A DNA stretch of 64,000 bases from Actinomycetota bacterium. GTDB lineage: Bacteria > Actinomycetota > Thermoleophilia > RBG-16-64-13. Numbering within the stretch: the stretch's first letter is position 1; every line of letters starts with the position of its first letter. The notes beneath the pieces were generated by a model that was given only the letters and a program-made list of their open reading frames with translations, was not told the DNA's origin and did no database searches. Of the stretch, positions 1-64,000 are shown in pieces. Where the stretch lies: contig JADQBG010000015.1 of assembly GCA_016278725.1 (NCBI GenBank), forward strand, positions 62,001-126,000, written 5' to 3'. A program made the translations under genes and the position numbers.

Positions 1-432
1 CTGGCGGCCAAGGCGCTGATGGGCACCCTGCTGGCTCTGGGGCAGGCACTGGTCTTCCTGCTCGCGGTGCGGGCTTTTCAGGGCAATGCCGGCGCGCTGC
101 TGGTCGCCATCGTTCTGGGGGCGGTGATGGCGGCCGCCGTGGGGATGATTGCCGGGGCGGCGGGCAAGGACTTCATGGGAACCATTTTCTACGGGGTGCT
201 CTTCTTCATTCCGCTGGCGATTCCCGCCTTCGGCAGCCTCTTCCCGGGAAGCGCCTCGACCCTGGTGCAGGTCCTGCCGTCATACGGCGTGGTGGAAACC
301 ATCGTCGGGGCGACCGCCTACGACGAGGGTTGGGGAGCACTCGGTCCCAAGCTGGGAATGGCCCTTGCCTGGGACGCGGCGCTGCTCGGCCTGGGCTTCT
401 TCATCCTCAAGCGCAAAGTGGAAACGCTGTGA
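1..432 (+). CDS. ABC-2 type exporter permease, C-terminal part (truncated by window edge)
   Basis: The reading frame is open from base 1, so the N-terminus lies outside the window. The visible 143 residues are almost entirely hydrophobic, with about four membrane helices and short loops, and end in a basic cytoplasmic tail (LKRKVETL). This matches the C-terminal half of an ABC-2/NatB-like permease. The next gene starts inside its stop codon (GTGA overlap at 429-432) and encodes a second ABC-2 permease, so the two probably form a heterodimeric membrane unit. Their ATPase would be expected upstream. The substrate cannot be inferred. Confidence 0.75.
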   Translation: MAAKALMGTLLALGQALVFLLAVRAFQGNAGALLVAIVLGAVMAAAVGMIAGAAGKDFMGTIFYGVLFFIPLAIPAFGSLFPGSASTLVQVLPSYGVVETIVGATAYDEGWGALGPKLGMALAWDAALLGLGFFILKRKVETL

Positions 433-1496
433 GCCTCTCCCGAGTTCTCAACGTCCTGCGTAAGGACCTGCGGTTGGGGCCCCGCTCCCCCATCTTCCTC
501 TGGACTTTGGTCCTGCCCTTCGCCGCCACCCTGCTGATGCAGGTGGTATTCGGCAGCCTGCTGGACCCCAATCCCCGCCTGGGCGTGGTCGATCTGGGCG
601 ACTCCGAGATCAGCCGGGACGTGCAGGCGATCGAGGGCATCCGGGTAGCCCTGCTGGACGATCCCGCCGAACTGAAGGAGCAGGTGGAGGCGCACGATCT
701 GGACGCCGGCCTGATTCTGCCGGCCGGCTTCGACGAGGCCCTGCGCGCGGGCGAGAAACCCCCGCTCGAGCTCTACATCAGTGGCCAGAGCGCCCGCTCG
801 GACCGCGCCATCCTGGCGGTCACCGCTCTCGATCTGGTGCGGCAGGTGGAGGGCAGCGCCTCCTTGGTGGACGTCCAGTTGGTTTCCCTCGGCGAGGGCG
901 AGGCCCTGGCCATCTCCGAACGGCTGATTCCTCTGCTGGTGCTGCTCGCCCTGGTGATCGCGGGAGTCTTCCTCACCTCGTTCACTCTGGTGGAAGAGCG
1001 GGAACGGCACACGCTGGACGCCTTGCTGGTCACACCGCTCACCATCACCGAGGTGCTGCTCTCCAAGGCGGTGCTCGGCCTGCTGCTGGCGCTCGCCATG
1101 GCGGTGGTCACCCTGGCCCTTAACGGGGCCTTGAGCGCCGCACCCGTCGCGCTGTTGCTCTCTCTGCTCGCCGGAGCGGTGATGTCGGTGGAGATCGGCC
1201 TGCTCTACGGCACCGCCGCCAGGGACACCAAGTCGCTCTACACCCTGGTCAAGTCGCTCAACCTGCTGGTCTTCGCCCCGGTGATCTTCTACCTGTTTCC
1301 CGACTGGCCCCAGTGGATCGCCAAGCTCTTCCCCACCTACTGGTTCCTCGAGCCCATTTTCGAAGTGGCGGTGAACGGCGCCGGCCTGAGCGAGGTCTGG
1401 TTCGAGCTCCTGGTTTCACTCGCCCTGAGTGTGGCCTTCATCCCGGTCATCATCGTGCTGGGCCGCCGCATGCAGGCCCAACTCGGCGCCGCCTAG
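429..1496 (+). CDS. ABC-2 type exporter permease
   Basis: This is a 355-residue protein. I chose the GTG at 429 because it overlaps the stop of the preceding permease by four bases and gives a natural N-terminus (SLSRVLNVLRKDLRLG). A first helix near residues 20-40 is followed by a soluble extracytoplasmic region of about 130 residues and then five or six helices in the C-terminal half. The motif LVEERERHTLDALLVTPL is the classic ABC-2 cytoplasmic loop after the second helix. The product would pair with the upstream permease for drug, lipid or sodium export. No stop-proximal terminator is evident. Confidence 0.85.
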   Translation: MSLSRVLNVLRKDLRLGPRSPIFLWTLVLPFAATLLMQVVFGSLLDPNPRLGVVDLGDSEISRDVQAIEGIRVALLDDPAELKEQVEAHDLDAGLILPAGFDEALRAGEKPPLELYISGQSARSDRAILAVTALDLVRQVEGSASLVDVQLVSLGEGEALAISERLIPLLVLLALVIAGVFLTSFTLVEERERHTLDALLVTPLTITEVLLSKAVLGLLLALAMAVVTLALNGALSAAPVALLLSLLAGAVMSVEIGLLYGTAARDTKSLYTLVKSLNLLVFAPVIFYLFPDWPQWIAKLFPTYWFLEPIFEVAVNGAGLSEVWFELLVSLALSVAFIPVIIVLGRRMQAQLGAA

Positions 1497-1528
1497 ACCC
1501 ATACGTCCTAGGACGACGAATCCCTCCG

Positions 1529-1550
1529 CCCACTGGCGACCCACTGGCGA
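1529..1550. repeat. perfect tandem duplication of an 11-bp unit
   Basis: The unit CCCACTGGCGA occurs twice head to tail and ends directly against the palindrome at 1551. The period is about one helical turn. It lies in the non-coding stretch before the MTH865-like gene, so a role as a paired protein-binding site is possible but unproven. Confidence 0.7.
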
Positions 1551-1566
1551 TGTAGCGAACGCTACA
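1551..1566. promoter_or_regulatory. operator-like palindrome upstream of the MTH865-like gene
   Basis: TGTAGCG-AA-CGCTACA is a perfect 7+2+7 inverted repeat. A possible -10 element, TAAGCT, lies at 1588-1593. If transcription starts near 1600, the centre of the palindrome (1558.5) falls at about -41.5, the usual place for a class II CRP/FNR activator site. A Crp/Fnr-family gene sits two genes away at 2010. The palindrome is seen directly; the promoter assignment and the partner are inferred. Confidence 0.55.
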
Positions 1567-1636
1567 GCGCCCCCTTCGAGCGGGGACTAAGCTGAAATCG
1601 CAGACCGATACGCAAAGTCCGAACCAAGGAGTCGAA

Positions 1637-1876
1637 ATGGATGTCAAAGCCGAACTCAAGCGACAGATCCGGGAGGCGCTAAAGGGGGCCGACTTCCCCC
1701 TGGAGTCACCCGAGGAGCTGCTCTCAGCATTTCCCCAGGGAGCGGATACCACGTGCGAAGCAGGCGACGTCAGACTGCGCGCCGGTGACGCCGGCGGCGT
1801 GCTCCAACCGGCCGACTTCCCCTTCAGGTCGGCCGACGCAGTCGCCGATACCATCGTCGATCGGGCAGTCCAGTAG
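1637..1876 (+). CDS. MTH865-like small protein
   Basis: This 79-residue acidic protein has an AAGGAG ribosome site at 1626-1631. The whole sequence fits the MTH865 family, first known from Methanothermobacter: a helical start (MDVKAELKRQIREALKGADF), the conserved SPEELLSAFPQGADTTC segment, then DVRLRAGDAGGVLQPADFPF and SADAVADTIV. The family is small, helical and of unknown biochemical role, and occurs in anaerobic archaea and bacteria. It stands alone behind the palindrome at 1551, so it may be under redox or anaerobic control. The assignment to family is firm; any function would be speculation. Confidence 0.85.
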   Translation: MDVKAELKRQIREALKGADFPLESPEELLSAFPQGADTTCEAGDVRLRAGDAGGVLQPADFPFRSADAVADTIVDRAVQ

Positions 1877-2009
1877 GACCGTTCGTCCAGCCGAAGGCTC
1901 CGGCGGCCGGTTTTCCTCAAACGCAACCGGCCGCCGGGCCCCGCCTCCTGCTAGCATCGACCGAATGAGCAGTTCGATTCCTTCGTCCGAGTCTTGCCTG
2001 GAGGCCCAG

Positions 2010-2756
2010 ATGCGGCATCCTAAGCTGCGCTCGGCCTCCGGCCAAGAACTGTCCGCCCCCTCCTGTCGCTGCGAAGAACTGGCCGGGCCGGGAGCCGAAC
2101 TCGCGCCGGAGTGTCTGGCCCACCTTTGGATGTTCGAGCGGCTCAGCCGAGACGAGGTGGAGGCGCTGCTGGCTGCCGCCTGGCGGGCCCGCTACGAGAC
2201 CGGAGAGGAGATCTTTCACCAAGACACTCCGGCCGACGCCATGTTCCTGGTCAAGGCCGGCCGGCTCAAGCTGACCAAGGCTACGGAGGACGGCCGCGAG
2301 CTGATTCTGGATATCCGTAAGGCCGGTGATGTGATCGGCGAAGCCATGCTTAGCGAGGAGAGCGATTATCCGGTGAGTGCCCTCTGCGTCGAGGACACAC
2401 TGGTATGCGGCTTCACCCGTGGCCGTTTCGAGAAGTTGGTGGAACAGCATCCGGCCATCGGTTATCAGGTGATCCGCAACCTGAGCAGCCGGGTGACCTG
2501 GCTGGTGAACCGCGTCGACGGAATGTCCGAGAGCCGGCTGGAAGATCGCCTCTACCGCGTGCTGGTCACTGTCGCCCGCGAACACGGCCGCGAAACGGAG
2601 GCCGGACTGGTCCTCCAGTTTCCCCTAACCCACGAAGAGTTGGCCTTTCTCACCGGCTCACATCGGGTGACCGTAACCCGGGCGATGAAGATCCTGCGCG
2701 AATCGGGCCGGGTGGTCCAGGAGAAGGGGCGCCTGGTCCTGCCCCGATCCGCCTAG
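2010..2756 (+). CDS. Crp/Fnr-family transcriptional regulator
   Basis: I chose ATG 2010 because GGAGG lies five bases before it; an in-frame ATG at 1965 lacks such a site. The 248-residue product has a cyclic-nucleotide-binding-like beta roll (about 40-150, with GEEIFHQDTPADAMFLVKAG), a dimer helix (about 150-175) and a winged HTH (about 205-245) with recognition helix TGSHRVTVTRAMKIL. Cysteines at 19, 21, 35, 126 and 133 resemble, but do not match in spacing, the iron-sulfur ligands of FNR. Redox sensing is therefore possible rather than shown. It may bind the palindrome at 1551. Confidence 0.9.
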   Translation: MRHPKLRSASGQELSAPSCRCEELAGPGAELAPECLAHLWMFERLSRDEVEALLAAAWRARYETGEEIFHQDTPADAMFLVKAGRLKLTKATEDGRELILDIRKAGDVIGEAMLSEESDYPVSALCVEDTLVCGFTRGRFEKLVEQHPAIGYQVIRNLSSRVTWLVNRVDGMSESRLEDRLYRVLVTVAREHGRETEAGLVLQFPLTHEELAFLTGSHRVTVTRAMKILRESGRVVQEKGRLVLPRSA

Positions 2757-2861
2757 AACCCAACTCCCCGTCGCCAAAGCCTGCCTTCCCCGCGCGGTCT
2801 CCTGGCGCTACGCCCCCCGACGGCTCCCCATGCTGAACGGACGTCACGCATCCGCTCAGGC

Positions 2862-2890
2862 TTGCCCCAGCGGAAGCCGAGAGATATATA
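2862..2890 (+). promoter_or_regulatory. candidate sigma70-type promoter for the PAS-GGDEF gene
   Basis: TTGCCC (2862-2867) and TATATA (2885-2890) are separated by exactly 17 bases, about 40 bases before the GTG start at 2930. This is one of the clearest promoter-like pairs in this GC-rich window. The start site would fall within the tandem repeat at 2891-2912. Confidence 0.5.
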
Positions 2891-2912
2891 GCCACGAACA
2901 GGCCACGAACAG
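2891..2912. repeat. perfect tandem duplication of an 11-bp unit in a 5' leader
   Basis: GCCACGAACAG is repeated twice without a gap directly downstream of the candidate -10 element and just before the ribosome site of the diguanylate cyclase gene. The repeat length equals that of the different 11-mer duplication at 1529-1550. Confidence 0.7.
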
Positions 2913-2929
2913 TCAACTGCAGGAGCGGC

Positions 2930-3868
2930 GTGGGCGATCACGAGAACAACAGATCCGGCACCAACCTAACCAGCGCGGGATACCAGGGTATCGTCGAAAA
3001 CCTGCACGAAGGCGTGTACCTGACCGACGCCAACCGCCGCATCATCTACTGGAACCGGGCCGCCGAGGAGATCACGGGGTACTCGGCCGATGAAGTGGTG
3101 GGGTCTCACTGTCACGACTCCATCCTCAACCACGTCGACGAGTCGGGATTGGAGTTGTGCGGCGGGAACTGCCCGCTGGCGGCCGCGCTCGCAGACGGCG
3201 AGCACCGTCAGGCCCACGTCTTCCTCCATCACAAGAGCGGGCACCGCGTGCCGGTCTCAGTTAGGGTCAGCCGCTTCCGCGATGCGGACACCGGCCTGGT
3301 CACCGGAATCGAGACCTTCGTCGTGGACAGCGAGCGCAATCAACTGATGCAGCAACTCGAGAGGTTGCAGGAGATTGCGTACATCGACCCCCTCACCGGC
3401 CTCCCCAATCGGCGCCTGCTCGAGCAAACGCTCGAGTCCCGGGCTCAGGAGTTCCAGCGGTACGGCTGGCGCTTTGGCGTCGCCTTCATCGACATAGACC
3501 GCTTCAAGCGAGTCAACGACCAGGTTGGACACGCGGCCGGCGATGCCGTCCTGGGTATGGTGGCCCGCAGCCTCTCCAGCGGTAGCCGGGCTTCGGACAT
3601 GGTCGGCCGCTGGGGCGGCGAAGAGTTTCTGGTTGTCCTCCCCCATGCCGGGTTGGAGGAGGTGGAGCGCGCTTCGGAACGGATGCGCGCGCTCGTGCAA
3701 CACTCTCACTTGCTCTTCGAAGGCCACCGCGTCTCGGTCACGGTTTCCATCGGAGCGGCCGCCGCGCGGCCCGGCGAGAACTACGAGCAACTGGTGGAAC
3801 GGGCCGATCAGGCGATGTACGAGAGCAAGCGCTTGGGCAGGAACCGCAGCACGCTGGCGACCGGGTAG
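2930..3868 (+). CDS. PAS-domain diguanylate cyclase
   Basis: The start is GTG with AGGAG at 2921-2925. The 312-residue soluble protein has a PAS sensor domain (about 15-135, with GVYLTDANRRIIYWNRAAEE), a short linker helix, and a GGDEF domain from about 145 (YIDPLTGLPNRR). The active motif is GGEEF at 229-233, and RASD at 220-223 is an intact RxxD inhibitory site, so it should make c-di-GMP from GTP with product feedback. The cysteines at 61, 77 and 81 in the PAS are unusual and might bind a metal or cofactor. The next gene begins 13 bases downstream. Confidence 0.93.
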   Translation: MGDHENNRSGTNLTSAGYQGIVENLHEGVYLTDANRRIIYWNRAAEEITGYSADEVVGSHCHDSILNHVDESGLELCGGNCPLAAALADGEHRQAHVFLHHKSGHRVPVSVRVSRFRDADTGLVTGIETFVVDSERNQLMQQLERLQEIAYIDPLTGLPNRRLLEQTLESRAQEFQRYGWRFGVAFIDIDRFKRVNDQVGHAAGDAVLGMVARSLSSGSRASDMVGRWGGEEFLVVLPHAGLEEVERASERMRALVQHSHLLFEGHRVSVTVSIGAAAARPGENYEQLVERADQAMYESKRLGRNRSTLATG

Positions 3869-3881
3869 GAGCGCTTCCCAC

Positions 3882-4688
3882 TTGCGGGTCGTCAGCTTCA
3901 ACATCAGAAACGGCTTGGCCTGTGACGGGCGCGACTCCTGGCCCTTCCGGCGGGACCGGGTGGCCCAGACCCTCCGCCGCCTGGACGGGGACCTGCTGGG
4001 CCTTCAGGAAGTCTACCTCTTCCAACAGCGCCATCTGCTCGATCGCCTGCCCGGCTACGGCGTCGTCGGTGAGGGCCGGAGGTGCGAAGGCCGGTTCGGA
4101 GAGCGCTGTCCCATCTTTTTCCGGCGCGACCGCCTCCGCCTGCTCGACTGGCGCTCCCACCGCCTGCCGCGCTCAAGCCCGCCCCGCATCGCCACCAGTG
4201 CCCGCTTCGCCCTCGTGGAGGACGCTGGGAACCAACCGCCCGAGGTCCCCCCGGTCACTTTCCAGGTATTCAACCTTCACCTGGACCACCGTTCGCCGGA
4301 GACGCGGCGGGCCCAGGCGGCGGCGGTGCTGGGGTTTGCGCAACAGCTGGTTCCCGCGTTGATTCTGGGGGACCTCAACGAGACGCCCGCAGGACCTGCC
4401 CTCCGCCTGCTGTTGGGGAACGGGCTGAACGACGCCTTGGCCGGACTCCCCGCAGAGGGTGCGCGCGCCGCCACCTATCACGGCTTCACCGGGGCCCTCG
4501 CCGGGCGGCGGATCGACCACATCCTCATCTCATCCCATTGGGAGGTGGAGCGGGCCGAAGTCGTCCGTGGGCCGCGGGTGTCGAGCGCCGGCAGCGACTC
4601 ATTCCCCCCCGGATCATTCCCCTCTGACCATTGGCCCATACTGGCGGACCTCAGGCTGAACGCCGGGGACAACCCCGCCGGCGCCTGA
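3882..4688 (+). CDS. endonuclease/exonuclease/phosphatase family protein
   Basis: The start is TTG with TAGGAG ten bases before it, directly after the diguanylate cyclase. The 268-residue product has the EEP (DNase I-like) signatures in order: RVVSFNIRNG near the N-terminus, LLGLQEVYLFQ with the metal-binding Glu, NLHLDHRSPETRRAQ, LILGDLNETP, GRRIDHILIS and SDHWPILADL with the catalytic Asp-His pair. No signal peptide is seen, so it is probably cytoplasmic. EEP members cleave nucleic acids, phosphoinositides or other phosphodiesters, and the substrate is unknown. Its last 75 bases overlap the convergent kinase gene. Confidence 0.88.
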   Translation: MRVVSFNIRNGLACDGRDSWPFRRDRVAQTLRRLDGDLLGLQEVYLFQQRHLLDRLPGYGVVGEGRRCEGRFGERCPIFFRRDRLRLLDWRSHRLPRSSPPRIATSARFALVEDAGNQPPEVPPVTFQVFNLHLDHRSPETRRAQAAAVLGFAQQLVPALILGDLNETPAGPALRLLLGNGLNDALAGLPAEGARAATYHGFTGALAGRRIDHILISSHWEVERAEVVRGPRVSSAGSDSFPPGSFPSDHWPILADLRLNAGDNPAGA

Positions 4689-6095
4689 CCCTGTCGCCAC
4701 AGGAACAGAACCTGACCCCGTCGGTCGGTCCCGCCGTGGCGGCATGAGGCCCCGTTCCCGTAACTCGGTCGCGTCTCTTCCGGCCCCGTCGCCAATGCCG
4801 CTCGCCGCGTCGTCGCCAAGCCGCGAGCGTCCGTGCCCGCCCGGCTGCGGACCCCCGTCGCCGGCTTCGGGCGAGCTGCTTACGGGCCGGGGCAGGCTGA
4901 TGACGAAGCGGCTCCCCTGGGCCACCGGCTCGAGCCAGATCTTCCCGCCGTGGGCCACAACGATCGCCCGAGCCAGCGGCAGCCCGAGGCCAAAGCCATC
5001 CTTTCGGGAGCGCCGCAGACCCTCGAAGACGAAGCGGGCGTCCTCCGGGGGAATGCCTTCGCCGGTATCCTCGACCGCGACCCGCACGTCTTCCCGCATA
5101 GGCGTCACCTTGACTTCGACGCGGCCGCCCTCGGGTGTGTGCCGCAGGGCATTGTCCACCAGATTGTTGAGCGCCCTGCCCACCCGGGGGACGTCGAGTT
5201 CGAGCAGGGGCAGGCTCTCGGAGACCTCGCCCTCCAGCCGCACCCCTTTCCGCTCGGCAAGCACCGCGAAGGACTCGAGCGTGTCGGAGACGACATCCTC
5301 GAGAGTGGCCGGCCGCAGGTCGAGAGGCAGCCGGCCGGCATCGAGCTGGGCCAGGAGAAAAAGGTCCTCCACCAAACGGCTGAGAAGGGCGAGATCTTTA
5401 CGCGCGGTGGCCAGGTACCGCGCCACGGTTTCTTCGTCCTCGACCATCCCGTCGGCAAGCGCCTCCACGATCACCCGCACCGAGGTCAGGGGGGTGCGCA
5501 GGTCGTGTCCGGTCCACAAGAGAAGGTCACGCCGCACCCGCTCGAGTTCCTGCTGACGGGCCTGAGCGCTCTGGAGCTGATCCGCCATCTGGTCGAAGGA
5601 CCGAGCCAGGGCGCCGAGCTCATCCTGCCGGTCGGAGCGCGCCCGCGTTTCCAAATGCCCTGCGGCCAGATCTCCGGCCACCTTCTGCAGGTTGACCACG
5701 TCCCGCTCGAGGCGGTGGGAGAACAGATAACCCGCCGAAACGGCCAAACCGCCGGCGAACAGCAACAGCACCGCGGTGACCATGAAGTCGTGCCCGCTGA
5801 TGAACATCAGCCGGGCCGCCAACCAGACGTTGAAGAAAGTGAGGGCCGCGACGAAGGCAAATACAGCCAGCAGCGAACCGCCGATGCGAGGCGAGCGCCT
5901 GAGCCAGGGTAGCCGGTAGGCCAAGATCACGGCCGCGAGGGAGAGTGCCCCGGTGAGCAGAAAGATCTCGAGCATGAGGACGAGATCCGACCGGGGTGGG
6001 TCGAGCAACAACTGGAACGCGAGCAGCGATACGGCCAAGGTGGCGGCGGTCGCCGCCAGAAAACGCCAGATGAGATGCGCGTCCTCGGATCGCAC
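4614..6095 (-). CDS. membrane sensor histidine kinase with HAMP domain
   Basis: The start is a GTG 12 bases after the response regulator stop, with a GGGGGGA ribosome site. The 493-residue protein has three or four membrane helices (about 8-30, 38-60, 70-90, 102-125), a HAMP linker (about 125-180), an H box (GHDLRTPLTS), an N box (LNNLVDNALRHTPEGG), G1 (DTGEGIP) and G2 (GFGLGLPLA) of the ATPase domain. The last 100 or so residues are a Gly/Pro/Arg-rich tail without recognisable fold, and they run antisense into the EEP gene. It forms a two-component pair with the gene at 6108-6800, likely for an envelope signal. Confidence 0.92.
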   Translation of the reverse strand: MRSEDAHLIWRFLAATAATLAVSLLAFQLLLDPPRSDLVLMLEIFLLTGALSLAAVILAYRLPWLRRSPRIGGSLLAVFAFVAALTFFNVWLAARLMFISGHDFMVTAVLLLFAGGLAVSAGYLFSHRLERDVVNLQKVAGDLAAGHLETRARSDRQDELGALARSFDQMADQLQSAQARQQELERVRRDLLLWTGHDLRTPLTSVRVIVEALADGMVEDEETVARYLATARKDLALLSRLVEDLFLLAQLDAGRLPLDLRPATLEDVVSDTLESFAVLAERKGVRLEGEVSESLPLLELDVPRVGRALNNLVDNALRHTPEGGRVEVKVTPMREDVRVAVEDTGEGIPPEDARFVFEGLRRSRKDGFGLGLPLARAIVVAHGGKIWLEPVAQGSRFVISLPRPVSSSPEAGDGGPQPGGHGRSRLGDDAASGIGDGAGRDATELRERGLMPPRRDRPTGSGSVPVATGSGAGGVVPGVQPEVRQYGPMVRGE

Positions 6096-6107
6096 GATTC
6101 CCCCCTA

Positions 6108-6800
6108 CTAAGGCTCGAAGCGGTAGCCCACACCCCACACGGTCACGATATGCCGCGGCGCTCCCGGGTCGCGCTCGATTTTCTCGCGGATACGGCGCAC
6201 GTGGACGGTGACGGTGCCCGGATCGATGAAGTCGGTGAAGCCCCAGACCAGCTCCAGCAGCTGATCGCGGTTGAAAACCTGCCTGGGATTGCGGGCCAGG
6301 GTCCAGAGCAAATCGAACTCGCGTGCGGTTAGGGCACGCTCTTCTCCGTCGACTTCCACGATCCGGGTTCGTGGATCGATCCTCAGGCCGTTGGCCACTA
6401 TCGGATTCTCCTGTCGGCCGGAGGAGCCATTGCCGGCCCGCCGGAGCACGGCACGGACCCGGCTGACCAGCTCCTGAGGGCTGAACGGCTTGACCACGTA
6501 GTCGTCGGCGCCCATCTCGAGGCCGGCGATGCGATCGGCCTCACCGCTGCGCGCGGTCAGCACGATTACCGGAGTGTCCTCCGCCCCCGGTTCCGGAGAA
6601 CCGCGTAACCGGCGGAGTAGATCCAGACCCTCCATGTCGGGAAGAGTCAGGTCGAGCACCAGCAGTTCGGGCGGGGATTCATCGAGCGCGCGTACCGCGT
6701 CCGCTCCGCGATTGACCGCGGTCGCCTCGAAGCCGGCCCGCCTTAGGTAGAGCGTCACCACTTCGGCAATACTGGCTTCGTCTTCGACCACGAGGATCAT
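6108..6800 (-). CDS. OmpR-family response regulator
   Basis: The 230-residue protein has a receiver domain at 1-115, with acidic pocket VVEDE, phospho-acceptor Asp in [10 protein letters not shown], and the conserved Lys in VVKPFSP. A winged-helix Trans_reg_C domain follows at about 130-230 ([40 protein letters not shown]). It is the first gene of an operon with the kinase at 4614-6095. The 245 bases between it and the divergent gene at 7046 should hold its promoter, but I see no strong consensus pair there. Confidence 0.94.
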
Positions 6801-7045
6801 CGTTCGCTTCTCCGCCCCATGCGGCAGCTGCGCGCCTGCCCTGATTCACACCTGCATATGTTTCTTACCCCATGCCGGCGCCAAATACCGGGCCAAACCC
6901 CGAGCGTAAGAGTTCCGTAAGGCTATGGGCGTCGAACGCGTTCAGCGCCCTCTAATAAACATTTGCCGAGCGGGTAGAGGTAGGAATAGCGCGGATGGCC
7001 GGGACGGGCGTCTGCCGCGGGATGACGACCGAGGAGGCAAGGGCG

Positions 7046-8053
7046 ATGATCTACCTCGCGATGGACGGGGGGTTGGCGATTCTCGAGGAAACCGGCGGGC
7101 GGCTGCTGGGCCGGGTGGTGATCAAAAACCGTTCCGTGCAGGCGGCCATGGGTGATCCGCTTCACCCGGACCGGGTCTATGCCGGCACCTTTGACCACGG
7201 CCTTCTCCTCTCCGACGACGGCGGCAGGAATTGGCGGGAGTTGCTGCCGGAGATCCCTCAGGCCAGGGTGATGTCGGTGTTCGTTTCCAATCACCTCTCG
7301 GAGGAGGGCAAGTCGGTGGTGTGGGCGGGGACCGAGCCCAGCGACATCTTCCGGAGCGAAAACGGGGGGCTTACCTGGAAGGAGTTGCCCGGCCTGCTGG
7401 CGATCCCTTCGCGTCCAAAGTGGAGCTTCCCCCCGCGGCCCTGGACGCACCATGTGCGAAGCATCGCTCCCGACCCCTACGACCCGCAGCGGGTCCTCGT
7501 GGGCATCGAGTTGGGCGGAGTCATGCTGAGCGAGGACGGTGGCGCCACTTGGGCCGACCACCCGCCCCATGCCCAGCCCGACGTCCACCATCTGCGCTTT
7601 CATCGCAATCTGCGCAACCGAGTCTACGAGGCGGGAGGCGGCGGCTACGCCGAGAGCCTGGACGGCGGCCGCACCTGGACCCGGTTCGACCAAGGACTCG
7701 ACCACACCTACGTCTGGAACGTAGCGGCCGATCCGGGCGATCCCGAGGTGATCGTCATCTCGGTCTCACCCGGTCCCGGTCCGGCCCACGACAAGGAACA
7801 GGCCTGGTCTGCTCTCTATCGACGAAGCCACGGCTCCAAATGGTCACGCCTGGGACCCGACCACGGCCTGCCGGAAGCCGAGGGCATGCGCGCCTTTCTG
7901 CTCTCTCCCGGCCGGCGGGCGGGCGAGATCTGGGCGTCCAGCGAGAGGCGCCTGTTCAAATCCGAGGACGGGGGCGAATCCTGGCGCTCACCGGGAATCG
8001 ATTGGACCGAGGACCCCGGCGACCGCCACGTGAACGGGCTCGAGGTGCTCTAG
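7046..8053 (+). CDS. BNR/sialidase-like beta-propeller protein
   Basis: ATG 7046 is preceded by GAGGAGG at 7031-7037, eight bases upstream; in-frame ATGs at 6995 and 7022 lack this. The 335-residue protein repeats the Asp-box pattern S-x-D-x-G-x-T-W with variants: SDDGGRNW, SENGGLTW, SEDGGATW, SLDGGRTW and SEDGGESW. These spell a six- or seven-bladed propeller of the kind found in exo-sialidases and photosystem-assembly-factor-like proteins. No signal peptide is seen and the sialidase Arg triad is not evident, so it is more likely a binding or scaffold protein than a glycosidase. It stands alone between divergent and convergent neighbours. Confidence 0.8.
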   Translation: MIYLAMDGGLAILEETGGRLLGRVVIKNRSVQAAMGDPLHPDRVYAGTFDHGLLLSDDGGRNWRELLPEIPQARVMSVFVSNHLSEEGKSVVWAGTEPSDIFRSENGGLTWKELPGLLAIPSRPKWSFPPRPWTHHVRSIAPDPYDPQRVLVGIELGGVMLSEDGGATWADHPPHAQPDVHHLRFHRNLRNRVYEAGGGGYAESLDGGRTWTRFDQGLDHTYVWNVAADPGDPEVIVISVSPGPGPAHDKEQAWSALYRRSHGSKWSRLGPDHGLPEAEGMRAFLLSPGRRAGEIWASSERRLFKSEDGGESWRSPGIDWTEDPGDRHVNGLEVL

Positions 8054-8089
8054 GCGCTACCGCAGCGAGTAGCTCTCGGGAGGCCGGCA

Positions 8090-8944
8090 TCAATAGGCCA
8101 CGAAGGCCGCAACGTCCTCTCCCGTCCGCCGTTCCCAATAGCCTTGCTTCCCGGCGGCCCGAGCGGCCACCTCCACATGGGCCATGGCGATGCCGCAGTC
8201 GAGCCGCTTGGGAATCCGGTAGGTTTCCTTGGGCTCGTCCACCCGCACCACCAGCCGCTCTCCAGCGGCCCCGGACTCCAGGAAGAAGCGCCACGGCTGC
8301 CGATTTACCGCCGAAGGGGCGAGCCGCGCGAGTTCGACCGCCGTCCGCGCCCAGTCCGGCCAGTCATCGATTCCTGCGGGCGTGAGTTCGCCGGCCGTCT
8401 TGCGTTTGTGCGATCTCGCCATAGCCTTGAGAGCCCTCTCGCCGAGACTGCGCCGAGCTTTGGGTATCCCCAAAGGAGACACCGCGGCGATCCGTTCCCC
8501 GTCCCGCAGTTCCAGCAACCCGGCGGCCAGAGCGGGGTCGAAGAACCCGCCCACCCAGCAGGTCCCCAAGCCCAGACGGGTGGCCTCGAGAACCACGGCT
8601 TCACCGGCATAGCCAATCCCCGTAGGACCCCACCCTCCTCCATTCTCCTCAACGAAAAGGAGGGCCGAAGGGGCGGGCCCCACCTTCCCGTAGCCACCGA
8701 CAATGGCGGTGAAGATATCGACGTCGAGCCGGGGTATGACCTCGACACGCCCGGCCGAAGCCGGAAGCCGTTCCGCCAGTTCCTGCAGGCCCCTTAGCAG
8801 CGTTTCCTCGGGCTGATCCTGGAGAAACGTGCGGATGGAATGACGCTCCTCTGCTGCCCGGTACCACTCTTTCCAGCCAAGTCCTTCCGCCGCGGTCTGC
8901 AATATCTCCAAGCTCAGCCGTGCGGCGCCATCTTCTGCGGCCAT
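8090..8944 (-). CDS. nitroreductase-like flavoprotein
   Basis: I chose ATG 8944 for its AAGGAA ribosome site six bases upstream; an alternative ATG lies at 8959. The 284-residue product starts with a nitroreductase-like helix (WYRAAEERHSIRTF), has GIGYAGEAVVLEATRLGLGTCWVGGF as the middle FMN-fold segment, and later repeats a nitroreductase-like pattern (ARLAPSAVNRQPWRFF, then CGIAMAHVEVAA). This two-half arrangement fits the TM1586-type putative nitroreductases, in which one chain mimics the usual dimer. Substrates are unknown. Confidence 0.75.
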   Translation of the reverse strand: MAAEDGAARLSLEILQTAAEGLGWKEWYRAAEERHSIRTFLQDQPEETLLRGLQELAERLPASAGRVEVIPRLDVDIFTAIVGGYGKVGPAPSALLFVEENGGGWGPTGIGYAGEAVVLEATRLGLGTCWVGGFFDPALAAGLLELRDGERIAAVSPLGIPKARRSLGERALKAMARSHKRKTAGELTPAGIDDWPDWARTAVELARLAPSAVNRQPWRFFLESGAAGERLVVRVDEPKETYRIPKRLDCGIAMAHVEVAARAAGKQGYWERRTGEDVAAFVAY

Positions 8945-9075
8945 GTCCGTTCCTTTCATCGCTCGCAAGAACCTTAGCCCATCTGGGGGACAAGACACGC
9001 CCTCCGCCTGACCAGTTTCTGTCCGGTCGGGTTGTTAGGCTTGATTTCCTGAGATCGCGAGGGCGGAGGCCCGGT

Positions 9076-9915
9076 ATGGACACCGACGACGAGCTTTTCG
9101 AGTATGAACGATTGGTGGAACAGGCGCTGTATGACGCCCGCGTGTCGGTGGACGGCGAGCCCTCGCGTCTGCTCGCCGAACGGCTCCTGAGCGAAGCCGC
9201 CGCCCTGCAGGCCGATGACACCGAGTCCCTCGAAGGCCTGATCGCCCTTTACGACGCTTTCGAGCAGCTGAGCAGCCCCGGCGAGCGCCTGGCTCTGGTG
9301 GACAGGATGGCCGCCATGGTGGAATCCGGGGAGGCCGGTTCTCCCGCCTTCATACCCTTCCTCTATGGAGAGGACGACGTCCGTCTGATCGCGCACGCAG
9401 CGTTCCACCTCATCCTGCTCGCTCCCGGTGAGCAGCCGTTCGAGCGGGGAGTGCAGTTCGTGGTCGAATTGCTCAAAGAGGCAGAGGACGACTCACTGCG
9501 GTTGGGTCTGCTCTTGGGTCTGCTTCGCTTGGCCGACCCCGCGGCCCTCCCCCAGATGCGGGGTATCTGGCGCCACCTGGAGCCGCTCCCCTGGCCCCAG
9601 CTCGGCAGGTTTCTGGCAGATGCGCCGAATAAGCTCACCGTCCTCTTCATTCTGGATTGGCTCGCCGATCCCGAAGACGAGCAGGCGTTGGGGCTGGCGT
9701 ATGCGCTGCGACTCCTGGGGGCAGAGGCCGATGCCCGGCTCCACGAGGTGCATTGGGCGAGCAGAGAAGACGGTCTGATGCCGGTCAATGCCGAGTCGGT
9801 GACCGTCCGGGAGTGGTCCGCAGAGATCCGCGCTCGCATCTCGAAACTTCCCCTGGAGAAGCTTCACTGGTGCCTGTTGAAGCTCGACGGCAGTTGGCTT
9901 CTCGAAGACAGCTGA
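9076..9915 (+). CDS. hypothetical helical-repeat protein
   Basis: ATG 9076 has GGAGG at 9065-9069. I do not recognise the 279-residue acidic product. It is predicted almost wholly helical, with leucine-rich amphipathic pairs such as LGLLLGLLRLADPAALP and ALGLAYALRLLGAEADA. These look like HEAT-type or armadillo-like repeats. There is no signal peptide, membrane helix or catalytic motif. It diverges from the nitroreductase-like gene across a 131-base gap and is followed by the HtrA-type protease gene on the same strand. A scaffold role is only a guess. Confidence 0.7.
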   Translation: MDTDDELFEYERLVEQALYDARVSVDGEPSRLLAERLLSEAAALQADDTESLEGLIALYDAFEQLSSPGERLALVDRMAAMVESGEAGSPAFIPFLYGEDDVRLIAHAAFHLILLAPGEQPFERGVQFVVELLKEAEDDSLRLGLLLGLLRLADPAALPQMRGIWRHLEPLPWPQLGRFLADAPNKLTVLFILDWLADPEDEQALGLAYALRLLGAEADARLHEVHWASREDGLMPVNAESVTVREWSAEIRARISKLPLEKLHWCLLKLDGSWLLEDS

Positions 9916-9995
9916 TAGAGCCTGCCTCCGCGTTCCCGTTCGGAGCCGGCCTCTCGCGGCCCACGCTCGTGTGACGGGCGCCTTCGCTGGGCAAA

Positions 9996-10014
9996 GGGTG
10001 ATCACAGATCACCC
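9996..10014. promoter_or_regulatory. inverted repeat next to the htrA-like ribosome site
   Basis: GGGTGATC-ACA-GATCACCC is a perfect 8+3+8 inverted repeat ending three bases before the AGGAGGG ribosome site at 10018-10024. It could be a repressor operator, or an RNA hairpin that affects translation of the protease gene starting at 10029. No T-run follows, so a terminator is unlikely. Confidence 0.55.
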
Positions 10015-10028
10015 GTCAGGAGGGCGAA

Positions 10029-11213
10029 GTGCAGACAACAGTTAAAGCTCACGTCCGTGCGATGAGCTTACCGGGGCTTGCCTTACTCATGCTCCTCGCC
10101 TTGGGACTGTTCGCGACGGGTTGTCTGGAGGAGCAGAGTACCGACACCACCGAGTCGCCGGCGACAGTGACCAGCGGGGAAACCGGCGGCGGCGCCGCCG
10201 ACGAGGGCGGAGAGCCGACCACGGACTCCACCGACAGCGGAACCGCCGGTGGCGGGGCCGAAGCGGGACCATCCGGCAGTCCCGCGGATGACGTAGCCCG
10301 GCAGCTGAGGCCCAGCGTGGTGCAAATCATCGCCACTTCGCCTGCCCCGGGCGGTGCCGGGGAGAACGGCGCCGAGGGCTCGGGGGTCATCTACTCCAGC
10401 GATGGCTTGATCGTGACCAACAACCATGTCGTCGCCGCAGGCGGAGACACCGTCGCCGATAACATCCGGGTGACACTCGCAGGCGGCCCCACCTACCCAG
10501 CGGTTCTCGTGGGCCGAGATCCGCGCAGCGATCTCGCCCTGCTCCGGATCGACGCGAATGACCTTCCCGCTGCCATCTTCCTGGACGACCTTTCCAGCGT
10601 CGAGCCCGGAGACTACGCCATCGCCATCGGCAATCCCCTCGGATTTGAGGGCTCGATCACCCTAGGGGTCGTAAGCGGAATCGAGCGTGAACTGCCCCCG
10701 CTCTTCACAGACCTGATTCAAACAGACGCTTCCATTAGCCCGGGCAACTCGGGAGGCGCCCTCGCCGACGAACAGGGAAGGGTGATCGGCATCAATGCCG
10801 CGGCGGTCCCGCCCACCGAGCTAACGCGGGCCCAGAATCTGGGCTTCGCCATTCCGGCCGACCTCGTGGTGACGGTCGTCGAGCAACTCCGCCAGACGGG
10901 CAAAGTTCGCTATGCCTTCCTCGGCGTGCAAACGATAACCGTGGGACCGGCTCTGCAGCAGCAACTGGGGCTTTCGACAACAAGCGGCGTACTCGTAACC
11001 CAGGTGGGAAACAACACGCCCGCAGCCGAATCCGGTCTTCAGCGAGGGGACATCATCACCCAACTCAACGGCCAGGATATCGAGCACAAGACCGATCTCT
11101 TCAACCTGATGCGGGAACATGCGCCCGGAGACATCATCACGTTGACCGTGGTGCGCTCCGGAGAAACGCGGACAGTGGAGGTCACACTCGCAGAGGCTCC
11201 TGCCATGCAGTAG
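10029..11213 (+). CDS. HtrA/DegP-type serine protease lipoprotein with PDZ domain
   Basis: The GTG start follows AGGAGGG. The 394-residue protein begins with a signal peptide ending in the lipobox LFATGC (Cys 32), then a 50-residue Thr/Gly/Glu-rich linker, so it is probably a surface lipoprotein. The trypsin-like domain (about 85-285) carries His 133 (TNNHVV), Asp 168 (RSDLALL) and Ser 241 (PGNSGGAL). One PDZ domain covers about 295-392 (AESGLQRGDIITQLNGQ). Members degrade misfolded envelope proteins. The inverted repeat in front suggests specific control. Confidence 0.93.
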   Translation: MQTTVKAHVRAMSLPGLALLMLLALGLFATGCLEEQSTDTTESPATVTSGETGGGAADEGGEPTTDSTDSGTAGGGAEAGPSGSPADDVARQLRPSVVQIIATSPAPGGAGENGAEGSGVIYSSDGLIVTNNHVVAAGGDTVADNIRVTLAGGPTYPAVLVGRDPRSDLALLRIDANDLPAAIFLDDLSSVEPGDYAIAIGNPLGFEGSITLGVVSGIERELPPLFTDLIQTDASISPGNSGGALADEQGRVIGINAAAVPPTELTRAQNLGFAIPADLVVTVVEQLRQTGKVRYAFLGVQTITVGPALQQQLGLSTTSGVLVTQVGNNTPAAESGLQRGDIITQLNGQDIEHKTDLFNLMREHAPGDIITLTVVRSGETRTVEVTLAEAPAMQ

Positions 11214-11278
11214 TCGAATCCACGCTCCGTACTCCGCGGCCGACGCTGCCATCGCGGCGAATTGAGGGGGAGGCCCTG

Positions 11279-11512
11279 TTGCTTGAATCCGAGGACCGGC
11301 GAGACGAGGTCGACCGGCGCATAGGCGAGATGCAGTACGCCGTCGATCACCTGCGTGGACCGCAAGACCGCCGCGCACTCTATCTTGCCCGGGAAATCGA
11401 GCAGTTGCTGGCCGAAAGCCGGCTCACGGCGCAGGCTTGGGAGGACATTACCCGGCGGCTCGAAGGAGTCAAGCGGCAACTCGAACGAAGCTCCGGCGGA
11501 AAGTCCCCCTAG
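11279..11512 (+). CDS. hypothetical coiled-coil small protein
   Basis: The start is TTG with a strong GGGGGAGG site at 11265-11272. The 77-residue product is highly charged and helical (DEVDRRIGEMQYAVDHL, LYLAREIEQLLAESR, WEDITRRLEGVKRQLERS) with heptad-like spacing, so a small coiled-coil protein is likely. I recognise no family. It sits 65 bases after the HtrA-like gene on the same strand and its stop codon overlaps that of the convergent GGDEF-EAL gene by four bases. It could be a co-transcribed accessory. Confidence 0.55.
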   Translation: MLESEDRRDEVDRRIGEMQYAVDHLRGPQDRRALYLAREIEQLLAESRLTAQAWEDITRRLEGVKRQLERSSGGKSP

Positions 11513-13395
11513 AGAACCGCTTTCAACTTCGCACGGCCGGTCTTGGGGTCCTCTTCGGGCTCGATAGTGGTGATCAGCCTGCCGGAGGGGTCCTGCGCTT
11601 TTCGCCCGTCGGCCCCACGGAGCCTCTCCCGCATCTCATAGGGGGGAAGAGCCGGCGAGTAGTAGTAGCCCTGTCCCAGCCGGCAACCCAAAGCCAACAC
11701 GGCCTCATGGTGCTCGGCCTGTTCGATTCCCTCGGCTATCAATTCGATCCCCAGCGATTCCGCCAAGTCCACCATGACCCTGACGATGTGGAAGGCCTTC
11801 GGTTGAGTGGTCATTTCGCAGATGAAGGACCTATCCAGCTTGACAAAATCGCAGGGAAGATCCTTGAGGTAGCTGAGGGAGGCATAGTGCGTCCCGAAGT
11901 CGTCGATCGCGACCCTCACCCCGATGTCTCCGAGCTCGCTGATTCTCTTCTTGACGTCGCCTGCGTTGGCCTTGAGCACCTTTTCGCTGATCTCCACGAG
12001 AACCAGGCCGGGGGACAGAGAGGATCTGTCGACGGCACTCTGGATTTCCTTCACCAGATCACCGTGCCGCAGTTCCTCCCCGGACACGTTTATGGAAAGA
12101 AAAGGCTGCCGCTCGCTAAGCCTCCGCCAGCTTGCGACCTCCAGACACGATTCGCCGATCACCCGCCTGCCTATGTCCCACATCAAGCCGATGCGCTCGG
12201 CCAAGGGGAGAAACTGCTCACCGGTCAGGGCGCCGGAAAAAGGGTGGTTCCAACGGAGTAGAGCTTCGACACCGACTGTTTGACCGTTCTCGAGATCGAC
12301 GATGGGCTGGTAATGGAGGCCGAGCTGCCAATCTTGCACCGCACCGCGCAGATCGGCCTCCAACCGTATGCGCTGCCGCAGAGGCTCGTCCATCTCCGGA
12401 GAAAAGAGCCGGAAGCCGTTCTTGCCGGCGGCCTTGGCGGCATACATGGCGACGTCCGCCCTGCGGACCAATTCTTCGGCCGAAGCGCCCCTGTCGAAGA
12501 GGGCAATGCCGATGCTTGTTGAGGGCCGCCGCCCCTTGAGCATGGCGTAGGGGCTCCTCAGCTCGTCGAGGATCCGTTCAGCCACCTGCGCCACATCGTC
12601 CGCTCCGGCTTCTTTGAGCAGGACGGCGAATTCGTCCCCCCCCAGTCGAGCCACCGTGTCCACCACGCGGCAGGTGGACTGAAGACGCATTGCTATCTCC
12701 TGCAGAAGGTGATCGCCGGCCGCATGACCGAGAGTGTCGTTCACCTGCTTGAAGTCGTCCAGGTCGAGGAAAAGGAGGGCCGGTCGCCCCCCGTGCTCGC
12801 GGGCGCCGCGGAGAACCTCTTCCGCGCGCGTCATCAGCAGGGTGCGGTTGGCCAGTCCCGTCAGCGGGTCGTGCAGTGCCTGGTGCACCAGTTTCTGCTC
12901 GAGCAGCTTTCGCTCGGTAACGTCCCGGATATTGAGAAGCAGGCCGCCGATCCCGGGCTCACTCAGGTGGTTGGTCACGACGCCCTCGACATGCATCCAC
13001 TTGCCCCGGTTGTCCTTGAGCCGGCACTCCCCCCGCAGGGCGAGCCCACTGATCTCGCTGGCGGCCGCTGCCAGGAGCTGCCGCACCTCCGCGACATCCT
13101 GGGGATGGACGAATTCGAGGATGGAGGGCGCCCACAGGCTCTTTTCGTCGTAGCCCAGGACTCGGGTCACCGAGGGAGACAGATATCTGATGGTGCCGTC
13201 GGCGTTGGTCACCAGCATCAGGTCAGAGGAGTTGGATATCAGCGCGCGCAGGCGCTGGTCCATAGAGGCGGTGAGTTTCGAGTGCGGGAGCCCCGATCTC
13301 TTGGACTGCCGGCGGCCCGCGATGACGAGCACGATCAGGGCCGCCGCCCCAACGAGCAGTACCGCAAACTGAAAGCTCTGATAATCCAACGACAC
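11509..13395 (-). CDS. PAS-GGDEF-EAL c-di-GMP signalling protein
   Basis: I chose GTG 13395 because AAAGGG lies nine bases upstream; a TTG three codons earlier is an alternative. The roughly 628-residue protein has one N-terminal membrane helix (FAVLLVGAAALIVLVIAG), a PAS/PAC domain (about 50-170), a GGDEF domain (about 175-335) with an intact GGDEF motif, and RVVD as RxxD inhibitory site. An EAL domain follows (about 350-600), with EALLRWNHP, NVSGEEL, EISEKV and DDFGTHYASLSYL. Both catalytic sets look intact, so it may make and break c-di-GMP. Confidence 0.93.
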   Translation of the reverse strand: MSLDYQSFQFAVLLVGAAALIVLVIAGRRQSKRSGLPHSKLTASMDQRLRALISNSSDLMLVTNADGTIRYLSPSVTRVLGYDEKSLWAPSILEFVHPQDVAEVRQLLAAAASEISGLALRGECRLKDNRGKWMHVEGVVTNHLSEPGIGGLLLNIRDVTERKLLEQKLVHQALHDPLTGLANRTLLMTRAEEVLRGAREHGGRPALLFLDLDDFKQVNDTLGHAAGDHLLQEIAMRLQSTCRVVDTVARLGGDEFAVLLKEAGADDVAQVAERILDELRSPYAMLKGRRPSTSIGIALFDRGASAEELVRRADVAMYAAKAAGKNGFRLFSPEMDEPLRQRIRLEADLRGAVQDWQLGLHYQPIVDLENGQTVGVEALLRWNHPFSGALTGEQFLPLAERIGLMWDIGRRVIGESCLEVASWRRLSERQPFLSINVSGEELRHGDLVKEIQSAVDRSSLSPGLVLVEISEKVLKANAGDVKKRISELGDIGVRVAIDDFGTHYASLSYLKDLPCDFVKLDRSFICEMTTQPKAFHIVRVMVDLAESLGIELIAEGIEQAEHHEAVLALGCRLGQGYYYSPALPPYEMRERLRGADGRKAQDPSGRLITTIEPEEDPKTGRAKLKAVL

Positions 13396-13620
13396 CAGCC
13401 CCAATCCCTTTCATAAAACCAACTCTTCGTATCGGCATCCGCGATTTGCGACTTGAAATGGCGCAAGGATCGGTGGCCGCGGCCAGAGCGCGCAGGCGAC
13501 TCTCTTTCCGGTCCGCTGCGGTCAACGGTCCTACGCGCGTGTGGCCAAACCCAGCGCCGGGGAAGTCATTGATTGGGCGGACTGACTGCCTCGCCCGACC
13601 TCTTCCAAAGGAGGCGCAAA

Positions 13621-15720
13621 ATGGCTAATCGCCTGGCGCGCGAAACCAGCCCGTACCTGCTGCAGCACTCCGAGAATCCGGTCGACTGGTACCCCTGGGG
13701 CCCGGAGGCGTTGGAACGCGCGCGGCAGGGGGATAAGCCCATCTTCCTCAGCATCGGCTACGCGGCCTGTCACTGGTGCCACGTGATGGAGCGGGAGTCG
13801 TTCGAAGACCCGGAGACCGCCGAGTTCATGAACCGGCTCTTCGTGAACGTGAAGGTCGATCGCGAGGAGCGGCCTGACCTGGACCAGATCTACATGCAGG
13901 CCGTGATCGGCATCACGGGCCGCGGGGGCTGGCCGATGAGCGTGTGGTTGACCCCGGAGGGCGTCCCCTTCTACGGCGGCACCTACTTCCCGAACGAGTC
14001 CCGCGGCGGCATGCCCTCGTTCCGCCAGGTCTTGGACCACCTGGCCGAGGCCTGGCGTTTTCGGCGCGGCGAGCTCCTCGCTTCGGTCGACGAGATGGTG
14101 AGCTACCTGCAGCAGGACGTCACCAATCTCGCCCACGTCGCGGACGCGCTCGAGCCGCGCACCAGCGATGACGCTCTGGCCGAACTCAACGACTACTTCG
14201 ACTGGGCCAACGGCGGTTGGGGACGGGCCCCCAAGTTCCCTCAGGGCATGGCCGTCGACTTCCTCTTGCACCGCCACGCCCGCAGGTCGGACGCCCTCGC
14301 CCTGCGCATGGCGCGGGCGACGCTCGACGCGATGGCCGACGGAGGTCTCTACGACCAGCTGGGAGGCGGCTTTCATCGTTACTCGGTGGACCCCTACTGG
14401 CTGGTTCCGCACTTCGAGAAGATGCTTTACGACAACGCTCTGTTGGCCCGGGCGTACCTGCACGCCTGGCGGGCCACGGGCGACGAGCGCTACCGGCGAA
14501 TCACCGAGGAGACGCTCGATTACGTCCTTCGGGAGATGACCCACCCCGACGGGGGCTTCTACAGCACCCAGGACGCCGATTCCGAAGGCGAGGAGGGTAA
14601 GTTCTTCACTTGGACCTCGGACGAGGTGCGCGCCGCGCTCGAGTCCCGCTCTTTGGAGCCGGACCTGTTCGTCGACCACTACGGAGTCACGGCCGCCGGC
14701 AACTTCGAGGGCAAGAACGTGCTTCAGGTCACGGGACCGCTCGATGAGTTGGCCGACCGGCACGCGCTGAGCGAGGAGCAGGCCCGAAAGCAGTTGGACG
14801 AGGCCCGCCAGGCGCTGTTCGAAGAGCGCGAGCGCCGGGTTCATCCCGCCACCGATGACAAGGTGCTAACCGCGTGGAACGGGTTGATGCTGTGCGCGCT
14901 CGCCGAGGCGGCCGCCGCTCTGGGCCGGGAGGATTATCTGGCCGCGGCGCGGCGGAACGCCGAGTTTCTCCTTGCGCACGTACGGACGCCCGAAGGCCGT
15001 TTGTACCGCAGTTGGCGTAATGGAGAGGCTAAGCTCAACGGATATCTGGAGGACTACGCCGGCCTCGCAACCGGACTGCTCGCGCTATATGAGGCCGACT
15101 TCGAAGAGCGTTGGTTCCTGTCCGCCCGGGAGCTCGTGGAGATCATCTACGAGCACTTCGCGGCGCCGGAGGCCGGCTTCTACGACACGAGCGACGACCA
15201 CGAACAACTGGTCACCCGACCACGCGACCTGCAGGACAACGCCGTGCCCTCGGGTAACGCGATGGCGGTCACCGCTTTGCTCCGGCTGGCGGCGCTCACC
15301 GGTGAAGGCCGCTACCAGAAAACCGCCGAGAAGGCTCTGCGGGCAGTTGCGGGAATACTGGGCTCGCAGCCAATGATGTTCGGGCAGTGGCTAACCGCCT
15401 ACGAGCTGGCGCTCGCCCCCGCGGTGGAGGTCGCAATCGTGGGCGACCCGCAGGCCGGGGACACGCGAGAACTGCTGAGCTCGGTCCGCGAGGGCTTTAG
15501 GCCGTTCCTGGTGGTCGCCGCGGCCCGGCCCGCCGCGGCCCGGCCCGGCCCGCCCAAAGCGAAGAGCGCGGTCCCCCTGCTGCAGGATCGCCCGCAGCTG
15601 GAGGGCCGGGCCACCGCCTACGTATGCCGAGACTTCTCCTGCAGAGCCCCGGTGACGACCAGAGAGGCCCTGGTCGCGGACCTGCTCCAGTCCGAACCCA
15701 CGGGCGGCCGGCTGGATTAG
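13621..15720 (+). CDS. YyaL/spermatogenesis-associated-protein-20-like thioredoxin-fold protein (DUF255)
   Basis: ATG 13621 follows AAAGGAGG. The 699-residue length is normal for the family. The N-terminal 160 residues are a thioredoxin-like DUF255 domain with the CxxC-type motif [14 protein letters not shown] and a [11 protein letters not shown] stretch. The remainder is an (alpha/alpha) toroid resembling N-acylglucosamine epimerases and six-hairpin glycosidases. Close homologues are widespread but biochemically undefined. The C-terminus has an Ala/Arg/Pro-rich segment encoded by short GC repeats (15527-15557) before a Cys pair (CRDFSC). Its stop overlaps the convergent serC stop by four bases. 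Confidence 0.9.
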
Positions 15721-16898
15721 CCCCGAACTGCGGAACTCACCTGCGCGTACGCCCAATCCAGCCAGGGGAACAGGGTCTCCAGATTCTGCCGCTCGATCGT
15801 AGCCCCTCCCCAGAGACGGAGCCCGGGAGGAGCGTCGCGGTACGCTCCCACGTCGTAGGCCACGCCCTCTTCTTCGAGTAGCGTCGCCACCCGCTTGGCG
15901 ACCGCCGATCGCTCTTCCTCGGCCAGTCCCACAAACCAGGGGTCGACGATCTTCAGGCAGATGGAGGTGCAGGAACGCAATTCGGTTTCCACCGGCAGGA
16001 AGTCCACCCAATCGGTCCGCGAAACCCAGTCCGCCACGGCCTCCAGGTTCTCCCGGCTGCGCCCGATCAGCGCCGGAAGGCCGCCCAGTTCGTCCGCCCA
16101 GATGAGACCGTCCAAGGCGTCCTCGACCACCAGCATGGAGGGCGTGTTGATGGTGTCTCCGCGGAAGATGCCTTCGTTCAGCCGCCCGCCCTTGGTCATG
16201 CGAAAGATCTTGGGCAGTGCCCGATCCGGCTGGTAGGACTCCAACCGCTCGACGGCGCGCGGACTGAGCACGAGTACCCCATGCTGGCCCTCTCCCCCGA
16301 GCACCTTCTGCCAGGAGTAGGTCGTTACGTCCAGCTTCTCCCAGGGCAGGTCCATGGCGAAGGCCGCCGAGGTGGCGTCGCAGATGACAACGCCCTCCCG
16401 GTCGTCCGGGATCCACGAAGCGTCGGGCACGCGCACCCCGGAAGTGGTGCCGTTCCAGCAGAAGACCGCGTCGCGCGAGGGATCATAGGCGGAGAGGTCG
16501 GAGATCTCGCCGTAGTCGGCGGAGTAGACGTTGACGTCTTTGAGCTTGAGTTGCTTTTTGATATCGGTCACCCAGCCGGCGCCGAAGCTCTCCCAGGCAA
16601 AGGCATCCACTCCCCGGGCGCCCAGCATCGACCACAGCGCCATCTCCACCGCTCCGGTGTCGGAGGCGGGCACGATTCCGATGAGGTAGTCCTCCGGCAG
16701 CCCCAGCATCTCCCGCGAACGGTCGAGAACCTCCCGCAACTTGGCGCGTCCCAGCTTGGAGCGGTGAGAACGGCCGATGGCAGCACCGGCCAGCGCGGCA
16801 AGCGTCCACCCCGGCCGCTTGGCGCACGGTCCCGACGAGAAGTTGGGATTGTCGGGGCGCTTATCGGGCCTGGGCAGATTCTTCACTATTCGCCTCAT
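15717..16898 (-). CDS. serC: phosphoserine aminotransferase, Methanosarcina/alphaproteobacterial type
   Basis: This 393-residue protein is a class V, PLP-dependent fold type I aminotransferase. It converts 3-phosphohydroxypyruvate and glutamate to phosphoserine and 2-oxoglutarate in serine synthesis. The N-terminus [15 protein letters not shown] and the segment [14 protein letters not shown] are typical of this SerC subgroup. The PLP lysine is K198 in [14 protein letters not shown], and [15 protein letters not shown] contains the PLP-binding Asp. No serA or serB is nearby. It diverges from the SpoIIE-phosphatase gene over 183 bases. Confidence 0.92.
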
Positions 16899-17003
16899 TC
16901 CTGGTAGACAACATGGTCAGTCTAGAGAGGCCTGAGGACGCAGTCAATCCGCCAAAAAGGCCATGAGCAAGGGGAAATCCGTCCGTCCGGGCATATTTCC
17001 CCG

Positions 17004-17032
17004 GGGACACCGTCCGTTGGCTGCTATATACT
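17004..17032 (+). promoter_or_regulatory. candidate promoter for the MASE3-SpoIIE phosphatase gene
   Basis: GGGACA (17004-17009, four of six consensus bases) and TATACT (17027-17032, five of six) are 17 bases apart, 50 bases before the ATG at 17082. The -10 is an AT-rich island in GC-rich surroundings. The -35 element is weak. Confidence 0.4.
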
Positions 17033-17081
17033 TCTACCGCGGATTTTCGGGGAGAGTTTTCCATCGTCAATTCAACGAAGG

Positions 17082-18770
17082 ATGTCGTTGGAATCACTGA
17101 CCATTGACAGAGAGGCCAGGCGGGAAGGCAGGGATCTGGTCGACCTCATCGCCGCCGGGCTCACCGTCGTTGCCGCCCTCTACCTGTTGCGGGCGTACTC
17201 CTATCCGCTCTTCCACGCCATTTCTGAACTCTTCAGCGTCGTGGTGGCCGTGACGATCTTCATGATTGCCTGGAACACGCGCCGTATCGCGAGCAACAGC
17301 TACTTCCTCTTCGTGGGAATCGGACTGCTCTTCGTGGGGTTGGTGGACGGGCTGCACGCCCTGGCCTACCGGGGAATGAATGTCTTCGACGGGACCGACG
17401 TCGACCTGCCCACTCAACTGTGGCTGGCCGCCCGCTACTTGCAGACGGCGACTCTGGTCGGGGCGCCGTTCGTAATCGGGCGGGCGTTTCGCGGACCCGC
17501 GGTCTTCGCCGCCTTCGGCGTTGCCACCACGATTCTGCTCTGGTCGATCTTCGGAGGCTACTTCCCGGTGGCTTTCGTCGAGGGGCAGGGACTGACCACC
17601 TTCAAAGTGGCAAGCGAGTACCTAGTCTCCGCCCTGCTGGTGGCCGCTTTCTGGCTGACTTACTTCCGCCGCGATCACTTCGAGCCCCGGGTGTTGCGCC
17701 TGGTCATGCTGTCCATAGCCCTGACGGTTGCCGGTGAGGTCGCATTCACGCTTTACACCGATCCCTTCGGCTTCGCGAACTTCGTCGGACACTTTCTCAA
17801 GATCGCAGCCTTCTACTTCATCTACAAATCTCTGGTGCAGATCACCCTGGTCCGGCCCTACGGAGTCCTTTTCCGTGGGCTGAAGCAGAGCGAAGAGGCC
17901 CTGCGCGACAGCGAGCATCGCTACAGGGAGATCGCCGATTCGCTTCAGGAATCCCTGCTTTCGATCCCCTCCGAGCTTCCCGGGGTCGAGTTCGGCCACC
18001 TCTATCGCTCGGCCACTTCGGCGACGCGGGTAGGAGGCGACTTCTACGACATCTTCGAGCTGGGACACGGCAGAATCGGCGTGCTCATGGGCGACGTCTC
18101 CGGTAAGGGGCTACGGGCTGCGGCCATCACCTCGGTGGTGAAGAACAGTGTCCGCGCCTACGCCTACAACGGAGCGGGCCCGGCCGAGACCATGCGGCTG
18201 ACGAATACCGCTCTGCTTCGGACGATCGACCAGCAGTCTTTCGTCACCGCCTTTTACGGGGTGCTTGACACCGAGACCGGGTCCTTGACCTATTGCTCGG
18301 CGGGCCACCCTCCCGCTCTGCTCACCAGGAACGGAGGGACCCGCTCTCTCGACGTCGGCTCGCCGGTTCTCGGCGCCTTCCCGGACCTTCACTTCAAGCA
18401 GGGGGAGAACACCGTCGGGAGAGACGAGATCCTGGTGCTCTACACCGATGGCGTGACCGAGGCCAGACGCGGGTCCGAGTTCTTCGGAGAGGAAGGCTTG
18501 GTTCGAGCGCTCGGTGGTCTGAACGGCACGCCGGCCTCCGAAACCCCCGACGTCCTCTTTCGCCGGGTGCTGAACTTCAGCCAGGGACAACTGGGAGACG
18601 ACGTGGCCATTCTCGCGGTGAGACCCACCGAGTGGAAGGCCGAGGCAACGTCCGGCGCCTCCGCCGAACTGGACGAGAACGACTACGACGAGGAGTCCGA
18701 GGTCGACGACGCGCCGGATGCGGGGATCAGCCCCCAACCCGAGGCCGACGCGGTTGGCGCCACTTCATAG
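17082..18770 (+). CDS. MASE3 membrane sensor with SpoIIE-type serine phosphatase domain
   Basis: The 562-residue protein has seven membrane helices in the first 270 residues that match a MASE3 sensor (FVGIGLLFVGLVDGLHALAYRG), then a short coiled linker and a PP2C/SpoIIE domain (about 305-510). Metal and catalytic motifs are present: VGGDFYDIF, GDVSGKGLRAA, SAGHPPALL, LYTDGVTEARRG and QLGDDVAILAV. Such proteins dephosphorylate anti-anti-sigma factors. The ATG at 17082 sits very close to GAAGG, so TTG 17088 is an alternative start. The last 50 residues are acidic and disordered. An RsbW-like kinase at 22004 may be a partner. Confidence 0.9.
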   Translation: MSLESLTIDREARREGRDLVDLIAAGLTVVAALYLLRAYSYPLFHAISELFSVVVAVTIFMIAWNTRRIASNSYFLFVGIGLLFVGLVDGLHALAYRGMNVFDGTDVDLPTQLWLAARYLQTATLVGAPFVIGRAFRGPAVFAAFGVATTILLWSIFGGYFPVAFVEGQGLTTFKVASEYLVSALLVAAFWLTYFRRDHFEPRVLRLVMLSIALTVAGEVAFTLYTDPFGFANFVGHFLKIAAFYFIYKSLVQITLVRPYGVLFRGLKQSEEALRDSEHRYREIADSLQESLLSIPSELPGVEFGHLYRSATSATRVGGDFYDIFELGHGRIGVLMGDVSGKGLRAAAITSVVKNSVRAYAYNGAGPAETMRLTNTALLRTIDQQSFVTAFYGVLDTETGSLTYCSAGHPPALLTRNGGTRSLDVGSPVLGAFPDLHFKQGENTVGRDEILVLYTDGVTEARRGSEFFGEEGLVRALGGLNGTPASETPDVLFRRVLNFSQGQLGDDVAILAVRPTEWKAEATSGASAELDENDYDEESEVDDAPDAGISPQPEADAVGATS

Positions 18771-19391
18771 GCGCCAACTCATCCGGTCCACCGTGAAGCG
18801 CCGGTCACTCTCATGCAGGCCGATGTCCAACTCCGGGCCCACCGCCTCGGAGCGCTCCCCCACCCAGTTGAAGATCGAGAGCACCGCACGCAGCCTCTCA
18901 TCAAGCCCCGAGCCCTGCTCGAGTTCCCACTGAAGGCGCAGTCTGGCCTCTTGGGAAAGCCCCTCTCCCATCGCGGGTGGCGGCAGCAGGAGACCCCAGC
19001 TGACCAAGCGAGGCTCGGTTTGCACGCCGGCGGTGAAGCTGTAGAGCCGCACCGGCCCTCCCAACCTGTCTCCGTCGCGGACCGCCGCCGCGGAGGGCTT
19101 CTGTCCTGGTGGCCCGTAGGGGGGCTCGTAGGTGAAGGCCCAACCCGAATCCGGCTCGGATAACCACCGGGCCCTCCCCCCGATGTCCTCGGGAGACTGG
19201 ATGTCGGCGCGCCAGAGCCTTTCGAGTTGATCGCGGCCCAGTGACGAGGTTCCGGCGAGCAGGCCCCAGCCCATCTTGTGGACCCGACGTCGAGGGCCCC
19301 CACGCCCGGGCGAACCGCCGCCCTCTCCCGGCGGAGTCGCAAGGGCCAGGAGCACTCCCTCTTGGAAGGGGACGGCGATCAGCAGGCTCAC
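18765..19391 (-). CDS. hypothetical protein, N-terminus uncertain
   Basis: The open frame continues upstream to an ATG at 19607. I used GTG 19391 as the shortest defensible start, although no good ribosome site is visible, and the Trp- and His-rich residues upstream (GFEHWHWSGWGARR) could belong to the protein. The visible 208 residues contain EDIGGRARWLSEPDSGW, PVRLYSFTAGVQTEPR and ERSEAVGPELDIGLHESDRR. I recognise no family. The stop overlaps the convergent phosphatase gene by six bases. It is not clearly preferable to a non-coding reading. Confidence 0.4.
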   Translation of the reverse strand: MSLLIAVPFQEGVLLALATPPGEGGGSPGRGGPRRRVHKMGWGLLAGTSSLGRDQLERLWRADIQSPEDIGGRARWLSEPDSGWAFTYEPPYGPPGQKPSAAAVRDGDRLGGPVRLYSFTAGVQTEPRLVSWGLLLPPPAMGEGLSQEARLRLQWELEQGSGLDERLRAVLSIFNWVGERSEAVGPELDIGLHESDRRFTVDRMSWRL

Positions 19392-19740
19392 CGGGGGTGC
19401 CCACTCCCATACGGTTGGACGCCGGGCACCCCATCCGCTCCAATGCCAATGCTCAAAGCCGCAATCCTTCCTATCCCCATGCGCATGGTCTATCCCATCG
19501 ACCCAGCCCGGGTCACCCAAACCGTGCTTCTGGTGGTCCTCGTTCCCATGTTGCACGGTTCGCTCACCCGGCGAACGCCGGCCGCGCTTGGCCGCGCGTG
19601 ACCACACCTAGGTGTAGCCCCTTTGCGACTTGGCAATCTGAGTCCTAGCCCAGAGAGCCCGGTCCGGCGGATTCAGCGACGGAGCTTGGCTCTCATCATC
19701 GATCTTCGCCGAGGCGCGTACCAAAGGCAGACGCACAGAA
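19392..19740. other. stretch without a supported gene
   Basis: This 349-base interval may hold an N-terminal extension of the minus-strand hypothetical protein and the promoter of the topoisomerase gene at 19741. A short plus-strand frame near 19446-19601 lacks a ribosome site. No RNA gene, repeat or terminator was recognised. Confidence 0.4.
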
Positions 19741-20976
19741 ATGGCCGGACGAGCGGACAAAACGAACGGTAAGGGGCGCAACGAGCGGCTCCGGGATGCC
19801 TCGCCGGGCACCATGGACGCCTTGGCCCGCGCCTTTGCTCGCGAGGAGCAACCCGAACTGGTCTATCTGCCCGACGAGGAAGTCCCGGGAATCCGCCGAG
19901 TGCGCCGGGGAAAGGGCTTCAGCTACCACTGGGCCGACGGCAGCCTGATCGAGGACGGCTCCATCAGAGAACGGATCAGCCGCCTCGCGGTCCCGCCTGC
20001 CTGGACGGACGTGTGGATCTCGCCTCTGCCCGCGGGGCATCTGCAGGCGACAGGCAGGGACAAGCGCGGACGCAAGCAGTACCTCTACCACGAACGCTGG
20101 CGCGAAGTGCGTGACGCCAACAAATTCAATCGACTGGTTGCCTTCGGTCACGCCCTGCCCGAACTGCGCAGCCGGGCGGCGGCCGACGCGCGCCGCCGCC
20201 ATCTCTCCAAAGAAAAAGTGGTGGCCGTCGTAGTCCAACTCTTGGATGAAACCTTGATCCGCGTGGGCAACGAGGAGTACGCCCGCGACAACGACGCCTA
20301 CGGGCTCACCACACTGCGGGATGACCATGCGGAGATCTCCACCACTCGACTTCGCCTGGTTTTCCGGGGCAAGGGGGGCAAGGAGGCCCAGGTCGGGGTA
20401 CACAGCCGCCGCCTCGCCCGCATCGTCAAACGCTGCCAGGAACTGCCCGGCGAAGAGCTGTTCCAGTACATCGACGACAACGGCAACGCGAGAGCGATAA
20501 ACTCTGCCGACGTCAACGACTACCTCCGCGAGAACAGCAGCGAGCGCTTTTCGGCCAAGGACTTTCGCACCTGGGGAGGCACCAAGATAATGGCGGAGAG
20601 GCTCGCGTCCGGGGGCGGTTTCCAGAGCACCCGCGAGGCGGATCGTAAGATCAACGAAGCGCTCGACATAGTCGCCCATCACCTGAACAACACCCGCGCG
20701 GTGGCGCGCAGTTCTTACGTGCACCCGGCGGTGATCGATTCCTTCCGCGAGGGTCAGTTGACCGAACGCTGGCCGCTCCTCACCGGAGAGGGTCCCAAGA
20801 ACGAATGGCTCCGTCCGGAGGAGGTGGCCCTGTTGCGCCTCCTGGAGGAGCGGACGGTGCTCGACGAGAGCCTCGATATCGGCCTCCCCCCCGACAACGG
20901 CAAAGGGCCGGGCGCATCCCGAAACGGGGGCGCCGGGAACCGGAACGGCAGGAACGGGCGCGAAAGCGCTTCCTAG
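19741..20976 (+). CDS. DNA topoisomerase IB (poxvirus/Deinococcus type)
   Basis: The 411-residue protein relaxes supercoils by cutting one strand through a 3'-phosphotyrosine. The N-terminal domain has GKGFSYHWADGSLI and VPPAWTDVWISPLPAGHLQATGRD (read as two adjacent motifs). The catalytic domain has RVGNEEYARDNDAYGLTTLR, FRGKGGKE, AKDFRTWGGT and the nucleophile Tyr 326 in ARSSYVHP. The final 30 residues are Gly/Asn/Arg-rich and probably disordered. Bacterial IB enzymes are accessory to the essential topoisomerases. The L,D-transpeptidase gene starts 13 bases downstream. Confidence 0.95.
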   Translation: MAGRADKTNGKGRNERLRDASPGTMDALARAFAREEQPELVYLPDEEVPGIRRVRRGKGFSYHWADGSLIEDGSIRERISRLAVPPAWTDVWISPLPAGHLQATGRDKRGRKQYLYHERWREVRDANKFNRLVAFGHALPELRSRAAADARRRHLSKEKVVAVVVQLLDETLIRVGNEEYARDNDAYGLTTLRDDHAEISTTRLRLVFRGKGGKEAQVGVHSRRLARIVKRCQELPGEELFQYIDDNGNARAINSADVNDYLRENSSERFSAKDFRTWGGTKIMAERLASGGGFQSTREADRKINEALDIVAHHLNNTRAVARSSYVHPAVIDSFREGQLTERWPLLTGEGPKNEWLRPEEVALLRLLEERTVLDESLDIGLPPDNGKGPGASRNGGAGNRNGRNGRESAS

Positions 20977-20989
20977 GACGGCTGGAGGA

Positions 20990-21940
20990 ATGAAGCAGTA
21001 CTTGCGGCAAAGGCCGGCCGGCCTACCCAAAGGGCCGGGACCGTCCAAGCGACGAACCGGTGCTGGGATCGACGCCTTGGTATCGCCCGGGTGGCTCACC
21101 GCACCGGCACTGCTTCTGCTGGGCCTGGCGCTCTTTCTTCCGCTCACCCTCTTCTCGAGTGCCGCCGACAAGGTCCCGGCGGAGGCGGGCCACGACGCCG
21201 CGGCGGTCCCCGCTGCGGCGGTCACCTGGACGGAGGCGCTGGGCCAAAATCCGGCTTCCCGCGCCTACCCCCGCCTCATCAAAGCGCCGCCGCCGGCCCC
21301 TCTGGCCACGCCGGCCCCCCGGCCCGCGCCCGCGCCGCTGCAGATGGCCGGCGTGCTCCGCACCGATCTCGCGGTCTACGACGCCCCGCCACCGCAGGGC
21401 CGTGTCGCGAAGACGCTGCCCGCAATCGACGCCTATGGGGAACGCTCCGTGGTGCGCGCGCTTCGCGCGAGCTACGACCGGCAGGGCGAGCGCTGGCTCG
21501 AGGTGCTGCTGCCTACGCCGCCCAACGAAACTCGAGGCTGGGTGCGCGAGTCCGGGCTCGAGGTTAGCCCGCGGGAATACGACATCCTGGTCGATCTTTC
21601 GGACCACACCCTGCAGTTGCGCAAGAACGGTGAAACCGTCGCCACCTACCAGGTCGCGGTGGGGACTTCGGGCACCCCGACTCCCCAGGGCGAATTCTTC
21701 ATCACCGTGCACGTGCCCAACCCTGGTGGGGCCTATGGCGTGCTCGCGCTCGGTCTGAGCGCCTACTCCGAAGTGCTCAAGGATTGGCCCGGAGGAGGCC
21801 AGGCGGCCATTCACGGGACCAATCGCCCGGACCTCATCGGCAGCAGTGTGAGCCACGGCTGCATCAGGATGACAAATGCAGACGTCCTCGAGGTGGGGAG
21901 GTTGGCGCCGGTGGGAACCCCGGTCCGCGTCGTTCCCTAG
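20990..21940 (+). CDS. L,D-transpeptidase (YkuD domain) with N-terminal membrane anchor
   Basis: The 316-residue protein has a basic N-terminus, a membrane helix or signal anchor (about 35-57), a Pro/Ala-rich linker, a segment resembling an SH3-type cell-wall module (about 115-190) and a C-terminal YkuD domain (about 200-316). The active site is SHGCIRM with Cys 291 and a preceding His in AAIHGTN. It would form 3-3 peptidoglycan cross-links or attach proteins outside the membrane. GGAGG lies almost against the ATG, so a slightly later start is possible. It is likely co-transcribed with the topoisomerase gene. Confidence 0.9.
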   Translation: MKQYLRQRPAGLPKGPGPSKRRTGAGIDALVSPGWLTAPALLLLGLALFLPLTLFSSAADKVPAEAGHDAAAVPAAAVTWTEALGQNPASRAYPRLIKAPPPAPLATPAPRPAPAPLQMAGVLRTDLAVYDAPPPQGRVAKTLPAIDAYGERSVVRALRASYDRQGERWLEVLLPTPPNETRGWVRESGLEVSPREYDILVDLSDHTLQLRKNGETVATYQVAVGTSGTPTPQGEFFITVHVPNPGGAYGVLALGLSAYSEVLKDWPGGGQAAIHGTNRPDLIGSSVSHGCIRMTNADVLEVGRLAPVGTPVRVVP

Positions 21941-22003
21941 CCGGGAGCGCGAGACGAGCCCGCGGCACTATTCCTAACCCTCTCGCCCGGCCGGATGGAA
22001 GCG

Positions 22004-22408
22004 CTAGGCCTGCTCGCGCTTCTGCGAGATGTCTTCCAGGGTCAAGCGGATGGCGGTCTCACCCGTCTCGAGGCGGGTGATCTGCACCTCGTCCATCAGC
22101 GAGATCATCAGAGGCAGGCCCAACCCGCGATGTGCCCGTTTTTCGGGATCGCGCTGAGAGCCCAGGCGAAACTCTCCCTGGCTGACTATTTCGAAGATGA
22201 GGACCTCACCGTCCAGCCACGAGGTGATCTTGATGTCACCGCTCTGACCGGGAACGTGTTCGACGGCGTTGGCGCAGGCCTCGGACACGCAGAGTTTGAG
22301 GTTGTAGCTGTGTTGCCGGTCCAAGCCAAGGGTCGAAGCAACCCCTTCGACGAACTCGCGAACCCCGGAGAGCGCCTCCAGATTGGGGGGAACCGTGCAA
22401 TCACCCAT
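22004..22408 (-). CDS. RsbW-like serine kinase / anti-sigma ATPase
   Basis: ATG 22408 has a weak AGAAG site; a TTG at 22423 is possible. The 134-residue GHKL protein has the N box LCVSEACANAVEHV, the G1-like segment LIFEIVSQGEF and the G2-like segment RGLGLPLMISLMDEV, with the size and single-domain layout of RsbW/SpoIIAB-type kinases (HATPase_c_2). These bind a sigma factor or phosphorylate an anti-sigma antagonist. No sigma factor or STAS protein is adjacent, so partners must be elsewhere. The SpoIIE-type phosphatase at 17082 is the nearest candidate. Confidence 0.85.
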   Translation of the reverse strand: MGDCTVPPNLEALSGVREFVEGVASTLGLDRQHSYNLKLCVSEACANAVEHVPGQSGDIKITSWLDGEVLIFEIVSQGEFRLGSQRDPEKRAHRGLGLPLMISLMDEVQITRLETGETAIRLTLEDISQKREQA

Positions 22409-22561
22409 GTGTCTTCTGACCAACTCCGATAACCCGCTTCTTCGTGCCCCTATGCCCGACAGGTCTTTTCCTTCCCCCGCCTGATTGCGCGAAACTTAAG
22501 TGCCCTGAATCCCCCGAATGAGTCGCGGACATGGGAGGGCAGGCAATCGCCTACATACCCG

Positions 22562-22598
22562 CAAAAAACGAGAGAGGGGACCGAATCGGTCCCCTCTC
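22562..22598 (-). terminator. rho-independent terminator of the AOR gene
   Basis: A 13+1+13 perfect inverted repeat (22572-22598, arms GAGAGGGGACCGA and TCGGTCCCCTCTC) is followed on the minus strand by TTTTTT (22563-22568). It lies about 90 bases after the stop of the aldehyde ferredoxin oxidoreductase gene. Confidence 0.85.
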
Positions 22599-22686
22599 CA
22601 AGCAAATCTCCCTACCCGGCGGAATCAGCCGCCCCCAAAGAGGCTGCTCGACGCCCGCTCCGGACGGGATGCCGTTCGTTGCCGGG

Positions 22687-24468
22687 CTAGACCTCGGCGT
22701 CCTTTGACTCGCCGCTCACGCGCGGATCCAACACTGGAGACCAGCCGCATACCTGATCCAACTCGTCGGAGGCCACGTCCCAGACCGTGTCGTGGGGCGG
22801 CAGCTTCTCGTCCGAGAAGAATTGCGGCAGGCGGTCGTCTTCCTTTGTGAATCCGGCTCCGCGGTTGAACTTCCGCTCCATCTCCAGCACGTCTTTGCCC
22901 TGCTGCGCCATACCCGCGACATCGATCTCCTCGCCGTACATGGCCGAGACCATCTCGGGGATGGCGGCCAGCGAGTCGGGCTGATCCAGGCAGGCGAAGG
23001 CCAGGAACACGCAGAGCCCGGTGCTGTCGAAGAAGGCGGCGGTCGCTTCCTGCAGGCCTTGCGAGAGCACGCACTGCCCCGTCTTGGACAGAGGATCGAC
23101 CTGGCCACCCACGTTCAGGATGTTGGTGGCGACGGCGTAACCCGCGGTGTGGTCGGCACCCATGGTGCTGGTCGCGTAGGTGGCGCCGATGCCTTTTACC
23201 GCACGGGGGTCGTAGGCAGGGATCCCCTGGCCCTTGACGGTGGGGATGTGCGCCACGTTCCACAGCTCGCCGGCGTGCTGCGTGCCGTTGCCCATTGCTT
23301 GGCCGAACTCGGTGTTGTTCTTGATGTCCTCGAAGACCGCGAGCATCTTCCCGGTGTCTCCCCAGGGGATCTTGCCCGCGTCCATGGCCACGGCCATGGT
23401 GTCACCCATGTCGATGGTGTCCAGGCCGAGGTCGTCGCACCAGCGGTCCATGTGGGCGATGGCGTCCAGGTCGTCGTTCATGCAGTTGGCGCCGAAGGCC
23501 CAGATGGTCTCGTACTCGACTCCCGAGGAGACGTAGTTGCCGTCCTCGTCGTTGTAGACGTTGGAGCAATGGACCACGCACCCGGTCATGCAGGCGTGCT
23601 CGGGACGGCCACCGCGCTTCTTGGCGCGGTCGGCCAGCTCTTCGCCCGAGATCTTCTCGGCGTTGTCAAAACGGCCGAAGTGGAAGTTCTTGGTGGGCAG
23701 GCCGCCGGCCTCGTTGATGATGTTGACCAGGATGGCGGTGCCGTAGGCGGGGAGGCCCTGACCCGTCACCGGATGCTCTTTGAGCCCGTCGACCAGCGTC
23801 TTGCGGGCGGTCTTGAAGCGCTCTTCGTCGGCCAGTTGGGGGCGCGGAGCTCCTGCGTCGTCCACCACGATCGCCTTGAGGCCGCGCTTGCCCATCACCG
23901 CGCCCACGCCGCCGCGGCCCGCGTGCCGGGCGGGATGGCCTTCGGGATCGGTCACGGCCACGGAGGAGTTGCGCATGCCGTGCTCGCCCGCGGGACCCAC
24001 CTGGATGGTCGCCACTTTCTCACCGTATTTGGCGCGAAGGGCGTCGGCCGTCTCGTAGTTGAGCTTGCCCCAGAGGTCGCCGGCGTCTTCGAGCACGGCC
24101 CCGTCGCTGTTGACCTTGAGAACGTACTTCTTGTCGCCCGGATCACCTTCGACGATGATGGCGCCGATGCCCAGCCGCGCCAGTTTCTGCGAGGCCTGGC
24201 CACCCACGTTGGCTTCCTTGATTCCGCCGGTCAGCGGGCTCTTGGCGCCCACGGACAGCCGCGAGGAGTTCGGGGCGGTGGTCCCCCCCAGCAGGCCGGT
24301 GGCAAAGACGATCTTGTTGTCCGGGCCCAGCGGGTCGGCCTGCGGATCGACCTCGGCGGCGATGATGCTCGAGGTGAGGAAGCGCCCACCCAGGAGCTTC
24401 CAATCAGCCGGCATATCCTCGGTCTTTACCGTACCGTCCGACACGTTCACGCGAATAATCTTCCTCAT
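22687..24468 (-). CDS. aldehyde:ferredoxin oxidoreductase (tungsten-dependent family)
   Basis: ATG 24468 follows GGAGGAG. The 593-residue cytoplasmic enzyme would oxidise aldehydes to acids with ferredoxin, using a tungsto-bispterin and a [4Fe-4S] cluster. Family motifs are GGRFLTSSIIAAEVDP, TAPNSSRLSVGAKSPLTGG and GRGGVGAVMGKRGLKAI. The cluster motif reads CMTGCVVHC (CX3CX3C), one residue longer in the first gap than the second AOR of this window (CX2CX3C); a later Cys (LCVFLAFACLD) may be the fourth ligand. It is downstream of a methanol-dehydrogenase-like Fe-ADH, so the pair could take an alcohol to an acid. Confidence 0.93.
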   Translation of the reverse strand: MRKIIRVNVSDGTVKTEDMPADWKLLGGRFLTSSIIAAEVDPQADPLGPDNKIVFATGLLGGTTAPNSSRLSVGAKSPLTGGIKEANVGGQASQKLARLGIGAIIVEGDPGDKKYVLKVNSDGAVLEDAGDLWGKLNYETADALRAKYGEKVATIQVGPAGEHGMRNSSVAVTDPEGHPARHAGRGGVGAVMGKRGLKAIVVDDAGAPRPQLADEERFKTARKTLVDGLKEHPVTGQGLPAYGTAILVNIINEAGGLPTKNFHFGRFDNAEKISGEELADRAKKRGGRPEHACMTGCVVHCSNVYNDEDGNYVSSGVEYETIWAFGANCMNDDLDAIAHMDRWCDDLGLDTIDMGDTMAVAMDAGKIPWGDTGKMLAVFEDIKNNTEFGQAMGNGTQHAGELWNVAHIPTVKGQGIPAYDPRAVKGIGATYATSTMGADHTAGYAVATNILNVGGQVDPLSKTGQCVLSQGLQEATAAFFDSTGLCVFLAFACLDQPDSLAAIPEMVSAMYGEEIDVAGMAQQGKDVLEMERKFNRGAGFTKEDDRLPQFFSDEKLPPHDTVWDVASDELDQVCGWSPVLDPRVSGESKDAEV

Positions 24469-24503
24469 TCGCTCCTCCTGGTCGTGTATTTCCAAATGGG
24501 AAA

Positions 24504-24534
24504 CGGAGGGAGGGAGACCAAGCTCCCTCCTCCG
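24504..24534 (-). terminator. hairpin between Fe-ADH and AOR genes, possible attenuator
   Basis: CGGAGGGAGGGAG and CTCCCTCCTCCG can pair with one bulge around an ACCAAG loop. On the minus strand only a short GTTT follows, so it would terminate weakly or protect the transcript. It lies 60 bases after the Fe-ADH stop. Confidence 0.45.
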
Positions 24535-24593
24535 CTAATCCTACTGATCGCCGCCCCGAATTGCACGGCCTTTATGCAGACTGATTGCGCCTA

Positions 24594-25757
24594 CTACAGG
24601 GCCGACCGGTAGATCTCGACCACGTCGTCCTCGGTCGGGCAACGCGGGTTGGTGAGACCGCAGGCATCCTTCTGCGCATTCTCGGCCATGGTCCGCAGAT
24701 CCTCTTCCTTGACGCCCAACTCGGAGAGCCCGGCGGGGATGCCGATGTCGCTCGAGAGCTGCTTGATGGCGTCCAGGGCCTTCTCGGCGGCGTCGCGCTT
24801 GCTCATGCCTTCGACCGGAACTCCCAGAGCCACGGCGATGTCGACGAAGCGGTCCACCTTGGCGATCATGTTGAAGCGCTCCACCGCGGGCAACAGGATG
24901 GCGTTGCAGACCCCGTGGGGCAGGTCGTAGAAACCGCCCAGCTGGTGGGCCATGGCGTGCACGTGGCCCAGAGAAGCGTTGTTGAAGGCCATTCCCGCCA
25001 GGTACTCGGCGTAGGCCATGTTGTCCCGGGCCACCATGTCCTCGCCGTTGGCCACGGCGCCGCGCAGGTTGTCGGAGATCAGCTCCATGGCCTTGATGGC
25101 GCAGGCGTCGGTCACCGGAGTGGCGGCCGTGGACACATAGGCCTCGATCGCGTGAGTCAGGGCGTCCATGCCGGTTGCGGCCGTCAGGCTGGGGGGCATG
25201 CCCTTGTGGGTGACGGGGTCGTTGATCGCGACTCTCGGGGTCACCTGCCAGTCGACGATGGCCATCTTCACCTTGCGGCTGGTGTCGGTGATGATGCAGA
25301 AGCGGGTCATCTCCGAAGCGGTGCCGGCGGTGGTGTTGATCGCGATGAAGGGCGGCAGAGGCTTGGTGGACTGGTCCACGCCCTCATAGTCGTGGATTTT
25401 GCCGCCGTTCGAGACCACCAGACCGATACCCTTGCCGGCGTCGTGCGGCGAACCGCCGCCGAGGCTGATCAGGGAGTCGCAGTTGTTGTCCGCGTAGACC
25501 TTGGCCCCGTCATGGACGTTCGTGTCGGTCGGGTTGGGAATCACTTCGTCGAAGATGAAGGGCTCGGCGCCCGCTTCCTTGACCAGGCCGACGATCTGAT
25601 CGGTCAGGCCGGCCTTGCTGAGGCCCTTGTCCGTCACGATCAGCGGGCGCTTCATGCCCAGCGCCTTGACCTGGTTCGGGAGTTCCTTCAAAGAGCCGAC
25701 GCCCATCAGGGACACCGTCGGGATGAAGAATCCGTAAGTTTGCTCGCCTACCGCCAT
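24594..25757 (-). CDS. iron-containing alcohol dehydrogenase (NAD-dependent methanol dehydrogenase-like)
   Basis: ATG 25757 has AAGGAGG. The 387-residue group III ADH has the N-terminal NAD domain with LISLGGGSPHDAGKGI, and the C-terminal helical domain with metal ligands in ATGMDALTHAIEAYVS (Asp/His region), HAMAHQLGGFYDLPHG and GVCNAILLP. Overall wording is closest to the methanol/1,3-propanediol dehydrogenase branch. It would interconvert alcohols and aldehydes with NAD. The AOR follows in the same direction, suggesting sequential oxidation. A 13-bp palindrome lies about 150 bases before the start. Confidence 0.93.
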   Translation of the reverse strand: MAVGEQTYGFFIPTVSLMGVGSLKELPNQVKALGMKRPLIVTDKGLSKAGLTDQIVGLVKEAGAEPFIFDEVIPNPTDTNVHDGAKVYADNNCDSLISLGGGSPHDAGKGIGLVVSNGGKIHDYEGVDQSTKPLPPFIAINTTAGTASEMTRFCIITDTSRKVKMAIVDWQVTPRVAINDPVTHKGMPPSLTAATGMDALTHAIEAYVSTAATPVTDACAIKAMELISDNLRGAVANGEDMVARDNMAYAEYLAGMAFNNASLGHVHAMAHQLGGFYDLPHGVCNAILLPAVERFNMIAKVDRFVDIAVALGVPVEGMSKRDAAEKALDAIKQLSSDIGIPAGLSELGVKEEDLRTMAENAQKDACGLTNPRCPTEDDVVEIYRSAL

Positions 25758-25903
25758 GGTTCCTCCTTGTTGACATCTGACGAGAGGCGGTCGCCTCCCG
25801 CTGCACCCCCCTGAACTGATTCGGGGTGAAGCCGGCCCCGCGTCCGGCAATGGTCAGACTTTAACCGGAGATCACCATGCTTACCTCGTCTGGGAGATTA
25901 GGA

Positions 25904-25916
25904 TTGGACTGTCCAA
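25904..25916. promoter_or_regulatory. operator-like palindrome between Fe-ADH and response regulator genes
   Basis: TTGGAC-T-GTCCAA is a perfect 6+1+6 inverted repeat in the 241-base gap upstream of the Fe-ADH gene. It is a candidate site for the LuxR-type regulator encoded next door. No partner promoter elements could be assigned. Confidence 0.4.
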
Positions 25917-25998
25917 AAGGACGAATCGAGGATCTGCCCCGAAAGCCACCGCCCGCCCGGAGGAATGCGGCCAGGCCTCGGGGAGAACGGAGGGAGAT

Positions 25999-26661
25999 CT
26001 AGCCGAGAAGCCCCCGGCGCATCACTTCGCGCACGAGTTCCGCCCTGCGCTCCACTCCCAGAAGATCCATGGCGTGGCGAACGTGGTATTTCACCGTGGA
26101 TTCTGAGAGATACAGCTGTTCGCCAATGCTCTTGTTGGTGTGCCCCTCGGTCAGCAACTCGAGCACCTGGAGTTGGCGCGGGGTGAGTTCCACCTGGCCG
26201 GACTTCTCCGGCAACGCCTCTTCTCCGCTTCGCAGCCGCTCCATGACCCGCTCGGTGATCTGCGGATCGAGCACCGATTGCCCCGCCGCCACCAAACGCA
26301 CGATGCGCTTGAGTTCGTCCAATTCGACGTCCTTGAGAACGTAGCCTTTAGCCCCGGCGGTGATGCACTTGAACAGGCTCTCTTCCTCCATGTAGGTAGT
26401 GAGGATGACGACCTTGGCTTTGGGACGGACCTCCACGATGCGGCGGCAAACCTCGATTCCGGTCTCACTCTTCAACTTGAGGTCGAGCAGGACCACGTCC
26501 GGCTCCAGTTCCTGGACCAGCCTTACGGCGGTCGCCCCGTCCGCCGCCTGTCCCACCACCTCGAGGTCGGCCTCGAGCTCCAGGGTGTACTTGAGTCCCT
26601 GGGTGACGATCTGATGATCATCGACCAGCAGCATGCGGGTGTGCCGGGCCGGTTCGCTCAC
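25999..26661 (-). CDS. LuxR/NarL-family response regulator
   Basis: GTG 26661 overlaps the kinase stop by four bases (GTGA), which fixes this start over the internal ATG at 26634. The 220-residue protein has a receiver domain (10-125) with acidic pocket LLVDDHQ, phospho-acceptor Asp in VVLLDLKLKS and Lys in GYVLKDVE. A GerE-type HTH follows (about 155-215): LTPRQLQVLELLTEGHTNK, then SESTVKYHVRHAMDLLGV. It is the last gene of a coupled Fe-ADH, kinase, regulator operon and may control alcohol-oxidation genes next door. Confidence 0.93.
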   Translation of the reverse strand: MSEPARHTRMLLVDDHQIVTQGLKYTLELEADLEVVGQAADGATAVRLVQELEPDVVLLDLKLKSETGIEVCRRIVEVRPKAKVVILTTYMEEESLFKCITAGAKGYVLKDVELDELKRIVRLVAAGQSVLDPQITERVMERLRSGEEALPEKSGQVELTPRQLQVLELLTEGHTNKSIGEQLYLSESTVKYHVRHAMDLLGVERRAELVREVMRRGLLG

Positions 26662-28592
26662 GAGACGGGCACCCGGACCTCGATCCGCGTGCCCTGCCCC
26701 GGGGCGCTTGCGCAGGTGAAGGACCCGCCCAAACCCCGAGCGCGCTCGCGCATGCCGGAGAGCCCATATCCCTTTGTCTCCGGCGACGGCGAGACGCCTG
26801 CGTCGACTCCGATCCCGTCGTCGGCAACAGCAACGATCAGGTGGCCGTCCACCTGCCCCAGCTCGACGGACACGTGCCGCGCTTTGGCGTGTTTGTAGAC
26901 GTTGAAAAGGGCCTCCTGCACGATGCGATACAACTCGTTCTCTCGCTCGGAGCCGAGGGGCGGCACGTCCTCGGCCACTCGGCAATCGACCTCGACCTGA
27001 TTGAGGTTGAGGTACTCCCGGGCCAACCGGCGAAGCGCGGCGGGAAGCCCGGCCTCCGCTACCTCGGCCGGGGTGAGCTCGAAAATGCTCTGCCGGATCT
27101 CTTGGACTCCCCCCCGCGCCAATTCGCGCAGGAAGCCGATGCGCTCGTGAAGCTCCGTCCCCTCCTCCGTCTTGGCCCGGCACCAGTCGAGGTTGAGACC
27201 GATGCTGTAGAGCACCTGGGCCACGCTATCGTGGAGCTCGCGGGCGATGCGGGCCCGCTCTGCCTGAATGATGCGGTCCTGCTCGACGGCGCTGATCTTG
27301 TGAAGGGCCCGTTCCAGCTCCTGGTGCTTGGCTTCCGTGACCTGCTGCTGACGCACCGCCTGGAGGTAGTGTTCCTCGGCGTGTCGCCTGAGCCGCTCCC
27401 CTTCCTCGTAGAGCCGCGCATTCTCCATCGAAACCGCCGTCTGGCTCCCCAATATGCGCAGGATCTCGGTCTCGCTGAGCTCCAGGTCCCAGGCTTCCCG
27501 GGTCAGCGCCATGATGGTGCCGATCAGCCGGTCCCCGCGGAGCATGGGAATGCATAGCGCTGAGCGCAGAGGCCGCGGTCCTTCGGGGCCGCTCCGCGCA
27601 GCTTCTTTCGACTTTGCCTGCAACACCGGCCAGAGGTGCTCGAGTGCGCGGGCTTCCAGCCAGAGCGGCTCGCCGCCCGATCCCATCGCGGAGTGCATGA
27701 TGCGCTGCTGTTCCGGGCTCAGCCGGCAAAAACCCGAGGCTCCGGAAGATTCGGTCTCCCCCTCGACGAGCACCAGGACATCGCTGGCGGCGGTGAGTTC
27801 CTTGACCGTGCGCACCAGCTGATCGACGAACGACTCGAGGCCGCTGGTGGTGTGCGTGAGCGCCTGCGAGATGGCACCGAGGGAGAACAGGGCGCGGTCG
27901 AGCCTGCGCGCCTGCATGGCGGTGCGCCGGTAGAGCGAGGCGTTGTCGATCGCGAGCGCCAGCGAGCGGCCCAATCCGCGGCAGACGTCCAGGTCCCGGG
28001 GAGCGATCTCGTGGGCGGCGAGGGCCAGCATGGCCAGCACCCGTTCCCCGGTCTTGAGCGGCAAGAACACCAGCAGGGGATCCAGCGGGGCCACGGCCCA
28101 GTCTCGATCGACCACCAGGTCCTGCAGCCTCAAGGCCTCGGCGAACGCCGGGCGCGCGAGCAATTGGTCCACCGTCAGCTCCCGGTCGATACCAAGGGCG
28201 TTGGCCTGCCGCGCGGCCTCGAAGTGCAGCGTCTCGCTCGAAGGCGGCTGCGCAAAAACGTGGATGGCGGCCCAGGGGTACCCCATCTGGGTGGTGAGAA
28301 TGTCGAGCGACTCCTGGATGACCTGGTCCAGTTCGAGCGTTCGGCTGATGTGCTGCGTTGCCGCGAGCACCGTCGAAACCCGCACCACCGAGCGCTGCAG
28401 CTCTTGGCTAAGCTGCTCGGCCTCGAGCCTGGCGGTCTCCAGCAACCGGTTGCTGGTTTCCAGTTCCTCGATCTTCTGCCGGAGCGCCGGGTAATAAGTC
28501 TTCTTCGAGCAGTGAATCCCGGTCAGGAGTTCGACGGCCTCCTCCCGGCGGCTGTCCATGGCCCGCCGGAAATTGTCGCGCCCGTCGCTCAC
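26658..28592 (-). CDS. soluble GAF-domain histidine kinase (NarX/HisKA_3 type)
   Basis: GTG 28592 overlaps the preceding Fe-ADH stop by four bases. The 644-residue protein has no membrane helix. It has a coiled N-terminus (about 35-75), two GAF domains (about 80-225 and 245-410), a coiled segment, a HisKA_3 domain with ERARIARELHDSVAQVLYS (phospho-His in ELHDSV) and a HATPase domain (ELYRIVQEALFNVYKHAKA; DDGIGVD; GYGLSGMRERA). It should sense an intracellular ligand and phosphorylate the regulator encoded at 25999. Confidence 0.93.
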   Translation of the reverse strand: MSDGRDNFRRAMDSRREEAVELLTGIHCSKKTYYPALRQKIEELETSNRLLETARLEAEQLSQELQRSVVRVSTVLAATQHISRTLELDQVIQESLDILTTQMGYPWAAIHVFAQPPSSETLHFEAARQANALGIDRELTVDQLLARPAFAEALRLQDLVVDRDWAVAPLDPLLVFLPLKTGERVLAMLALAAHEIAPRDLDVCRGLGRSLALAIDNASLYRRTAMQARRLDRALFSLGAISQALTHTTSGLESFVDQLVRTVKELTAASDVLVLVEGETESSGASGFCRLSPEQQRIMHSAMGSGGEPLWLEARALEHLWPVLQAKSKEAARSGPEGPRPLRSALCIPMLRGDRLIGTIMALTREAWDLELSETEILRILGSQTAVSMENARLYEEGERLRRHAEEHYLQAVRQQQVTEAKHQELERALHKISAVEQDRIIQAERARIARELHDSVAQVLYSIGLNLDWCRAKTEEGTELHERIGFLRELARGGVQEIRQSIFELTPAEVAEAGLPAALRRLAREYLNLNQVEVDCRVAEDVPPLGSERENELYRIVQEALFNVYKHAKARHVSVELGQVDGHLIVAVADDGIGVDAGVSPSPETKGYGLSGMRERARGLGGSFTCASAPGQGTRIEVRVPVS

Positions 28593-29797
28593 GCGAGGCC
28601 GTTGCCTGAGTGGAGCGGATCCTGCCCGAGGTCCTCGACCGGCAGGCTGAGCACCGCGCGGAAGAGCTCGCCCAGTTCCGCCTCGCCGAGGTCACGGGGA
28701 TTGGTGACCAGGCACACGTCGTCGAGGGCGCCCTCGACCATGGCGGGCAGGCAATCCACCGGGAGCCGCTGGGCTTCTGCCACGACCACGGGCAGACCGA
28801 CATCGCGCGCCAGGTCCCTCACCGCTGCGACGGAACGCAAGGCGGCGTCGCGGGTGCTCAGATCTTCGACCCTCTCCCCCATCGCGCGGGCGATCCGGGA
28901 ATAGCGCTCGGTGTCGGCGATCAGGTTGTACTCCATGATGTGGGGCAGGACCACGGCGTTCGCCGTCCCGTGAGCCACGTCGAGCATCCCCCCGATCTGG
29001 TGGGTGATGGCGTGCGTGGCCCCCAGCGCCGCGTTCGACAAGCAGATGCCGGCCTTGAGCGAGGCCATCGCCATGTTGACCTTGGCCGTGAGGTTGTCCC
29101 GGCTGCCCACGGAGGCCCGGAGGTTCTGCGCGATCAGCTCGATCGCGCTCAAGGCGTGCACGTCGGTCAGCGGAGTGGCCGCGATGCTGACGTAGGACTC
29201 GATGGCGTGCGTCAACGCGTCCATGCCCGTGTAGGCCGTCAGTTCAGCATCCTTGGTGGTCAGGAGCAATGGATCGGTAATGGAGATGTCCGGCACGAGG
29301 CTCTTCGAGCAGAGCACGAGCTTCACGCGCCGCCCGGTGTCGGTGATCACGGCAAACTGCGATACGTCGGCGCCGGTTCCGGCAGTCGAGGGGATCATCA
29401 CCATGGGCGGCAGGGGGCGCGTCACCAGGTCGACGCCCGCATAGTCAGAGATGCGGCCGCCGTGGGTGACCAGGATGCCCACGCCCTTGGCGGCGTCCAT
29501 CGGGCTGCCACCGCCCACCGCCAGGATGGAATCGCAGGATTCCTGGCGGTACAGTTCGGCTCCCCGCCGGACCTCGGTGTCCCTGGGATTTTCGGACACG
29601 TCGTCCCAGATCACCCATTCGATTCCGAACTCTTCGAGATGGGGCAGGACTTTGTCCACCCAGCCGGCCTCCCGCACTCCGGGATCCGTCGCCAGAAAGA
29701 CGCGGTGAGCGCCAAGCCGGGTGAGACTGCTGCCCGCCTGACCCAGGGAGTCGACCCCGAAGATGATCTCGGGAATTACGAACTTGGTGATTCTCAC
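28589..29797 (-). CDS. iron-containing alcohol dehydrogenase, ErcA-like by context
   Basis: The 402-residue group III ADH has SILAVGGGSPMDAAKGVGI in the NAD domain, PSTAGTGADVSQFAVITD, YTGMDALTHAIESYVS, and the metal region THAITHQIGGMLDVAHG. It is first in an operon with a kinase and a response regulator, joined by four-base overlaps. In pseudomonads an Fe-ADH of this family (ErcA) belongs to the ethanol-oxidation signalling hierarchy with sensor kinases. That parallel suggests a sensory or signal-generating role here, but catalytic alcohol oxidation is equally allowed by the sequence. Confidence 0.9.
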   Translation of the reverse strand: MRITKFVIPEIIFGVDSLGQAGSSLTRLGAHRVFLATDPGVREAGWVDKVLPHLEEFGIEWVIWDDVSENPRDTEVRRGAELYRQESCDSILAVGGGSPMDAAKGVGILVTHGGRISDYAGVDLVTRPLPPMVMIPSTAGTGADVSQFAVITDTGRRVKLVLCSKSLVPDISITDPLLLTTKDAELTAYTGMDALTHAIESYVSIAATPLTDVHALSAIELIAQNLRASVGSRDNLTAKVNMAMASLKAGICLSNAALGATHAITHQIGGMLDVAHGTANAVVLPHIMEYNLIADTERYSRIARAMGERVEDLSTRDAALRSVAAVRDLARDVGLPVVVAEAQRLPVDCLPAMVEGALDDVCLVTNPRDLGEAELGELFRAVLSLPVEDLGQDPLHSGNGLA

Positions 29798-29918
29798 GAG
29801 ATGCTCTTCCTATCTGTCCCAATGCGCAGAATGGTTAACCATGGATTGTACGCAGCATCGAGGCGAAGCGGCAAGCCGCCCAGGGTTCCGTCCGGCGTAT
29901 CGGCTACCATTTGGGCAG

Positions 29919-30863
29919 ATGGAACTCGGCGCACAGATGACGACCGCGTCCCCCGGGGACGGCACCCGCTTCGACGGCACCCGCTTCGCGATGATCGCTT
30001 CGGGATCGGACGGGAACGCCGCGGTTCTCCAGAGCGCGGAGACGCTTCTGCTGATCGACGCCGGGGTCTCCTATCCTCGGCTGGTCGCGGGACTCGCCCG
30101 GTTGGGCCTCGTGCCGCAACAGCTCTCCGCCATCCTTCTGACTCACGAACACGGCGATCACGTCTGCGGGTTGGCCGCTCTGCTACGCCGGCACCGCTGC
30201 CCGGTGGCGACCACCCGGGAAACCAGGCAGGGGCTGGGCCGCCGGCGCGACCTGCGGAGCCAGGCGGCGGCCGAGTGGATCGACCTGCGGCCGGGACAAC
30301 CCAGCTGGGTGGGCGGGCTGGAGGTACTGGCCTTCCGCACGTCGCACGACGCGCGCGGTCCCGTGGGTTACCGGGTGGAGGCGAAGGGTGCCCGGCTTGC
30401 CTACGCCACCGACACCGGTCACGCCACCCCGGAGTTGCTGGAAGCGGCCGCGGGGTGCGACCTCTTGGCCCTGGAGGCCAATCATTGTCCCGATTTACTG
30501 CGCCACGGCCCCTATCCCCGCCGGCTAAAAGAGCGCGTGGCCTCGGATCGGGGACATCTGAGCAACCAACAGGCGGCCGAGGTCTTGGGCGCCGCGGTTT
30601 CCGCACGGTTGCGCGCGGTTCTCGCGCTGCACATCTCCAAGATCAACAACCACCCTGACCTCGCCATGGGCGCGTTGGCCGCCGGCCTGGCCGACGCCGG
30701 AAGCGAGGCCCGTTGCCTCGCGGTCGGCCGCTACGGCAGCGGTTGGATCGACTGCCAGACTTCGGGCACCCACGGCCGAGCCAACGAGGACGGGCCAAAA
30801 CCCCATGCGCTCGGCGAAACCGGCGCGGGAGCCGCTAGTAGCGGCCGATCAGCTTCCAGATGA
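29919..30863 (+). CDS. MBL-fold metallo-hydrolase (WalJ/YycJ-like)
   Basis: I chose ATG 29919 (MELGAQM); ATG 29937 is possible, and neither has a strong ribosome site. The product is about 314 residues. Signature motifs are ASGSDGNAAVLQS, LLIDAGVS, LTHEHGDHVCGL, TDTGHATPELLEAAAGCD and EANHCPDLL, plus DRGHLSNQQA, all typical of the WalJ/YycJ branch, which acts as a phosphodiesterase or exonuclease in other bacteria. The C-terminal 45 residues exceed the family norm and overlap the convergent CoA-binding gene by 29 bases. Confidence 0.88.
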   Translation: MELGAQMTTASPGDGTRFDGTRFAMIASGSDGNAAVLQSAETLLLIDAGVSYPRLVAGLARLGLVPQQLSAILLTHEHGDHVCGLAALLRRHRCPVATTRETRQGLGRRRDLRSQAAAEWIDLRPGQPSWVGGLEVLAFRTSHDARGPVGYRVEAKGARLAYATDTGHATPELLEAAAGCDLLALEANHCPDLLRHGPYPRRLKERVASDRGHLSNQQAAEVLGAAVSARLRAVLALHISKINNHPDLAMGALAAGLADAGSEARCLAVGRYGSGWIDCQTSGTHGRANEDGPKPHALGETGAGAASSGRSASR

Positions 30864-31284
30864 CCCGATGAATCGCGTGCGGGCTGAAGGTGGAGGCCAG
30901 ATACATGACGGCGCAGGAGCCGGTGTAGACCCGGATCCCCTGCTTCTGGGCCATGGACAGCGCCTCGTCCGATTCGGTGCCCATATGGATCCAGACCTCC
31001 CGATAGCCTCGGGACCCCAGTTCTTGCAGGACTTCGGCGGTCTTCTCCTTGCCCACTTCCACGATCGCACCCCGGTGCTCGGGCACGCCATTGGCGGGGG
31101 GAACCTGGTCCAGCCCGCTCAGGCGTCCCTGAGAGCCATCACCGCCGAGATCGACCGAGTACACCTTGCGGCCGGTATCCCTAAGCAGACGCTCGGAGAT
31201 CTCGGGGAACTTGCGCGCCTCCGAATTCCCCACCAGCACGAACTCCTCGGCTTCGAAGAACCGCTCCCTCTCAGAAGACGGCAT
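30835..31284 (-). CDS. CoA-binding domain protein (Rossmann fold)
   Basis: ATG 31284 follows AAAGGAGGAG. The 149-residue protein has the CoA_binding_2 layout: a first beta-alpha unit EFVLVGNSEARKFPEISERL, a second strand VYSVDLGG, and REVWIHMGTESDEALSMAQ followed by GIRVYTGSCAVMYL. The GNS-based first loop differs from the usual GxS pattern of YccU-like proteins, so ligand binding is uncertain. It stands alone on the minus strand, tail to tail with the MBL gene and divergent from the activase gene. Confidence 0.72.
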   Translation of the reverse strand: MPSSERERFFEAEEFVLVGNSEARKFPEISERLLRDTGRKVYSVDLGGDGSQGRLSGLDQVPPANGVPEHRGAIVEVGKEKTAEVLQELGSRGYREVWIHMGTESDEALSMAQKQGIRVYTGSCAVMYLASTFSPHAIHRVIWKLIGRY

Positions 31285-31480
31285 CACTCCTCCTTTGCCC
31301 TTTGCCGCAGGCCCTTCCCGCAGACGCACCACCCCAGTCTACTGCTAACCGCCTGGAGGCGCGAGTCTGCGGCGGCCCGCCGCCGCCCGTGGTAATCTCT
31401 ACGGCTGTATTTCGATAGTTACTACACGACTGACGCCGGCCCTCCGGGGTGCGTTGCTGTCAAAACTCATTGGGTGAAGC

Positions 31481-34400
31481 ATGGCCACACTTGGAATCGA
31501 TATTGGCTGCATCAGTGTAAAGATGGCGGTGGTGGGCTCCGGCGCCGAGCGGGAGATCCTGGAGGCCGCGGGTAAGGCCGACACCTTCCTGCAACTCGCC
31601 CCGGGCGCCCCCGGCATGCCCCACTCTTCCTCCCCGCCGCTCCTGGTGACCAGATACCAGCGGATAAAGGGAACTCCGGCCGAGACCGCACAGTCTCTGC
31701 TCGAAGAAGTGCTGGCCGCCCTTCCTCCAGACACCATCAGCGGCATCCGCATGACCGGCTCCGGGGGCAGACTGCTCGCCAAGAGCCTCGATGCCCCCTA
31801 CGAGAATGAATTCAAGGCCATCGCCCGGGGCGTGGGCGTCCTGCACCCCGACGTCGACCTGGTCTTCGAGATGGGCGGCGAGACCTCCAAGTTCATCCGC
31901 CTGGAGCGGGACCCGGAAGGCCGCGTGGGCATCTGCGACTACCAGGGCAACGGTGACTGCGCCGCCGGAACCGGATCCTTCATGGACCAGCAGGCCAACC
32001 GCTTGCTCTACGAGATCGAAGACGTCGGCGAGATCGTCCTGGGAGCGGGCAAGGCAGCCACCATCGCGGGGCGCTGCTCGGTCTTTGCCAAGTCGGACAT
32101 GATCCATTCGCAGCAAAAGGGCTATCAGCCGCCCGAGGTGCTCAAAGGCCTGTGCAACGCGGTGGTGCGTAACTACCGGGGTACCATCACCAAGGGCAAA
32201 GAGATCGACGGCCGGGTGGCCTTCATCGGCGGAGTAGCCGCCAACCAGGGCGCCGCCCGGGCCATGGCCGAAGCCTTCGAGATCGGCGAGGACGAGTTCC
32301 TCATCCCCGCTTATTACGCCTGGATGGGCGCCATCGGCGCCGCGCTGATCGAGGCCGAGATCGAAGGCGGAGTGGGCGCCATCGACGCGGCCGCCATGAC
32401 CACCGCGGGCGAGGACCGCTTCCCCACCGCCGCACCGCTGTTGATGGATCGCGTGGTGCTCCTTCGCGACCGGGTAAAGCCGTATGAGTTCAAGAGCAAC
32501 GGCAACGGTAACGGCGGCTCGGCGGCGGCCGGGTCGGCAACCGGGAACGGCGGTTCCGCCCACGAGCCCGTGCCGGTCTACCTGGGCGTCGACATCGGCT
32601 CGGTTTCCACCAACCTGGTGGTGCTCGACGAGGCCGGCGACCTGATCAAAGAGATCTATCTGAAGACCGAAGGCCGTCCGGTCGAGGTGGTCAACCGGGG
32701 CTTGGCCGAGATCCAAGAGGAAATCGGCGACCGCATCCTCGTCAGGGGCGTGGGCACCACCGGTTCCGGGCGCGAGTTGATCGGCGAACTGATCGGCGCC
32801 GACACCGTGAACGACGAGATCACCGCGCACAAAACCGGAGCCACCTTCATCGGCCGCAAGCTGACCGGGCGGATCCCCGACACCATCTTCGAGATCGGCG
32901 GCCAGGACTCCAAGTACATCAGCCTGCAGGACGGGGTGGTGGTCGACTTCGCCATGAACGAGGCCTGCGCGGCGGGCACCGGCTCCTTCCTCGAGGAACA
33001 GGCGGAGAAGTTGGGCGTGCAGATCAAGGGCGAGTTCGCCGAACTCGCGCTGGCCAGCGAAGCCCCGGTGCGCCTGGGCGAGCGCTGCACGGTATTCATG
33101 GAGCGCGACGTCAACTCCTATCTTCAGCGCGGCGCCTCCACCGGAGACCTGGTGGCGGGCCTGGCCTACTCCATCGCCTACAACTACCTGAACCGCCTGG
33201 TGGGCACCCGCAGGATCGGCGAGACCATCTACTTCCAGGGCGGCACCGCCTACAACGACTCGGTGGCCGCCGCTTTCAGCCAGATCCTGCAGCGGGACAT
33301 CATCGTGCCGCCGCACAACGGCGTGGTGGGGGCCATCGGCATGGCCCTGCTCGCCCGCGAGAAGATGGAAGCCACCCACGACGAAACCGGCTTCCGGGGC
33401 TGGGACCTCGAGGCGGTGGACTACACCATCAAGGAGTTCACCTGCAAAGGCTGCACCAACGAGTGCGACATCCGGCAGTTCACCATCGGCGAGGAGAAGA
33501 CCTACTGGGGAGACAAGTGCTCCGACCGCTACCGCAAGCGGGCCAAGGTCGACAAGCTGCCGGTGATCCCCGATCTGGTCGACTATCGCGAGAAGCTGGT
33601 CATGTCCTACGTGACCGCCGACGATGTCGAGACTTCCAAGCTGGTCTCGAGCGGCTCGGACGCTCCCCGGGGAACCATTGGAGTGCCCCGGGCGATGTAC
33701 ACCTACGACCGCCTGCCCTTCTGGGCCACCTTCTTCCGCAACTGCGGCTTCGACGTGATGGTCTCGGGCGAGACCGACCGGCGCATCCGGGAAAAGGGCG
33801 TGGAGAATTCGGTGGCCGAGCCCTGCTTCCCCATCAGGGTGGCGCACGGACACGTGGCCGAGCTTCTCGACCGCGGGGCGGATCGGGTGCTGGTCCCGAA
33901 CCAACTGAACGAAGAGACCGACCACCCCGAGTGGGAGTCTCACGCCTGTCCCTGGGGCCAGACCCTTCCCTTCGTGATCGCGTCGGCTCCCGGCTTCGAG
34001 GCTGCGGCCGACAAGCTGCTGATGCCCACCATGCACTTCCGGCGAGGGCCGGAGTACGTCTCCCAGACGCTGGTCGAGCTGATGAAACCCCTATCCGTGG
34101 ACCGCAAGACCGTTGAAGCCGCTGTGAAAGAGGCCTACGCGGCGCAGTCCGAATTCCGCCAGGACTTGCTGCGCATGGGCGCCCAGGCCCTCAGCGATCT
34201 GAGCGAGAAGGATGAACTGGGGATCGTGCTGGTCGGCCGGCCGTACAACATGTACGACGGCGGGATCAACATGGACGTGCCGGCCAAGCTCAGGAAATAC
34301 TACGGGGTGAACGTGATCCCCATGGACTTCCTGCCGCTCTGGGACGAGGACGTGCGTTCGGTCAACCCCAACATGTACTGGAATTACGGGCGCAAGATCC

Positions 34401-34651
34401 TGCAGGCGGCCAAGGTGATCGCCGCGTACCCCAATCTGCACGTCATCTACATGACCAACTTCAAGTGCGGCCCGGACAGCTACATCAAGCACTTCATGGC
34501 CGAGGCCAGTCCCGAGCCCTTCCTGACCCTTCAGTTCGACGAGCACACCAATGACGCGGGAGCGATGACCCGCTGCGAAGCCTACCTGGATAGCAAGGGC
34601 TTCCTGCGCTGGTGGAGCCGGGAGCGGGCCGACGTCGCCCGCTCGGCATAG
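31481..34651 (+). CDS. BadF/BadG/HgdC-type acyl-CoA dehydratase activase, two ASKHA domains plus DUF2229
   Basis: The 1056-residue protein has a first ASKHA ATPase domain (1-300; GIDIGCISVKMAVV), a Gly/Asn/Ser linker (about 340-365), a second ASKHA domain (366-640; LGVDIGSVSTNLVVLDE) and a DUF2229 region (about 650-1056; KGCTNECDIR). Both ATPase domains keep the two cluster cysteines known from HgdC (CAAGTGSF with RCSVF, and CAAGTGSF with RCTVF), so one chain could hold the bridging [4Fe-4S] cluster of the usual homodimer. Such activases energise electrons for dehydratases or reductases. The usual C-terminal portion is the next gene. Confidence 0.9.
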   Translation: MATLGIDIGCISVKMAVVGSGAEREILEAAGKADTFLQLAPGAPGMPHSSSPPLLVTRYQRIKGTPAETAQSLLEEVLAALPPDTISGIRMTGSGGRLLAKSLDAPYENEFKAIARGVGVLHPDVDLVFEMGGETSKFIRLERDPEGRVGICDYQGNGDCAAGTGSFMDQQANRLLYEIEDVGEIVLGAGKAATIAGRCSVFAKSDMIHSQQKGYQPPEVLKGLCNAVVRNYRGTITKGKEIDGRVAFIGGVAANQGAARAMAEAFEIGEDEFLIPAYYAWMGAIGAALIEAEIEGGVGAIDAAAMTTAGEDRFPTAAPLLMDRVVLLRDRVKPYEFKSNGNGNGGSAAAGSATGNGGSAHEPVPVYLGVDIGSVSTNLVVLDEAGDLIKEIYLKTEGRPVEVVNRGLAEIQEEIGDRILVRGVGTTGSGRELIGELIGADTVNDEITAHKTGATFIGRKLTGRIPDTIFEIGGQDSKYISLQDGVVVDFAMNEACAAGTGSFLEEQAEKLGVQIKGEFAELALASEAPVRLGERCTVFMERDVNSYLQRGASTGDLVAGLAYSIAYNYLNRLVGTRRIGETIYFQGGTAYNDSVAAAFSQILQRDIIVPPHNGVVGAIGMALLAREKMEATHDETGFRGWDLEAVDYTIKEFTCKGCTNECDIRQFTIGEEKTYWGDKCSDRYRKRAKVDKLPVIPDLVDYREKLVMSYVTADDVETSKLVSSGSDAPRGTIGVPRAMYTYDRLPFWATFFRNCGFDVMVSGETDRRIREKGVENSVAEPCFPIRVAHGHVAELLDRGADRVLVPNQLNEETDHPEWESHACPWGQTLPFVIASAPGFEAAADKLLMPTMHFRRGPEYVSQTLVELMKPLSVDRKTVEAAVKEAYAAQSEFRQDLLRMGAQALSDLSEKDELGIVLVGRPYNMYDGGINMDVPAKLRKYYGVNVIPMDFLPLWDEDVRSVNPNMYWNYGRKILQAAKVIAAYPNLHVIYMTNFKCGPDSYIKHFMAEASPEPFLTLQFDEHTNDAGAMTRCEAYLDSKGFLRWWSRERADVARSA

Positions 34652-34661
34652 GAGGACGATT

Positions 34662-36035
34662 TTGAGCAGCACCACGAGAAACCAAGGCGCGAACGGCAAC
34701 GGGCACGGCTCCTCCCAGGCGGCCCACGAGGCTTTCCCGCGGCTTTCGCCCTCGGCGGCCCGGGGAGCCGACAGCAGCCCCCTGGTCTCGGCCGACGTCG
34801 ATCTGACCGGCCGCGAACTCTACATTCCCCAGATGCCTTACGGCGGTTCCTTCCTGCTGGCCGCGGCGCTGCGTTCCATCGGGCTGGACGCCAAGGTGAC
34901 TCCCGATTCCGATGCGCGCACGCTCGAGTTGGGCGGGCGCTACACCTCGGGGGACGAGTGCTATCCCCAGAAGGTGGTGATGGGCGACTTCATGAAGCTC
35001 ATCGAGGACGAGGGGATCGATCCAGGCAAGCTCGCCCTGCTGCTGCCCACCGCCAATGGCCCCTGCCGCTTCGGTCAGTATGCGGCTCTTCAGCGGCGGC
35101 TGATGGACGATCTGGGCTACGAGGACGTGGTGATCCTCTCCATCACCTCGGCCGACGGTTACGCCGGCATCGGCGAGCACGCGCAGGAGCTGATCCGCAC
35201 CGCCTGGCGCACCGTGGTGGCCAACGACATCTTGATGAAGCTGCTGCTCAAGACCCGGCCGTACGAGGTGAACCCGGGTCAGACCGATGAGGTCTACCAG
35301 AAGGGCCTCGAGCAGGTGGCCGCGGTGGTGTCACGCCCCCAGGTGGCCCACGGCAAGCGGCTTGACGAGCTCAAAGAGGCGCTGCGCCGAGTGAAGGACG
35401 ATTTCGCGGCCATCCCGGTTCGCGACGAGGAACGTCCGTTGATCGGCGTGGTGGGCGAGATCTTCTGCCGGCTGAACACCTTCTCCAACGATGAGCTCAT
35501 CCGCCGCATCGAAGCCGAGGGCGGAGAGTGTTGGCTGGCCGGAGTAGGCGAATGGCTCTGGTACACCAACGAAGAACGCTTCCGGCGCTTCCGCGAGGAA
35601 AAGCGGCGGGTTTCCAAGGAGTGGCTGAAGCACTGGATCACCACCAGGGTGCAACACCGCGACGAACACGCGCTGATGACGGTGTTCGAAGACGTGTTCC
35701 GGGGTTACGAAGAGCCGGAGGTGCCCGAACTTCTGGAGTACTCGCGCCCCTACCTGCCGCACAGCGGAGCGATGGGCGAAATGGTGCTCTCCACCGGCGG
35801 GGCGATCTACCTCCATCACAAAGGCGCCGACGGAGTGGTCGACATCAGCCCCTTCTCCTGCATGAACGGGATCGTGACTGAAGCCGTCTATCCCCGGGTG
35901 AGCCGCGAGCACGACGACATGCCCATCCGCGTCTTCTACTTCGACGGCACCCAGGGCGACCTGGACCGCGACGTCGGCATCTTCCTGGAACTGGCGCAGA
36001 CGTATAAGCGGCGCAAGAAGGTTCAGAGGGCGTAA
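34662..36035 (+). CDS. activase-associated DUF2229/HgdB-like protein
   Basis: TTG 34662 has GGAGG nearby and lies 10 bases after the activase stop. The 457-residue protein corresponds to the C-terminal part that is often fused to long BadF-type activases of about 1400 residues. Likely iron-sulfur cysteines are in GDECYPQKVVMGD, NGPCRFGQY and PFSCMNGIVTEA. The N-terminal 40 residues are low complexity (NGNGHGSSQ), echoing the linker of the partner. The two proteins probably form one complex. No HgdA or BcrA-D type catalytic subunit is present in the window. Confidence 0.85.
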   Translation: MSSTTRNQGANGNGHGSSQAAHEAFPRLSPSAARGADSSPLVSADVDLTGRELYIPQMPYGGSFLLAAALRSIGLDAKVTPDSDARTLELGGRYTSGDECYPQKVVMGDFMKLIEDEGIDPGKLALLLPTANGPCRFGQYAALQRRLMDDLGYEDVVILSITSADGYAGIGEHAQELIRTAWRTVVANDILMKLLLKTRPYEVNPGQTDEVYQKGLEQVAAVVSRPQVAHGKRLDELKEALRRVKDDFAAIPVRDEERPLIGVVGEIFCRLNTFSNDELIRRIEAEGGECWLAGVGEWLWYTNEERFRRFREEKRRVSKEWLKHWITTRVQHRDEHALMTVFEDVFRGYEEPEVPELLEYSRPYLPHSGAMGEMVLSTGGAIYLHHKGADGVVDISPFSCMNGIVTEAVYPRVSREHDDMPIRVFYFDGTQGDLDRDVGIFLELAQTYKRRKKVQRA

Positions 36036-36042
36036 GGCTCCC

Positions 36043-38631
36043 GTGTTCGCACTGATCGGCCGTTTGGCCGCACGCTACCGCTGGGCGATCGTCGCCGCTT
36101 GGATCTTGGCGGCCGGGATCATCACCCTGGTCGCCCCCAATATCGACGACGTCGCGGTCAATGACCAACGGGCTTTTCTGCAGGCCGAAGCGCCCAGCAT
36201 CGAAGCTGCCCAGACGGTCGAAGAGTACTTCCCCGAACGCAACTCGCCCAGCAGCGCCGCCATCGTCTTTCAGGCGAGCGAGGGGGGGAACGCTTCCGCG
36301 TCGGGTCAGTCCGACCGCGGCTCCCTGCTCGAGGGCGAGACCGGCGCCTTCATCGGAGAGATAACCGATTGGCTCCGGAGCGCGGACGCTCCGCAGGTCG
36401 TGGAGCGGGTGACCAGCCCCATCGGCGCCGAGGAGCAAACGGCGGCGGCTCTGGTCGCTGAAGACGGCCGGGTGGCGTTGATCTCCGTGGCCTTCTCCAG
36501 CATCGGCACCGAAGAGGTGACCCGGCAGGCGCTCGAGCAAATCGGCGAACGGCTCGATGCGGCCCCCGCCTCGCTCAAGACCTACATCACCGGGGATGCG
36601 GCGATCATCGGGGCTTACGACCAGGCCACCCGAGAAAGCCTGGACTCGACCACCTGGATCACCATAGTGCTGGTGATCCTCATCCTGCTCGCCGTATACC
36701 GCTCCCCGGTGAGCCCGCTGATCCCCCTGGGGACCATCGCCCTGGCCTACCTGATCTCCCGCGGATTTGTCGCCCTCCTCGGAGACGGCATCATCACCAT
36801 TTCCGGATACACCAACATCTTCCTGATAGTGATCCTATTCGGGGCCGGCACCGACTACTGCCTCTTCTTGATCAGCCGTTTCCGCGAAGAGATGACGAAG
36901 AAGGATGCGCCCCGCGAGGCCGCCACCGAAACGGTCAGGACCGTGGGCGAGACCATCGCCTCCAGCGCGGGCACCGTGATCGTCGGCCTTTCGACCATGG
37001 CCTTCGCCAAGCTGGGTCTGTTCAACACCACCGGCCCCAGCGTGGCCGTCGGGGTCTTCGTCACCCTCATTGCCGGCCTCACGCTCACTCCCGCCCTGCT
37101 TGCCCTGCTGGGAGACCACGCCTTCTGGCCCCGGCGTTCGGCCGGTGTGGGTGAGTCGCGCATTTGGCACTGGTGGAGCACCCGGGTAACCAGTCACCCG
37201 TGGCTCGCGCTCGGAGTGGGTCTCGCGCTGCTTTTGCCGCTGGCCGTTTACGGCGAGGGCCAGCACCGGACATTCGACCTGCTCGCCGACCTCCCCAAGG
37301 ACATGGAGGCGCGCGAAGGGTTCGGCGTGCTCTCCGACTCCTTGGGCGCGGGAACCATGCAACCGCTCACCCTGGTTCTGGTGGGCGAAGACAGCATGAC
37401 GGCGCCGTCCAGACTGAAGATGCAACGAGAATTGGCGCAGCGCGTGCAGGGCCTCGAGCACGTGCGGGAGGTGCGGAGTTTCAGCGGATCCTTGGACCAG
37501 GACACTCTGCAGGTCTCCGGCCAACTCGAGGATCAGTTGGCGGGCGTCAGACAGGCGCAGCAACAACTGGCGGACCTCGGGCCCCTGACCGCGCTCGCTC
37601 CGACCGACATGATTCAGGAAGCCGGCGGCGCGCTGCTCGATTTGCGCGCTTACTTGGATCAGTTGGGCGAGGCTTATCCTGAAGTACAAAACGACCCCGG
37701 CTACCGGAAGGCGAACGAGTCTCTTCAGCAATTGTTCACCGCCGTGCAGCAGGGCTCGTTGTCCTCTCTGCCGAAAGGCCCCGCCGCGGTTCTCGGTGAC
37801 CTGGCCGAGGGTCTCGAGGGGCTACAGGAGCAGTTCCGGGACCGCGAGGGCGCCATCATGTTGCCGGATACCTACATCAAGAACAACGAAGGACTGCGCC
37901 AACTGCGCGAAGCCTACTTCTCCGCCAATGCCCGAGCGGCCCGGCTCCAGGTGGTTCTCGACTCCGGTCCTTACGCCGAAGAAGCCCTTGCCACCGTGGA
38001 CACCCTCCGCGGCCTGATGCAGGAGCAAACCTCGGTCGAAGGTTACGTCGAGGGCGCCTCCGCAGTGGTCGCCGATCTACAGAGCGCCTCCGCCGGGGAC
38101 ATGGTGCGCTCGATCGTCTTCGTGCTGATCGGAGTCTTCGTGGTGCTTGTGCTCTTGCTCCGGGCCCTGGTGGCTCCGGTCTACCTGATCCTCACGATCC
38201 TGGTCTCCTACGGCGCCACCCTGGGGATCGTCAGGCTGGTTTTCAGCGACCTGTTGGGCACCGGAGGCGTCACCTGGTGGGTGCCCATCTTCATGTTCGT
38301 CATGCTGGTGGCCCTGGGCATGGACTACAACATCTTCCTGATGGGCCGGGTCAAGGAAGAGGTGGAGCGCCACGGTAACCGCGAGGGGACCCGCCTGGCC
38401 GTCGCCAAGACCGGGGGCATCATCACCTCAGCGGGGATCATCATGGCCGGCACCTTCGCCGCAATGATGAGCGGTCAGATCACCGGACTGGTGCAGATCG
38501 GCTTCGCCGTGTCGCTGGGAGTGCTGCTCGACACCTTCGTCGTCCGCACCGCTCTGGTCCCCGCCATCGCCGTGCTTCTGGGCGACTGGAACTGGTGGCC
38601 CAAACGCCCAAGAAAAGAAAGCCCGAGCTAG
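36043..38631 (+). CDS. MMPL/RND-family exporter
   Basis: GTG 36043 has AAGG five bases upstream and follows the preceding stop by seven bases. The 862-residue protein has twelve membrane helices in two sets: one at the N-terminus, then five after the first extracytoplasmic loop (GFVALLGDGII; FGAGTDYCLFLISRFREEM), and the same order in the second half (VALGMDYNIFLMGRVKEEV). Two conserved GxxxDY sites carry the proton-relay Asp/Tyr. MMPL proteins export lipids, hopanoids or drugs. The stop overlaps the convergent GntR gene by four bases. Confidence 0.93.
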   Translation: MFALIGRLAARYRWAIVAAWILAAGIITLVAPNIDDVAVNDQRAFLQAEAPSIEAAQTVEEYFPERNSPSSAAIVFQASEGGNASASGQSDRGSLLEGETGAFIGEITDWLRSADAPQVVERVTSPIGAEEQTAAALVAEDGRVALISVAFSSIGTEEVTRQALEQIGERLDAAPASLKTYITGDAAIIGAYDQATRESLDSTTWITIVLVILILLAVYRSPVSPLIPLGTIALAYLISRGFVALLGDGIITISGYTNIFLIVILFGAGTDYCLFLISRFREEMTKKDAPREAATETVRTVGETIASSAGTVIVGLSTMAFAKLGLFNTTGPSVAVGVFVTLIAGLTLTPALLALLGDHAFWPRRSAGVGESRIWHWWSTRVTSHPWLALGVGLALLLPLAVYGEGQHRTFDLLADLPKDMEAREGFGVLSDSLGAGTMQPLTLVLVGEDSMTAPSRLKMQRELAQRVQGLEHVREVRSFSGSLDQDTLQVSGQLEDQLAGVRQAQQQLADLGPLTALAPTDMIQEAGGALLDLRAYLDQLGEAYPEVQNDPGYRKANESLQQLFTAVQQGSLSSLPKGPAAVLGDLAEGLEGLQEQFRDREGAIMLPDTYIKNNEGLRQLREAYFSANARAARLQVVLDSGPYAEEALATVDTLRGLMQEQTSVEGYVEGASAVVADLQSASAGDMVRSIVFVLIGVFVVLVLLLRALVAPVYLILTILVSYGATLGIVRLVFSDLLGTGGVTWWVPIFMFVMLVALGMDYNIFLMGRVKEEVERHGNREGTRLAVAKTGGIITSAGIIMAGTFAAMMSGQITGLVQIGFAVSLGVLLDTFVVRTALVPAIAVLLGDWNWWPKRPRKESPS

Positions 38632-39353
38632 AGGCGGCGGCGCACCGGACCGAATTCCCCCTTTAGGCGGTAGCCCTCCGGATCGAAGACGCTGACGGCC
38701 CAGGCCACCGGATCCGCTTCGGCGCTCAGAATCTGCTGCTCGACGTGAATCGCAAAAGGAGGCTCCGGGAGCTTCAGATGAGCGGCGGCTTCCGGTTCGG
38801 CCTCGCGGCCCCTGATCGTCAGCTTGACATGCAGGAAGGGGTGCTCGGCCAGCCGGGAGACGAATTGGGCAACCGGGGCGGCCTCTTCTTCGATCTCGTT
38901 CAGGTCCCAATCAGGGGGAACGAAGATCCGGTCAAAACAGATGGGATCCCCATTGGCGCCCAGCACCCGCCGAATCACTTGGACATCGGCACCTTCGTCG
39001 ATGTCCAGCGCTTGGGCCACAGAGGAATCGGCGCGGTGAAACCCGATCTCCAGCATCAGGCAATCGGGCAGGCTGCCGTCGGGCAGACGGGTGGGCTGCA
39101 CCTCGATCAGCACCCGCTCGTAGCTCGGATGGACGACAAAGCTGCCCCGCCCGGGAACCGAGTTGATGTAGCCGGCTTCGGAAAGAAGGTTCAGACCCTG
39201 CCGCACCGTCATGCGGCTAACCCCGTAGGTTTCGCAGAGCTGGGCCTCGGACGGGATCAGTTCGCCGGGACTAAGCTCCCCCGACTCGATAGCATCGCGC
39301 AGATCGGTGGCGATCCCGTAGTACACGGGGACAGCCACCCGCTTCTGTGCCAA
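38628..39353 (-). CDS. GntR/HutC-family transcriptional regulator (UTRA domain)
   Basis: I chose TTG 39353 because GGGAGG lies nine bases upstream. The 241-residue protein has a GntR winged HTH (about 10-75: IPSEAQLCETYGVSRMTVRQ, then GRGSFVV) and a UTRA ligand-binding domain (about 95-235, with VIRRVLGANGDPICFDRIF and WAVSVFDPEGYRLKGEF). HutC, the histidine-utilisation repressor, belongs to this subfamily. It is downstream of the hut/methyltransferase cluster on the same strand, so control of that cluster by urocanate or a related ligand is a reasonable guess. Its operator was not identified. Confidence 0.9.
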   Translation of the reverse strand: MAQKRVAVPVYYGIATDLRDAIESGELSPGELIPSEAQLCETYGVSRMTVRQGLNLLSEAGYINSVPGRGSFVVHPSYERVLIEVQPTRLPDGSLPDCLMLEIGFHRADSSVAQALDIDEGADVQVIRRVLGANGDPICFDRIFVPPDWDLNEIEEEAAPVAQFVSRLAEHPFLHVKLTIRGREAEPEAAAHLKLPEPPFAIHVEQQILSAEADPVAWAVSVFDPEGYRLKGEFGPVRRRL

Positions 39354-39381
39354 CTGGCTTTGCCTCCCTCTTCTCGCGCCC

Positions 39382-39419
39382 AAAAAAAGCAACCGTCATC
39401 CGCTTGGGGGACGGACGGT
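39382..39419 (-). terminator. terminator-like hairpin between the methyltransferase and GntR genes
   Basis: ACCGTC (39392-39397) and GACGGT (39414-39419) form an imperfect hairpin, followed on the minus strand by TTTTTTT (39382-39388). It would end transcripts of the large cluster before the GntR start or shape the gntR leader. The stem is short, so the call is tentative. Confidence 0.4.
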
Positions 39420-39576
39420 GGCATCGAACGACACCCTCCTGGCGGAAAGTCACTCTACCCTCGAGCTGGGGCCGTGTCAAACCAGGGGTGAATAGGCCCT
39501 GAAGCGGGAGTATTGTCCTTATCTCACAGTTTGGGCGGCGAGGTCCTCGCCTGTCGGCGGACTTCGCCCGGGTGGG

Positions 39577-40377
39577 CTACCCCTCGATCTGCCCGGCTCT
39601 CACCGCCTGGAGGTAGTCGCCGCAGTACTCGTCATTTCCCAGGAGCATGTCGCTGGTCCTGATCGAGGCCATGATTTGCACGTCGAGCGGGTCGATGATT
39701 GCGCTGGTAAGGCCCGCCCCCATCATCAGAGTGAGAAAGTGCCGGTTGATGATCTTGCGCTTCGGCAGACCGTAGGAGATGTTGGAGAGCCCACAGGTGC
39801 TTTTGATTCCCGGGAGTTCCCGGTTCATCCGGGCGAGAGCATCGAGAACCATGACCCCTTTGGTCTGATCGGTGCTGATCGGCTGAACCAAGGGATCGAT
39901 GAAGGTCTTCTCCCGGGGGATCCCCAGTTCCTCCAGCCCAGCAGACAGCAGCTTCGCTCGGGAAACGATTTCATCGGAATCCGCAGGCAGTCCGGTGTCG
40001 TCCATGCAGAGCGCGATGACCGAACAGGCCTTTCCCTCCAAGAAGGGAGCCATCTGCTCCCAGCGCTCGGTCTCCAGACTGATCGAGTTGATCATGGGCT
40101 CGCGCCGAGCCAATTCGTAGGCCATCTCCAGCACGGCCGGGTCTGGGCTGTCCAGAGTAAGGGGCAGGTCGACCGCGCCCTGAATCACCTCGAGCAACCA
40201 GCGCATGTCCTCGGCCTCATGCCCGATGCGGGCGCCGGCGTTCACGTCGATGTAGGCAGCGCCGGCTTCGGCCTGCTGCTTCACATCCTCCGCGACGTAG
40301 CCGGCATCGCGGTTCGCCACCGCCTCCTGGACGGCGCTGCGCGAGGTGTTGATGCGTTCTCCTATGACCACGAACAT
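39577..40377 (-). CDS. methyltetrahydrofolate:corrinoid methyltransferase (pterin-binding family)
   Basis: ATG 40377 has AAGGAG five bases upstream. The 266-residue TIM-barrel protein has the pterin-binding family motifs VIGERINTSR, YIDVNAGARIGHEAEDM, LTLDSPDPAVLEMAYE, INSISLETER and STCGLSNISYGLPKR (Asn/Ser folate contacts). Members move methyl between a corrinoid protein and tetrahydrofolate, as AcsE in acetogens or MtgA in glycine betaine demethylation. It ends the long cluster that also encodes a corrinoid protein and two MttB-like enzymes, so the likely direction is methyl-corrinoid to methyl-THF. Confidence 0.9.
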   Translation of the reverse strand: MFVVIGERINTSRSAVQEAVANRDAGYVAEDVKQQAEAGAAYIDVNAGARIGHEAEDMRWLLEVIQGAVDLPLTLDSPDPAVLEMAYELARREPMINSISLETERWEQMAPFLEGKACSVIALCMDDTGLPADSDEIVSRAKLLSAGLEELGIPREKTFIDPLVQPISTDQTKGVMVLDALARMNRELPGIKSTCGLSNISYGLPKRKIINRHFLTLMMGAGLTSAIIDPLDVQIMASIRTSDMLLGNDEYCGDYLQAVRAGQIEG

Positions 40378-40422
40378 GCAGACTCCTTCATTTTCTCGAT
40401 CCACGTCCTCTCGGGGGTGCCA

Positions 40423-42432
40423 CTAGAGGCCCACGATGCGCTCGACCAGGCCCGGCTCGGGGACATAAGGCAGGGTGATCTGGCCTCGCTCCGTGTTCTC
40501 CCGGTTCCAGTCGCGTGCGGTATCCATGGCCGGCTGATTGCGTCCCCAGGAACGGCGGGCGATGCCTCCCATCACGTCCCACTCGACAGCGGAGCGGATG
40601 ATCTCGTCCACCCGCGGGCTGCCATCGAGCACGAGGGCGTAGCCGGTGTTTATCGCCTTGCCGATGCCCACGCCGCCCCCGTTTGAGGCCACCACCAAGG
40701 TCATTCCCCGGGCGGCGTTGCCCGCCCAGCAATGGAAGGCCATCTCGGCCATGATACGCGAGCCGTCGTAGATGTTTGCCGTCTCCCGGTAGGGCGAGTC
40801 GGTGCCGGAAACATCGTGGTGATCCCGTCCCAGCACGATGGGGCCCACCTCCCCGTCCCTCACCATCTGATTGAACTTGAGCGCAATGCGGACCCGCCCC
40901 TCGGCGTCGGAGTAGAGAATCCGCGCCTGAGAGCCCACCACCAAGCGATTCTTCTTGGCGTCGCGGATCCACACGTAGTTGTCGCGGTCTTGGCCGCCTC
41001 GCTCCGGGTCGATCAGGCTCATGGCCGCCGCGTCGGTTTTGTCCAGATCGCCGGGATCCCCGCTGGCACACACCCAGCGAAACGGCCCAAAGCCTTTGTC
41101 GAAGCAGATCGGGCCCATGAGGCTCTCGACGTAGGAGGGATAGATGAAGCCTCCGCGGCTGTCCACTCCGTTTCGCGCGACCTCGGTCACGCCCGCATCG
41201 AAGACCGCCTTGAGAAAGGCGTTGCCATAGTCCCAGAAGCGGGTGCCCCGCTGCTCGGTCATCACCCGGATGAGTTCGAATTGCCGGCGGAGCGAACGAT
41301 CCACTTCGCGGGCATAGGCCTGGGGATCGTCGGCGAGCAGCTTGCGCGCCTGGGCAAAACTGTAGCCCGCCGGCACGTACCCGCCGTCATAGGCGGCGTG
41401 ACAGGAGGTCTGATCAGATGCCAGTTCCACGGTGATCTCGTGGTCCACCACGTACTGCCAGAGATCGACCACGTTGCCGTGATAGGCGATGGATTCCGCC
41501 CGGCCTTCCCGCTTGGCCGCGGCCACCCAAGCGAAGATCTCCGCCAGATCGGCCGAGGCCCGTTGGACCCAGCCCTGCTCGAGCCGGGTTTGGATCCGCG
41601 AGTCGTCGACCTCCGCGGTAACGCTCACCGCGCCGGCGATATCGGCGGCCTTGGGTTGCGCCCCGCTCATGCCCCCCAAGCCCGAACTCAGGTAGAGCTT
41701 CCCCGCCAGACTGGCCGATTCGGGCAGCCCCAGGTAGAGCCGGCCGGCGCTGAGGAGGGTGATGTAGGTGCCGTGCACTATCCCCTGCGGACCGATGTAT
41801 ATCCAGCCGCCTGCGGTCATCTGGCCGTAGTTGGCCACGCCCAGCTGCGCGGCCCAGTGGAAGTCCTTCGCGTTGTCGTATTCCCCCACGGTGAGGCCGT
41901 TGGTGTTGATCACCCGGGGGGCCTCGCGCCGGCTGGCGAAGAGGCCGACCGGATGACCCGAGGCGATCACCAGCGTCTGATCCTCGCGCATCTGCTCCAA
42001 ATAGCGCTTGACCAAGCGATACTGCAGCCAGTTCTGGAAGACCTGCCCGGTCTCCCCGTAGGTCACCAGTTCGTAGGGATAGAGGGCGACGTCGAAGTCC
42101 AGGTTGTTGTCTATGTTGAGCTGCAGGCAACGCGCTTCGAGGATGCCCTTGTACTGGTCGACCGGCTTGGCCTTGAGATTTCCTTCGGGACGGTAGCGGT
42201 AGGCGTAGATGCGGCCGCGCGTCCTCAGTTCTTCCAAGAACTCGGGCGCCAGGGTTTCATGCAGTCCGGGCGGGACGTAGCGCAGGGCGTTCTTCACCGC
42301 GATGACGGTATCCTCGGCGTTCAGGTCATATCCGCGGTCCGGAGCCCGGCGGATCCCCGGGGAGAAATGCGGAGCCGGCGGCAGTTCCGAGGGTAGGGTG
42401 ATCTGCATGGCGTCCCGGGCGATGCTATCCAC
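40423..42432 (-). CDS. hutU: urocanate hydratase
   Basis: GTG 42432 has GAGG six bases before it and overlaps the cyclodeaminase gene by eight bases; ATG 42408 (MQITLPSELPP) is the other plausible start. The 669-residue protein is the long form of the family. Motifs include ASGHPVGLFASRREAPRVI, GGWIYIGPQGIVHGT, LSSGLGGMSGAQPKAA (NAD region), SDQTSCHAAYDGG and DGSRIMAEMAFHCWAGNAA. It hydrates urocanate to imidazolonepropionate using tightly bound NAD, the second step of histidine breakdown. Neighbours supply all other steps. Confidence 0.95.
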   Translation of the reverse strand: MDSIARDAMQITLPSELPPAPHFSPGIRRAPDRGYDLNAEDTVIAVKNALRYVPPGLHETLAPEFLEELRTRGRIYAYRYRPEGNLKAKPVDQYKGILEARCLQLNIDNNLDFDVALYPYELVTYGETGQVFQNWLQYRLVKRYLEQMREDQTLVIASGHPVGLFASRREAPRVINTNGLTVGEYDNAKDFHWAAQLGVANYGQMTAGGWIYIGPQGIVHGTYITLLSAGRLYLGLPESASLAGKLYLSSGLGGMSGAQPKAADIAGAVSVTAEVDDSRIQTRLEQGWVQRASADLAEIFAWVAAAKREGRAESIAYHGNVVDLWQYVVDHEITVELASDQTSCHAAYDGGYVPAGYSFAQARKLLADDPQAYAREVDRSLRRQFELIRVMTEQRGTRFWDYGNAFLKAVFDAGVTEVARNGVDSRGGFIYPSYVESLMGPICFDKGFGPFRWVCASGDPGDLDKTDAAAMSLIDPERGGQDRDNYVWIRDAKKNRLVVGSQARILYSDAEGRVRIALKFNQMVRDGEVGPIVLGRDHHDVSGTDSPYRETANIYDGSRIMAEMAFHCWAGNAARGMTLVVASNGGGVGIGKAINTGYALVLDGSPRVDEIIRSAVEWDVMGGIARRSWGRNQPAMDTARDWNRENTERGQITLPYVPEPGLVERIVGL

Positions 42433-43048
42433 GGAGCACCTCGCGGACCCGCTCGTCGGCGGAACGGCGCTTGTGCTCAATTCCGGCCCGCAGGCTTTCG
42501 AGTTCCTGTCGAATCGTCTCGACGAACTGCCGATCGTCCACCGAGCCCAGGTTGACCTCCACGTTGTAGAGGGCGCCCATCCCCCCGGCATAGGCCAACA
42601 GCGCGCCCACCCCGGCATCGGTCACCGCCGGTTCGTAACCCTGCCGGGCGGCGAGCAGGCAGAGGTCGAGCACCCGGTCGCAGAGACGTGCGGTCTCGAG
42701 CGGCACGCTGGTGGCGTGCCGCATGGCCGCCTGCACCGCCTCCTTGCGCGCACGCTGCTCCTCTTCGGTTCCCTTGGGCAGCCGGTAGGCGGCGATAACC
42801 CCCTCGTAGGAAGCGGCGTCTCGGTCGAAACCGTCGGCCAGCCGTTCCCGGGCCCGGTCAAAATCGCCGATCAGGTCCTCCACCCGGCTACCCTGCATGG
42901 TGCCTGCCCGCTTGGCCGCGGTCAGCCGCGAGACCATGGCTCCGAGCGCTGCCCCCAAAGCTCCCGCAAGCGCGGAAACGCTTCCCCCTCCGGGCACGGG
43001 CGAGTCCGAGGCGATGCTCTCGAGAAGTGCCTTCGTCTGAGGTTCCAT
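42425..43048 (-). CDS. formiminotetrahydrofolate cyclodeaminase / methenyl-THF cyclohydrolase family protein
   Basis: ATG 43048 follows AAGGAGG. The 207-residue all-helical protein matches the FTCD C-terminal/FchA family: SPVPGGGSVSALAGALGAAL at the N-terminus, then RLTAAKRAG, and DAGVGALLAYAGGMGALYN. In context it would release ammonia from 5-formimino-THF to give 5,10-methenyl-THF. In many animals this domain is fused to the formiminotransferase; here it is a separate gene, ten bases downstream of it and overlapping hutU. FchA-type hydrolysis of methenyl-THF is an alternative activity. Confidence 0.9.
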   Translation of the reverse strand: MEPQTKALLESIASDSPVPGGGSVSALAGALGAALGAMVSRLTAAKRAGTMQGSRVEDLIGDFDRARERLADGFDRDAASYEGVIAAYRLPKGTEEEQRARKEAVQAAMRHATSVPLETARLCDRVLDLCLLAARQGYEPAVTDAGVGALLAYAGGMGALYNVEVNLGSVDDRQFVETIRQELESLRAGIEHKRRSADERVREVLRG

Positions 43049-43058
43049 TGCGGCCTCC

Positions 43059-44024
43059 TTAGTGTCGGCGAGCCGCTTCGCCGGGCTCGTCTGCCCCAGG
43101 GCGCGGCTCCCGGGTCTCGAGTTCCCTGCCGAGGCCTTCGAGCAGCCGGGTCTCGATTATTTGCTCCAGAGAGAAGTCGTGTATTTGTAGGTAGTGGCGG
43201 ATGACCTCCTCGAACGCCGCGAGCGGAGCCAGGCCGATCAACTCGCACCCTGCCACACTCACCCCGTGTCTGGCCGCCTCGAAGCGGACGGTCTCGACCA
43301 CTCGGTGGATCGGGGTCTCCTCGTACTGGACCAGGTTCATCGAAACCTGAACCTGACCCTTATCCTCCAGCTCGAGCCCCATGGCCTTGACGTTGACGTA
43401 GCCCCCGGTCTTGGCCCTGACGGCGTTGGCTATGCGTCGGGCGATCTCGACTTCGGTGGTCGCCAGGTTGACGTTGAAGGCAATCAGGGGGAAGCGCACG
43501 CCGACGGCGGTCGCTCCCGACTTCTCGTTGAACTCGGCGGGTCCCGCGTCCGGCGCCCACTCGGGCTCCGCCAACTTCTCCCGCAGAGCCTCGTACTCGC
43601 CGCGGCGCACGTCGGCCAGGTTGCGCCTCTCCGGCCGCGTGGCCGCGTCCTCGTAGTAGTAGACGGGAACCCCCAGTTCGCCGATGGCCCGTCCCAAGCG
43701 CCGGGCCAATTCGACCGCCTCTTCGGTGGAGATGCCCCGCAGGGGGATGAAGGGAGCCACGTCCACGGCGCCCATCCGCGGATGACCCCCCTCATGGGTG
43801 CGCATGTCGATCAGTTCGTAGGCTTTGCGGCACAGGGCCACCGTGGCGTCCAGCACGGCCTCGGGAGGCCCCACGTAAGTGATCACGCTCCGGTTGTGGT
43901 CCGCGTCTGAGGAGTAGTCCAGCAACTCCACGCCGGAGGCCCGGCGGATCTGCTCCACCACTTCCTCGACCAGCGCCAGATCTCGGCCCTCGCTTATGTT
44001 GGGCACGCATTCCAGCACCTGCAT
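43059..44024 (-). CDS. ftcD: glutamate formiminotransferase
   Basis: The 321-residue protein begins with the family hallmark LECVPNISEGRD. Other motifs are DHNRSVITYVG, DMRTHEGGHPRMGAVDVAPF with the catalytic His region, PVYYYEDAA, and FNVNLATTEVEIARRIA. It moves the formimino group of N-formiminoglutamate, the product of imidazolonepropionate hydrolysis, to tetrahydrofolate and frees glutamate. The ATG abuts the hutI stop with no gap (TAGATG), and the cyclodeaminase follows after ten bases, so the three steps are co-translated. Confidence 0.95.
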   Translation of the reverse strand: MQVLECVPNISEGRDLALVEEVVEQIRRASGVELLDYSSDADHNRSVITYVGPPEAVLDATVALCRKAYELIDMRTHEGGHPRMGAVDVAPFIPLRGISTEEAVELARRLGRAIGELGVPVYYYEDAATRPERRNLADVRRGEYEALREKLAEPEWAPDAGPAEFNEKSGATAVGVRFPLIAFNVNLATTEVEIARRIANAVRAKTGGYVNVKAMGLELEDKGQVQVSMNLVQYEETPIHRVVETVRFEAARHGVSVAGCELIGLAPLAAFEEVIRHYLQIHDFSLEQIIETRLLEGLGRELETREPRPGADEPGEAARRH

Positions 44025-45353
44025 CTATTCCGCCCTCCCTGCTTTGGCTTCTGCCGCCTGCGGCTTCCCGGCGGACACCAGGCCGCCGCGGCCGCCGCCG
44101 GATCGATCTCGAACCAGCCGTCCGTTCTTGAACACCGCCGCCACCGGATTGACCCCGAAGTGGTACGGCAGATCGAGATAATCCTCACTCTCCAAGACCA
44201 GGATGTCTGCCCGGCGGCCGGGCGCGAGCGAGCCCACCTCCTCCTCCATGCCCAGGGCTCCCGCCGCCCGCCGGGTGAGTCCCACGATCACCTGCGCCGC
44301 CGAGAGCCCCATGTAACAGGAGGCGATGGTCCCCATGAGGAAGGGGTTCTCGGAGTAACAGGTACCGGGGTTGAAATCCGTGGAGATGGCGACCGGCACT
44401 CCCGCTTCGAGCAGGGCGCGTGCCGGAGCGTAGTGGGTGCGGCCCAAGAAGAAAACGGCCCCAGGAAGCAGCACCGCGGTGACTCCCGCCTCGGCCAGGG
44501 CGGCTATCCCCGCCCCGTCGATGTAATCCAGATGCTCGGCGGAGACCGCCTGCACCTCGGCGGCCAATTGGGCCCCGCCTCCTGCGCTCAGTTGGTCGGC
44601 GTGGATCTTGGGCAGCAGGCCGTATTCCTTGGCCGCCTGCAAAACTCTACGGCTCTGGTCGAGGTTGAAGGCTACATCCTCGCAGAAGACATCGCAGAAG
44701 CGGGCCAGCTCGGCCTCGGCCACCCGGGGGAGCATCTCCTCCACCACCAGGTCGACGTAATCGTCGGCCCTCCCCCGGTACTCGAGAGGCACCGTGTGGG
44801 CCCCGAGGAAGGTGGCCACCACCGTGGCGGGGTGTGTGCGACCGAGTTCGGCGATGACTTCGAGCAGTCGCAGCTCGCTGTCGGTGTCCAGACCGTAGCC
44901 GCTCTTGGCCTCGACCGTGGTGATGCCGTAGTCCAGCATCCAGTCCAGGTGCCGGCGGCCGCGCTCGAGAAGCAACTCGGGCGAAGCGGCGCGGGTTTCC
45001 CTAACGGTGCTCATGATGCCGCCGCCGGCCCGCGCGATCTCCTCGTAGTCACTGCCCGTTACCCGCATCTGAAATTCGCCGGCGCGGTCGCCACCGAACA
45101 CCGGGTGGCTGTGGCACTCCACCACCCCGGGCATCAGCACCCGGCTCCCGCAGTCCACCCGGCGGGCATCCTCGGAAAGACTAACCTCGACTTCAGCTTG
45201 AGCTTTGCCTCCCACCCAGACGATGACCCCGTCACGGGCCGCAACCGCTCCGCCCTCCAAGAGGCCCAGTCCTCCGTCCGGGGCCGCGCAGGTCAGCAGC
45301 GGTCCGTCGGTGGTAACGATCAGGTCGGCCTGCTGCCGCGGGAAGCCGCTCAC
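44025..45353 (-). CDS. hutI: imidazolonepropionase
   Basis: GTG 45353 overlaps the stop of the ferredoxin-like gene by four bases. The 442-residue amidohydrolase is slightly longer than usual because of a basic, Gly/Ala-rich tail. Metal ligands sit in ECHSHPVFGGDR (HxH), KIHADQLSAGGGAQLA and VSAEHLDYID. The final STDFNPGTCYSENPFLMG segment carries the catalytic Asp and is diagnostic. It opens the imidazolone ring to N-formimino-L-glutamate, which the adjacent ftcD product consumes. Confidence 0.95.
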   Translation of the reverse strand: MSGFPRQQADLIVTTDGPLLTCAAPDGGLGLLEGGAVAARDGVIVWVGGKAQAEVEVSLSEDARRVDCGSRVLMPGVVECHSHPVFGGDRAGEFQMRVTGSDYEEIARAGGGIMSTVRETRAASPELLLERGRRHLDWMLDYGITTVEAKSGYGLDTDSELRLLEVIAELGRTHPATVVATFLGAHTVPLEYRGRADDYVDLVVEEMLPRVAEAELARFCDVFCEDVAFNLDQSRRVLQAAKEYGLLPKIHADQLSAGGGAQLAAEVQAVSAEHLDYIDGAGIAALAEAGVTAVLLPGAVFFLGRTHYAPARALLEAGVPVAISTDFNPGTCYSENPFLMGTIASCYMGLSAAQVIVGLTRRAAGALGMEEEVGSLAPGRRADILVLESEDYLDLPYHFGVNPVAAVFKNGRLVRDRSGGGRGGLVSAGKPQAAEAKAGRAE

Positions 45354-46453
45354 GCGGATCTCCGCTCCGCCTGCGGCAGCGGCGCCATGGAGATGGCCCC
45401 CTCTCTGCACGCTCCCAGGCAAACCGCGCAGCCGCGGCACTTCTCCTCGTGAAACAGCAGCACGCGCTCCTCGCCCCTGCCCACTATCTCGAAAGCGCCG
45501 AAGGGGCAGCGGCGGGCGCAGCGGCCGCAGGTGCTGCAGAGCGATTCCTCCCGCTGGGCCACGTGCCGCGACCGCGGCCAGAGCTTCTGCGCGCCCATTT
45601 CCTCCGCCACCAGGTGGGGAAAGCAGCAATCCGAACAGCAGTTGCAAATCGCCCCGCGCACCTTATCCCCATCACGCACCAATTCGCCCGAATGCATCAG
45701 GCCCGCCTGGTGCGCCTCCCGCAGAATCTCCTTGGCCCTTTCCTTTGATATCTCCCAACCCAGATCTCGGTCGTTCTCGAAGCGCAGACAGACGTTGACG
45801 GGTTTTTCGCACTCGCCCATCATCGCCCGGCAATTGCACGGCCACAGATAGACGTGCTCCACCTCGTCGATCACGGCGGCGGCCTCGTCGGGCAGCAGGT
45901 ACTCGGCGTTCTCCAGCCGCCGATCAGGCTCCTCCCCCCGCTTGAGCGCTTCGATCTGCTCCCGCTTGAGTTCGCGGTAGTAGTCGCGCTCCCAGTCGTT
46001 GAGCCGGGTGCGAAGTTCGGGAGAGATGTCTTTCCAGCCCTCGTGAATGGCCCAGATCTCAAACCGGGTGTGGAAGTCGGCAGCGCGGAGTACAAGACCG
46101 GTCATGCCGTCGCGGTGCGTGGCGAAGGCCAGTTCCGAGCCCTGCCTGCCCATACAGATGCCCTCACGCAGCAGTTGAGGCTCGGCGGCCTTACCGCCCG
46201 CCTCGACCCAGGCGAGATCCACAAGCCCGCGGCGCCAGGCGCGCATCACGAAGCGGTCGAGCGAGGCCGGCAAGTTGTCCTGCAACCGTTCCCGCAGCCG
46301 CCTCTCGACCTCCTCGAGGGTCAGGTCGCCACCGTCCAGGAGCAGCACGAGCTCCATCTCTGCCGGCTCCACGAAGCGGTCGAGCTGCGCGGACAGGAAC
46401 TCTGGAACCGAAAAGAGCTCCATGAATCTCTGGACCTTATCGCGGGGAGTCAT
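45350..46453 (-). CDS. cysteine-rich 2[4Fe-4S] ferredoxin-domain protein of unknown function
   Basis: ATG 46453 follows AGGAAGG. The 367-residue protein starts with a helical region that resembles a winged helix (LTLEEVERRLRERL; RFVMRAWRRGLVDLAW), has a central Cys-rich part (PCNCRAMMGECEKPVNVC; AICNCCSDCCFPH), and ends with two ferredoxin motifs (CSTCGRCARRCPFGAF; CRGCAVCLGACREGAI). It can thus hold two [4Fe-4S] clusters and perhaps one more. It lacks the ATPase domain of RamA-type corrinoid activators. Its position between the corrinoid protein and hutI genes suggests an electron donor or activator, which is an inference. Confidence 0.75.
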   Translation of the reverse strand: MTPRDKVQRFMELFSVPEFLSAQLDRFVEPAEMELVLLLDGGDLTLEEVERRLRERLQDNLPASLDRFVMRAWRRGLVDLAWVEAGGKAAEPQLLREGICMGRQGSELAFATHRDGMTGLVLRAADFHTRFEIWAIHEGWKDISPELRTRLNDWERDYYRELKREQIEALKRGEEPDRRLENAEYLLPDEAAAVIDEVEHVYLWPCNCRAMMGECEKPVNVCLRFENDRDLGWEISKERAKEILREAHQAGLMHSGELVRDGDKVRGAICNCCSDCCFPHLVAEEMGAQKLWPRSRHVAQREESLCSTCGRCARRCPFGAFEIVGRGEERVLLFHEEKCRGCAVCLGACREGAISMAPLPQAERRSA

Positions 46454-46475
46454 GGGCCTTCCTCTCTGGGGCCGC

Positions 46476-47105
46476 CTAAGCCCGAAGGCTCTTGGCCAGC
46501 TTGATCGCCGCGCCGGCATCGCTGGCGTAACCGTCCGCACCCAGTTCGTCGGCATAGCCCTGGTTCACCGGAGCGCCCCCGATGATCACCTTGACCCGGT
46601 CACGCAACCCGCGCTTTTCCAATTCGGCGATGGTCTGCTTCATCATGGGCATGGTCGTGGTCAGCAGAGCCGACATCGCCAAGAAGTTGGCGCCGGTCTC
46701 CTCGACTTTGGCGACGAAGGCGTCGGGCGCCACGTTGATTCCGGCATCGATCACTTCGAAGCCGGCGCTGCTCAGCAGCATGCTCACCAGGTTCTTGCCG
46801 ATGTCGTGGAGGTCGCCTTTGACCGTCCCGATGACTACCTTACCGCTTGCCTGCACGTCGTCCAGGGCCAACTCGTCCTTCATCACCGCGAGCCCCCGCT
46901 CCATGGCCTTGGCCGAGCGGAGGACTTCCGGGATGAACATCTCCTCGGATTCCATCTTCTCGCCCACGATATCCATGGCCGCGATCAAGCCATCGTTCAG
47001 AATCGCCGGGGCGGGACTGCCCGCGTCTAGCTGTTTCTGCACCTCGGCGGCCACCAGCTCTCCATCGCCCGCCTGAACCAACTCGATCAACTTGTCGAAA
47101 GCCAT
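46476..47105 (-). CDS. corrinoid (B12-binding) methyl-carrier protein, MttC/MtgC type
   Basis: ATG 47105 follows AAGGAG. The 209-residue protein has a helical cap (1-85; MFIPEVLRSAKAMERGL) and a Rossmann-like B12 domain (90-209). The base-off/His-on signature is complete: GDLHDIGKN (DxHxxG), then MSALLTTTM (SxL) and VIIGGAPVNQGYADE (GG). It carries methyl groups from the substrate-specific MttB-family methyltransferase to the methyl-THF enzyme. It lies between hutH and the ferredoxin-like gene, inside the histidine-degradation genes. Confidence 0.94.
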   Translation of the reverse strand: MAFDKLIELVQAGDGELVAAEVQKQLDAGSPAPAILNDGLIAAMDIVGEKMESEEMFIPEVLRSAKAMERGLAVMKDELALDDVQASGKVVIGTVKGDLHDIGKNLVSMLLSSAGFEVIDAGINVAPDAFVAKVEETGANFLAMSALLTTTMPMMKQTIAELEKRGLRDRVKVIIGGAPVNQGYADELGADGYASDAGAAIKLAKSLRA

Positions 47106-47157
47106 TTTCTCTCCTTGTCTGCCGTCGTGTTCTTCGTTTCGACCGGAACCCACCCGC

Positions 47158-48759
47158 CTACGGCGCCGCCGCCAAGTCCAGCGGGCCCACCGCCTCTTCG
47201 ACCGCCCGGCAAAGCCGTTCGCTGCTCATGAGCTCGGCGATCGCCTCTATGTCCGGGGTCTGCGGCCGGTCCTCGGCCAGGGGGGGCACGGTCTGACGGA
47301 TCAGGCGATAGGCGGCCTGCACACCGTGTCCCGGACGCAGCCCTTCGCCATATTCCAGGGCCTGGGCCGCCGCGAGCATCTCCACTGCCACCACCCAGGT
47401 CGTGTTCTTCACCACGTCCACAGCCTTACGGGCGGCGAAGGCGCCCATGCTGACGTAATCCTCCTTGTTGGCCGAAGTGGGAATCGAGTCGACGCAGGCC
47501 GGATGAGCCAGGGTCTTGTTCTCGGACACCAGCGCCGCCGCCGTCACCTGGGGAATCATCAAACCGGAGTTGATGCCGCCTCGGGGGGTGAGGAAGGCGG
47601 GCAGGCGTTCCGAGGTCGCCGGGTCGAGCAGGTACTCCACGCGGCGTTCCGCTATTCCCCCGCTGTAGGTGAGCGCCACCGCCAGGAAGTCGAGCGCTTG
47701 AGACACCGGCTGGCCGTGGAAGTTGCCCCCGGAGACGATCAGCTCAGCCTCGGGGAACACCAGCGGGTTATCCGTGGCCGAGTTGACCTCGACTTCGAGT
47801 ACCCGGCGGACGAAATCCAGCGCGTCCTTGGCGGCTCCATGCACCTGGGGCATGCAGCGCAGGGAGTAGGCGTCCTGCACCCGCTTGTCGAGTTCGTCAT
47901 CGCGGTGCGAGGGCAGGATCTCGCTCCCCTGGAGCAGCCGCATCAGGTTGCCGGCCGTGGCCACTTGGCCGCGGTGAGGCCGGACCTCTTGGGTGCGGGG
48001 CAGATAGGCCGCATCGGTTCCCCGCAAGGCCTCGAGAGTCATGGCGCCCGCGATATCGCAGCACTTGAGCAGGTTCTCGGCGGCCAAAAGGGTAAGCGTG
48101 CCCAGAGCGGACATCAGTTGCGTGCCGTTGATCAGGGCGAGGCCCTCCTTGGCCTCGAGCACCAGGGGCTCGATGCCGGCCGCCTTCATGGCGGCGGCCC
48201 CCGACGCCCACTCTCCATCCACCCACGCCCGGCCTTCGCCGATCATCACGGCGGCCAGGTGGGCGAGCGGAGCAAGATCCCCCGAGGCCCCTACCGAGCC
48301 CTTGGCGGGAACGTGGGGATAGACGCCGCGGTTTATCATCTCGACCAGGGTCTCGAGCACGGCGTAGCGCGCGCCCGAGTAGCCCTTGGCCAAAACGTTG
48401 GCGCGCAGCACCATGAGGGCGCGGGCCTCCTCTGCGTCCAGGGGCACGCCCACGCCGCAGCAGTGGCTGAGCACCAGATTGCGCTGTAGCTCGAGTACCT
48501 CCGACTGGTCGATGGAAACGTCGGCGAACTTACCGAAGCCCGTGGTCACTCCATAGACCACCTGGCCTTCTCGCACTATCTTGTCGACGTAGGCGCGGGC
48601 TCGGTCTATGCGCAACCGGGATTGCTCGGCCACCGCCACCCGGGCCTCGCCGCGCGCGGCCCGGCGGACGTCCTCGAGGCTGAGGGTCTCCCCGTCCAGC
48701 CGCACCTCGGGGGCATCGGCGCGAGGCGTGCACGGATTCTTGGTCTGCCTCGCGGCCAT
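47158..48759 (-). CDS. hutH: histidine ammonia-lyase
   Basis: The 533-residue protein removes ammonia from histidine to give urocanate. Ala158-Ser159-Gly160 in GSVGASGDLAPLAH forms the MIO cofactor. YGVTTGFGKFADV supplies the active-site Tyr loop, and RPHRGQ, QDAYSLRCMPQVHGA and NFHGQPVS match HutH more than phenylalanine lyases. The ATG abuts the stop of the upstream MttB-like gene (TAGATG). Tight coupling to a quaternary-amine methyltransferase gene is unusual. Direct action on a trimethylated histidine, freeing trimethylamine as in ergothionase-type reactions, cannot be excluded. Confidence 0.94.
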   Translation of the reverse strand: MAARQTKNPCTPRADAPEVRLDGETLSLEDVRRAARGEARVAVAEQSRLRIDRARAYVDKIVREGQVVYGVTTGFGKFADVSIDQSEVLELQRNLVLSHCCGVGVPLDAEEARALMVLRANVLAKGYSGARYAVLETLVEMINRGVYPHVPAKGSVGASGDLAPLAHLAAVMIGEGRAWVDGEWASGAAAMKAAGIEPLVLEAKEGLALINGTQLMSALGTLTLLAAENLLKCCDIAGAMTLEALRGTDAAYLPRTQEVRPHRGQVATAGNLMRLLQGSEILPSHRDDELDKRVQDAYSLRCMPQVHGAAKDALDFVRRVLEVEVNSATDNPLVFPEAELIVSGGNFHGQPVSQALDFLAVALTYSGGIAERRVEYLLDPATSERLPAFLTPRGGINSGLMIPQVTAAALVSENKTLAHPACVDSIPTSANKEDYVSMGAFAARKAVDVVKNTTWVVAVEMLAAAQALEYGEGLRPGHGVQAAYRLIRQTVPPLAEDRPQTPDIEAIAELMSSERLCRAVEEAVGPLDLAAAP

Positions 48760-50208
48760 CTAGGCCACCCGCTCGGTGAAGCCGTTCACCTTCTCGTCGA
48801 GCACGCGGCCCACGTGCTCGGGCAAGGCGGGGGGTTGATGGTCGGCCAGGAGCTTGCGCGCCTTGTCCCCCGCCTTCTCCCGCAGGTCCTTGGAGCCCTC
48901 GGTCTGCCATTTCTCGTATCCGTAGCGATTGAGGATGGTGGGCCGCCACTGCGCCGAACGCAGGTGCCGATAGGTGTGTTCGGTGGTCATGTAGTGCCCC
49001 CCCGGTCCCACCTCGCGCACGGTATCCACGGTCACGGTCTCCCGGTCCACCTCCACTCCGCGGAAGAGCCTGCGGTTCATCCCCACGAACTCGTCGACCA
49101 CCACGATCTCCTCGAGCGAGCCGGTCAGGCCGAAGTCCAGGTAGCCCACATCGTGATTGAGATTGGAGCCCTGCATCATTGCCATGAAGGTGAGCTGGGC
49201 GATCTCCATGCCCGCCTGGGCGTCCAGCAGCTGGGAATCACTGGTCCCGCCGTAACCCCAATTGGGAATGTCCAGCCAACGTGCCATGTCCACCATGCAC
49301 ATGTAGGTCTGGTAGTACTCCGGAGCGTTGTAGCTGGATTGCGCCGTCACCATGTCGAGCACCGCGGCACCGATGCCGAAGAGGAAGGGAGCGCCGGGTT
49401 TGCGCAGCTGGTGCATCACCAGCCCGAAGAGGCTCTCGGCCACGCCCTGCGCGGTATGGCCGGCGACGGTGATCGGGGCGGTGGCGCCGGCGAGCGGCGC
49501 CGGGGAATAGATCGAGGGAACTCCGGTATCGGCGCAAAGGAAGAGCTTCTCCACGCTCTCCACCGGATGCTCGAGCGGGCTGATCGGCTCGTTGTAGACC
49601 ACGAAGTAGGGCTTTTGCCGCAACTGCTCCTCGCCGCCGCGAAGCTCCTGGGCCACCTCCACCATCACCCGCAGGTCGTCGGCGTTCTCCGCCGTCATCA
49701 CCAGGGGCTTCGTCGAGTTGCGCATCATCTCCCGAAAGCTCAGCAGGTAAGAGTGGTGCGGATTGACATCGGTGGGGTGAGCCGAGGACATGATGAAATC
49801 CATGTGCGGCAGGGCGTCGCAAAGCCGGGCCGCGCGGGCGACGTCCTCGAGCACGCTGGCCCGGCGCTCCCGCGTCTCCAGATCATAGGTGTGCATCAGG
49901 TCCGAGCCGGTGCCGAAATAGCTGTTGTAGCCGCCGAGCTCCATCGCGAGCTCGCCCTCGCGGCCGTAGACCAAGGTCACCGCGGGAACGCTCTGCCTCG
50001 CCTGCTCGATCAGGTGCCGCGGCATCTTGACCAGCTCCCCCTCGACCTGGGCCCCAGCGTCGGCCAAAAGTCCACGGGCCTCTTCGTGGTAGACCTTCAT
50101 CCCGATCGAGCCCGCGATCTCGAGCGCGGCCAAGTAGATATCCCGCTTCTGCTCGTCGCTCAGAAACTGCAGGCGCCCGATGCGGGACGCATTCCTCACA
50201 TCTTTCAT
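48760..50208 (-). CDS. MttB-superfamily corrinoid methyltransferase, non-pyrrolysine (paralogue 1)
   Basis: ATG 50208 has TAGGAGGAAG. The 482-residue TIM-barrel protein matches the trimethylamine methyltransferase superfamily: GIGAAVLDMVTAQSSYNAPE, NWGYGGTSDSQLLDAQAGME, LNHDVGYLDFGLTGSLE and GGHYMTTEHTYRHLRS. There is no in-frame amber codon, so it is of the pyrrolysine-free type, whose known members demethylate quaternary amines such as glycine betaine, proline betaine and carnitine. It would methylate the corrinoid protein encoded two genes on. The substrate is unknown, but the Hut context favours a histidine betaine. Confidence 0.9.
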   Translation of the reverse strand: MKDVRNASRIGRLQFLSDEQKRDIYLAALEIAGSIGMKVYHEEARGLLADAGAQVEGELVKMPRHLIEQARQSVPAVTLVYGREGELAMELGGYNSYFGTGSDLMHTYDLETRERRASVLEDVARAARLCDALPHMDFIMSSAHPTDVNPHHSYLLSFREMMRNSTKPLVMTAENADDLRVMVEVAQELRGGEEQLRQKPYFVVYNEPISPLEHPVESVEKLFLCADTGVPSIYSPAPLAGATAPITVAGHTAQGVAESLFGLVMHQLRKPGAPFLFGIGAAVLDMVTAQSSYNAPEYYQTYMCMVDMARWLDIPNWGYGGTSDSQLLDAQAGMEIAQLTFMAMMQGSNLNHDVGYLDFGLTGSLEEIVVVDEFVGMNRRLFRGVEVDRETVTVDTVREVGPGGHYMTTEHTYRHLRSAQWRPTILNRYGYEKWQTEGSKDLREKAGDKARKLLADHQPPALPEHVGRVLDEKVNGFTERVA

Positions 50209-50282
50209 TGCTTCCTCCTAAAGGTTGAGCGGCCAAAGCCGGCCGGGGCCGCGTTTCCGAGCGCCTCGGCCTCGCTCCCGGA

Positions 50283-51719
50283 CTACTCGGACGTCTTGAA
50301 CTCTTGAATGATTTCGTCGAGCCGCTCGGAAAGGTCATCCGCCAGCGGTTCGACCTCGTGCTTCTGGATCAGTTCATCAACGCGGCCCGCGGCCCGCTCG
50401 GACAGGGTCTTGCCCCCGGCCGCCGTCCACTTGTCGAAGGTGCGGTGATCGAACACCCGCGGATACCAGTCGTCGTTCAGATGATTCATGGTGTGGTCTT
50501 CCAGCAGGTAGTCGCCCTCGGGCGCCACTCTTTCGATCATGTCGAGAGCCAGAGTCTCGTCGTTCACCTCGAGCGGTTGCATGAACCGCTTGATCCACCC
50601 GATGATCTCGTCACAGATGACCAGCTGAGCCAGCGAATTGGACATGCCCGACTCCATGTAGCCGACGTCGTGAATGAGGTTCGAACCGGCGAGCGATTCC
50701 AGGGTCAGGCTGAGGGCGGCTTCCGCAGCGGCCTGCTCGTCGACCACCTTGCTGTCGGTCGCTCCGCCCAGGCCCCAGTGCGCCTTGTCGTACCAGTTGG
50801 CCATCTCCGCGAAGGCCACCCGGTTCTCGGGCGCGGAGTAGACGTCGATGGTGCTGCGCATGTCGAGCTTGTCCTGCGTGCCCCCGGAGAGCGAGACCGG
50901 CGTCCCCTCGTTGATCAGTTGGGCGAGCACCAGGCCGAAGAGCTCGCCGGCGTTGGCCACGGCCAGCGCGGCGGGGATCGTCATCGGCCCCGAGGCTCCG
51001 CGGAGGACCGCCGGGTTGTAGACCAAGGGAATGCCCTTGCCCGCCACGAACATCAGCTTCTCGAGATCCTCCTGCGAGTGCCGCAAAGGGTGGGTCACAT
51101 TGATGTAGCTGAGCCCCCGCGGCCGCGCGCGGTGGGCTTCTTCGCCACCGGCTTCGGCCTCCATCATGGCCACCATGCCCGCCACGTCGCTCAGGCGCGG
51201 CGCCACGTAGGCGAAGGGCTTCGTGGTGTTGGCCATCATCGCCTTGAACTGCTCCAGATAGACCACGTCCGTGTCCAGATCCCAGGGGAGCGCGAACGAC
51301 ATCACGAAATCGATGTGGGGCAGCGCATCGATCAACCTGATGCCCTCGGTCACGTCCGCCAGGGTTCCTTGGCGCCGGGCACCCGAGCGATGGTCGATCA
51401 TGATCGGGGTTTCCGAGCCGTTGCCGTAGAAGACGTTGGTCCCTTCCACGGGCATGCTGTGCTCATCTCCCCGGCCGTACAGGGTGAAGCCTGAGGGCGA
51501 CTTGTCCAGGGCCCAGTCGATCAGATCGCGGCTCAAACGCACCCGCTCGCCGTCGACCTTCCCACCTGCCTCCCCCAGAATCTCTCGAGCCTGCTGATGC
51601 CCGGCCTCCACTCCAATCCGCTCGAGGATCCGGCAGCTGGCTTCGTGGATCTGCGCACACTGCTCGTCGATCAGCTTGGCAAAGCGCACTCCGGCCTGCC
51701 CCCGCAGAAGCTCCTTCAT
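50283..51719 (-). CDS. MttB-superfamily corrinoid methyltransferase, non-pyrrolysine (paralogue 2)
   Basis: ATG 51719 overlaps the stop of the second AOR gene (ATGA). The 478-residue protein is a clear but distant paralogue of the next gene: GNGSETPIMIDHRSGARR, SLSGGTQDKLDMRS, HWGLGGATDSKVVDEQAA, IHDVGYMESGMSNSLAQL and GDYLLEDHTMNHLNDD. It has no in-frame stop, hence no pyrrolysine. Two different MttB copies in a row could act on successive methylation states or on different betaines, sharing one corrinoid protein. Confidence 0.9.
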   Translation of the reverse strand: MKELLRGQAGVRFAKLIDEQCAQIHEASCRILERIGVEAGHQQAREILGEAGGKVDGERVRLSRDLIDWALDKSPSGFTLYGRGDEHSMPVEGTNVFYGNGSETPIMIDHRSGARRQGTLADVTEGIRLIDALPHIDFVMSFALPWDLDTDVVYLEQFKAMMANTTKPFAYVAPRLSDVAGMVAMMEAEAGGEEAHRARPRGLSYINVTHPLRHSQEDLEKLMFVAGKGIPLVYNPAVLRGASGPMTIPAALAVANAGELFGLVLAQLINEGTPVSLSGGTQDKLDMRSTIDVYSAPENRVAFAEMANWYDKAHWGLGGATDSKVVDEQAAAEAALSLTLESLAGSNLIHDVGYMESGMSNSLAQLVICDEIIGWIKRFMQPLEVNDETLALDMIERVAPEGDYLLEDHTMNHLNDDWYPRVFDHRTFDKWTAAGGKTLSERAAGRVDELIQKHEVEPLADDLSERLDEIIQEFKTSE

Positions 51720-53614
51720 CGAACCTCCTGTCGCGTGACCGCGCTGCGGCGGACCACTTCGTCCACGAATTCGTCCAGCTCCAGCTCTTTGAGCTTCCGC
51801 TCGGTGGGAAGTCCCATCGCCTGCCAGCCCATCACCTCATAAAACTCCGCCAACATCCCGTCGAGCGCGAAGGCGCGGCCGGCGGCCGGCCCGTCGGGCA
51901 GGGGACGGCGGGTGAACATCTCGGGCACCTGATCCATGTCATACAGCCAGGCAAACCGCGAGTTGAAGATGCGCTCCATGGTGATGACCCGCTCCCCGAT
52001 CCTGTACAGCTCGGCTGCCGAGAGGTCGAGGCCGGTTATCGCCCGAACCAGTTCGGCCTCGTTCTCGAGGTCGTACTCGTTGATCAGGCTGAGCGAGGGC
52101 ACCTTGCAGATGCCCAGGCAATCCACCACGGCCGAGACGATCATCGCGCGCCGCACCAACTCGGCCTTGCCGTGAGGCTGCAGCCGGTCGGCGGCCCGCT
52201 CGTCGCCGTAGAGCTCCTTGGCCCTCTCCGGAGAGATGCTCCACTCGTGGCGGGAGTAGATGCTGGTGTAGTCGCCGCCGCGGGTCGAAACCGCGTAGCC
52301 CAGGCCGCTGCCGTAGGCCGCCCTCGGGTCCATCGCCGTGAGCTCGAGGCCTTTCACCACCGGAGCATACGGCTTCGTCTGGGGTCCCAGCCGCTCGACG
52401 GTACGTTGGATACCGTGGCCCAGCAGTCCGCCAAAGCCTTCGCCCGAAGCCATCTCCCGGATGAGTTGCTCCATGACATCGACGTTGCCCCAGGTCAGTT
52501 CCAGGCCGCCGGTATCGGCGCGGGTGATGACGCCCTTCTCGTAGAGCTCCATGGCGAAGGCCACGGTGCTTCCGGCAGACACCGAATCCAGGCCCAGGCG
52601 GTCACAGAGGTTGTGGAGGAACATGATGGCCTCGGCGTCGCCGAGGCCGCACTTGGATCCCCAAGCCACGATCGGCTCGTAATCGGGGCGCTCGCCCTCG
52701 AAGCCGGCGTAACGGCCCGCTTCGATCTTCATCTCGGCCTTGCAGTGGACCGGGCAACGGTGGCAGGCGCGGTGGCGCTGGACGTAGCGCTCCATGCTCC
52801 TGCCGTCGATGGCGGAAACGTCCTCGAACGTGGAGGTCTGGTAGTTGCGGGTGGCCAGCATCCCCATCTGATCGCTCCACTCGACCGAGGCGGAACTGCC
52901 GTAGCGTACCCACTCCTCATAGGAGGGCGAAGCGACGAGCTTGTCCGAGAACCGCTTGACCGCCGCTTTGATCTCCGGCGAGTTGTGCGCCGGCGTGCGC
53001 ACGCGGCGCATGACGATGGCCTTGACCCTCTTGGCTCCCATAAGGGCACCCAGACCCGTCCGGCCCGCGGCATGTCCCCGACCGCTGACCACGCAGGCGA
53101 GCTCCGCGCCGTTCTCCCCGGCGGGGCCGATCAGCAGCAGGCCCAGACCCTCGTCCCCATGGCGCATCTTCAGCTGGGCGGCGGCGTCGGTGGTGTCCAG
53201 CCCCCAAAGCTCAGAGGCGTCCCGAAGTTCGGCGCGGCCGTTCTCCATGTAGACGTAGACCGGGTGGGGAGAGACATTTCTCAGGATCAGCCCGAAGAAG
53301 CCGTTGCTGCGCAGAGCCGGGCCCGTGCGTCCGCCCACGCTCGAGCTGCCCAGAAGTCCGGTCAGGGGGGAATGCGCGCCCAGGTGCAGGCGGCTGGACG
53401 ACGGGGCGGCCGTGTTGGTCATCAGGCCGGCGCTGATCAAAAGGGGGCTCTCGGGCGAGAGCGCCTCCATATCGGGGCCGACTTCACGGAGCAGGGTTAG
53501 GGCGTTGAAGCCCCGTCCGGCCAGAATGAAACGAGCTTCGGCTTCGGTGTAGGCCCGCCGCCGAAAATCGTCGTTCAGTAGATCGATTTCGAGAATGTCG
53601 CCGTACTGCTCCAT
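51716..53614 (-). CDS. aldehyde:ferredoxin oxidoreductase family protein (second copy)
   Basis: ATG 53614 has AAAGG four bases upstream. The 632-residue protein has the AOR layout: LLISAGLMTNTAAPSSSRLH, GLLGSSSVGGRTGPALRS, GRTGLGALMGAKRVKAIV, and the cluster motif ACHRCPVHC (CX2CX3C) with a later Cys pair (VVDCLGIC). It is divergent from the copy at 22687. It is the first gene of the methyltransferase/hut cluster and is translationally coupled to paralogue 2. It may oxidise an aldehyde or provide reduced ferredoxin for corrinoid activation; the sequence does not decide. Confidence 0.9.
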   Translation of the reverse strand: MEQYGDILEIDLLNDDFRRRAYTEAEARFILAGRGFNALTLLREVGPDMEALSPESPLLISAGLMTNTAAPSSSRLHLGAHSPLTGLLGSSSVGGRTGPALRSNGFFGLILRNVSPHPVYVYMENGRAELRDASELWGLDTTDAAAQLKMRHGDEGLGLLLIGPAGENGAELACVVSGRGHAAGRTGLGALMGAKRVKAIVMRRVRTPAHNSPEIKAAVKRFSDKLVASPSYEEWVRYGSSASVEWSDQMGMLATRNYQTSTFEDVSAIDGRSMERYVQRHRACHRCPVHCKAEMKIEAGRYAGFEGERPDYEPIVAWGSKCGLGDAEAIMFLHNLCDRLGLDSVSAGSTVAFAMELYEKGVITRADTGGLELTWGNVDVMEQLIREMASGEGFGGLLGHGIQRTVERLGPQTKPYAPVVKGLELTAMDPRAAYGSGLGYAVSTRGGDYTSIYSRHEWSISPERAKELYGDERAADRLQPHGKAELVRRAMIVSAVVDCLGICKVPSLSLINEYDLENEAELVRAITGLDLSAAELYRIGERVITMERIFNSRFAWLYDMDQVPEMFTRRPLPDGPAAGRAFALDGMLAEFYEVMGWQAMGLPTERKLKELELDEFVDEVVRRSAVTRQEVR

Positions 53615-53775
53615 CGTACCTTTCTTGCCTGGAGGAACCACCGGTTGCGTTTACCTGCGGTCGAAGCGGGAGGCCGAACAGCCCCCCGAAGGCTCAGGTA
53701 CGGGTCAGAGGAGAGACGGTCCAACAGTGCAGTTGAGGACGCCAGTACCACTCGCCGATGCGAGCGCTGTAAGCT

Positions 53776-53788
53776 GCCCAGTCTGGGC
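53776..53788. repeat. short inverted repeat between ABC importer and AOR genes
   Basis: GCCCA-GTC-TGGGC lies in the 206-base gap after the permease stop, upstream of the AOR-led cluster. It has no adjoining T-run. It could be part of an operator or a weak hairpin; nothing else clear was found in this gap. Confidence 0.3.
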
Positions 53789-53820
53789 CAATGGTCCTCG
53801 TTGTCTCCTGCACCAATTTC

Positions 53821-54771
53821 CTATCTGAAGCGAATACGGGGATTCAGGTATCCATAAAGGATATCAGCCAACAAGTTGGCCATCGTGAAAATGACTACGA
53901 TCACCATAGTGGTTGCTTGAATCAGAGGCAAGTCCCGCCGTTGGATTCCAAAGAGCAGCAAACGGCCAATGCCGGGGAAGCTAAAGAGCGATTCCGTGAC
54001 GATCAGGCCGCCGATCAGCCAGCCGATGCCGATAGCCACCACGGTCACGGTCGGCAGCAGGGCGTTCCTCAGCACGTGACGGCCGATGACCCGGCTGCGC
54101 GAGAGGCCCTTCAGGTAGGCGGTGCGCACGTAATCCATGCTCAGCACCTCTGCCGTGCTCGAACGGGTCATGCGGGCGATGTAGGCCAGGCTGACGAGCG
54201 AAATGGTGAGCGCGGGCAGCACCAGCCGTTCGAGCGTGTCCCGCTCGAAGAAGGCCGCGTCCGGGGCGATCGCCGAACTCGAGGGAAACCAGTCGAGCCG
54301 CAGGGCAAATACCGCGATCAGCAGCAGTCCGGTCACGAACTCGGGTAGCCCAATGAAGGCGAGCGACCCCACGGAGATCACGTGATCCACCCAGGAGTTG
54401 CGGCGGATAGCCGCAACCACCCCCAACACGATGCCCAGGGGCACATACATCACGAAGGCGACGGAGGCCAGCATGGCCGAGTTACGCAGACGTTCCATGA
54501 CCAGATCGCGCACGTCGGCCCGGGTGCTCAAAGACTCACCCCAATCTCCCTGGACGAAGTTCAAGAGCCAGTCCCCGTACTGCACGATCAAAGAGCGGTT
54601 GAGGCCCATCTCTTCGCGGAAGTTGTCCAGCGCCTGTTCGGTGGCGAAGCGGCCAAGGACCATGGTGGCCACGTCCCCGGGCAAGATCTGCGTCGCCGCG
54701 AAGATAAGCAGCGAGGCGAGGATCAGCGTGATGACCATGAAGCCCAGGCGGCGGACGATGAAGATCAACAT
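53821..54771 (-). CDS. oligopeptide/dipeptide-type ABC permease (DppB-like)
   Basis: The 316-residue protein starts MLIFIVRRLGFMVITLI, as DppB/OppB proteins do, and has six membrane helices. The early IFAATQILPGDVATMVLG segment is characteristic, and the EAA loop reads YVRTAYLKGLSRSRVIGRHVLRNA (two adjacent stretches). The ATG abuts the stop of the ATPase gene. It is the last gene of the importer operon. The end is followed within 210 bases by the AOR-led cluster on the same strand. Confidence 0.93.
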   Translation of the reverse strand: MLIFIVRRLGFMVITLILASLLIFAATQILPGDVATMVLGRFATEQALDNFREEMGLNRSLIVQYGDWLLNFVQGDWGESLSTRADVRDLVMERLRNSAMLASVAFVMYVPLGIVLGVVAAIRRNSWVDHVISVGSLAFIGLPEFVTGLLLIAVFALRLDWFPSSSAIAPDAAFFERDTLERLVLPALTISLVSLAYIARMTRSSTAEVLSMDYVRTAYLKGLSRSRVIGRHVLRNALLPTVTVVAIGIGWLIGGLIVTESLFSFPGIGRLLLFGIQRRDLPLIQATTMVIVVIFTMANLLADILYGYLNPRIRFR

Positions 54772-56892
54772 CTAGACCTGCACCTCCACTCCGGGAGTTC
54801 CGTGGTCATGGTCGGCCAGCCGCAGGGTCTCCTTCTGCATCTCGACCAGAGCCTCGAATGTATGGTGGCAGTAGATCCAGTGATCGCCCTCGCCCTCCCG
54901 CCAGGGCGGCTCCTCCTGAATGCAGATGTCGCCGATGAAGCGGGGGCAGCGGGTGTGGAAGCGGCAGCCCGACGGAATATCGACCGCGCTCGGCACACTC
55001 CCCTCCAGCCGAATATTCTTCTGAATCACGTCGGGATCCGGGATCGGGATGGCCGATAGCAGCGCCTCGGTGTAGGGATGATAAGGCGGATTCAGCACGT
55101 CGCCGGCGTCCCCCCACTCCATGGCGTATCCCAGATAGGCAACGCAAACCCAGTCCGACAGATGCTGAACCGCGGAGAGATCGTGGGAGATGAAGAGGTA
55201 GGAAGTTCCCTTCTCCGCCTGCAGGGTGGTCAGCAGATTCATCAGCGAGCCCTGCACCGAGACGTCCAGGGAGGCAATGGGCTCGTCGCACAAGATCAAA
55301 TCGGGCTCGGCGGCAAAGGCGCGGGCAATGGCCACTCGCTGCTTCTCCCCGCCGGACAGTTCGCTGGGCAGCCGGTGATAGTAGGAGGGCGAGAGATGGA
55401 CCGCCTCAAGGAGCTCCAGAACGCGCCGGGGAACCTCGTGTCTGGGCGTCCCGAAGAGCGTGAGGGGCCGCCCGATCGATTGGCCGACGGTTTGCCGCGG
55501 GTTGAGGGAGGCATCCGGGTTCTGAAAGACCATCTGAATCCGCCGGAGAACGTCGCGTTCGCGCGAACGGGTGGTCGGTCCCAGGATCTCGCCGCGCAGG
55601 CTGATGGTCCCCTCCGTGGGTTCCACCAGGCCGATTATGGTCCGGGCCAGGGTGGTCTTGCCGCTCCCGCTTTCTCCCACCAGGCCAAGGGTCCTTCCTT
55701 CGTCGATCCAAACAGTCATGCCGTCCACCGACTTGACCTTGCGCTTGTCCTGCCGGAAGGGTCCCTGGGTGGGGACCGGGTAGTACTTCTTGACGTCACG
55801 CGCCTCGAGCAGGCGGTTTTCCGCCGCCCCGCGCGCCTGCATGAGATCGGCGGTGATGGTGGCCATGTGTTCTGCGGGCGTGGGCACCACCGGCCACCGC
55901 CGGCAGGCCGTCAGGTGATCCTCGGCTGCCCGTACCAGAGGCGGCTGAGCCACCCGGCATTCAGGTTCCGCCAACGAGCAACGGGGCGCGAAGATACAGC
56001 CCTCCGGCAGCTCGTCCAGCCGGGGGATGAAGCCCGGAATCGTATTCAGAGTCTTCCGCCGGGGGCCGAGGCTGAAATGCGGCACGCAGCCAAGGAGATT
56101 CAGCGTGTAGGGGTGGAGCGGGCGCTTGAACAGATCGTGAATCCCCCCCTGCTCCATGAACTCTCCGGCGTACATCACGCCCACGCGGTCGCATACCCGA
56201 GCCACAACGCCCAGGTCGTGGGTGATGTAGAGGATGGCCGAGTCGAATTCCTGCTTGAGCTCGGCCACCAGGTCGAGCACGACGGCCTGCGTGGTCACGT
56301 CGAGCGCGGTGGTGGGCTCATCCAGGATCAGAAGCTCGGGATTGGTCATCATGGCCTGCGCAACCACGCAGCGCTGCAGCATCCCTCCGGAGAGTTGGTG
56401 GGGGTAGCGCCGCGCCACCGACTCGGGATCGGGCATCTTGACCTTCTCGAGCATCTCCAACATCCGCTGGTGCGCTTCCTGCTTGGACATTCCCAGGTGA
56501 ATACGGGCCACCTCGGCGATCTGATTACCGGTGCGGATGGAGGGATTGAGCGCGTTCCCGGGGCTCTGGTAGACGACCGCAATGCGCGATCCCCAGACGT
56601 TGCGCATCTCCTTGTCGGAGAGCGAGAGCAGATCCTCGCCGCGGAGCAACACCCGCCCCGAAGTAACCCGGCCGTTAGCCGGCAAGTAGCGGATGGCGCC
56701 CATCGCCAGCGTGGATTTGCCCGAGCCGGACTCGCCCACGAGACCGAAGCTCTCTCCCTTGGCGATGGTCAGCGAGACGTCGCGGACGGGGAAGATGTCC
56801 CCCTCCTCGGTGCGGTAGGCCACCGAGAGTCCTTCGATCTCGAGAACCGTGCGGCCTTCGCGCCCCGGAGCCGTCTCCGCGCTGGCGGCCAC
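54772..56892 (-). CDS. fused double ABC ATPase (DppD-DppF-like)
   Basis: GTG 56892 shares its first base with the preceding TAG. The 706-residue protein joins the two ATPases normally made by separate genes. Half one (15-330) has GESGSGKSTLA, LSGGMLQR and LLILDEPTTALD; half two (355-690) has GESGSGKTTLA, LSGGEKQR and LILCDEPIASLD. Each half ends with the oligopeptide-transporter Cys region (CIFAPRCSLAEPEC; CRFHTRCPRFIGDIC), which can carry an iron-sulfur cluster in some homologues. All ATPase residues look intact in both. Confidence 0.93.
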   Translation of the reverse strand: MAASAETAPGREGRTVLEIEGLSVAYRTEEGDIFPVRDVSLTIAKGESFGLVGESGSGKSTLAMGAIRYLPANGRVTSGRVLLRGEDLLSLSDKEMRNVWGSRIAVVYQSPGNALNPSIRTGNQIAEVARIHLGMSKQEAHQRMLEMLEKVKMPDPESVARRYPHQLSGGMLQRCVVAQAMMTNPELLILDEPTTALDVTTQAVVLDLVAELKQEFDSAILYITHDLGVVARVCDRVGVMYAGEFMEQGGIHDLFKRPLHPYTLNLLGCVPHFSLGPRRKTLNTIPGFIPRLDELPEGCIFAPRCSLAEPECRVAQPPLVRAAEDHLTACRRWPVVPTPAEHMATITADLMQARGAAENRLLEARDVKKYYPVPTQGPFRQDKRKVKSVDGMTVWIDEGRTLGLVGESGSGKTTLARTIIGLVEPTEGTISLRGEILGPTTRSRERDVLRRIQMVFQNPDASLNPRQTVGQSIGRPLTLFGTPRHEVPRRVLELLEAVHLSPSYYHRLPSELSGGEKQRVAIARAFAAEPDLILCDEPIASLDVSVQGSLMNLLTTLQAEKGTSYLFISHDLSAVQHLSDWVCVAYLGYAMEWGDAGDVLNPPYHPYTEALLSAIPIPDPDVIQKNIRLEGSVPSAVDIPSGCRFHTRCPRFIGDICIQEEPPWREGEGDHWIYCHHTFEALVEMQKETLRLADHDHGTPGVEVQV

Positions 56893-57791
56893 TACGAATC
56901 CTCCCGGCCCGGCTGAAGCACTCGGCGCAATCCGTCGCTCATCAGGTTGGTGGCCACGACCAGCATCGAGATCGCGAGCGCGGGGAAGGCGAGCATCCAA
57001 GGCGCGCCTTCCAGATAGTTCCGGGCTTCGTTTATCTGCAGGCCCCAATCCGGAGAGGGCGGCTGCACCCCGAGCCCCAGGAAGCCCAGCGAAGCCACGA
57101 GGAAGATCGAGTAACTGAAGCGCATGGAAGCTTCTACCAGCAGGGGCGGCAAAGCGTTGGGCAGGATCTCGCGGAAGAGCACGTAGCTATCGCGCTCGCC
57201 GCGGATGCGCGCCGCCTCCACGAACTCCTTGGTCTTTAGATCCAGCACCATGCTGCGCACGACCCGGGCGATCATGGGGATGTAGAGCACGGCCACCACG
57301 AGGATCAGATTGATCAGCGAAGGACCGACCGTCCCCAGCAGCACCAGGGCCAGGAGCAGCGAGGGTATGGAGAGCAGCACGTCCAGAAGCCGCATGAGGA
57401 TCTCGTCCAAGAGGCCCCCGAAGTAGCCGGAGACCAGGCCGACGGTGGTGCCCATCAACACGGCGAGAATGGTCCCGGTTCCTCCCAAGAGGAAGATGCC
57501 ACGGGCCCCGACGATAATGCGGCTAAAAACGTCGCGGCCGAAATTGTCGGTTCCAAAAGGATGCTGCAGCGTGGGTGACTGTAGCCGGTCGGGAATGCTC
57601 TGCTCCTCGAAGCCGTAGGGGGCAATCCAGGGGCCGAACACGGCCATGAGCAGGAAGATGATGAAGATGACGGTGCCGACGGTCGCAATGGGCTGGCGCA
57701 GCAGCCGCCGCCCGTAGAGGCGTAGAGTCTGACCCCTAGAGCGTCGGGTAGGAACCGGTGTCGCGGCGGCGGCATCGACGGAAGCGGACAT
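56892..57791 (-). CDS. oligopeptide/dipeptide-type ABC permease (DppC-like)
   Basis: The 299-residue protein has a cytoplasmic N-terminus, then IATVGTVIFIIFLLMAVFGP as first helix, and the DppC hallmark HPFGTDNFGRDVFSRIIVGAR split across two lines of sequence. The EAA loop is FVEAARIRGERDSYVLFREI, and GFLGLGVQPPSPDWGLQI is diagnostic for the family. It pairs with the DppB-like permease at 53821. A strong terminator-like palindrome separates it from the binding-protein gene upstream. Confidence 0.94.
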   Translation of the reverse strand: MSASVDAAAATPVPTRRSRGQTLRLYGRRLLRQPIATVGTVIFIIFLLMAVFGPWIAPYGFEEQSIPDRLQSPTLQHPFGTDNFGRDVFSRIIVGARGIFLLGGTGTILAVLMGTTVGLVSGYFGGLLDEILMRLLDVLLSIPSLLLALVLLGTVGPSLINLILVVAVLYIPMIARVVRSMVLDLKTKEFVEAARIRGERDSYVLFREILPNALPPLLVEASMRFSYSIFLVASLGFLGLGVQPPSPDWGLQINEARNYLEGAPWMLAFPALAISMLVVATNLMSDGLRRVLQPGREDS

Positions 57792-57861
57792 CGCACCCCT
57801 TGGACGATTTCGCAGTCAGGTCACCATACCGAACCAAACTCCCATCCGCTACACCGCCGCA

Positions 57862-57903
57862 GAAAAAAGGACGGCCGGCCGGAGCTCGAGCTCCGGCCGG
57901 CCG
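57862..57903 (-). terminator. strong palindrome and T-run between binding-protein and permease genes
   Basis: A 32-bp perfect palindrome (57872-57903, arms of GGCCGGCCGG followed by AGCTC) precedes TTTTTT on the minus strand (57863-57868). It sits 33 bases after the binding-protein stop and would act as a partial terminator, giving more binding protein than membrane components. Confidence 0.85.
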
Positions 57904-57936
57904 CTGGTTCGCTACTTGCGAATCCTTATCGAAGCA

Positions 57937-59598
57937 CTATTGGGCAGAGGCCAAATAGGCGTCGGTGAAGACCGTGCGCGCCCAGTCGGTGGCGAGTTCC
58001 ACGCCGTTGAGCTCGGCGGTCGCACCGGCCAGACCGGCTTCGAAATAGGGAACGATGATCGGAGCCTGCTCGATCATGAGTTGCTGGGCCTGATGGTACA
58101 GATCCACCCGCTTGTCGCGGTCCAGCTCATTCGAGATCTGCTGGGTCAGGTCGGCCATCTCCTGGTTCTCCCAGTGCGACTCGTTGTAGTCGCCGTTGGG
58201 CACGTACGCCAGTTGGAAGTAGTTGACGGGAACGGCCCTGGCCCCCCATTCGGTGATGCCGAAGGGAACTTGGAGCCAGCTCTGCTCGCCGTCGCCGTAG
58301 TAGACGTCGACCGGGACGGTTTCGATGTTGACGGTCACACCGATCTCGGCCATCTGTTCCGCCCAGACGGTGGCGATCGCAGGCACATCCAAAGCCTGTT
58401 GCGCGGTCAGAGTGATCTCGAGACCGTCGGCATAGCCGGCATCCGCCAGCAGTTGCTTGGCCTTCTCCACGTCACGCTGCGGCGGCTGCTCCAGGTAGTA
58501 GTCCCCGTAGCTCGGGCCGACCGGAGTGAAGCCGTTGCCGACCTCGGCCAGGTCGGGACGAACCGCGTCCACCAGTTGCTGGTGATCGGTGCCAAGCTTG
58601 AGCGCTTCGCGAACGTTCTCATCCGCGGCAGGGTAGTCACCGTCCGCACGCATGTGCAGGACGTAGTGCATGTTGGAGGTTACCTTCAGCAACTGAAGAG
58701 CCTCGTCCGCCTTCACGGTGTTGACCAGCTCGGTGGTCAGGCCGCCAACGAAGTCGAGTTCGCCGCCGCGAAGGGCTTCCACCTGACCGCCCAGGTCGGG
58801 CGAGAAGATGAACTCGAGGCCGTCCAGATACGGAAGAGGTTCGCCGTCCTCGCCTTCTTTCCAGTAGTTCTCGGCTGCCACCAGAGAGGCGCGGTCTTCG
58901 GGCGAGTAGGAGTCGAGCACGAATGGGCCGCTGCCCGCGCCACCGCCCGGAGCCGCCAGATCCTCGACCTCGGAGTTGACGATGGCCGAGTGGTAATCGG
59001 CGGCGAACGCCGGAAACTCGGGGTTCGGGCTCGAGAGGGCGAACTCCACGGTGGTGTCGTCCACGGCGGTGATCTCGGTTATGCCCTCATAGAGCGAGAC
59101 CACAGGCGAGCCCACGTCGGGATCCCGCAGGCGGTCGAAGGAGTAGGCCACGTCCTCGGCGGTCAGCGGGCTGCCGTCGTTGAACGTCACGCCTTCGCGC
59201 AGGGTGAAGGTCCACACGGTGCCGTCTTCGTTACTTTCCCAGCTTTCGGCGATAGCCGGCTGGACCTGATTCTCCTGATCGAGTTCTACCAGCCAGTCGA
59301 AGCGCTGGTGGTTCAGCATGATGTCGGCGATCGAGGTCGAGAAGTGCGGGTCCAGGTTGGTGGCAGGCTGCGCGCCGATCCTGACCACGCCGCCACGCTC
59401 GACTGCGGCCATGCCCGCTTCGGTAGATGCGGTATCGCCCCCGGCTTCGGTGACTTCGGTGGTTTCGTCCGTGGCCGTGGTGTCTTCGTCGTCCCCGCCG
59501 CAGCCGAGCACCAACAGGCTCAGCAGCAGGACCAGCACCCCGCCCAAGACCACGACTGTGGAGAGGCGGCGCCTCCCTCGACTAAAGTCTCTTCCCAT
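57937..59598 (-). CDS. oligopeptide/dipeptide-type ABC substrate-binding lipoprotein
   Basis: ATG 59598 has AAGGAA eight bases upstream. The 553-residue SBP_bac_5 protein has a twin-Arg-like basic start, a signal helix and the lipobox VLGC, then an acidic Thr/Glu-rich linker. The mature part has family motifs LDPHFSTSIADIML, AESWESNEDGTVWTFTLR, VTFNDGSPLTAEDVAYSFDR and VREALKLGTDHQQLVDAV. This cluster C fold binds peptides but also opines, nickel or small amines. Its gene leads the importer operon just upstream of the hut/methyltransferase cluster, so a modified amino acid is a possible ligand. Confidence 0.93.
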   Translation of the reverse strand: MGRDFSRGRRRLSTVVVLGGVLVLLLSLLVLGCGGDDEDTTATDETTEVTEAGGDTASTEAGMAAVERGGVVRIGAQPATNLDPHFSTSIADIMLNHQRFDWLVELDQENQVQPAIAESWESNEDGTVWTFTLREGVTFNDGSPLTAEDVAYSFDRLRDPDVGSPVVSLYEGITEITAVDDTTVEFALSSPNPEFPAFAADYHSAIVNSEVEDLAAPGGGAGSGPFVLDSYSPEDRASLVAAENYWKEGEDGEPLPYLDGLEFIFSPDLGGQVEALRGGELDFVGGLTTELVNTVKADEALQLLKVTSNMHYVLHMRADGDYPAADENVREALKLGTDHQQLVDAVRPDLAEVGNGFTPVGPSYGDYYLEQPPQRDVEKAKQLLADAGYADGLEITLTAQQALDVPAIATVWAEQMAEIGVTVNIETVPVDVYYGDGEQSWLQVPFGITEWGARAVPVNYFQLAYVPNGDYNESHWENQEMADLTQQISNELDRDKRVDLYHQAQQLMIEQAPIIVPYFEAGLAGATAELNGVELATDWARTVFTDAYLASAQ

Positions 59599-59759
59599 GC
59601 TTCGCGTTCCTTTTCCTTGAGGTTCTGACGGGACGGAGGCCCACTCCCGCCGGGGCAACCATTTCTAACCTAGCACAAGGTCATTCCCGGCAGAAAGACG
59701 TGTCCGGGGGGCAGTGGGCTGTATCTATTGGACGAAACCGCGGGGGCAGTTGTTGGAGG

Positions 59760-60263
59760 CTACTCCACAACGGCCAGCTTCTGGCCGGTGGTCACCACGT
59801 CTCCTTCCCCGACCGAGATCTCGCTGACCGTCCCCTCGGTGGGGGTCCGCAGCTCGTTCTCCATCTTCATCGCCTCGAGCGTGATCAGCGGCTGCCCGGC
59901 CTCGACCTTCTGTCCCGGCGCAACCAGAACCTTGACCACCCGGCCCGGCATCGGCGCGGAGATCAGCTGCCGGCCCGAGACCAGACCCGCGCCCGCCTGC
60001 AGCGCTGCCCGTGAGCGGCGGTTGCGGGCCACCAACTCGTAGTGCTCACCCGATATCAGGAGGCTGAAGTGGTCCCGGTCCTGCGAGTAGTGCACCTCGT
60101 GGCAAGCCCCGTTCACGATCAGGGAGCAGACGTACTCTTCCACGGCGCAGGCATCGACCACGAGTTCCCGGCCGTCCACGATGACGGTGTATTCGTGCTC
60201 TCCCCGCTGTCGGACTTCCACCTCATAGACGGTGCCCGCCTGTTCCACTACGTATCGCGGCAT
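59760..60263 (-). CDS. biotin carboxyl carrier protein
   Basis: The 167-residue protein has an N-terminal region of beta strands (1-90) and a C-terminal biotinyl domain (about 97-167). The biotin lysine is in EAMKMEN, flanked by APMPGRVVKVLVAPGQKVEAG and EGDVVTTGQKLAVVE. It would shuttle carboxybiotin between the carboxylase at 60270 and the transferase at 61793. The N-terminal domain is longer than that of minimal carriers and may bind the partner subunits. The gene follows the carboxylase gene after six bases. Confidence 0.93.
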   Translation of the reverse strand: MPRYVVEQAGTVYEVEVRQRGEHEYTVIVDGRELVVDACAVEEYVCSLIVNGACHEVHYSQDRDHFSLLISGEHYELVARNRRSRAALQAGAGLVSGRQLISAPMPGRVVKVLVAPGQKVEAGQPLITLEAMKMENELRTPTEGTVSEISVGEGDVVTTGQKLAVVE

Positions 60264-60269
60264 GACTCC

Positions 60270-61781
60270 TCACCCTCCCCAGCGGCGCGTCGCGTCCCGT
60301 CGGCCCGCCCGGGCCCAAGCCGATGTCTCGCGATCGCTGCCGGCCGGCGGTTTCAGTGCGGCCCGGCCCTCCGCCCAATAAGCCAGGATGCCCGCGGCGA
60401 TCACAGCCCGTTCCGGATCTTCGGGCGGACGCCCTTTCTCCCGGGGCAAAAAGCGTTCGTCCACGAAGCGGGTATCGAAGTCGCCCGCGAGAAACGCCGG
60501 CTCTCGCAGAATTCTTTGGTGAAAAGGAATACTGGTCTTGATCCCCTCGACCACGTACTCCTTCAGCGCCCGGCGCATGCGGGCGATGGCTTCGGGCCGG
60601 TCACGGCCCCAAGCCGAGAGCTTCGAGACCAGCGGGTCGTAGAACAGGGGGACCTCGTAGCCTTCGAAAACGCCGATGTCATCCCGGATGCCCGGTCCCC
60701 CGGGGACGCGCAGAGCCACGATCTTGCCCGGCGAGGGCAGGAAGTCATTGTCGGGATCCTCCGCGTAGATACGGCACTCGATAGCGGCCCCCTCCAGGCG
60801 CAGATCTTCCTGGCGGTAGGGCAGAGACTCACCCGCAGCCACCCGGATCTGCATCTTGACCAGATCCACTCCGGTGACCAACTCGGTCACCGCATGCTCC
60901 ACCTGAAGCCGGGTGTTCATCTCGAGGAAGTAGAAGCGCTGCTGCTCGTCGACCAGGAACTCCACGGTTCCCGCGCCGGAGTAATCCACGGCCCGGGCCG
61001 CTTCCACCGCGGCCTGACCCATCGCCTGCCGGGTCTCCTCGTTGATGAAGGGCGAGGGGGCCTCCTCGATGATCTTCTGGTGGCGGCGCTGGATGGAGCA
61101 TTCCCGCTCGAACAAGTGCACCACGTTGCCGTGGTTGTCCGCCAGCACCTGAATCTCCACGTGCCGGGGCTTGGTGACGTAGCGCTCCGCATAGACGGTG
61201 TCGTCGCCAAAAGCGGAGCGGGCCAGGGATCGGGCCCCGTCGAGGGCCGAGGCCAACTCCCCTTCCTCTAGGACCACCCGCATTCCCTTGCCGCCGCCGC
61301 CCGCCGAGGGCTTCAGGATGACCGGATAGCCGATTTCGGCGACCAGGCGCCGGGCCTCCTCGATGCCTTCGAGCGGCGGGGTCCCGGGCACCAGGGGGAC
61401 GCCGGCCTCGAGCATCCGCCGGCGGGCCTGCACTTTGTCCCCCATGGACTCCATCGCCTCCGCAGGAGGACCGATGAAGACCAACCCGGCTTCGCGGGCC
61501 AATCGCGCGAACCGGTAGTTCTCGCTGAGGAAGCCGTATCCGGGATGGATGGCCTCGGCCCCGCTCTTGTGGGCCACCTCCATGATCTTCTCACCGACCA
61601 GATAGCTCTCCACCGAGGGAGCCGGACCGATGCCGTAAGCCTCGTCGGCGTAGCGCACGTGAAGGGCGCAGCGATCGGCGTCCGAATAGACCACCACGGT
61701 GCGGATATCCATCTCGCGGCAGGCGCGGATGATGCGGACCGTGATCTCGCCCCGGTTGGCGACCAGAATCTTCTTGAACAT
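60270..61781 (-). CDS. accC: biotin carboxylase subunit of acyl-CoA carboxylase
   Basis: The 503-residue protein begins FKKILVANRGEITVRIIRAC and has the complete ATP-grasp set: GYGFLSENYRFARLA, KPSAGGGGKGMRVV, EFLVDEQQRFYFLEMNTRLQ (in two parts) and VEHAVTELVTGVDLV. It carboxylates biotin on the carrier protein using ATP and bicarbonate. It is about 50 residues longer than bare AccC because of a divergent C-terminal tail (about 450-503). The start lies 11 bases after the transferase stop. Confidence 0.94.
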   Translation of the reverse strand: MFKKILVANRGEITVRIIRACREMDIRTVVVYSDADRCALHVRYADEAYGIGPAPSVESYLVGEKIMEVAHKSGAEAIHPGYGFLSENYRFARLAREAGLVFIGPPAEAMESMGDKVQARRRMLEAGVPLVPGTPPLEGIEEARRLVAEIGYPVILKPSAGGGGKGMRVVLEEGELASALDGARSLARSAFGDDTVYAERYVTKPRHVEIQVLADNHGNVVHLFERECSIQRRHQKIIEEAPSPFINEETRQAMGQAAVEAARAVDYSGAGTVEFLVDEQQRFYFLEMNTRLQVEHAVTELVTGVDLVKMQIRVAAGESLPYRQEDLRLEGAAIECRIYAEDPDNDFLPSPGKIVALRVPGGPGIRDDIGVFEGYEVPLFYDPLVSKLSAWGRDRPEAIARMRRALKEYVVEGIKTSIPFHQRILREPAFLAGDFDTRFVDERFLPREKGRPPEDPERAVIAAGILAYWAEGRAALKPPAGSDRETSAWARAGRRDATRRWGG

Positions 61782-61792
61782 ACGCCCTCCCC

Positions 61793-63346
61793 CTACAGCG
61801 GGATGTTGCCGTGTTTCTTGGGCGGATTCTCGTCCCGCTTGTCCTTGAGCGCCTCGAGCGCCGAGAAGATCATGGCCCGGGTGTGCTCGGGCAGGATGAT
61901 CTCGTCGATGTAGCCCAGAGACGCCGCCGAATAGGGGTTCCCAAAGCGCTCGCGGTAGTCGGCCACCAGCTTCTCCCGGGCGGCCTGAGGATCATCCGCC
62001 TCGGCCAGCTCCTTGCGGAAGATGACGTTGACCGCGCCCTCAGGCCCCATCACCGCGATTTCGGCCCAAGGGTAGGCAAAGTTGAGATCCGCGCGAATGT
62101 GCTTGGAACTCATGACGTCGTAGGCGCCGCCATAGGCCTTCCGCGTGATCAGTGTGACCTTGGGCACGGTGGCTTCGGCAAAAGCGTAGAGCAGCTTGGC
62201 TCCGTGACGGATGATGCCCCCGTACTCCTGGGAGACTCCCGGAAGGAAGCCGGGCACGTCCACGAAGGTGACCAGGGGAATGTTGAAGGCGTCGCAGAAA
62301 CGGACGAAGCGGGCCGCCTTGTCGCCCGAGTCGATGTCGAGCACTCCGGCCAGGGCCGCCGGCTGGTTGGCCACCACCCCGACGCTACGCCCGCCGATCC
62401 GCCCAAAACCGACCACGATGTTCGGAGCGAAAAACTCCTGCACCTCCAGGAACTGCTTGTGGTCGAGCACCACCCGGATGATCTCGCGCATGTCGTAGGG
62501 CTGGTTCGGGTTCATGGGAACCACGTCGTCCAGTTCCTTGGTCAGGCGCAGGGGGTCGTCGTCCGTGGGGCCCAAAGGCGGATCGTCCATGTTGTTCTGC
62601 GGCATGTAGGAGAGCAGCTCGCGGATGAGCAGCAGGACCTCCTCGTCGGAATCCCCGGTGAAGTGCGCCACCCCGCTCTTGCTGACATGGGTGAGCGCTC
62701 CGCCCAGATCCTCCTTGGTGACCTCTTCGTGCGTGACCGTTCGGATGACTTCCGGGCCGGTGACGAACATGTGGGCTGTGCCCTTGACCATCAGAATGAA
62801 GTCGGTGATTGCGGGGGAGTAGACCGCGCCCCCGGCACAAGGACCCATGATCGCGGATATCTGGGGAATCACCCCCGAGACCATCACGTTGCGCAGAAAG
62901 ATGTCCCCGTAGCCCGCCAGGCTGGCGACACCTTCCTGAATACGGGCGCCGCCGGAGTCGTTCAGGCCGATGACGGGGCAACCGTTCTTGGCGGCGAGAT
63001 CCATGATCTTGCAGACCTTGCCGGCATAGGCCTCGCCCAGAGCGCCGCCGAACACGGTGAAATCCTGGGCGAAGGCAAACGTGGTGCGCCCGTTGATCCG
63101 GCCAAAGCCGGTGACCACGCCGTCCCCGGCGACCTTCCGCTTGTCCATCCCGAATTCGGACACTCGGTGCGTGACGAACCGGTCGAGTTCGGTGAACGAG
63201 CCTTCGTCGAAAAGCAGATCGAGCCGCTCGCGCGCGGTCATCTTACCGGCCTGATGCTGCTTGGCGATCCGCTCGGGCCCTTCGCCCGTCAAAGCCTGTT
63301 CCGTGCGCCTCTCTAGCTCATCGATGGCATCGCGTTCTTCGGCCAT
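61793..63346 (-). CDS. pccB: acyl-CoA carboxyltransferase, propionyl/methylmalonyl-CoA type
   Basis: The 517-residue crotonase-fold protein has [56 protein letters not shown], and in the second half [20 protein letters not shown] and [17 protein letters not shown]. The length and these motifs fit PccB/MmdA more than AccD. With the biotin carboxylase and carrier encoded downstream it would form a three-subunit propionyl-CoA carboxylase; no membrane decarboxylase beta subunit is present, so a sodium pump is unlikely. Confidence 0.92.
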
Positions 63347-63369
63347 CCGTCCCCCCCCTTGACTCCCCT

Positions 63370-63435
63370 GAGACCCGTTTCACCTCGAGGCCCGTTCCAC
63401 TCGAGTCCTGTTCCATCTCGAGACCCGTTCCACAC
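63370..63435. repeat. four degenerate tandem copies of a 16-17-bp unit
   Basis: GAGACCCGTTTCACCTC, GAGGCCCGTTCCACTC, GAGTCCTGTTCCATCTC and GAGACCCGTTCCACAC follow one another without gaps. They lie 24 bases before the pccB start and end just before TATACT (63436-63441), a possible -10 for the divergent rubredoxin gene. They could be iterated binding sites for a regulator of one or both genes. Confidence 0.65.
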
Positions 63436-63495
63436 TATACTGTTGCTCGAAGCAAGGGCAACCCTTGACCGATTGACATTAAGGAGAAGCTGTCT

Positions 63496-63657
63496 ATGAA
63501 AAGCTACGAGTGCAACCTGTGCGGCTACGTATACGATCCCGAAGAGGGAGACCCCAGTCAGGGCATCGAGCCCGGTACCGCTTTTGAGGACCTTCCCGAA
63601 GACTGGACCTGCCCCGACTGCGGCGCGGGCAAAGAGGATTTCGAGGCAGTCGCCTAG
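63496..63657 (+). CDS. rubredoxin
   Basis: ATG 63496 has AAGGAG nine bases upstream. The 53-residue protein has both iron-binding pairs, [10 protein letters not shown] and [11 protein letters not shown], and the standard EEGDPSQGI and [11 protein letters not shown] segments, so it is a complete one-iron electron carrier. Partners may include rubredoxin-dependent oxidoreductases or peroxide and superoxide detoxification enzymes, none of which is adjacent. The stop overlaps the convergent phosphoglycerate mutase by four bases. It is preceded by the four-copy repeat. Confidence 0.96.
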
Positions 63658-64000
63658 GTTCGGATCCCAAGGAAGCGGGCCATCAGCCGGTAGCCCGGAT
63701 CCACGCTGAGGCCGGTTGCCCCGGCCGCTGCCTCTGTATAGGCGGCGGCCGGCCGGCTCTCTATCCCGGCCCCCCACATCACGAAAGGCACCGGATCCCG
63801 TGCATGCGTGCGGCTGCTCAGGGGCGTGGGGTGATCGGGCAGGACCAGCAGGCCGATTTCTCCCTCCAGCTCCAGTATCTGGGGCAGCATCAGCTCGTCC
63901 ACCCGCTCGATGGCCTCGACCTTGCCTTCGACATCTCCGGAGTGCCCCGCTTCATCGGGTGCCTCCACGTGGACGAACACCAAATCGCTTTCCTCCAGCG
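63654..64000 (-). CDS. apgM: 2,3-bisphosphoglycerate-independent phosphoglycerate mutase, archaeal type, C-terminal fragment
   Basis: The gene runs past the right edge; about 114 C-terminal residues are visible. [17 protein letters not shown] holds the metal ligands of the alkaline-phosphatase fold, [15 protein letters not shown] follows, and [20 protein letters not shown] carries the DHxTP ligand motif typical of ApgM. The family interconverts 3- and 2-phosphoglycerate; the related phosphonopyruvate decarboxylase label is often misapplied. The metal motifs are present, so the visible part looks functional. Confidence 0.88.

Follow-up and report, generated by a model that had tools for sequence, protein, structure and literature searches.

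In M. smegmatis, MnoS phosphorylates MnoR at D60 and MnoR binds to the mno promoter; mnoSR mutants fail to grow on 1,3-propanediol, and MSMEG_6239, which is controlled by MnoSR, is given there as a putative 1,3-propanediol dehydrogenase (PMC11303327). In pseudomonads, induction of the ped cluster via AgmR requires both YiaY, a homologue of ErcA, and PP_2683 (ErcS), a kinase co-transcribed with it; the loss of either protein represses the cluster, residue H281 of YiaY is needed, and AlphaFold3 predicts YiaY and PP_2683 to be in contact via their N-terminal domains (PMC12997753). A 2026 review regards it as unresolved whether the kinase itself senses alcohol in the ErcA/YiaY systems or whether sensing proceeds through redox coupling with YiaY (PMC12997753). 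The NosP-NahK pair, in which a separate soluble sensor protein modulates its cognate kinase, is an analogy only, NosP being NO-sensing and unrelated to iron-containing alcohol dehydrogenases (PMC12997753).

Here, we compare with these systems a gene triad encoded within a stretch of 64,000 nucleotides of contig JADQBG010000015.1, the whole of which we call the window. At a probability of roughly 0.53, we favour a reading as an ErcA/MnoS-type alcohol-response module, in which the iron-containing alcohol dehydrogenase (Fe-ADH) would be a sensory partner docking on the kinase.

Gene order, domains and families of the triad

The triad consists of an Fe-ADH, a histidine kinase and a response regulator joined by two GTGA overlaps, as a preliminary description of this DNA had reported, and all three open reading frames were recovered in place, together with two metabolic genes following on the same strand after a gap of 241 bp:

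28589..29797, minus strand: ErcA-clade Fe-ADH, 402 aa (open reading frame, Pfam, NCBIfam, tree)
28589..28592, minus strand (TCAC on the plus strand): GTGA overlap of Fe-ADH stop and kinase start
26658..28592, minus strand: soluble histidine kinase, 644 aa, with N-terminal motif, probable extra GAF region, GAF, HisKA_3 (H454) and HATPase_c
26658..26661, minus strand (TCAC on the plus strand): GTGA overlap of kinase stop and regulator start
25999..26661, minus strand: NarL/LuxR-type response regulator, 220 aa, phospho-acceptor D60 (Pfam, NCBIfam)
24594..25757, minus strand: second Fe-ADH, yiaY-like and not part of the ErcA clade; probably catabolic and probably a target
22687..24468, minus strand: aldehyde:ferredoxin oxidoreductase (AOR); likely target

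In the kinase, Pfam detects a single GAF domain (residues 251-389) followed by HisKA_3 and HATPase_c, and in the regulator Response_reg and GerE; the phospho-acceptors H454 and D60 are in place. Judged from length and alignment, a second GAF domain is likely in kinase residues ~65-225, a region for which an AlphaFold2 model built from three sequences (pLDDT 50) is too poor to show such a domain. No stretch of the kinase is hydrophobic enough for a clear membrane helix, suggesting that the protein is probably cytosolic.

The best NCBIfam family is ErcA for the Fe-ADH (NF041833, 465 bits), MadS for the kinase (MnoS/MadS, NF047786, 232.5 bits) and MadR for the regulator (MnoR/MadR, NF047785, 193 bits), each score lying below the curated cut-off of the family (550, 500 and 300, respectively), which we count against the favoured reading. 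Kinase and regulator of the Tsukamurella triad exceed the MadS and MadR cut-offs.

The triad resembles the MnoSR/mno operon (M. smegmatis MSMEG_6242-6236; Tsukamurella, Mycolicibacterium), with which it shares an ErcA-clade Fe-ADH, a soluble HisKA_3 kinase carrying the motif, a NarL-type regulator with D60 and an adjacent alcohol dehydrogenase as presumptive target; sequences from Tsukamurella, M. chubuense and further genomes were compared directly and M. smegmatis by its published description. Unlike MnoSR, which neighbours mdo and mycofactocin genes, the triad of the window lies beside the yiaY-like Fe-ADH and the AOR, and its kinase is longer by ~190 residues, likely corresponding to another GAF domain. 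The Pseudomonas system ErcA-ErcS-ErbR (YiaY, PP_2683/yiaZ, AgmR) is alike in combining an ErcA-family Fe-ADH co-transcribed with a kinase, which feeds a LuxR-type regulator controlling alcohol oxidation, the kinases being likened by description only. It differs in having a hybrid kinase, a regulator gene located elsewhere in the cluster and PQQ-dependent alcohol dehydrogenases as targets. The adjacency of Fe-ADH and AOR genes seen in the window is also a feature of the AOR/ADH pathway of anaerobes, of which a dedicated ErcA-type two-component triad is not known to be a usual part. Compared to the known ErcA/MnoS modules, the linkage to AOR and the longer kinase are new.

A distinct clade of kinase-linked Fe-ADHs

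The earlier comparison of the Fe-ADH with ErcA holds, with ErcA scoring ~139 bits above the next NCBIfam family (326.5 bits) and with the enzyme being part of a signalling triad of known type. Kinase-linked Fe-ADHs of Mycobacteriales score 420-470 bits to the same model, the Tsukamurella Fe-ADH 462 bits. In trees of 29 and 31 sequences, the kinase-linked Fe-ADHs fall together in a single clade, with support of 100/100 and 100/99; the window triad's Fe-ADH belongs to it, its companions there being the Fe-ADHs encoded beside MnoS/MadS-type kinases of Mycobacteriales; the second Fe-ADH of the window groups with yiaY-like enzymes outside this clade.

The clade is characterised by its own set of residues. 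At window position 144, Asp is present in 10/10 clade members and Glu in 21/21 other Fe-ADHs, making D144 a clean clade marker in the sequences compared. Q147 is less so: Gln is present in 10/10 clade members and is not among the six commonest residues listed for the others, and one aligned row from outside the clade (L038) carries TQW at this site, showing that Gln is rare rather than absent there. E10, K5, W46 and E75 are likewise characteristic of the ErcA clade. Substitution of D144, Q147, W46, E10 or K5 cuts the score to the NCBI ErcA model by 1.6 to 4.6 bits, the drop for D144 being small, which means that the NCBI model favours the same residues. The AGTxxE loop of the Fe-ADH family presumably adjoins the NAD site.

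The Fe-ADH nevertheless retains what a catalyst needs, and the best surviving alternative builds on this: the Fe-ADH might be an ordinary catabolic alcohol (diol) dehydrogenase encoded together with the two-component system by which it is controlled, the kinase sensing the alcohol or another signal through its own GAF domain. The Pfam Fe-ADH domain has intact metal ligands (D193, H197, H262, H276) and the NAD-binding GGGS motif, its nearest solved structure is a 1,3-propanediol oxidoreductase, the MnoSR-controlled MSMEG_6239 is described as an enzyme of this kind, and GAF domains commonly bind small ligands. We consider this alternative rather unlikely, given that the Fe-ADH falls into a separate, kinase-tied clade with its own signature, apart from the nearby catabolic Fe-ADH, and that the genetics of pseudomonad ErcA point to a regulatory role. 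The intact active-site residues, with which an ordinary catalytic role is possible, are counted against the sensory reading.

A motif at the N-terminus of the kinase

Near its N-terminus, the kinase carries a short motif which recurs in the MnoS/MadS-type kinases:

28479..28532, minus strand: motif ELLTGIHCSKKTYYPALR, kinase residues 21-38; candidate docking element

The form common to these kinases is LTGIxxSKxTYYP, the Tsukamurella version being LTGLRSGKSSYYPQYR. The window kinase has both characteristics of MnoS/MadS kinases, the LTG..SK..YYP motif and the position directly downstream of an ErcA-type Fe-ADH. Beyond the motif, it is only ~26-30% identical to MnoS-type kinases and contains ~190 more residues between motif and GAF domain. 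An alignment of window and MnoS-type kinases over their whole length was rejected, as it left the motif unaligned owing to the extra domain, and profile models of the N-termini were used instead. Models from one kinase group retrieve the other group at the motif, with best E-values of ~6e-6 to 5e-4 and others weaker.

With a model of five N-termini, a search of 396 Actinomycetota genomes resulted in strong matches only in G000, G001, G314 and G332, a marginal match in G323 (E 0.0086) and four more marginal matches. G314, G332 and G323 all carry the triad. Among the four, G174, G381 and G230 show no Fe-ADH or kinase match near the motif match, and the match in G067 was examined in one short stretch only. 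A second scan of 197 genomes added G490 and G444, the G444 contig ending ahead of any position for a regulator. All five kinases outside the model (G314, G332, G323, G490 and G444) are therefore encoded directly downstream of an ErcA-clade Fe-ADH. Exceptions are two Rhodococcus plasmid kinases, retrieved in a whole-kinase search from transposase-rich DNA, which carry the motif and have no Fe-ADH within 6 kb; they are counted against the favoured reading, together with the possibility that the motif is inherited structure.

As judged from these sequences, the natural reading of the motif is that of a shared docking site; alternatively, it could be left by common descent as part of the inherited kinase structure. 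Docking would not be needed if regulation proceeded by catalysis only, the Fe-ADH producing aldehyde or NADH for the GAF domain to sense while the two proteins stay apart. The intact active site and the need for H281 in Pseudomonas YiaY, an effect fitting a catalytic requirement, would agree with this. It leaves the conserved N-terminal kinase motif without a role, however, and a contact has been reported from AlphaFold3 for the Pseudomonas pair, and we judge catalysis as the sole route of regulation to be unlikely.

Recurrence, candidate targets and a model for the module

In G001, the sister species (JAGXFV010000030, an Actinomycetes MAG), the whole arrangement is kept, both overlaps included. 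In G013 (JAHJSA010000021), from another genus of the same family, Fe-ADH and regulator are encoded on one strand and the kinase gene is divergent, with an AOR after it, the Fe-ADH being 69-71% identical to that of the window. The triad is present as well in several Mycobacteriales and other Actinomycetota, and on a Tsukamurella plasmid Fe-ADH, kinase and regulator adjoin mdo (NDMA-dependent methanol dehydrogenase). The three genes stay together in the sister species, under a changed gene order in the second genus, and across several Mycobacteriales as well as other Actinomycetota, so that their linkage exceeds what chance would give. A scan of genome contigs using very narrow peptide patterns found the triad only in these two relatives, G001 and G013, and a search of plasmids with the entire kinase gave no match. 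An accidental adjacency of three functionally unlinked genes, for which the common occurrence of 4-bp overlaps and the few triad-bearing genomes of the window's own family could be cited, is extremely improbable and already contradicted by the comparative data, the module recurring in several families with different gene orders. MoxR and VWA genes beside the G013 triad were considered as synteny with the mno operon and rejected, since the MoxR similarity is weak and of the general AAA kind and VWA shows none.

Unlike the association, the overlaps are not conserved. A -4 start-codon overlap occurs in ~4/31 same-strand neighbour pairs in a rough gene call of the window, and the GTGA overlaps are ordinary in themselves. 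The double 4-bp overlap recurs in Tsukamurella and G490, and the overlap between Fe-ADH and kinase in G444. The preliminary description had taken the overlaps to mean that the three proteins are made in step, a claim that is not supported, given that the G013 kinase is encoded on the opposite strand and that overlaps are frequent in the window; the overlaps were likewise rejected as evidence of a tuned stoichiometry, being common in the window and lost in G013.

Upstream of the triad and of the neighbouring metabolic genes, we identified candidate regulatory elements:

29845..29874, minus strand: sigma-70-like promoter TTGCCG-18-TACAAT upstream of ErcA, present also in G001
29831..29842, minus strand: palindrome ATGGTTAACCAT just downstream of the ErcA promoter (G001: TTGGTCAACCAT); weak candidate for an autoregulatory site
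25904..25916, minus strand: perfect palindrome TTGGACAGTCCAA, ahead of the Fe-ADH/AOR genes; candidate regulator site

The palindrome TTGGACAGTCCAA is part of a block identical in G001, a weak footprint drawn from two close genomes, and occurs at one genomic place at <=1 mismatch, where chance would roughly allow a single copy too. Upstream regions of G013 and Tsukamurella contain no convincing match to it.

The adjacent Fe-ADH and AOR genes had been proposed as the target of the regulator, and this proposal stands in part. It is favoured by the AOR adjoining the triad in both genera, although in different arrangements, and by the conserved palindrome. Against it, the triad-linked AOR of G013 is no closer to the window AOR than other AORs of the family, and the G013 triad has no second Fe-ADH of the window's neighbour type beside it. 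Since such AORs are widespread in the family and the G013 triad lacks the second Fe-ADH, the neighbouring genes are plausible rather than proven targets. Close AORs are also encoded by members of the family in which the triad was not detected; this leaves the AOR as a co-inherited fifth gene unsupported and is counted against the favoured reading of the locus.

Our data show that ErcA-clade Fe-ADH, motif kinase and NarL-type regulator form a recurring module located beside genes of alcohol and aldehyde oxidation. Membership of the window triad in the ErcA/MnoS module is well supported, and we infer that it also belongs there functionally, as a diverged form whose kinase is longer and which neighbours an AOR; for docking, the signal and the target we set out a proposal below. 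According to the favoured model, the Fe-ADH would be a partner devoted to sensing and not the principal catabolic enzyme, binding alcohol (or aldehyde) and NAD(H), contacting the kinase via the N-terminal motif and thereby setting kinase activity. H454 of the kinase would then phosphorylate D60 of the regulator, which in turn would activate the adjacent Fe-ADH/AOR genes, by which this actinobacterium, anaerobic in appearance, would interconvert alcohol, aldehyde and acid. An enzyme product or its redox state may be the signal, as the preliminary description had suggested. More tentatively, and at somewhat less than even odds, the ErcA clade marked by D144 and Q147 may comprise Fe-ADHs turned sensor subunits, which dock on the kinase motif and signal either alcohol or the redox state of NAD, a principle that would be common to Pseudomonas, mycobacteria and this anaerobic-looking, AOR-linked actinobacterial lineage.

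As a summary, the mycobacterial MnoSR-type triads and the AOR-linked triad of the window are placed in one group, residues distinguishing regulatory from catabolic Fe-ADHs are supplied, and a short, mutable kinase motif is named, by which a vague idea of an enzyme acting as sensor becomes directly testable. If true, this would mean that an enzyme family has been recruited as a signalling subunit.

Other genes of the window

Methyl-transfer genes are interleaved with genes of histidine breakdown at 39577-51719 of the window, the latter being the following:

40423-42618, urocanase gene
47158-48759, histidine ammonia-lyase gene

This region encodes two MttB-family methyltransferases, both without an internal stop, together with a corrinoid protein and a methyltetrahydrofolate:corrinoid methyltransferase. 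A second gene resembling aldehyde:ferredoxin oxidoreductase is present at 51716-53641, sharing a 4-base overlap with an MttB-like methyltransferase gene (50283-51719). At 31481-36035 we observed two proteins in succession: one of 1056 aa, in which acyl-CoA dehydratase activase stretches occur twice, and then one of 457 aa for which the NCBIfam search at E 1e-15 gave no match.

Related loci in other actinobacteria

In the triad region of the M. chubuense plasmid (L075, 5906-7559), an extra regulator and a GAF protein adjoin an alkene monooxygenase operon. In Rhodococcus sp. ZPP (L077, 7433-9522), an IS256 transposase gene interrupts the regulator adjoining the motif-bearing kinase and no Fe-ADH is found nearby, the locus apparently being a decayed module.

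Palindromes on the Tsukamurella plasmid

On the Tsukamurella plasmid (L074), similar palindromic stretches (CCTACCCGAYCGG...) are located 5' of mdo and again 5' of the ErcA-kinase-regulator operon:

upstream of 3974, palindromic stretch
upstream of 7971, palindromic stretch

This arrangement would fit a single regulator acting at both places in Tsukamurella.
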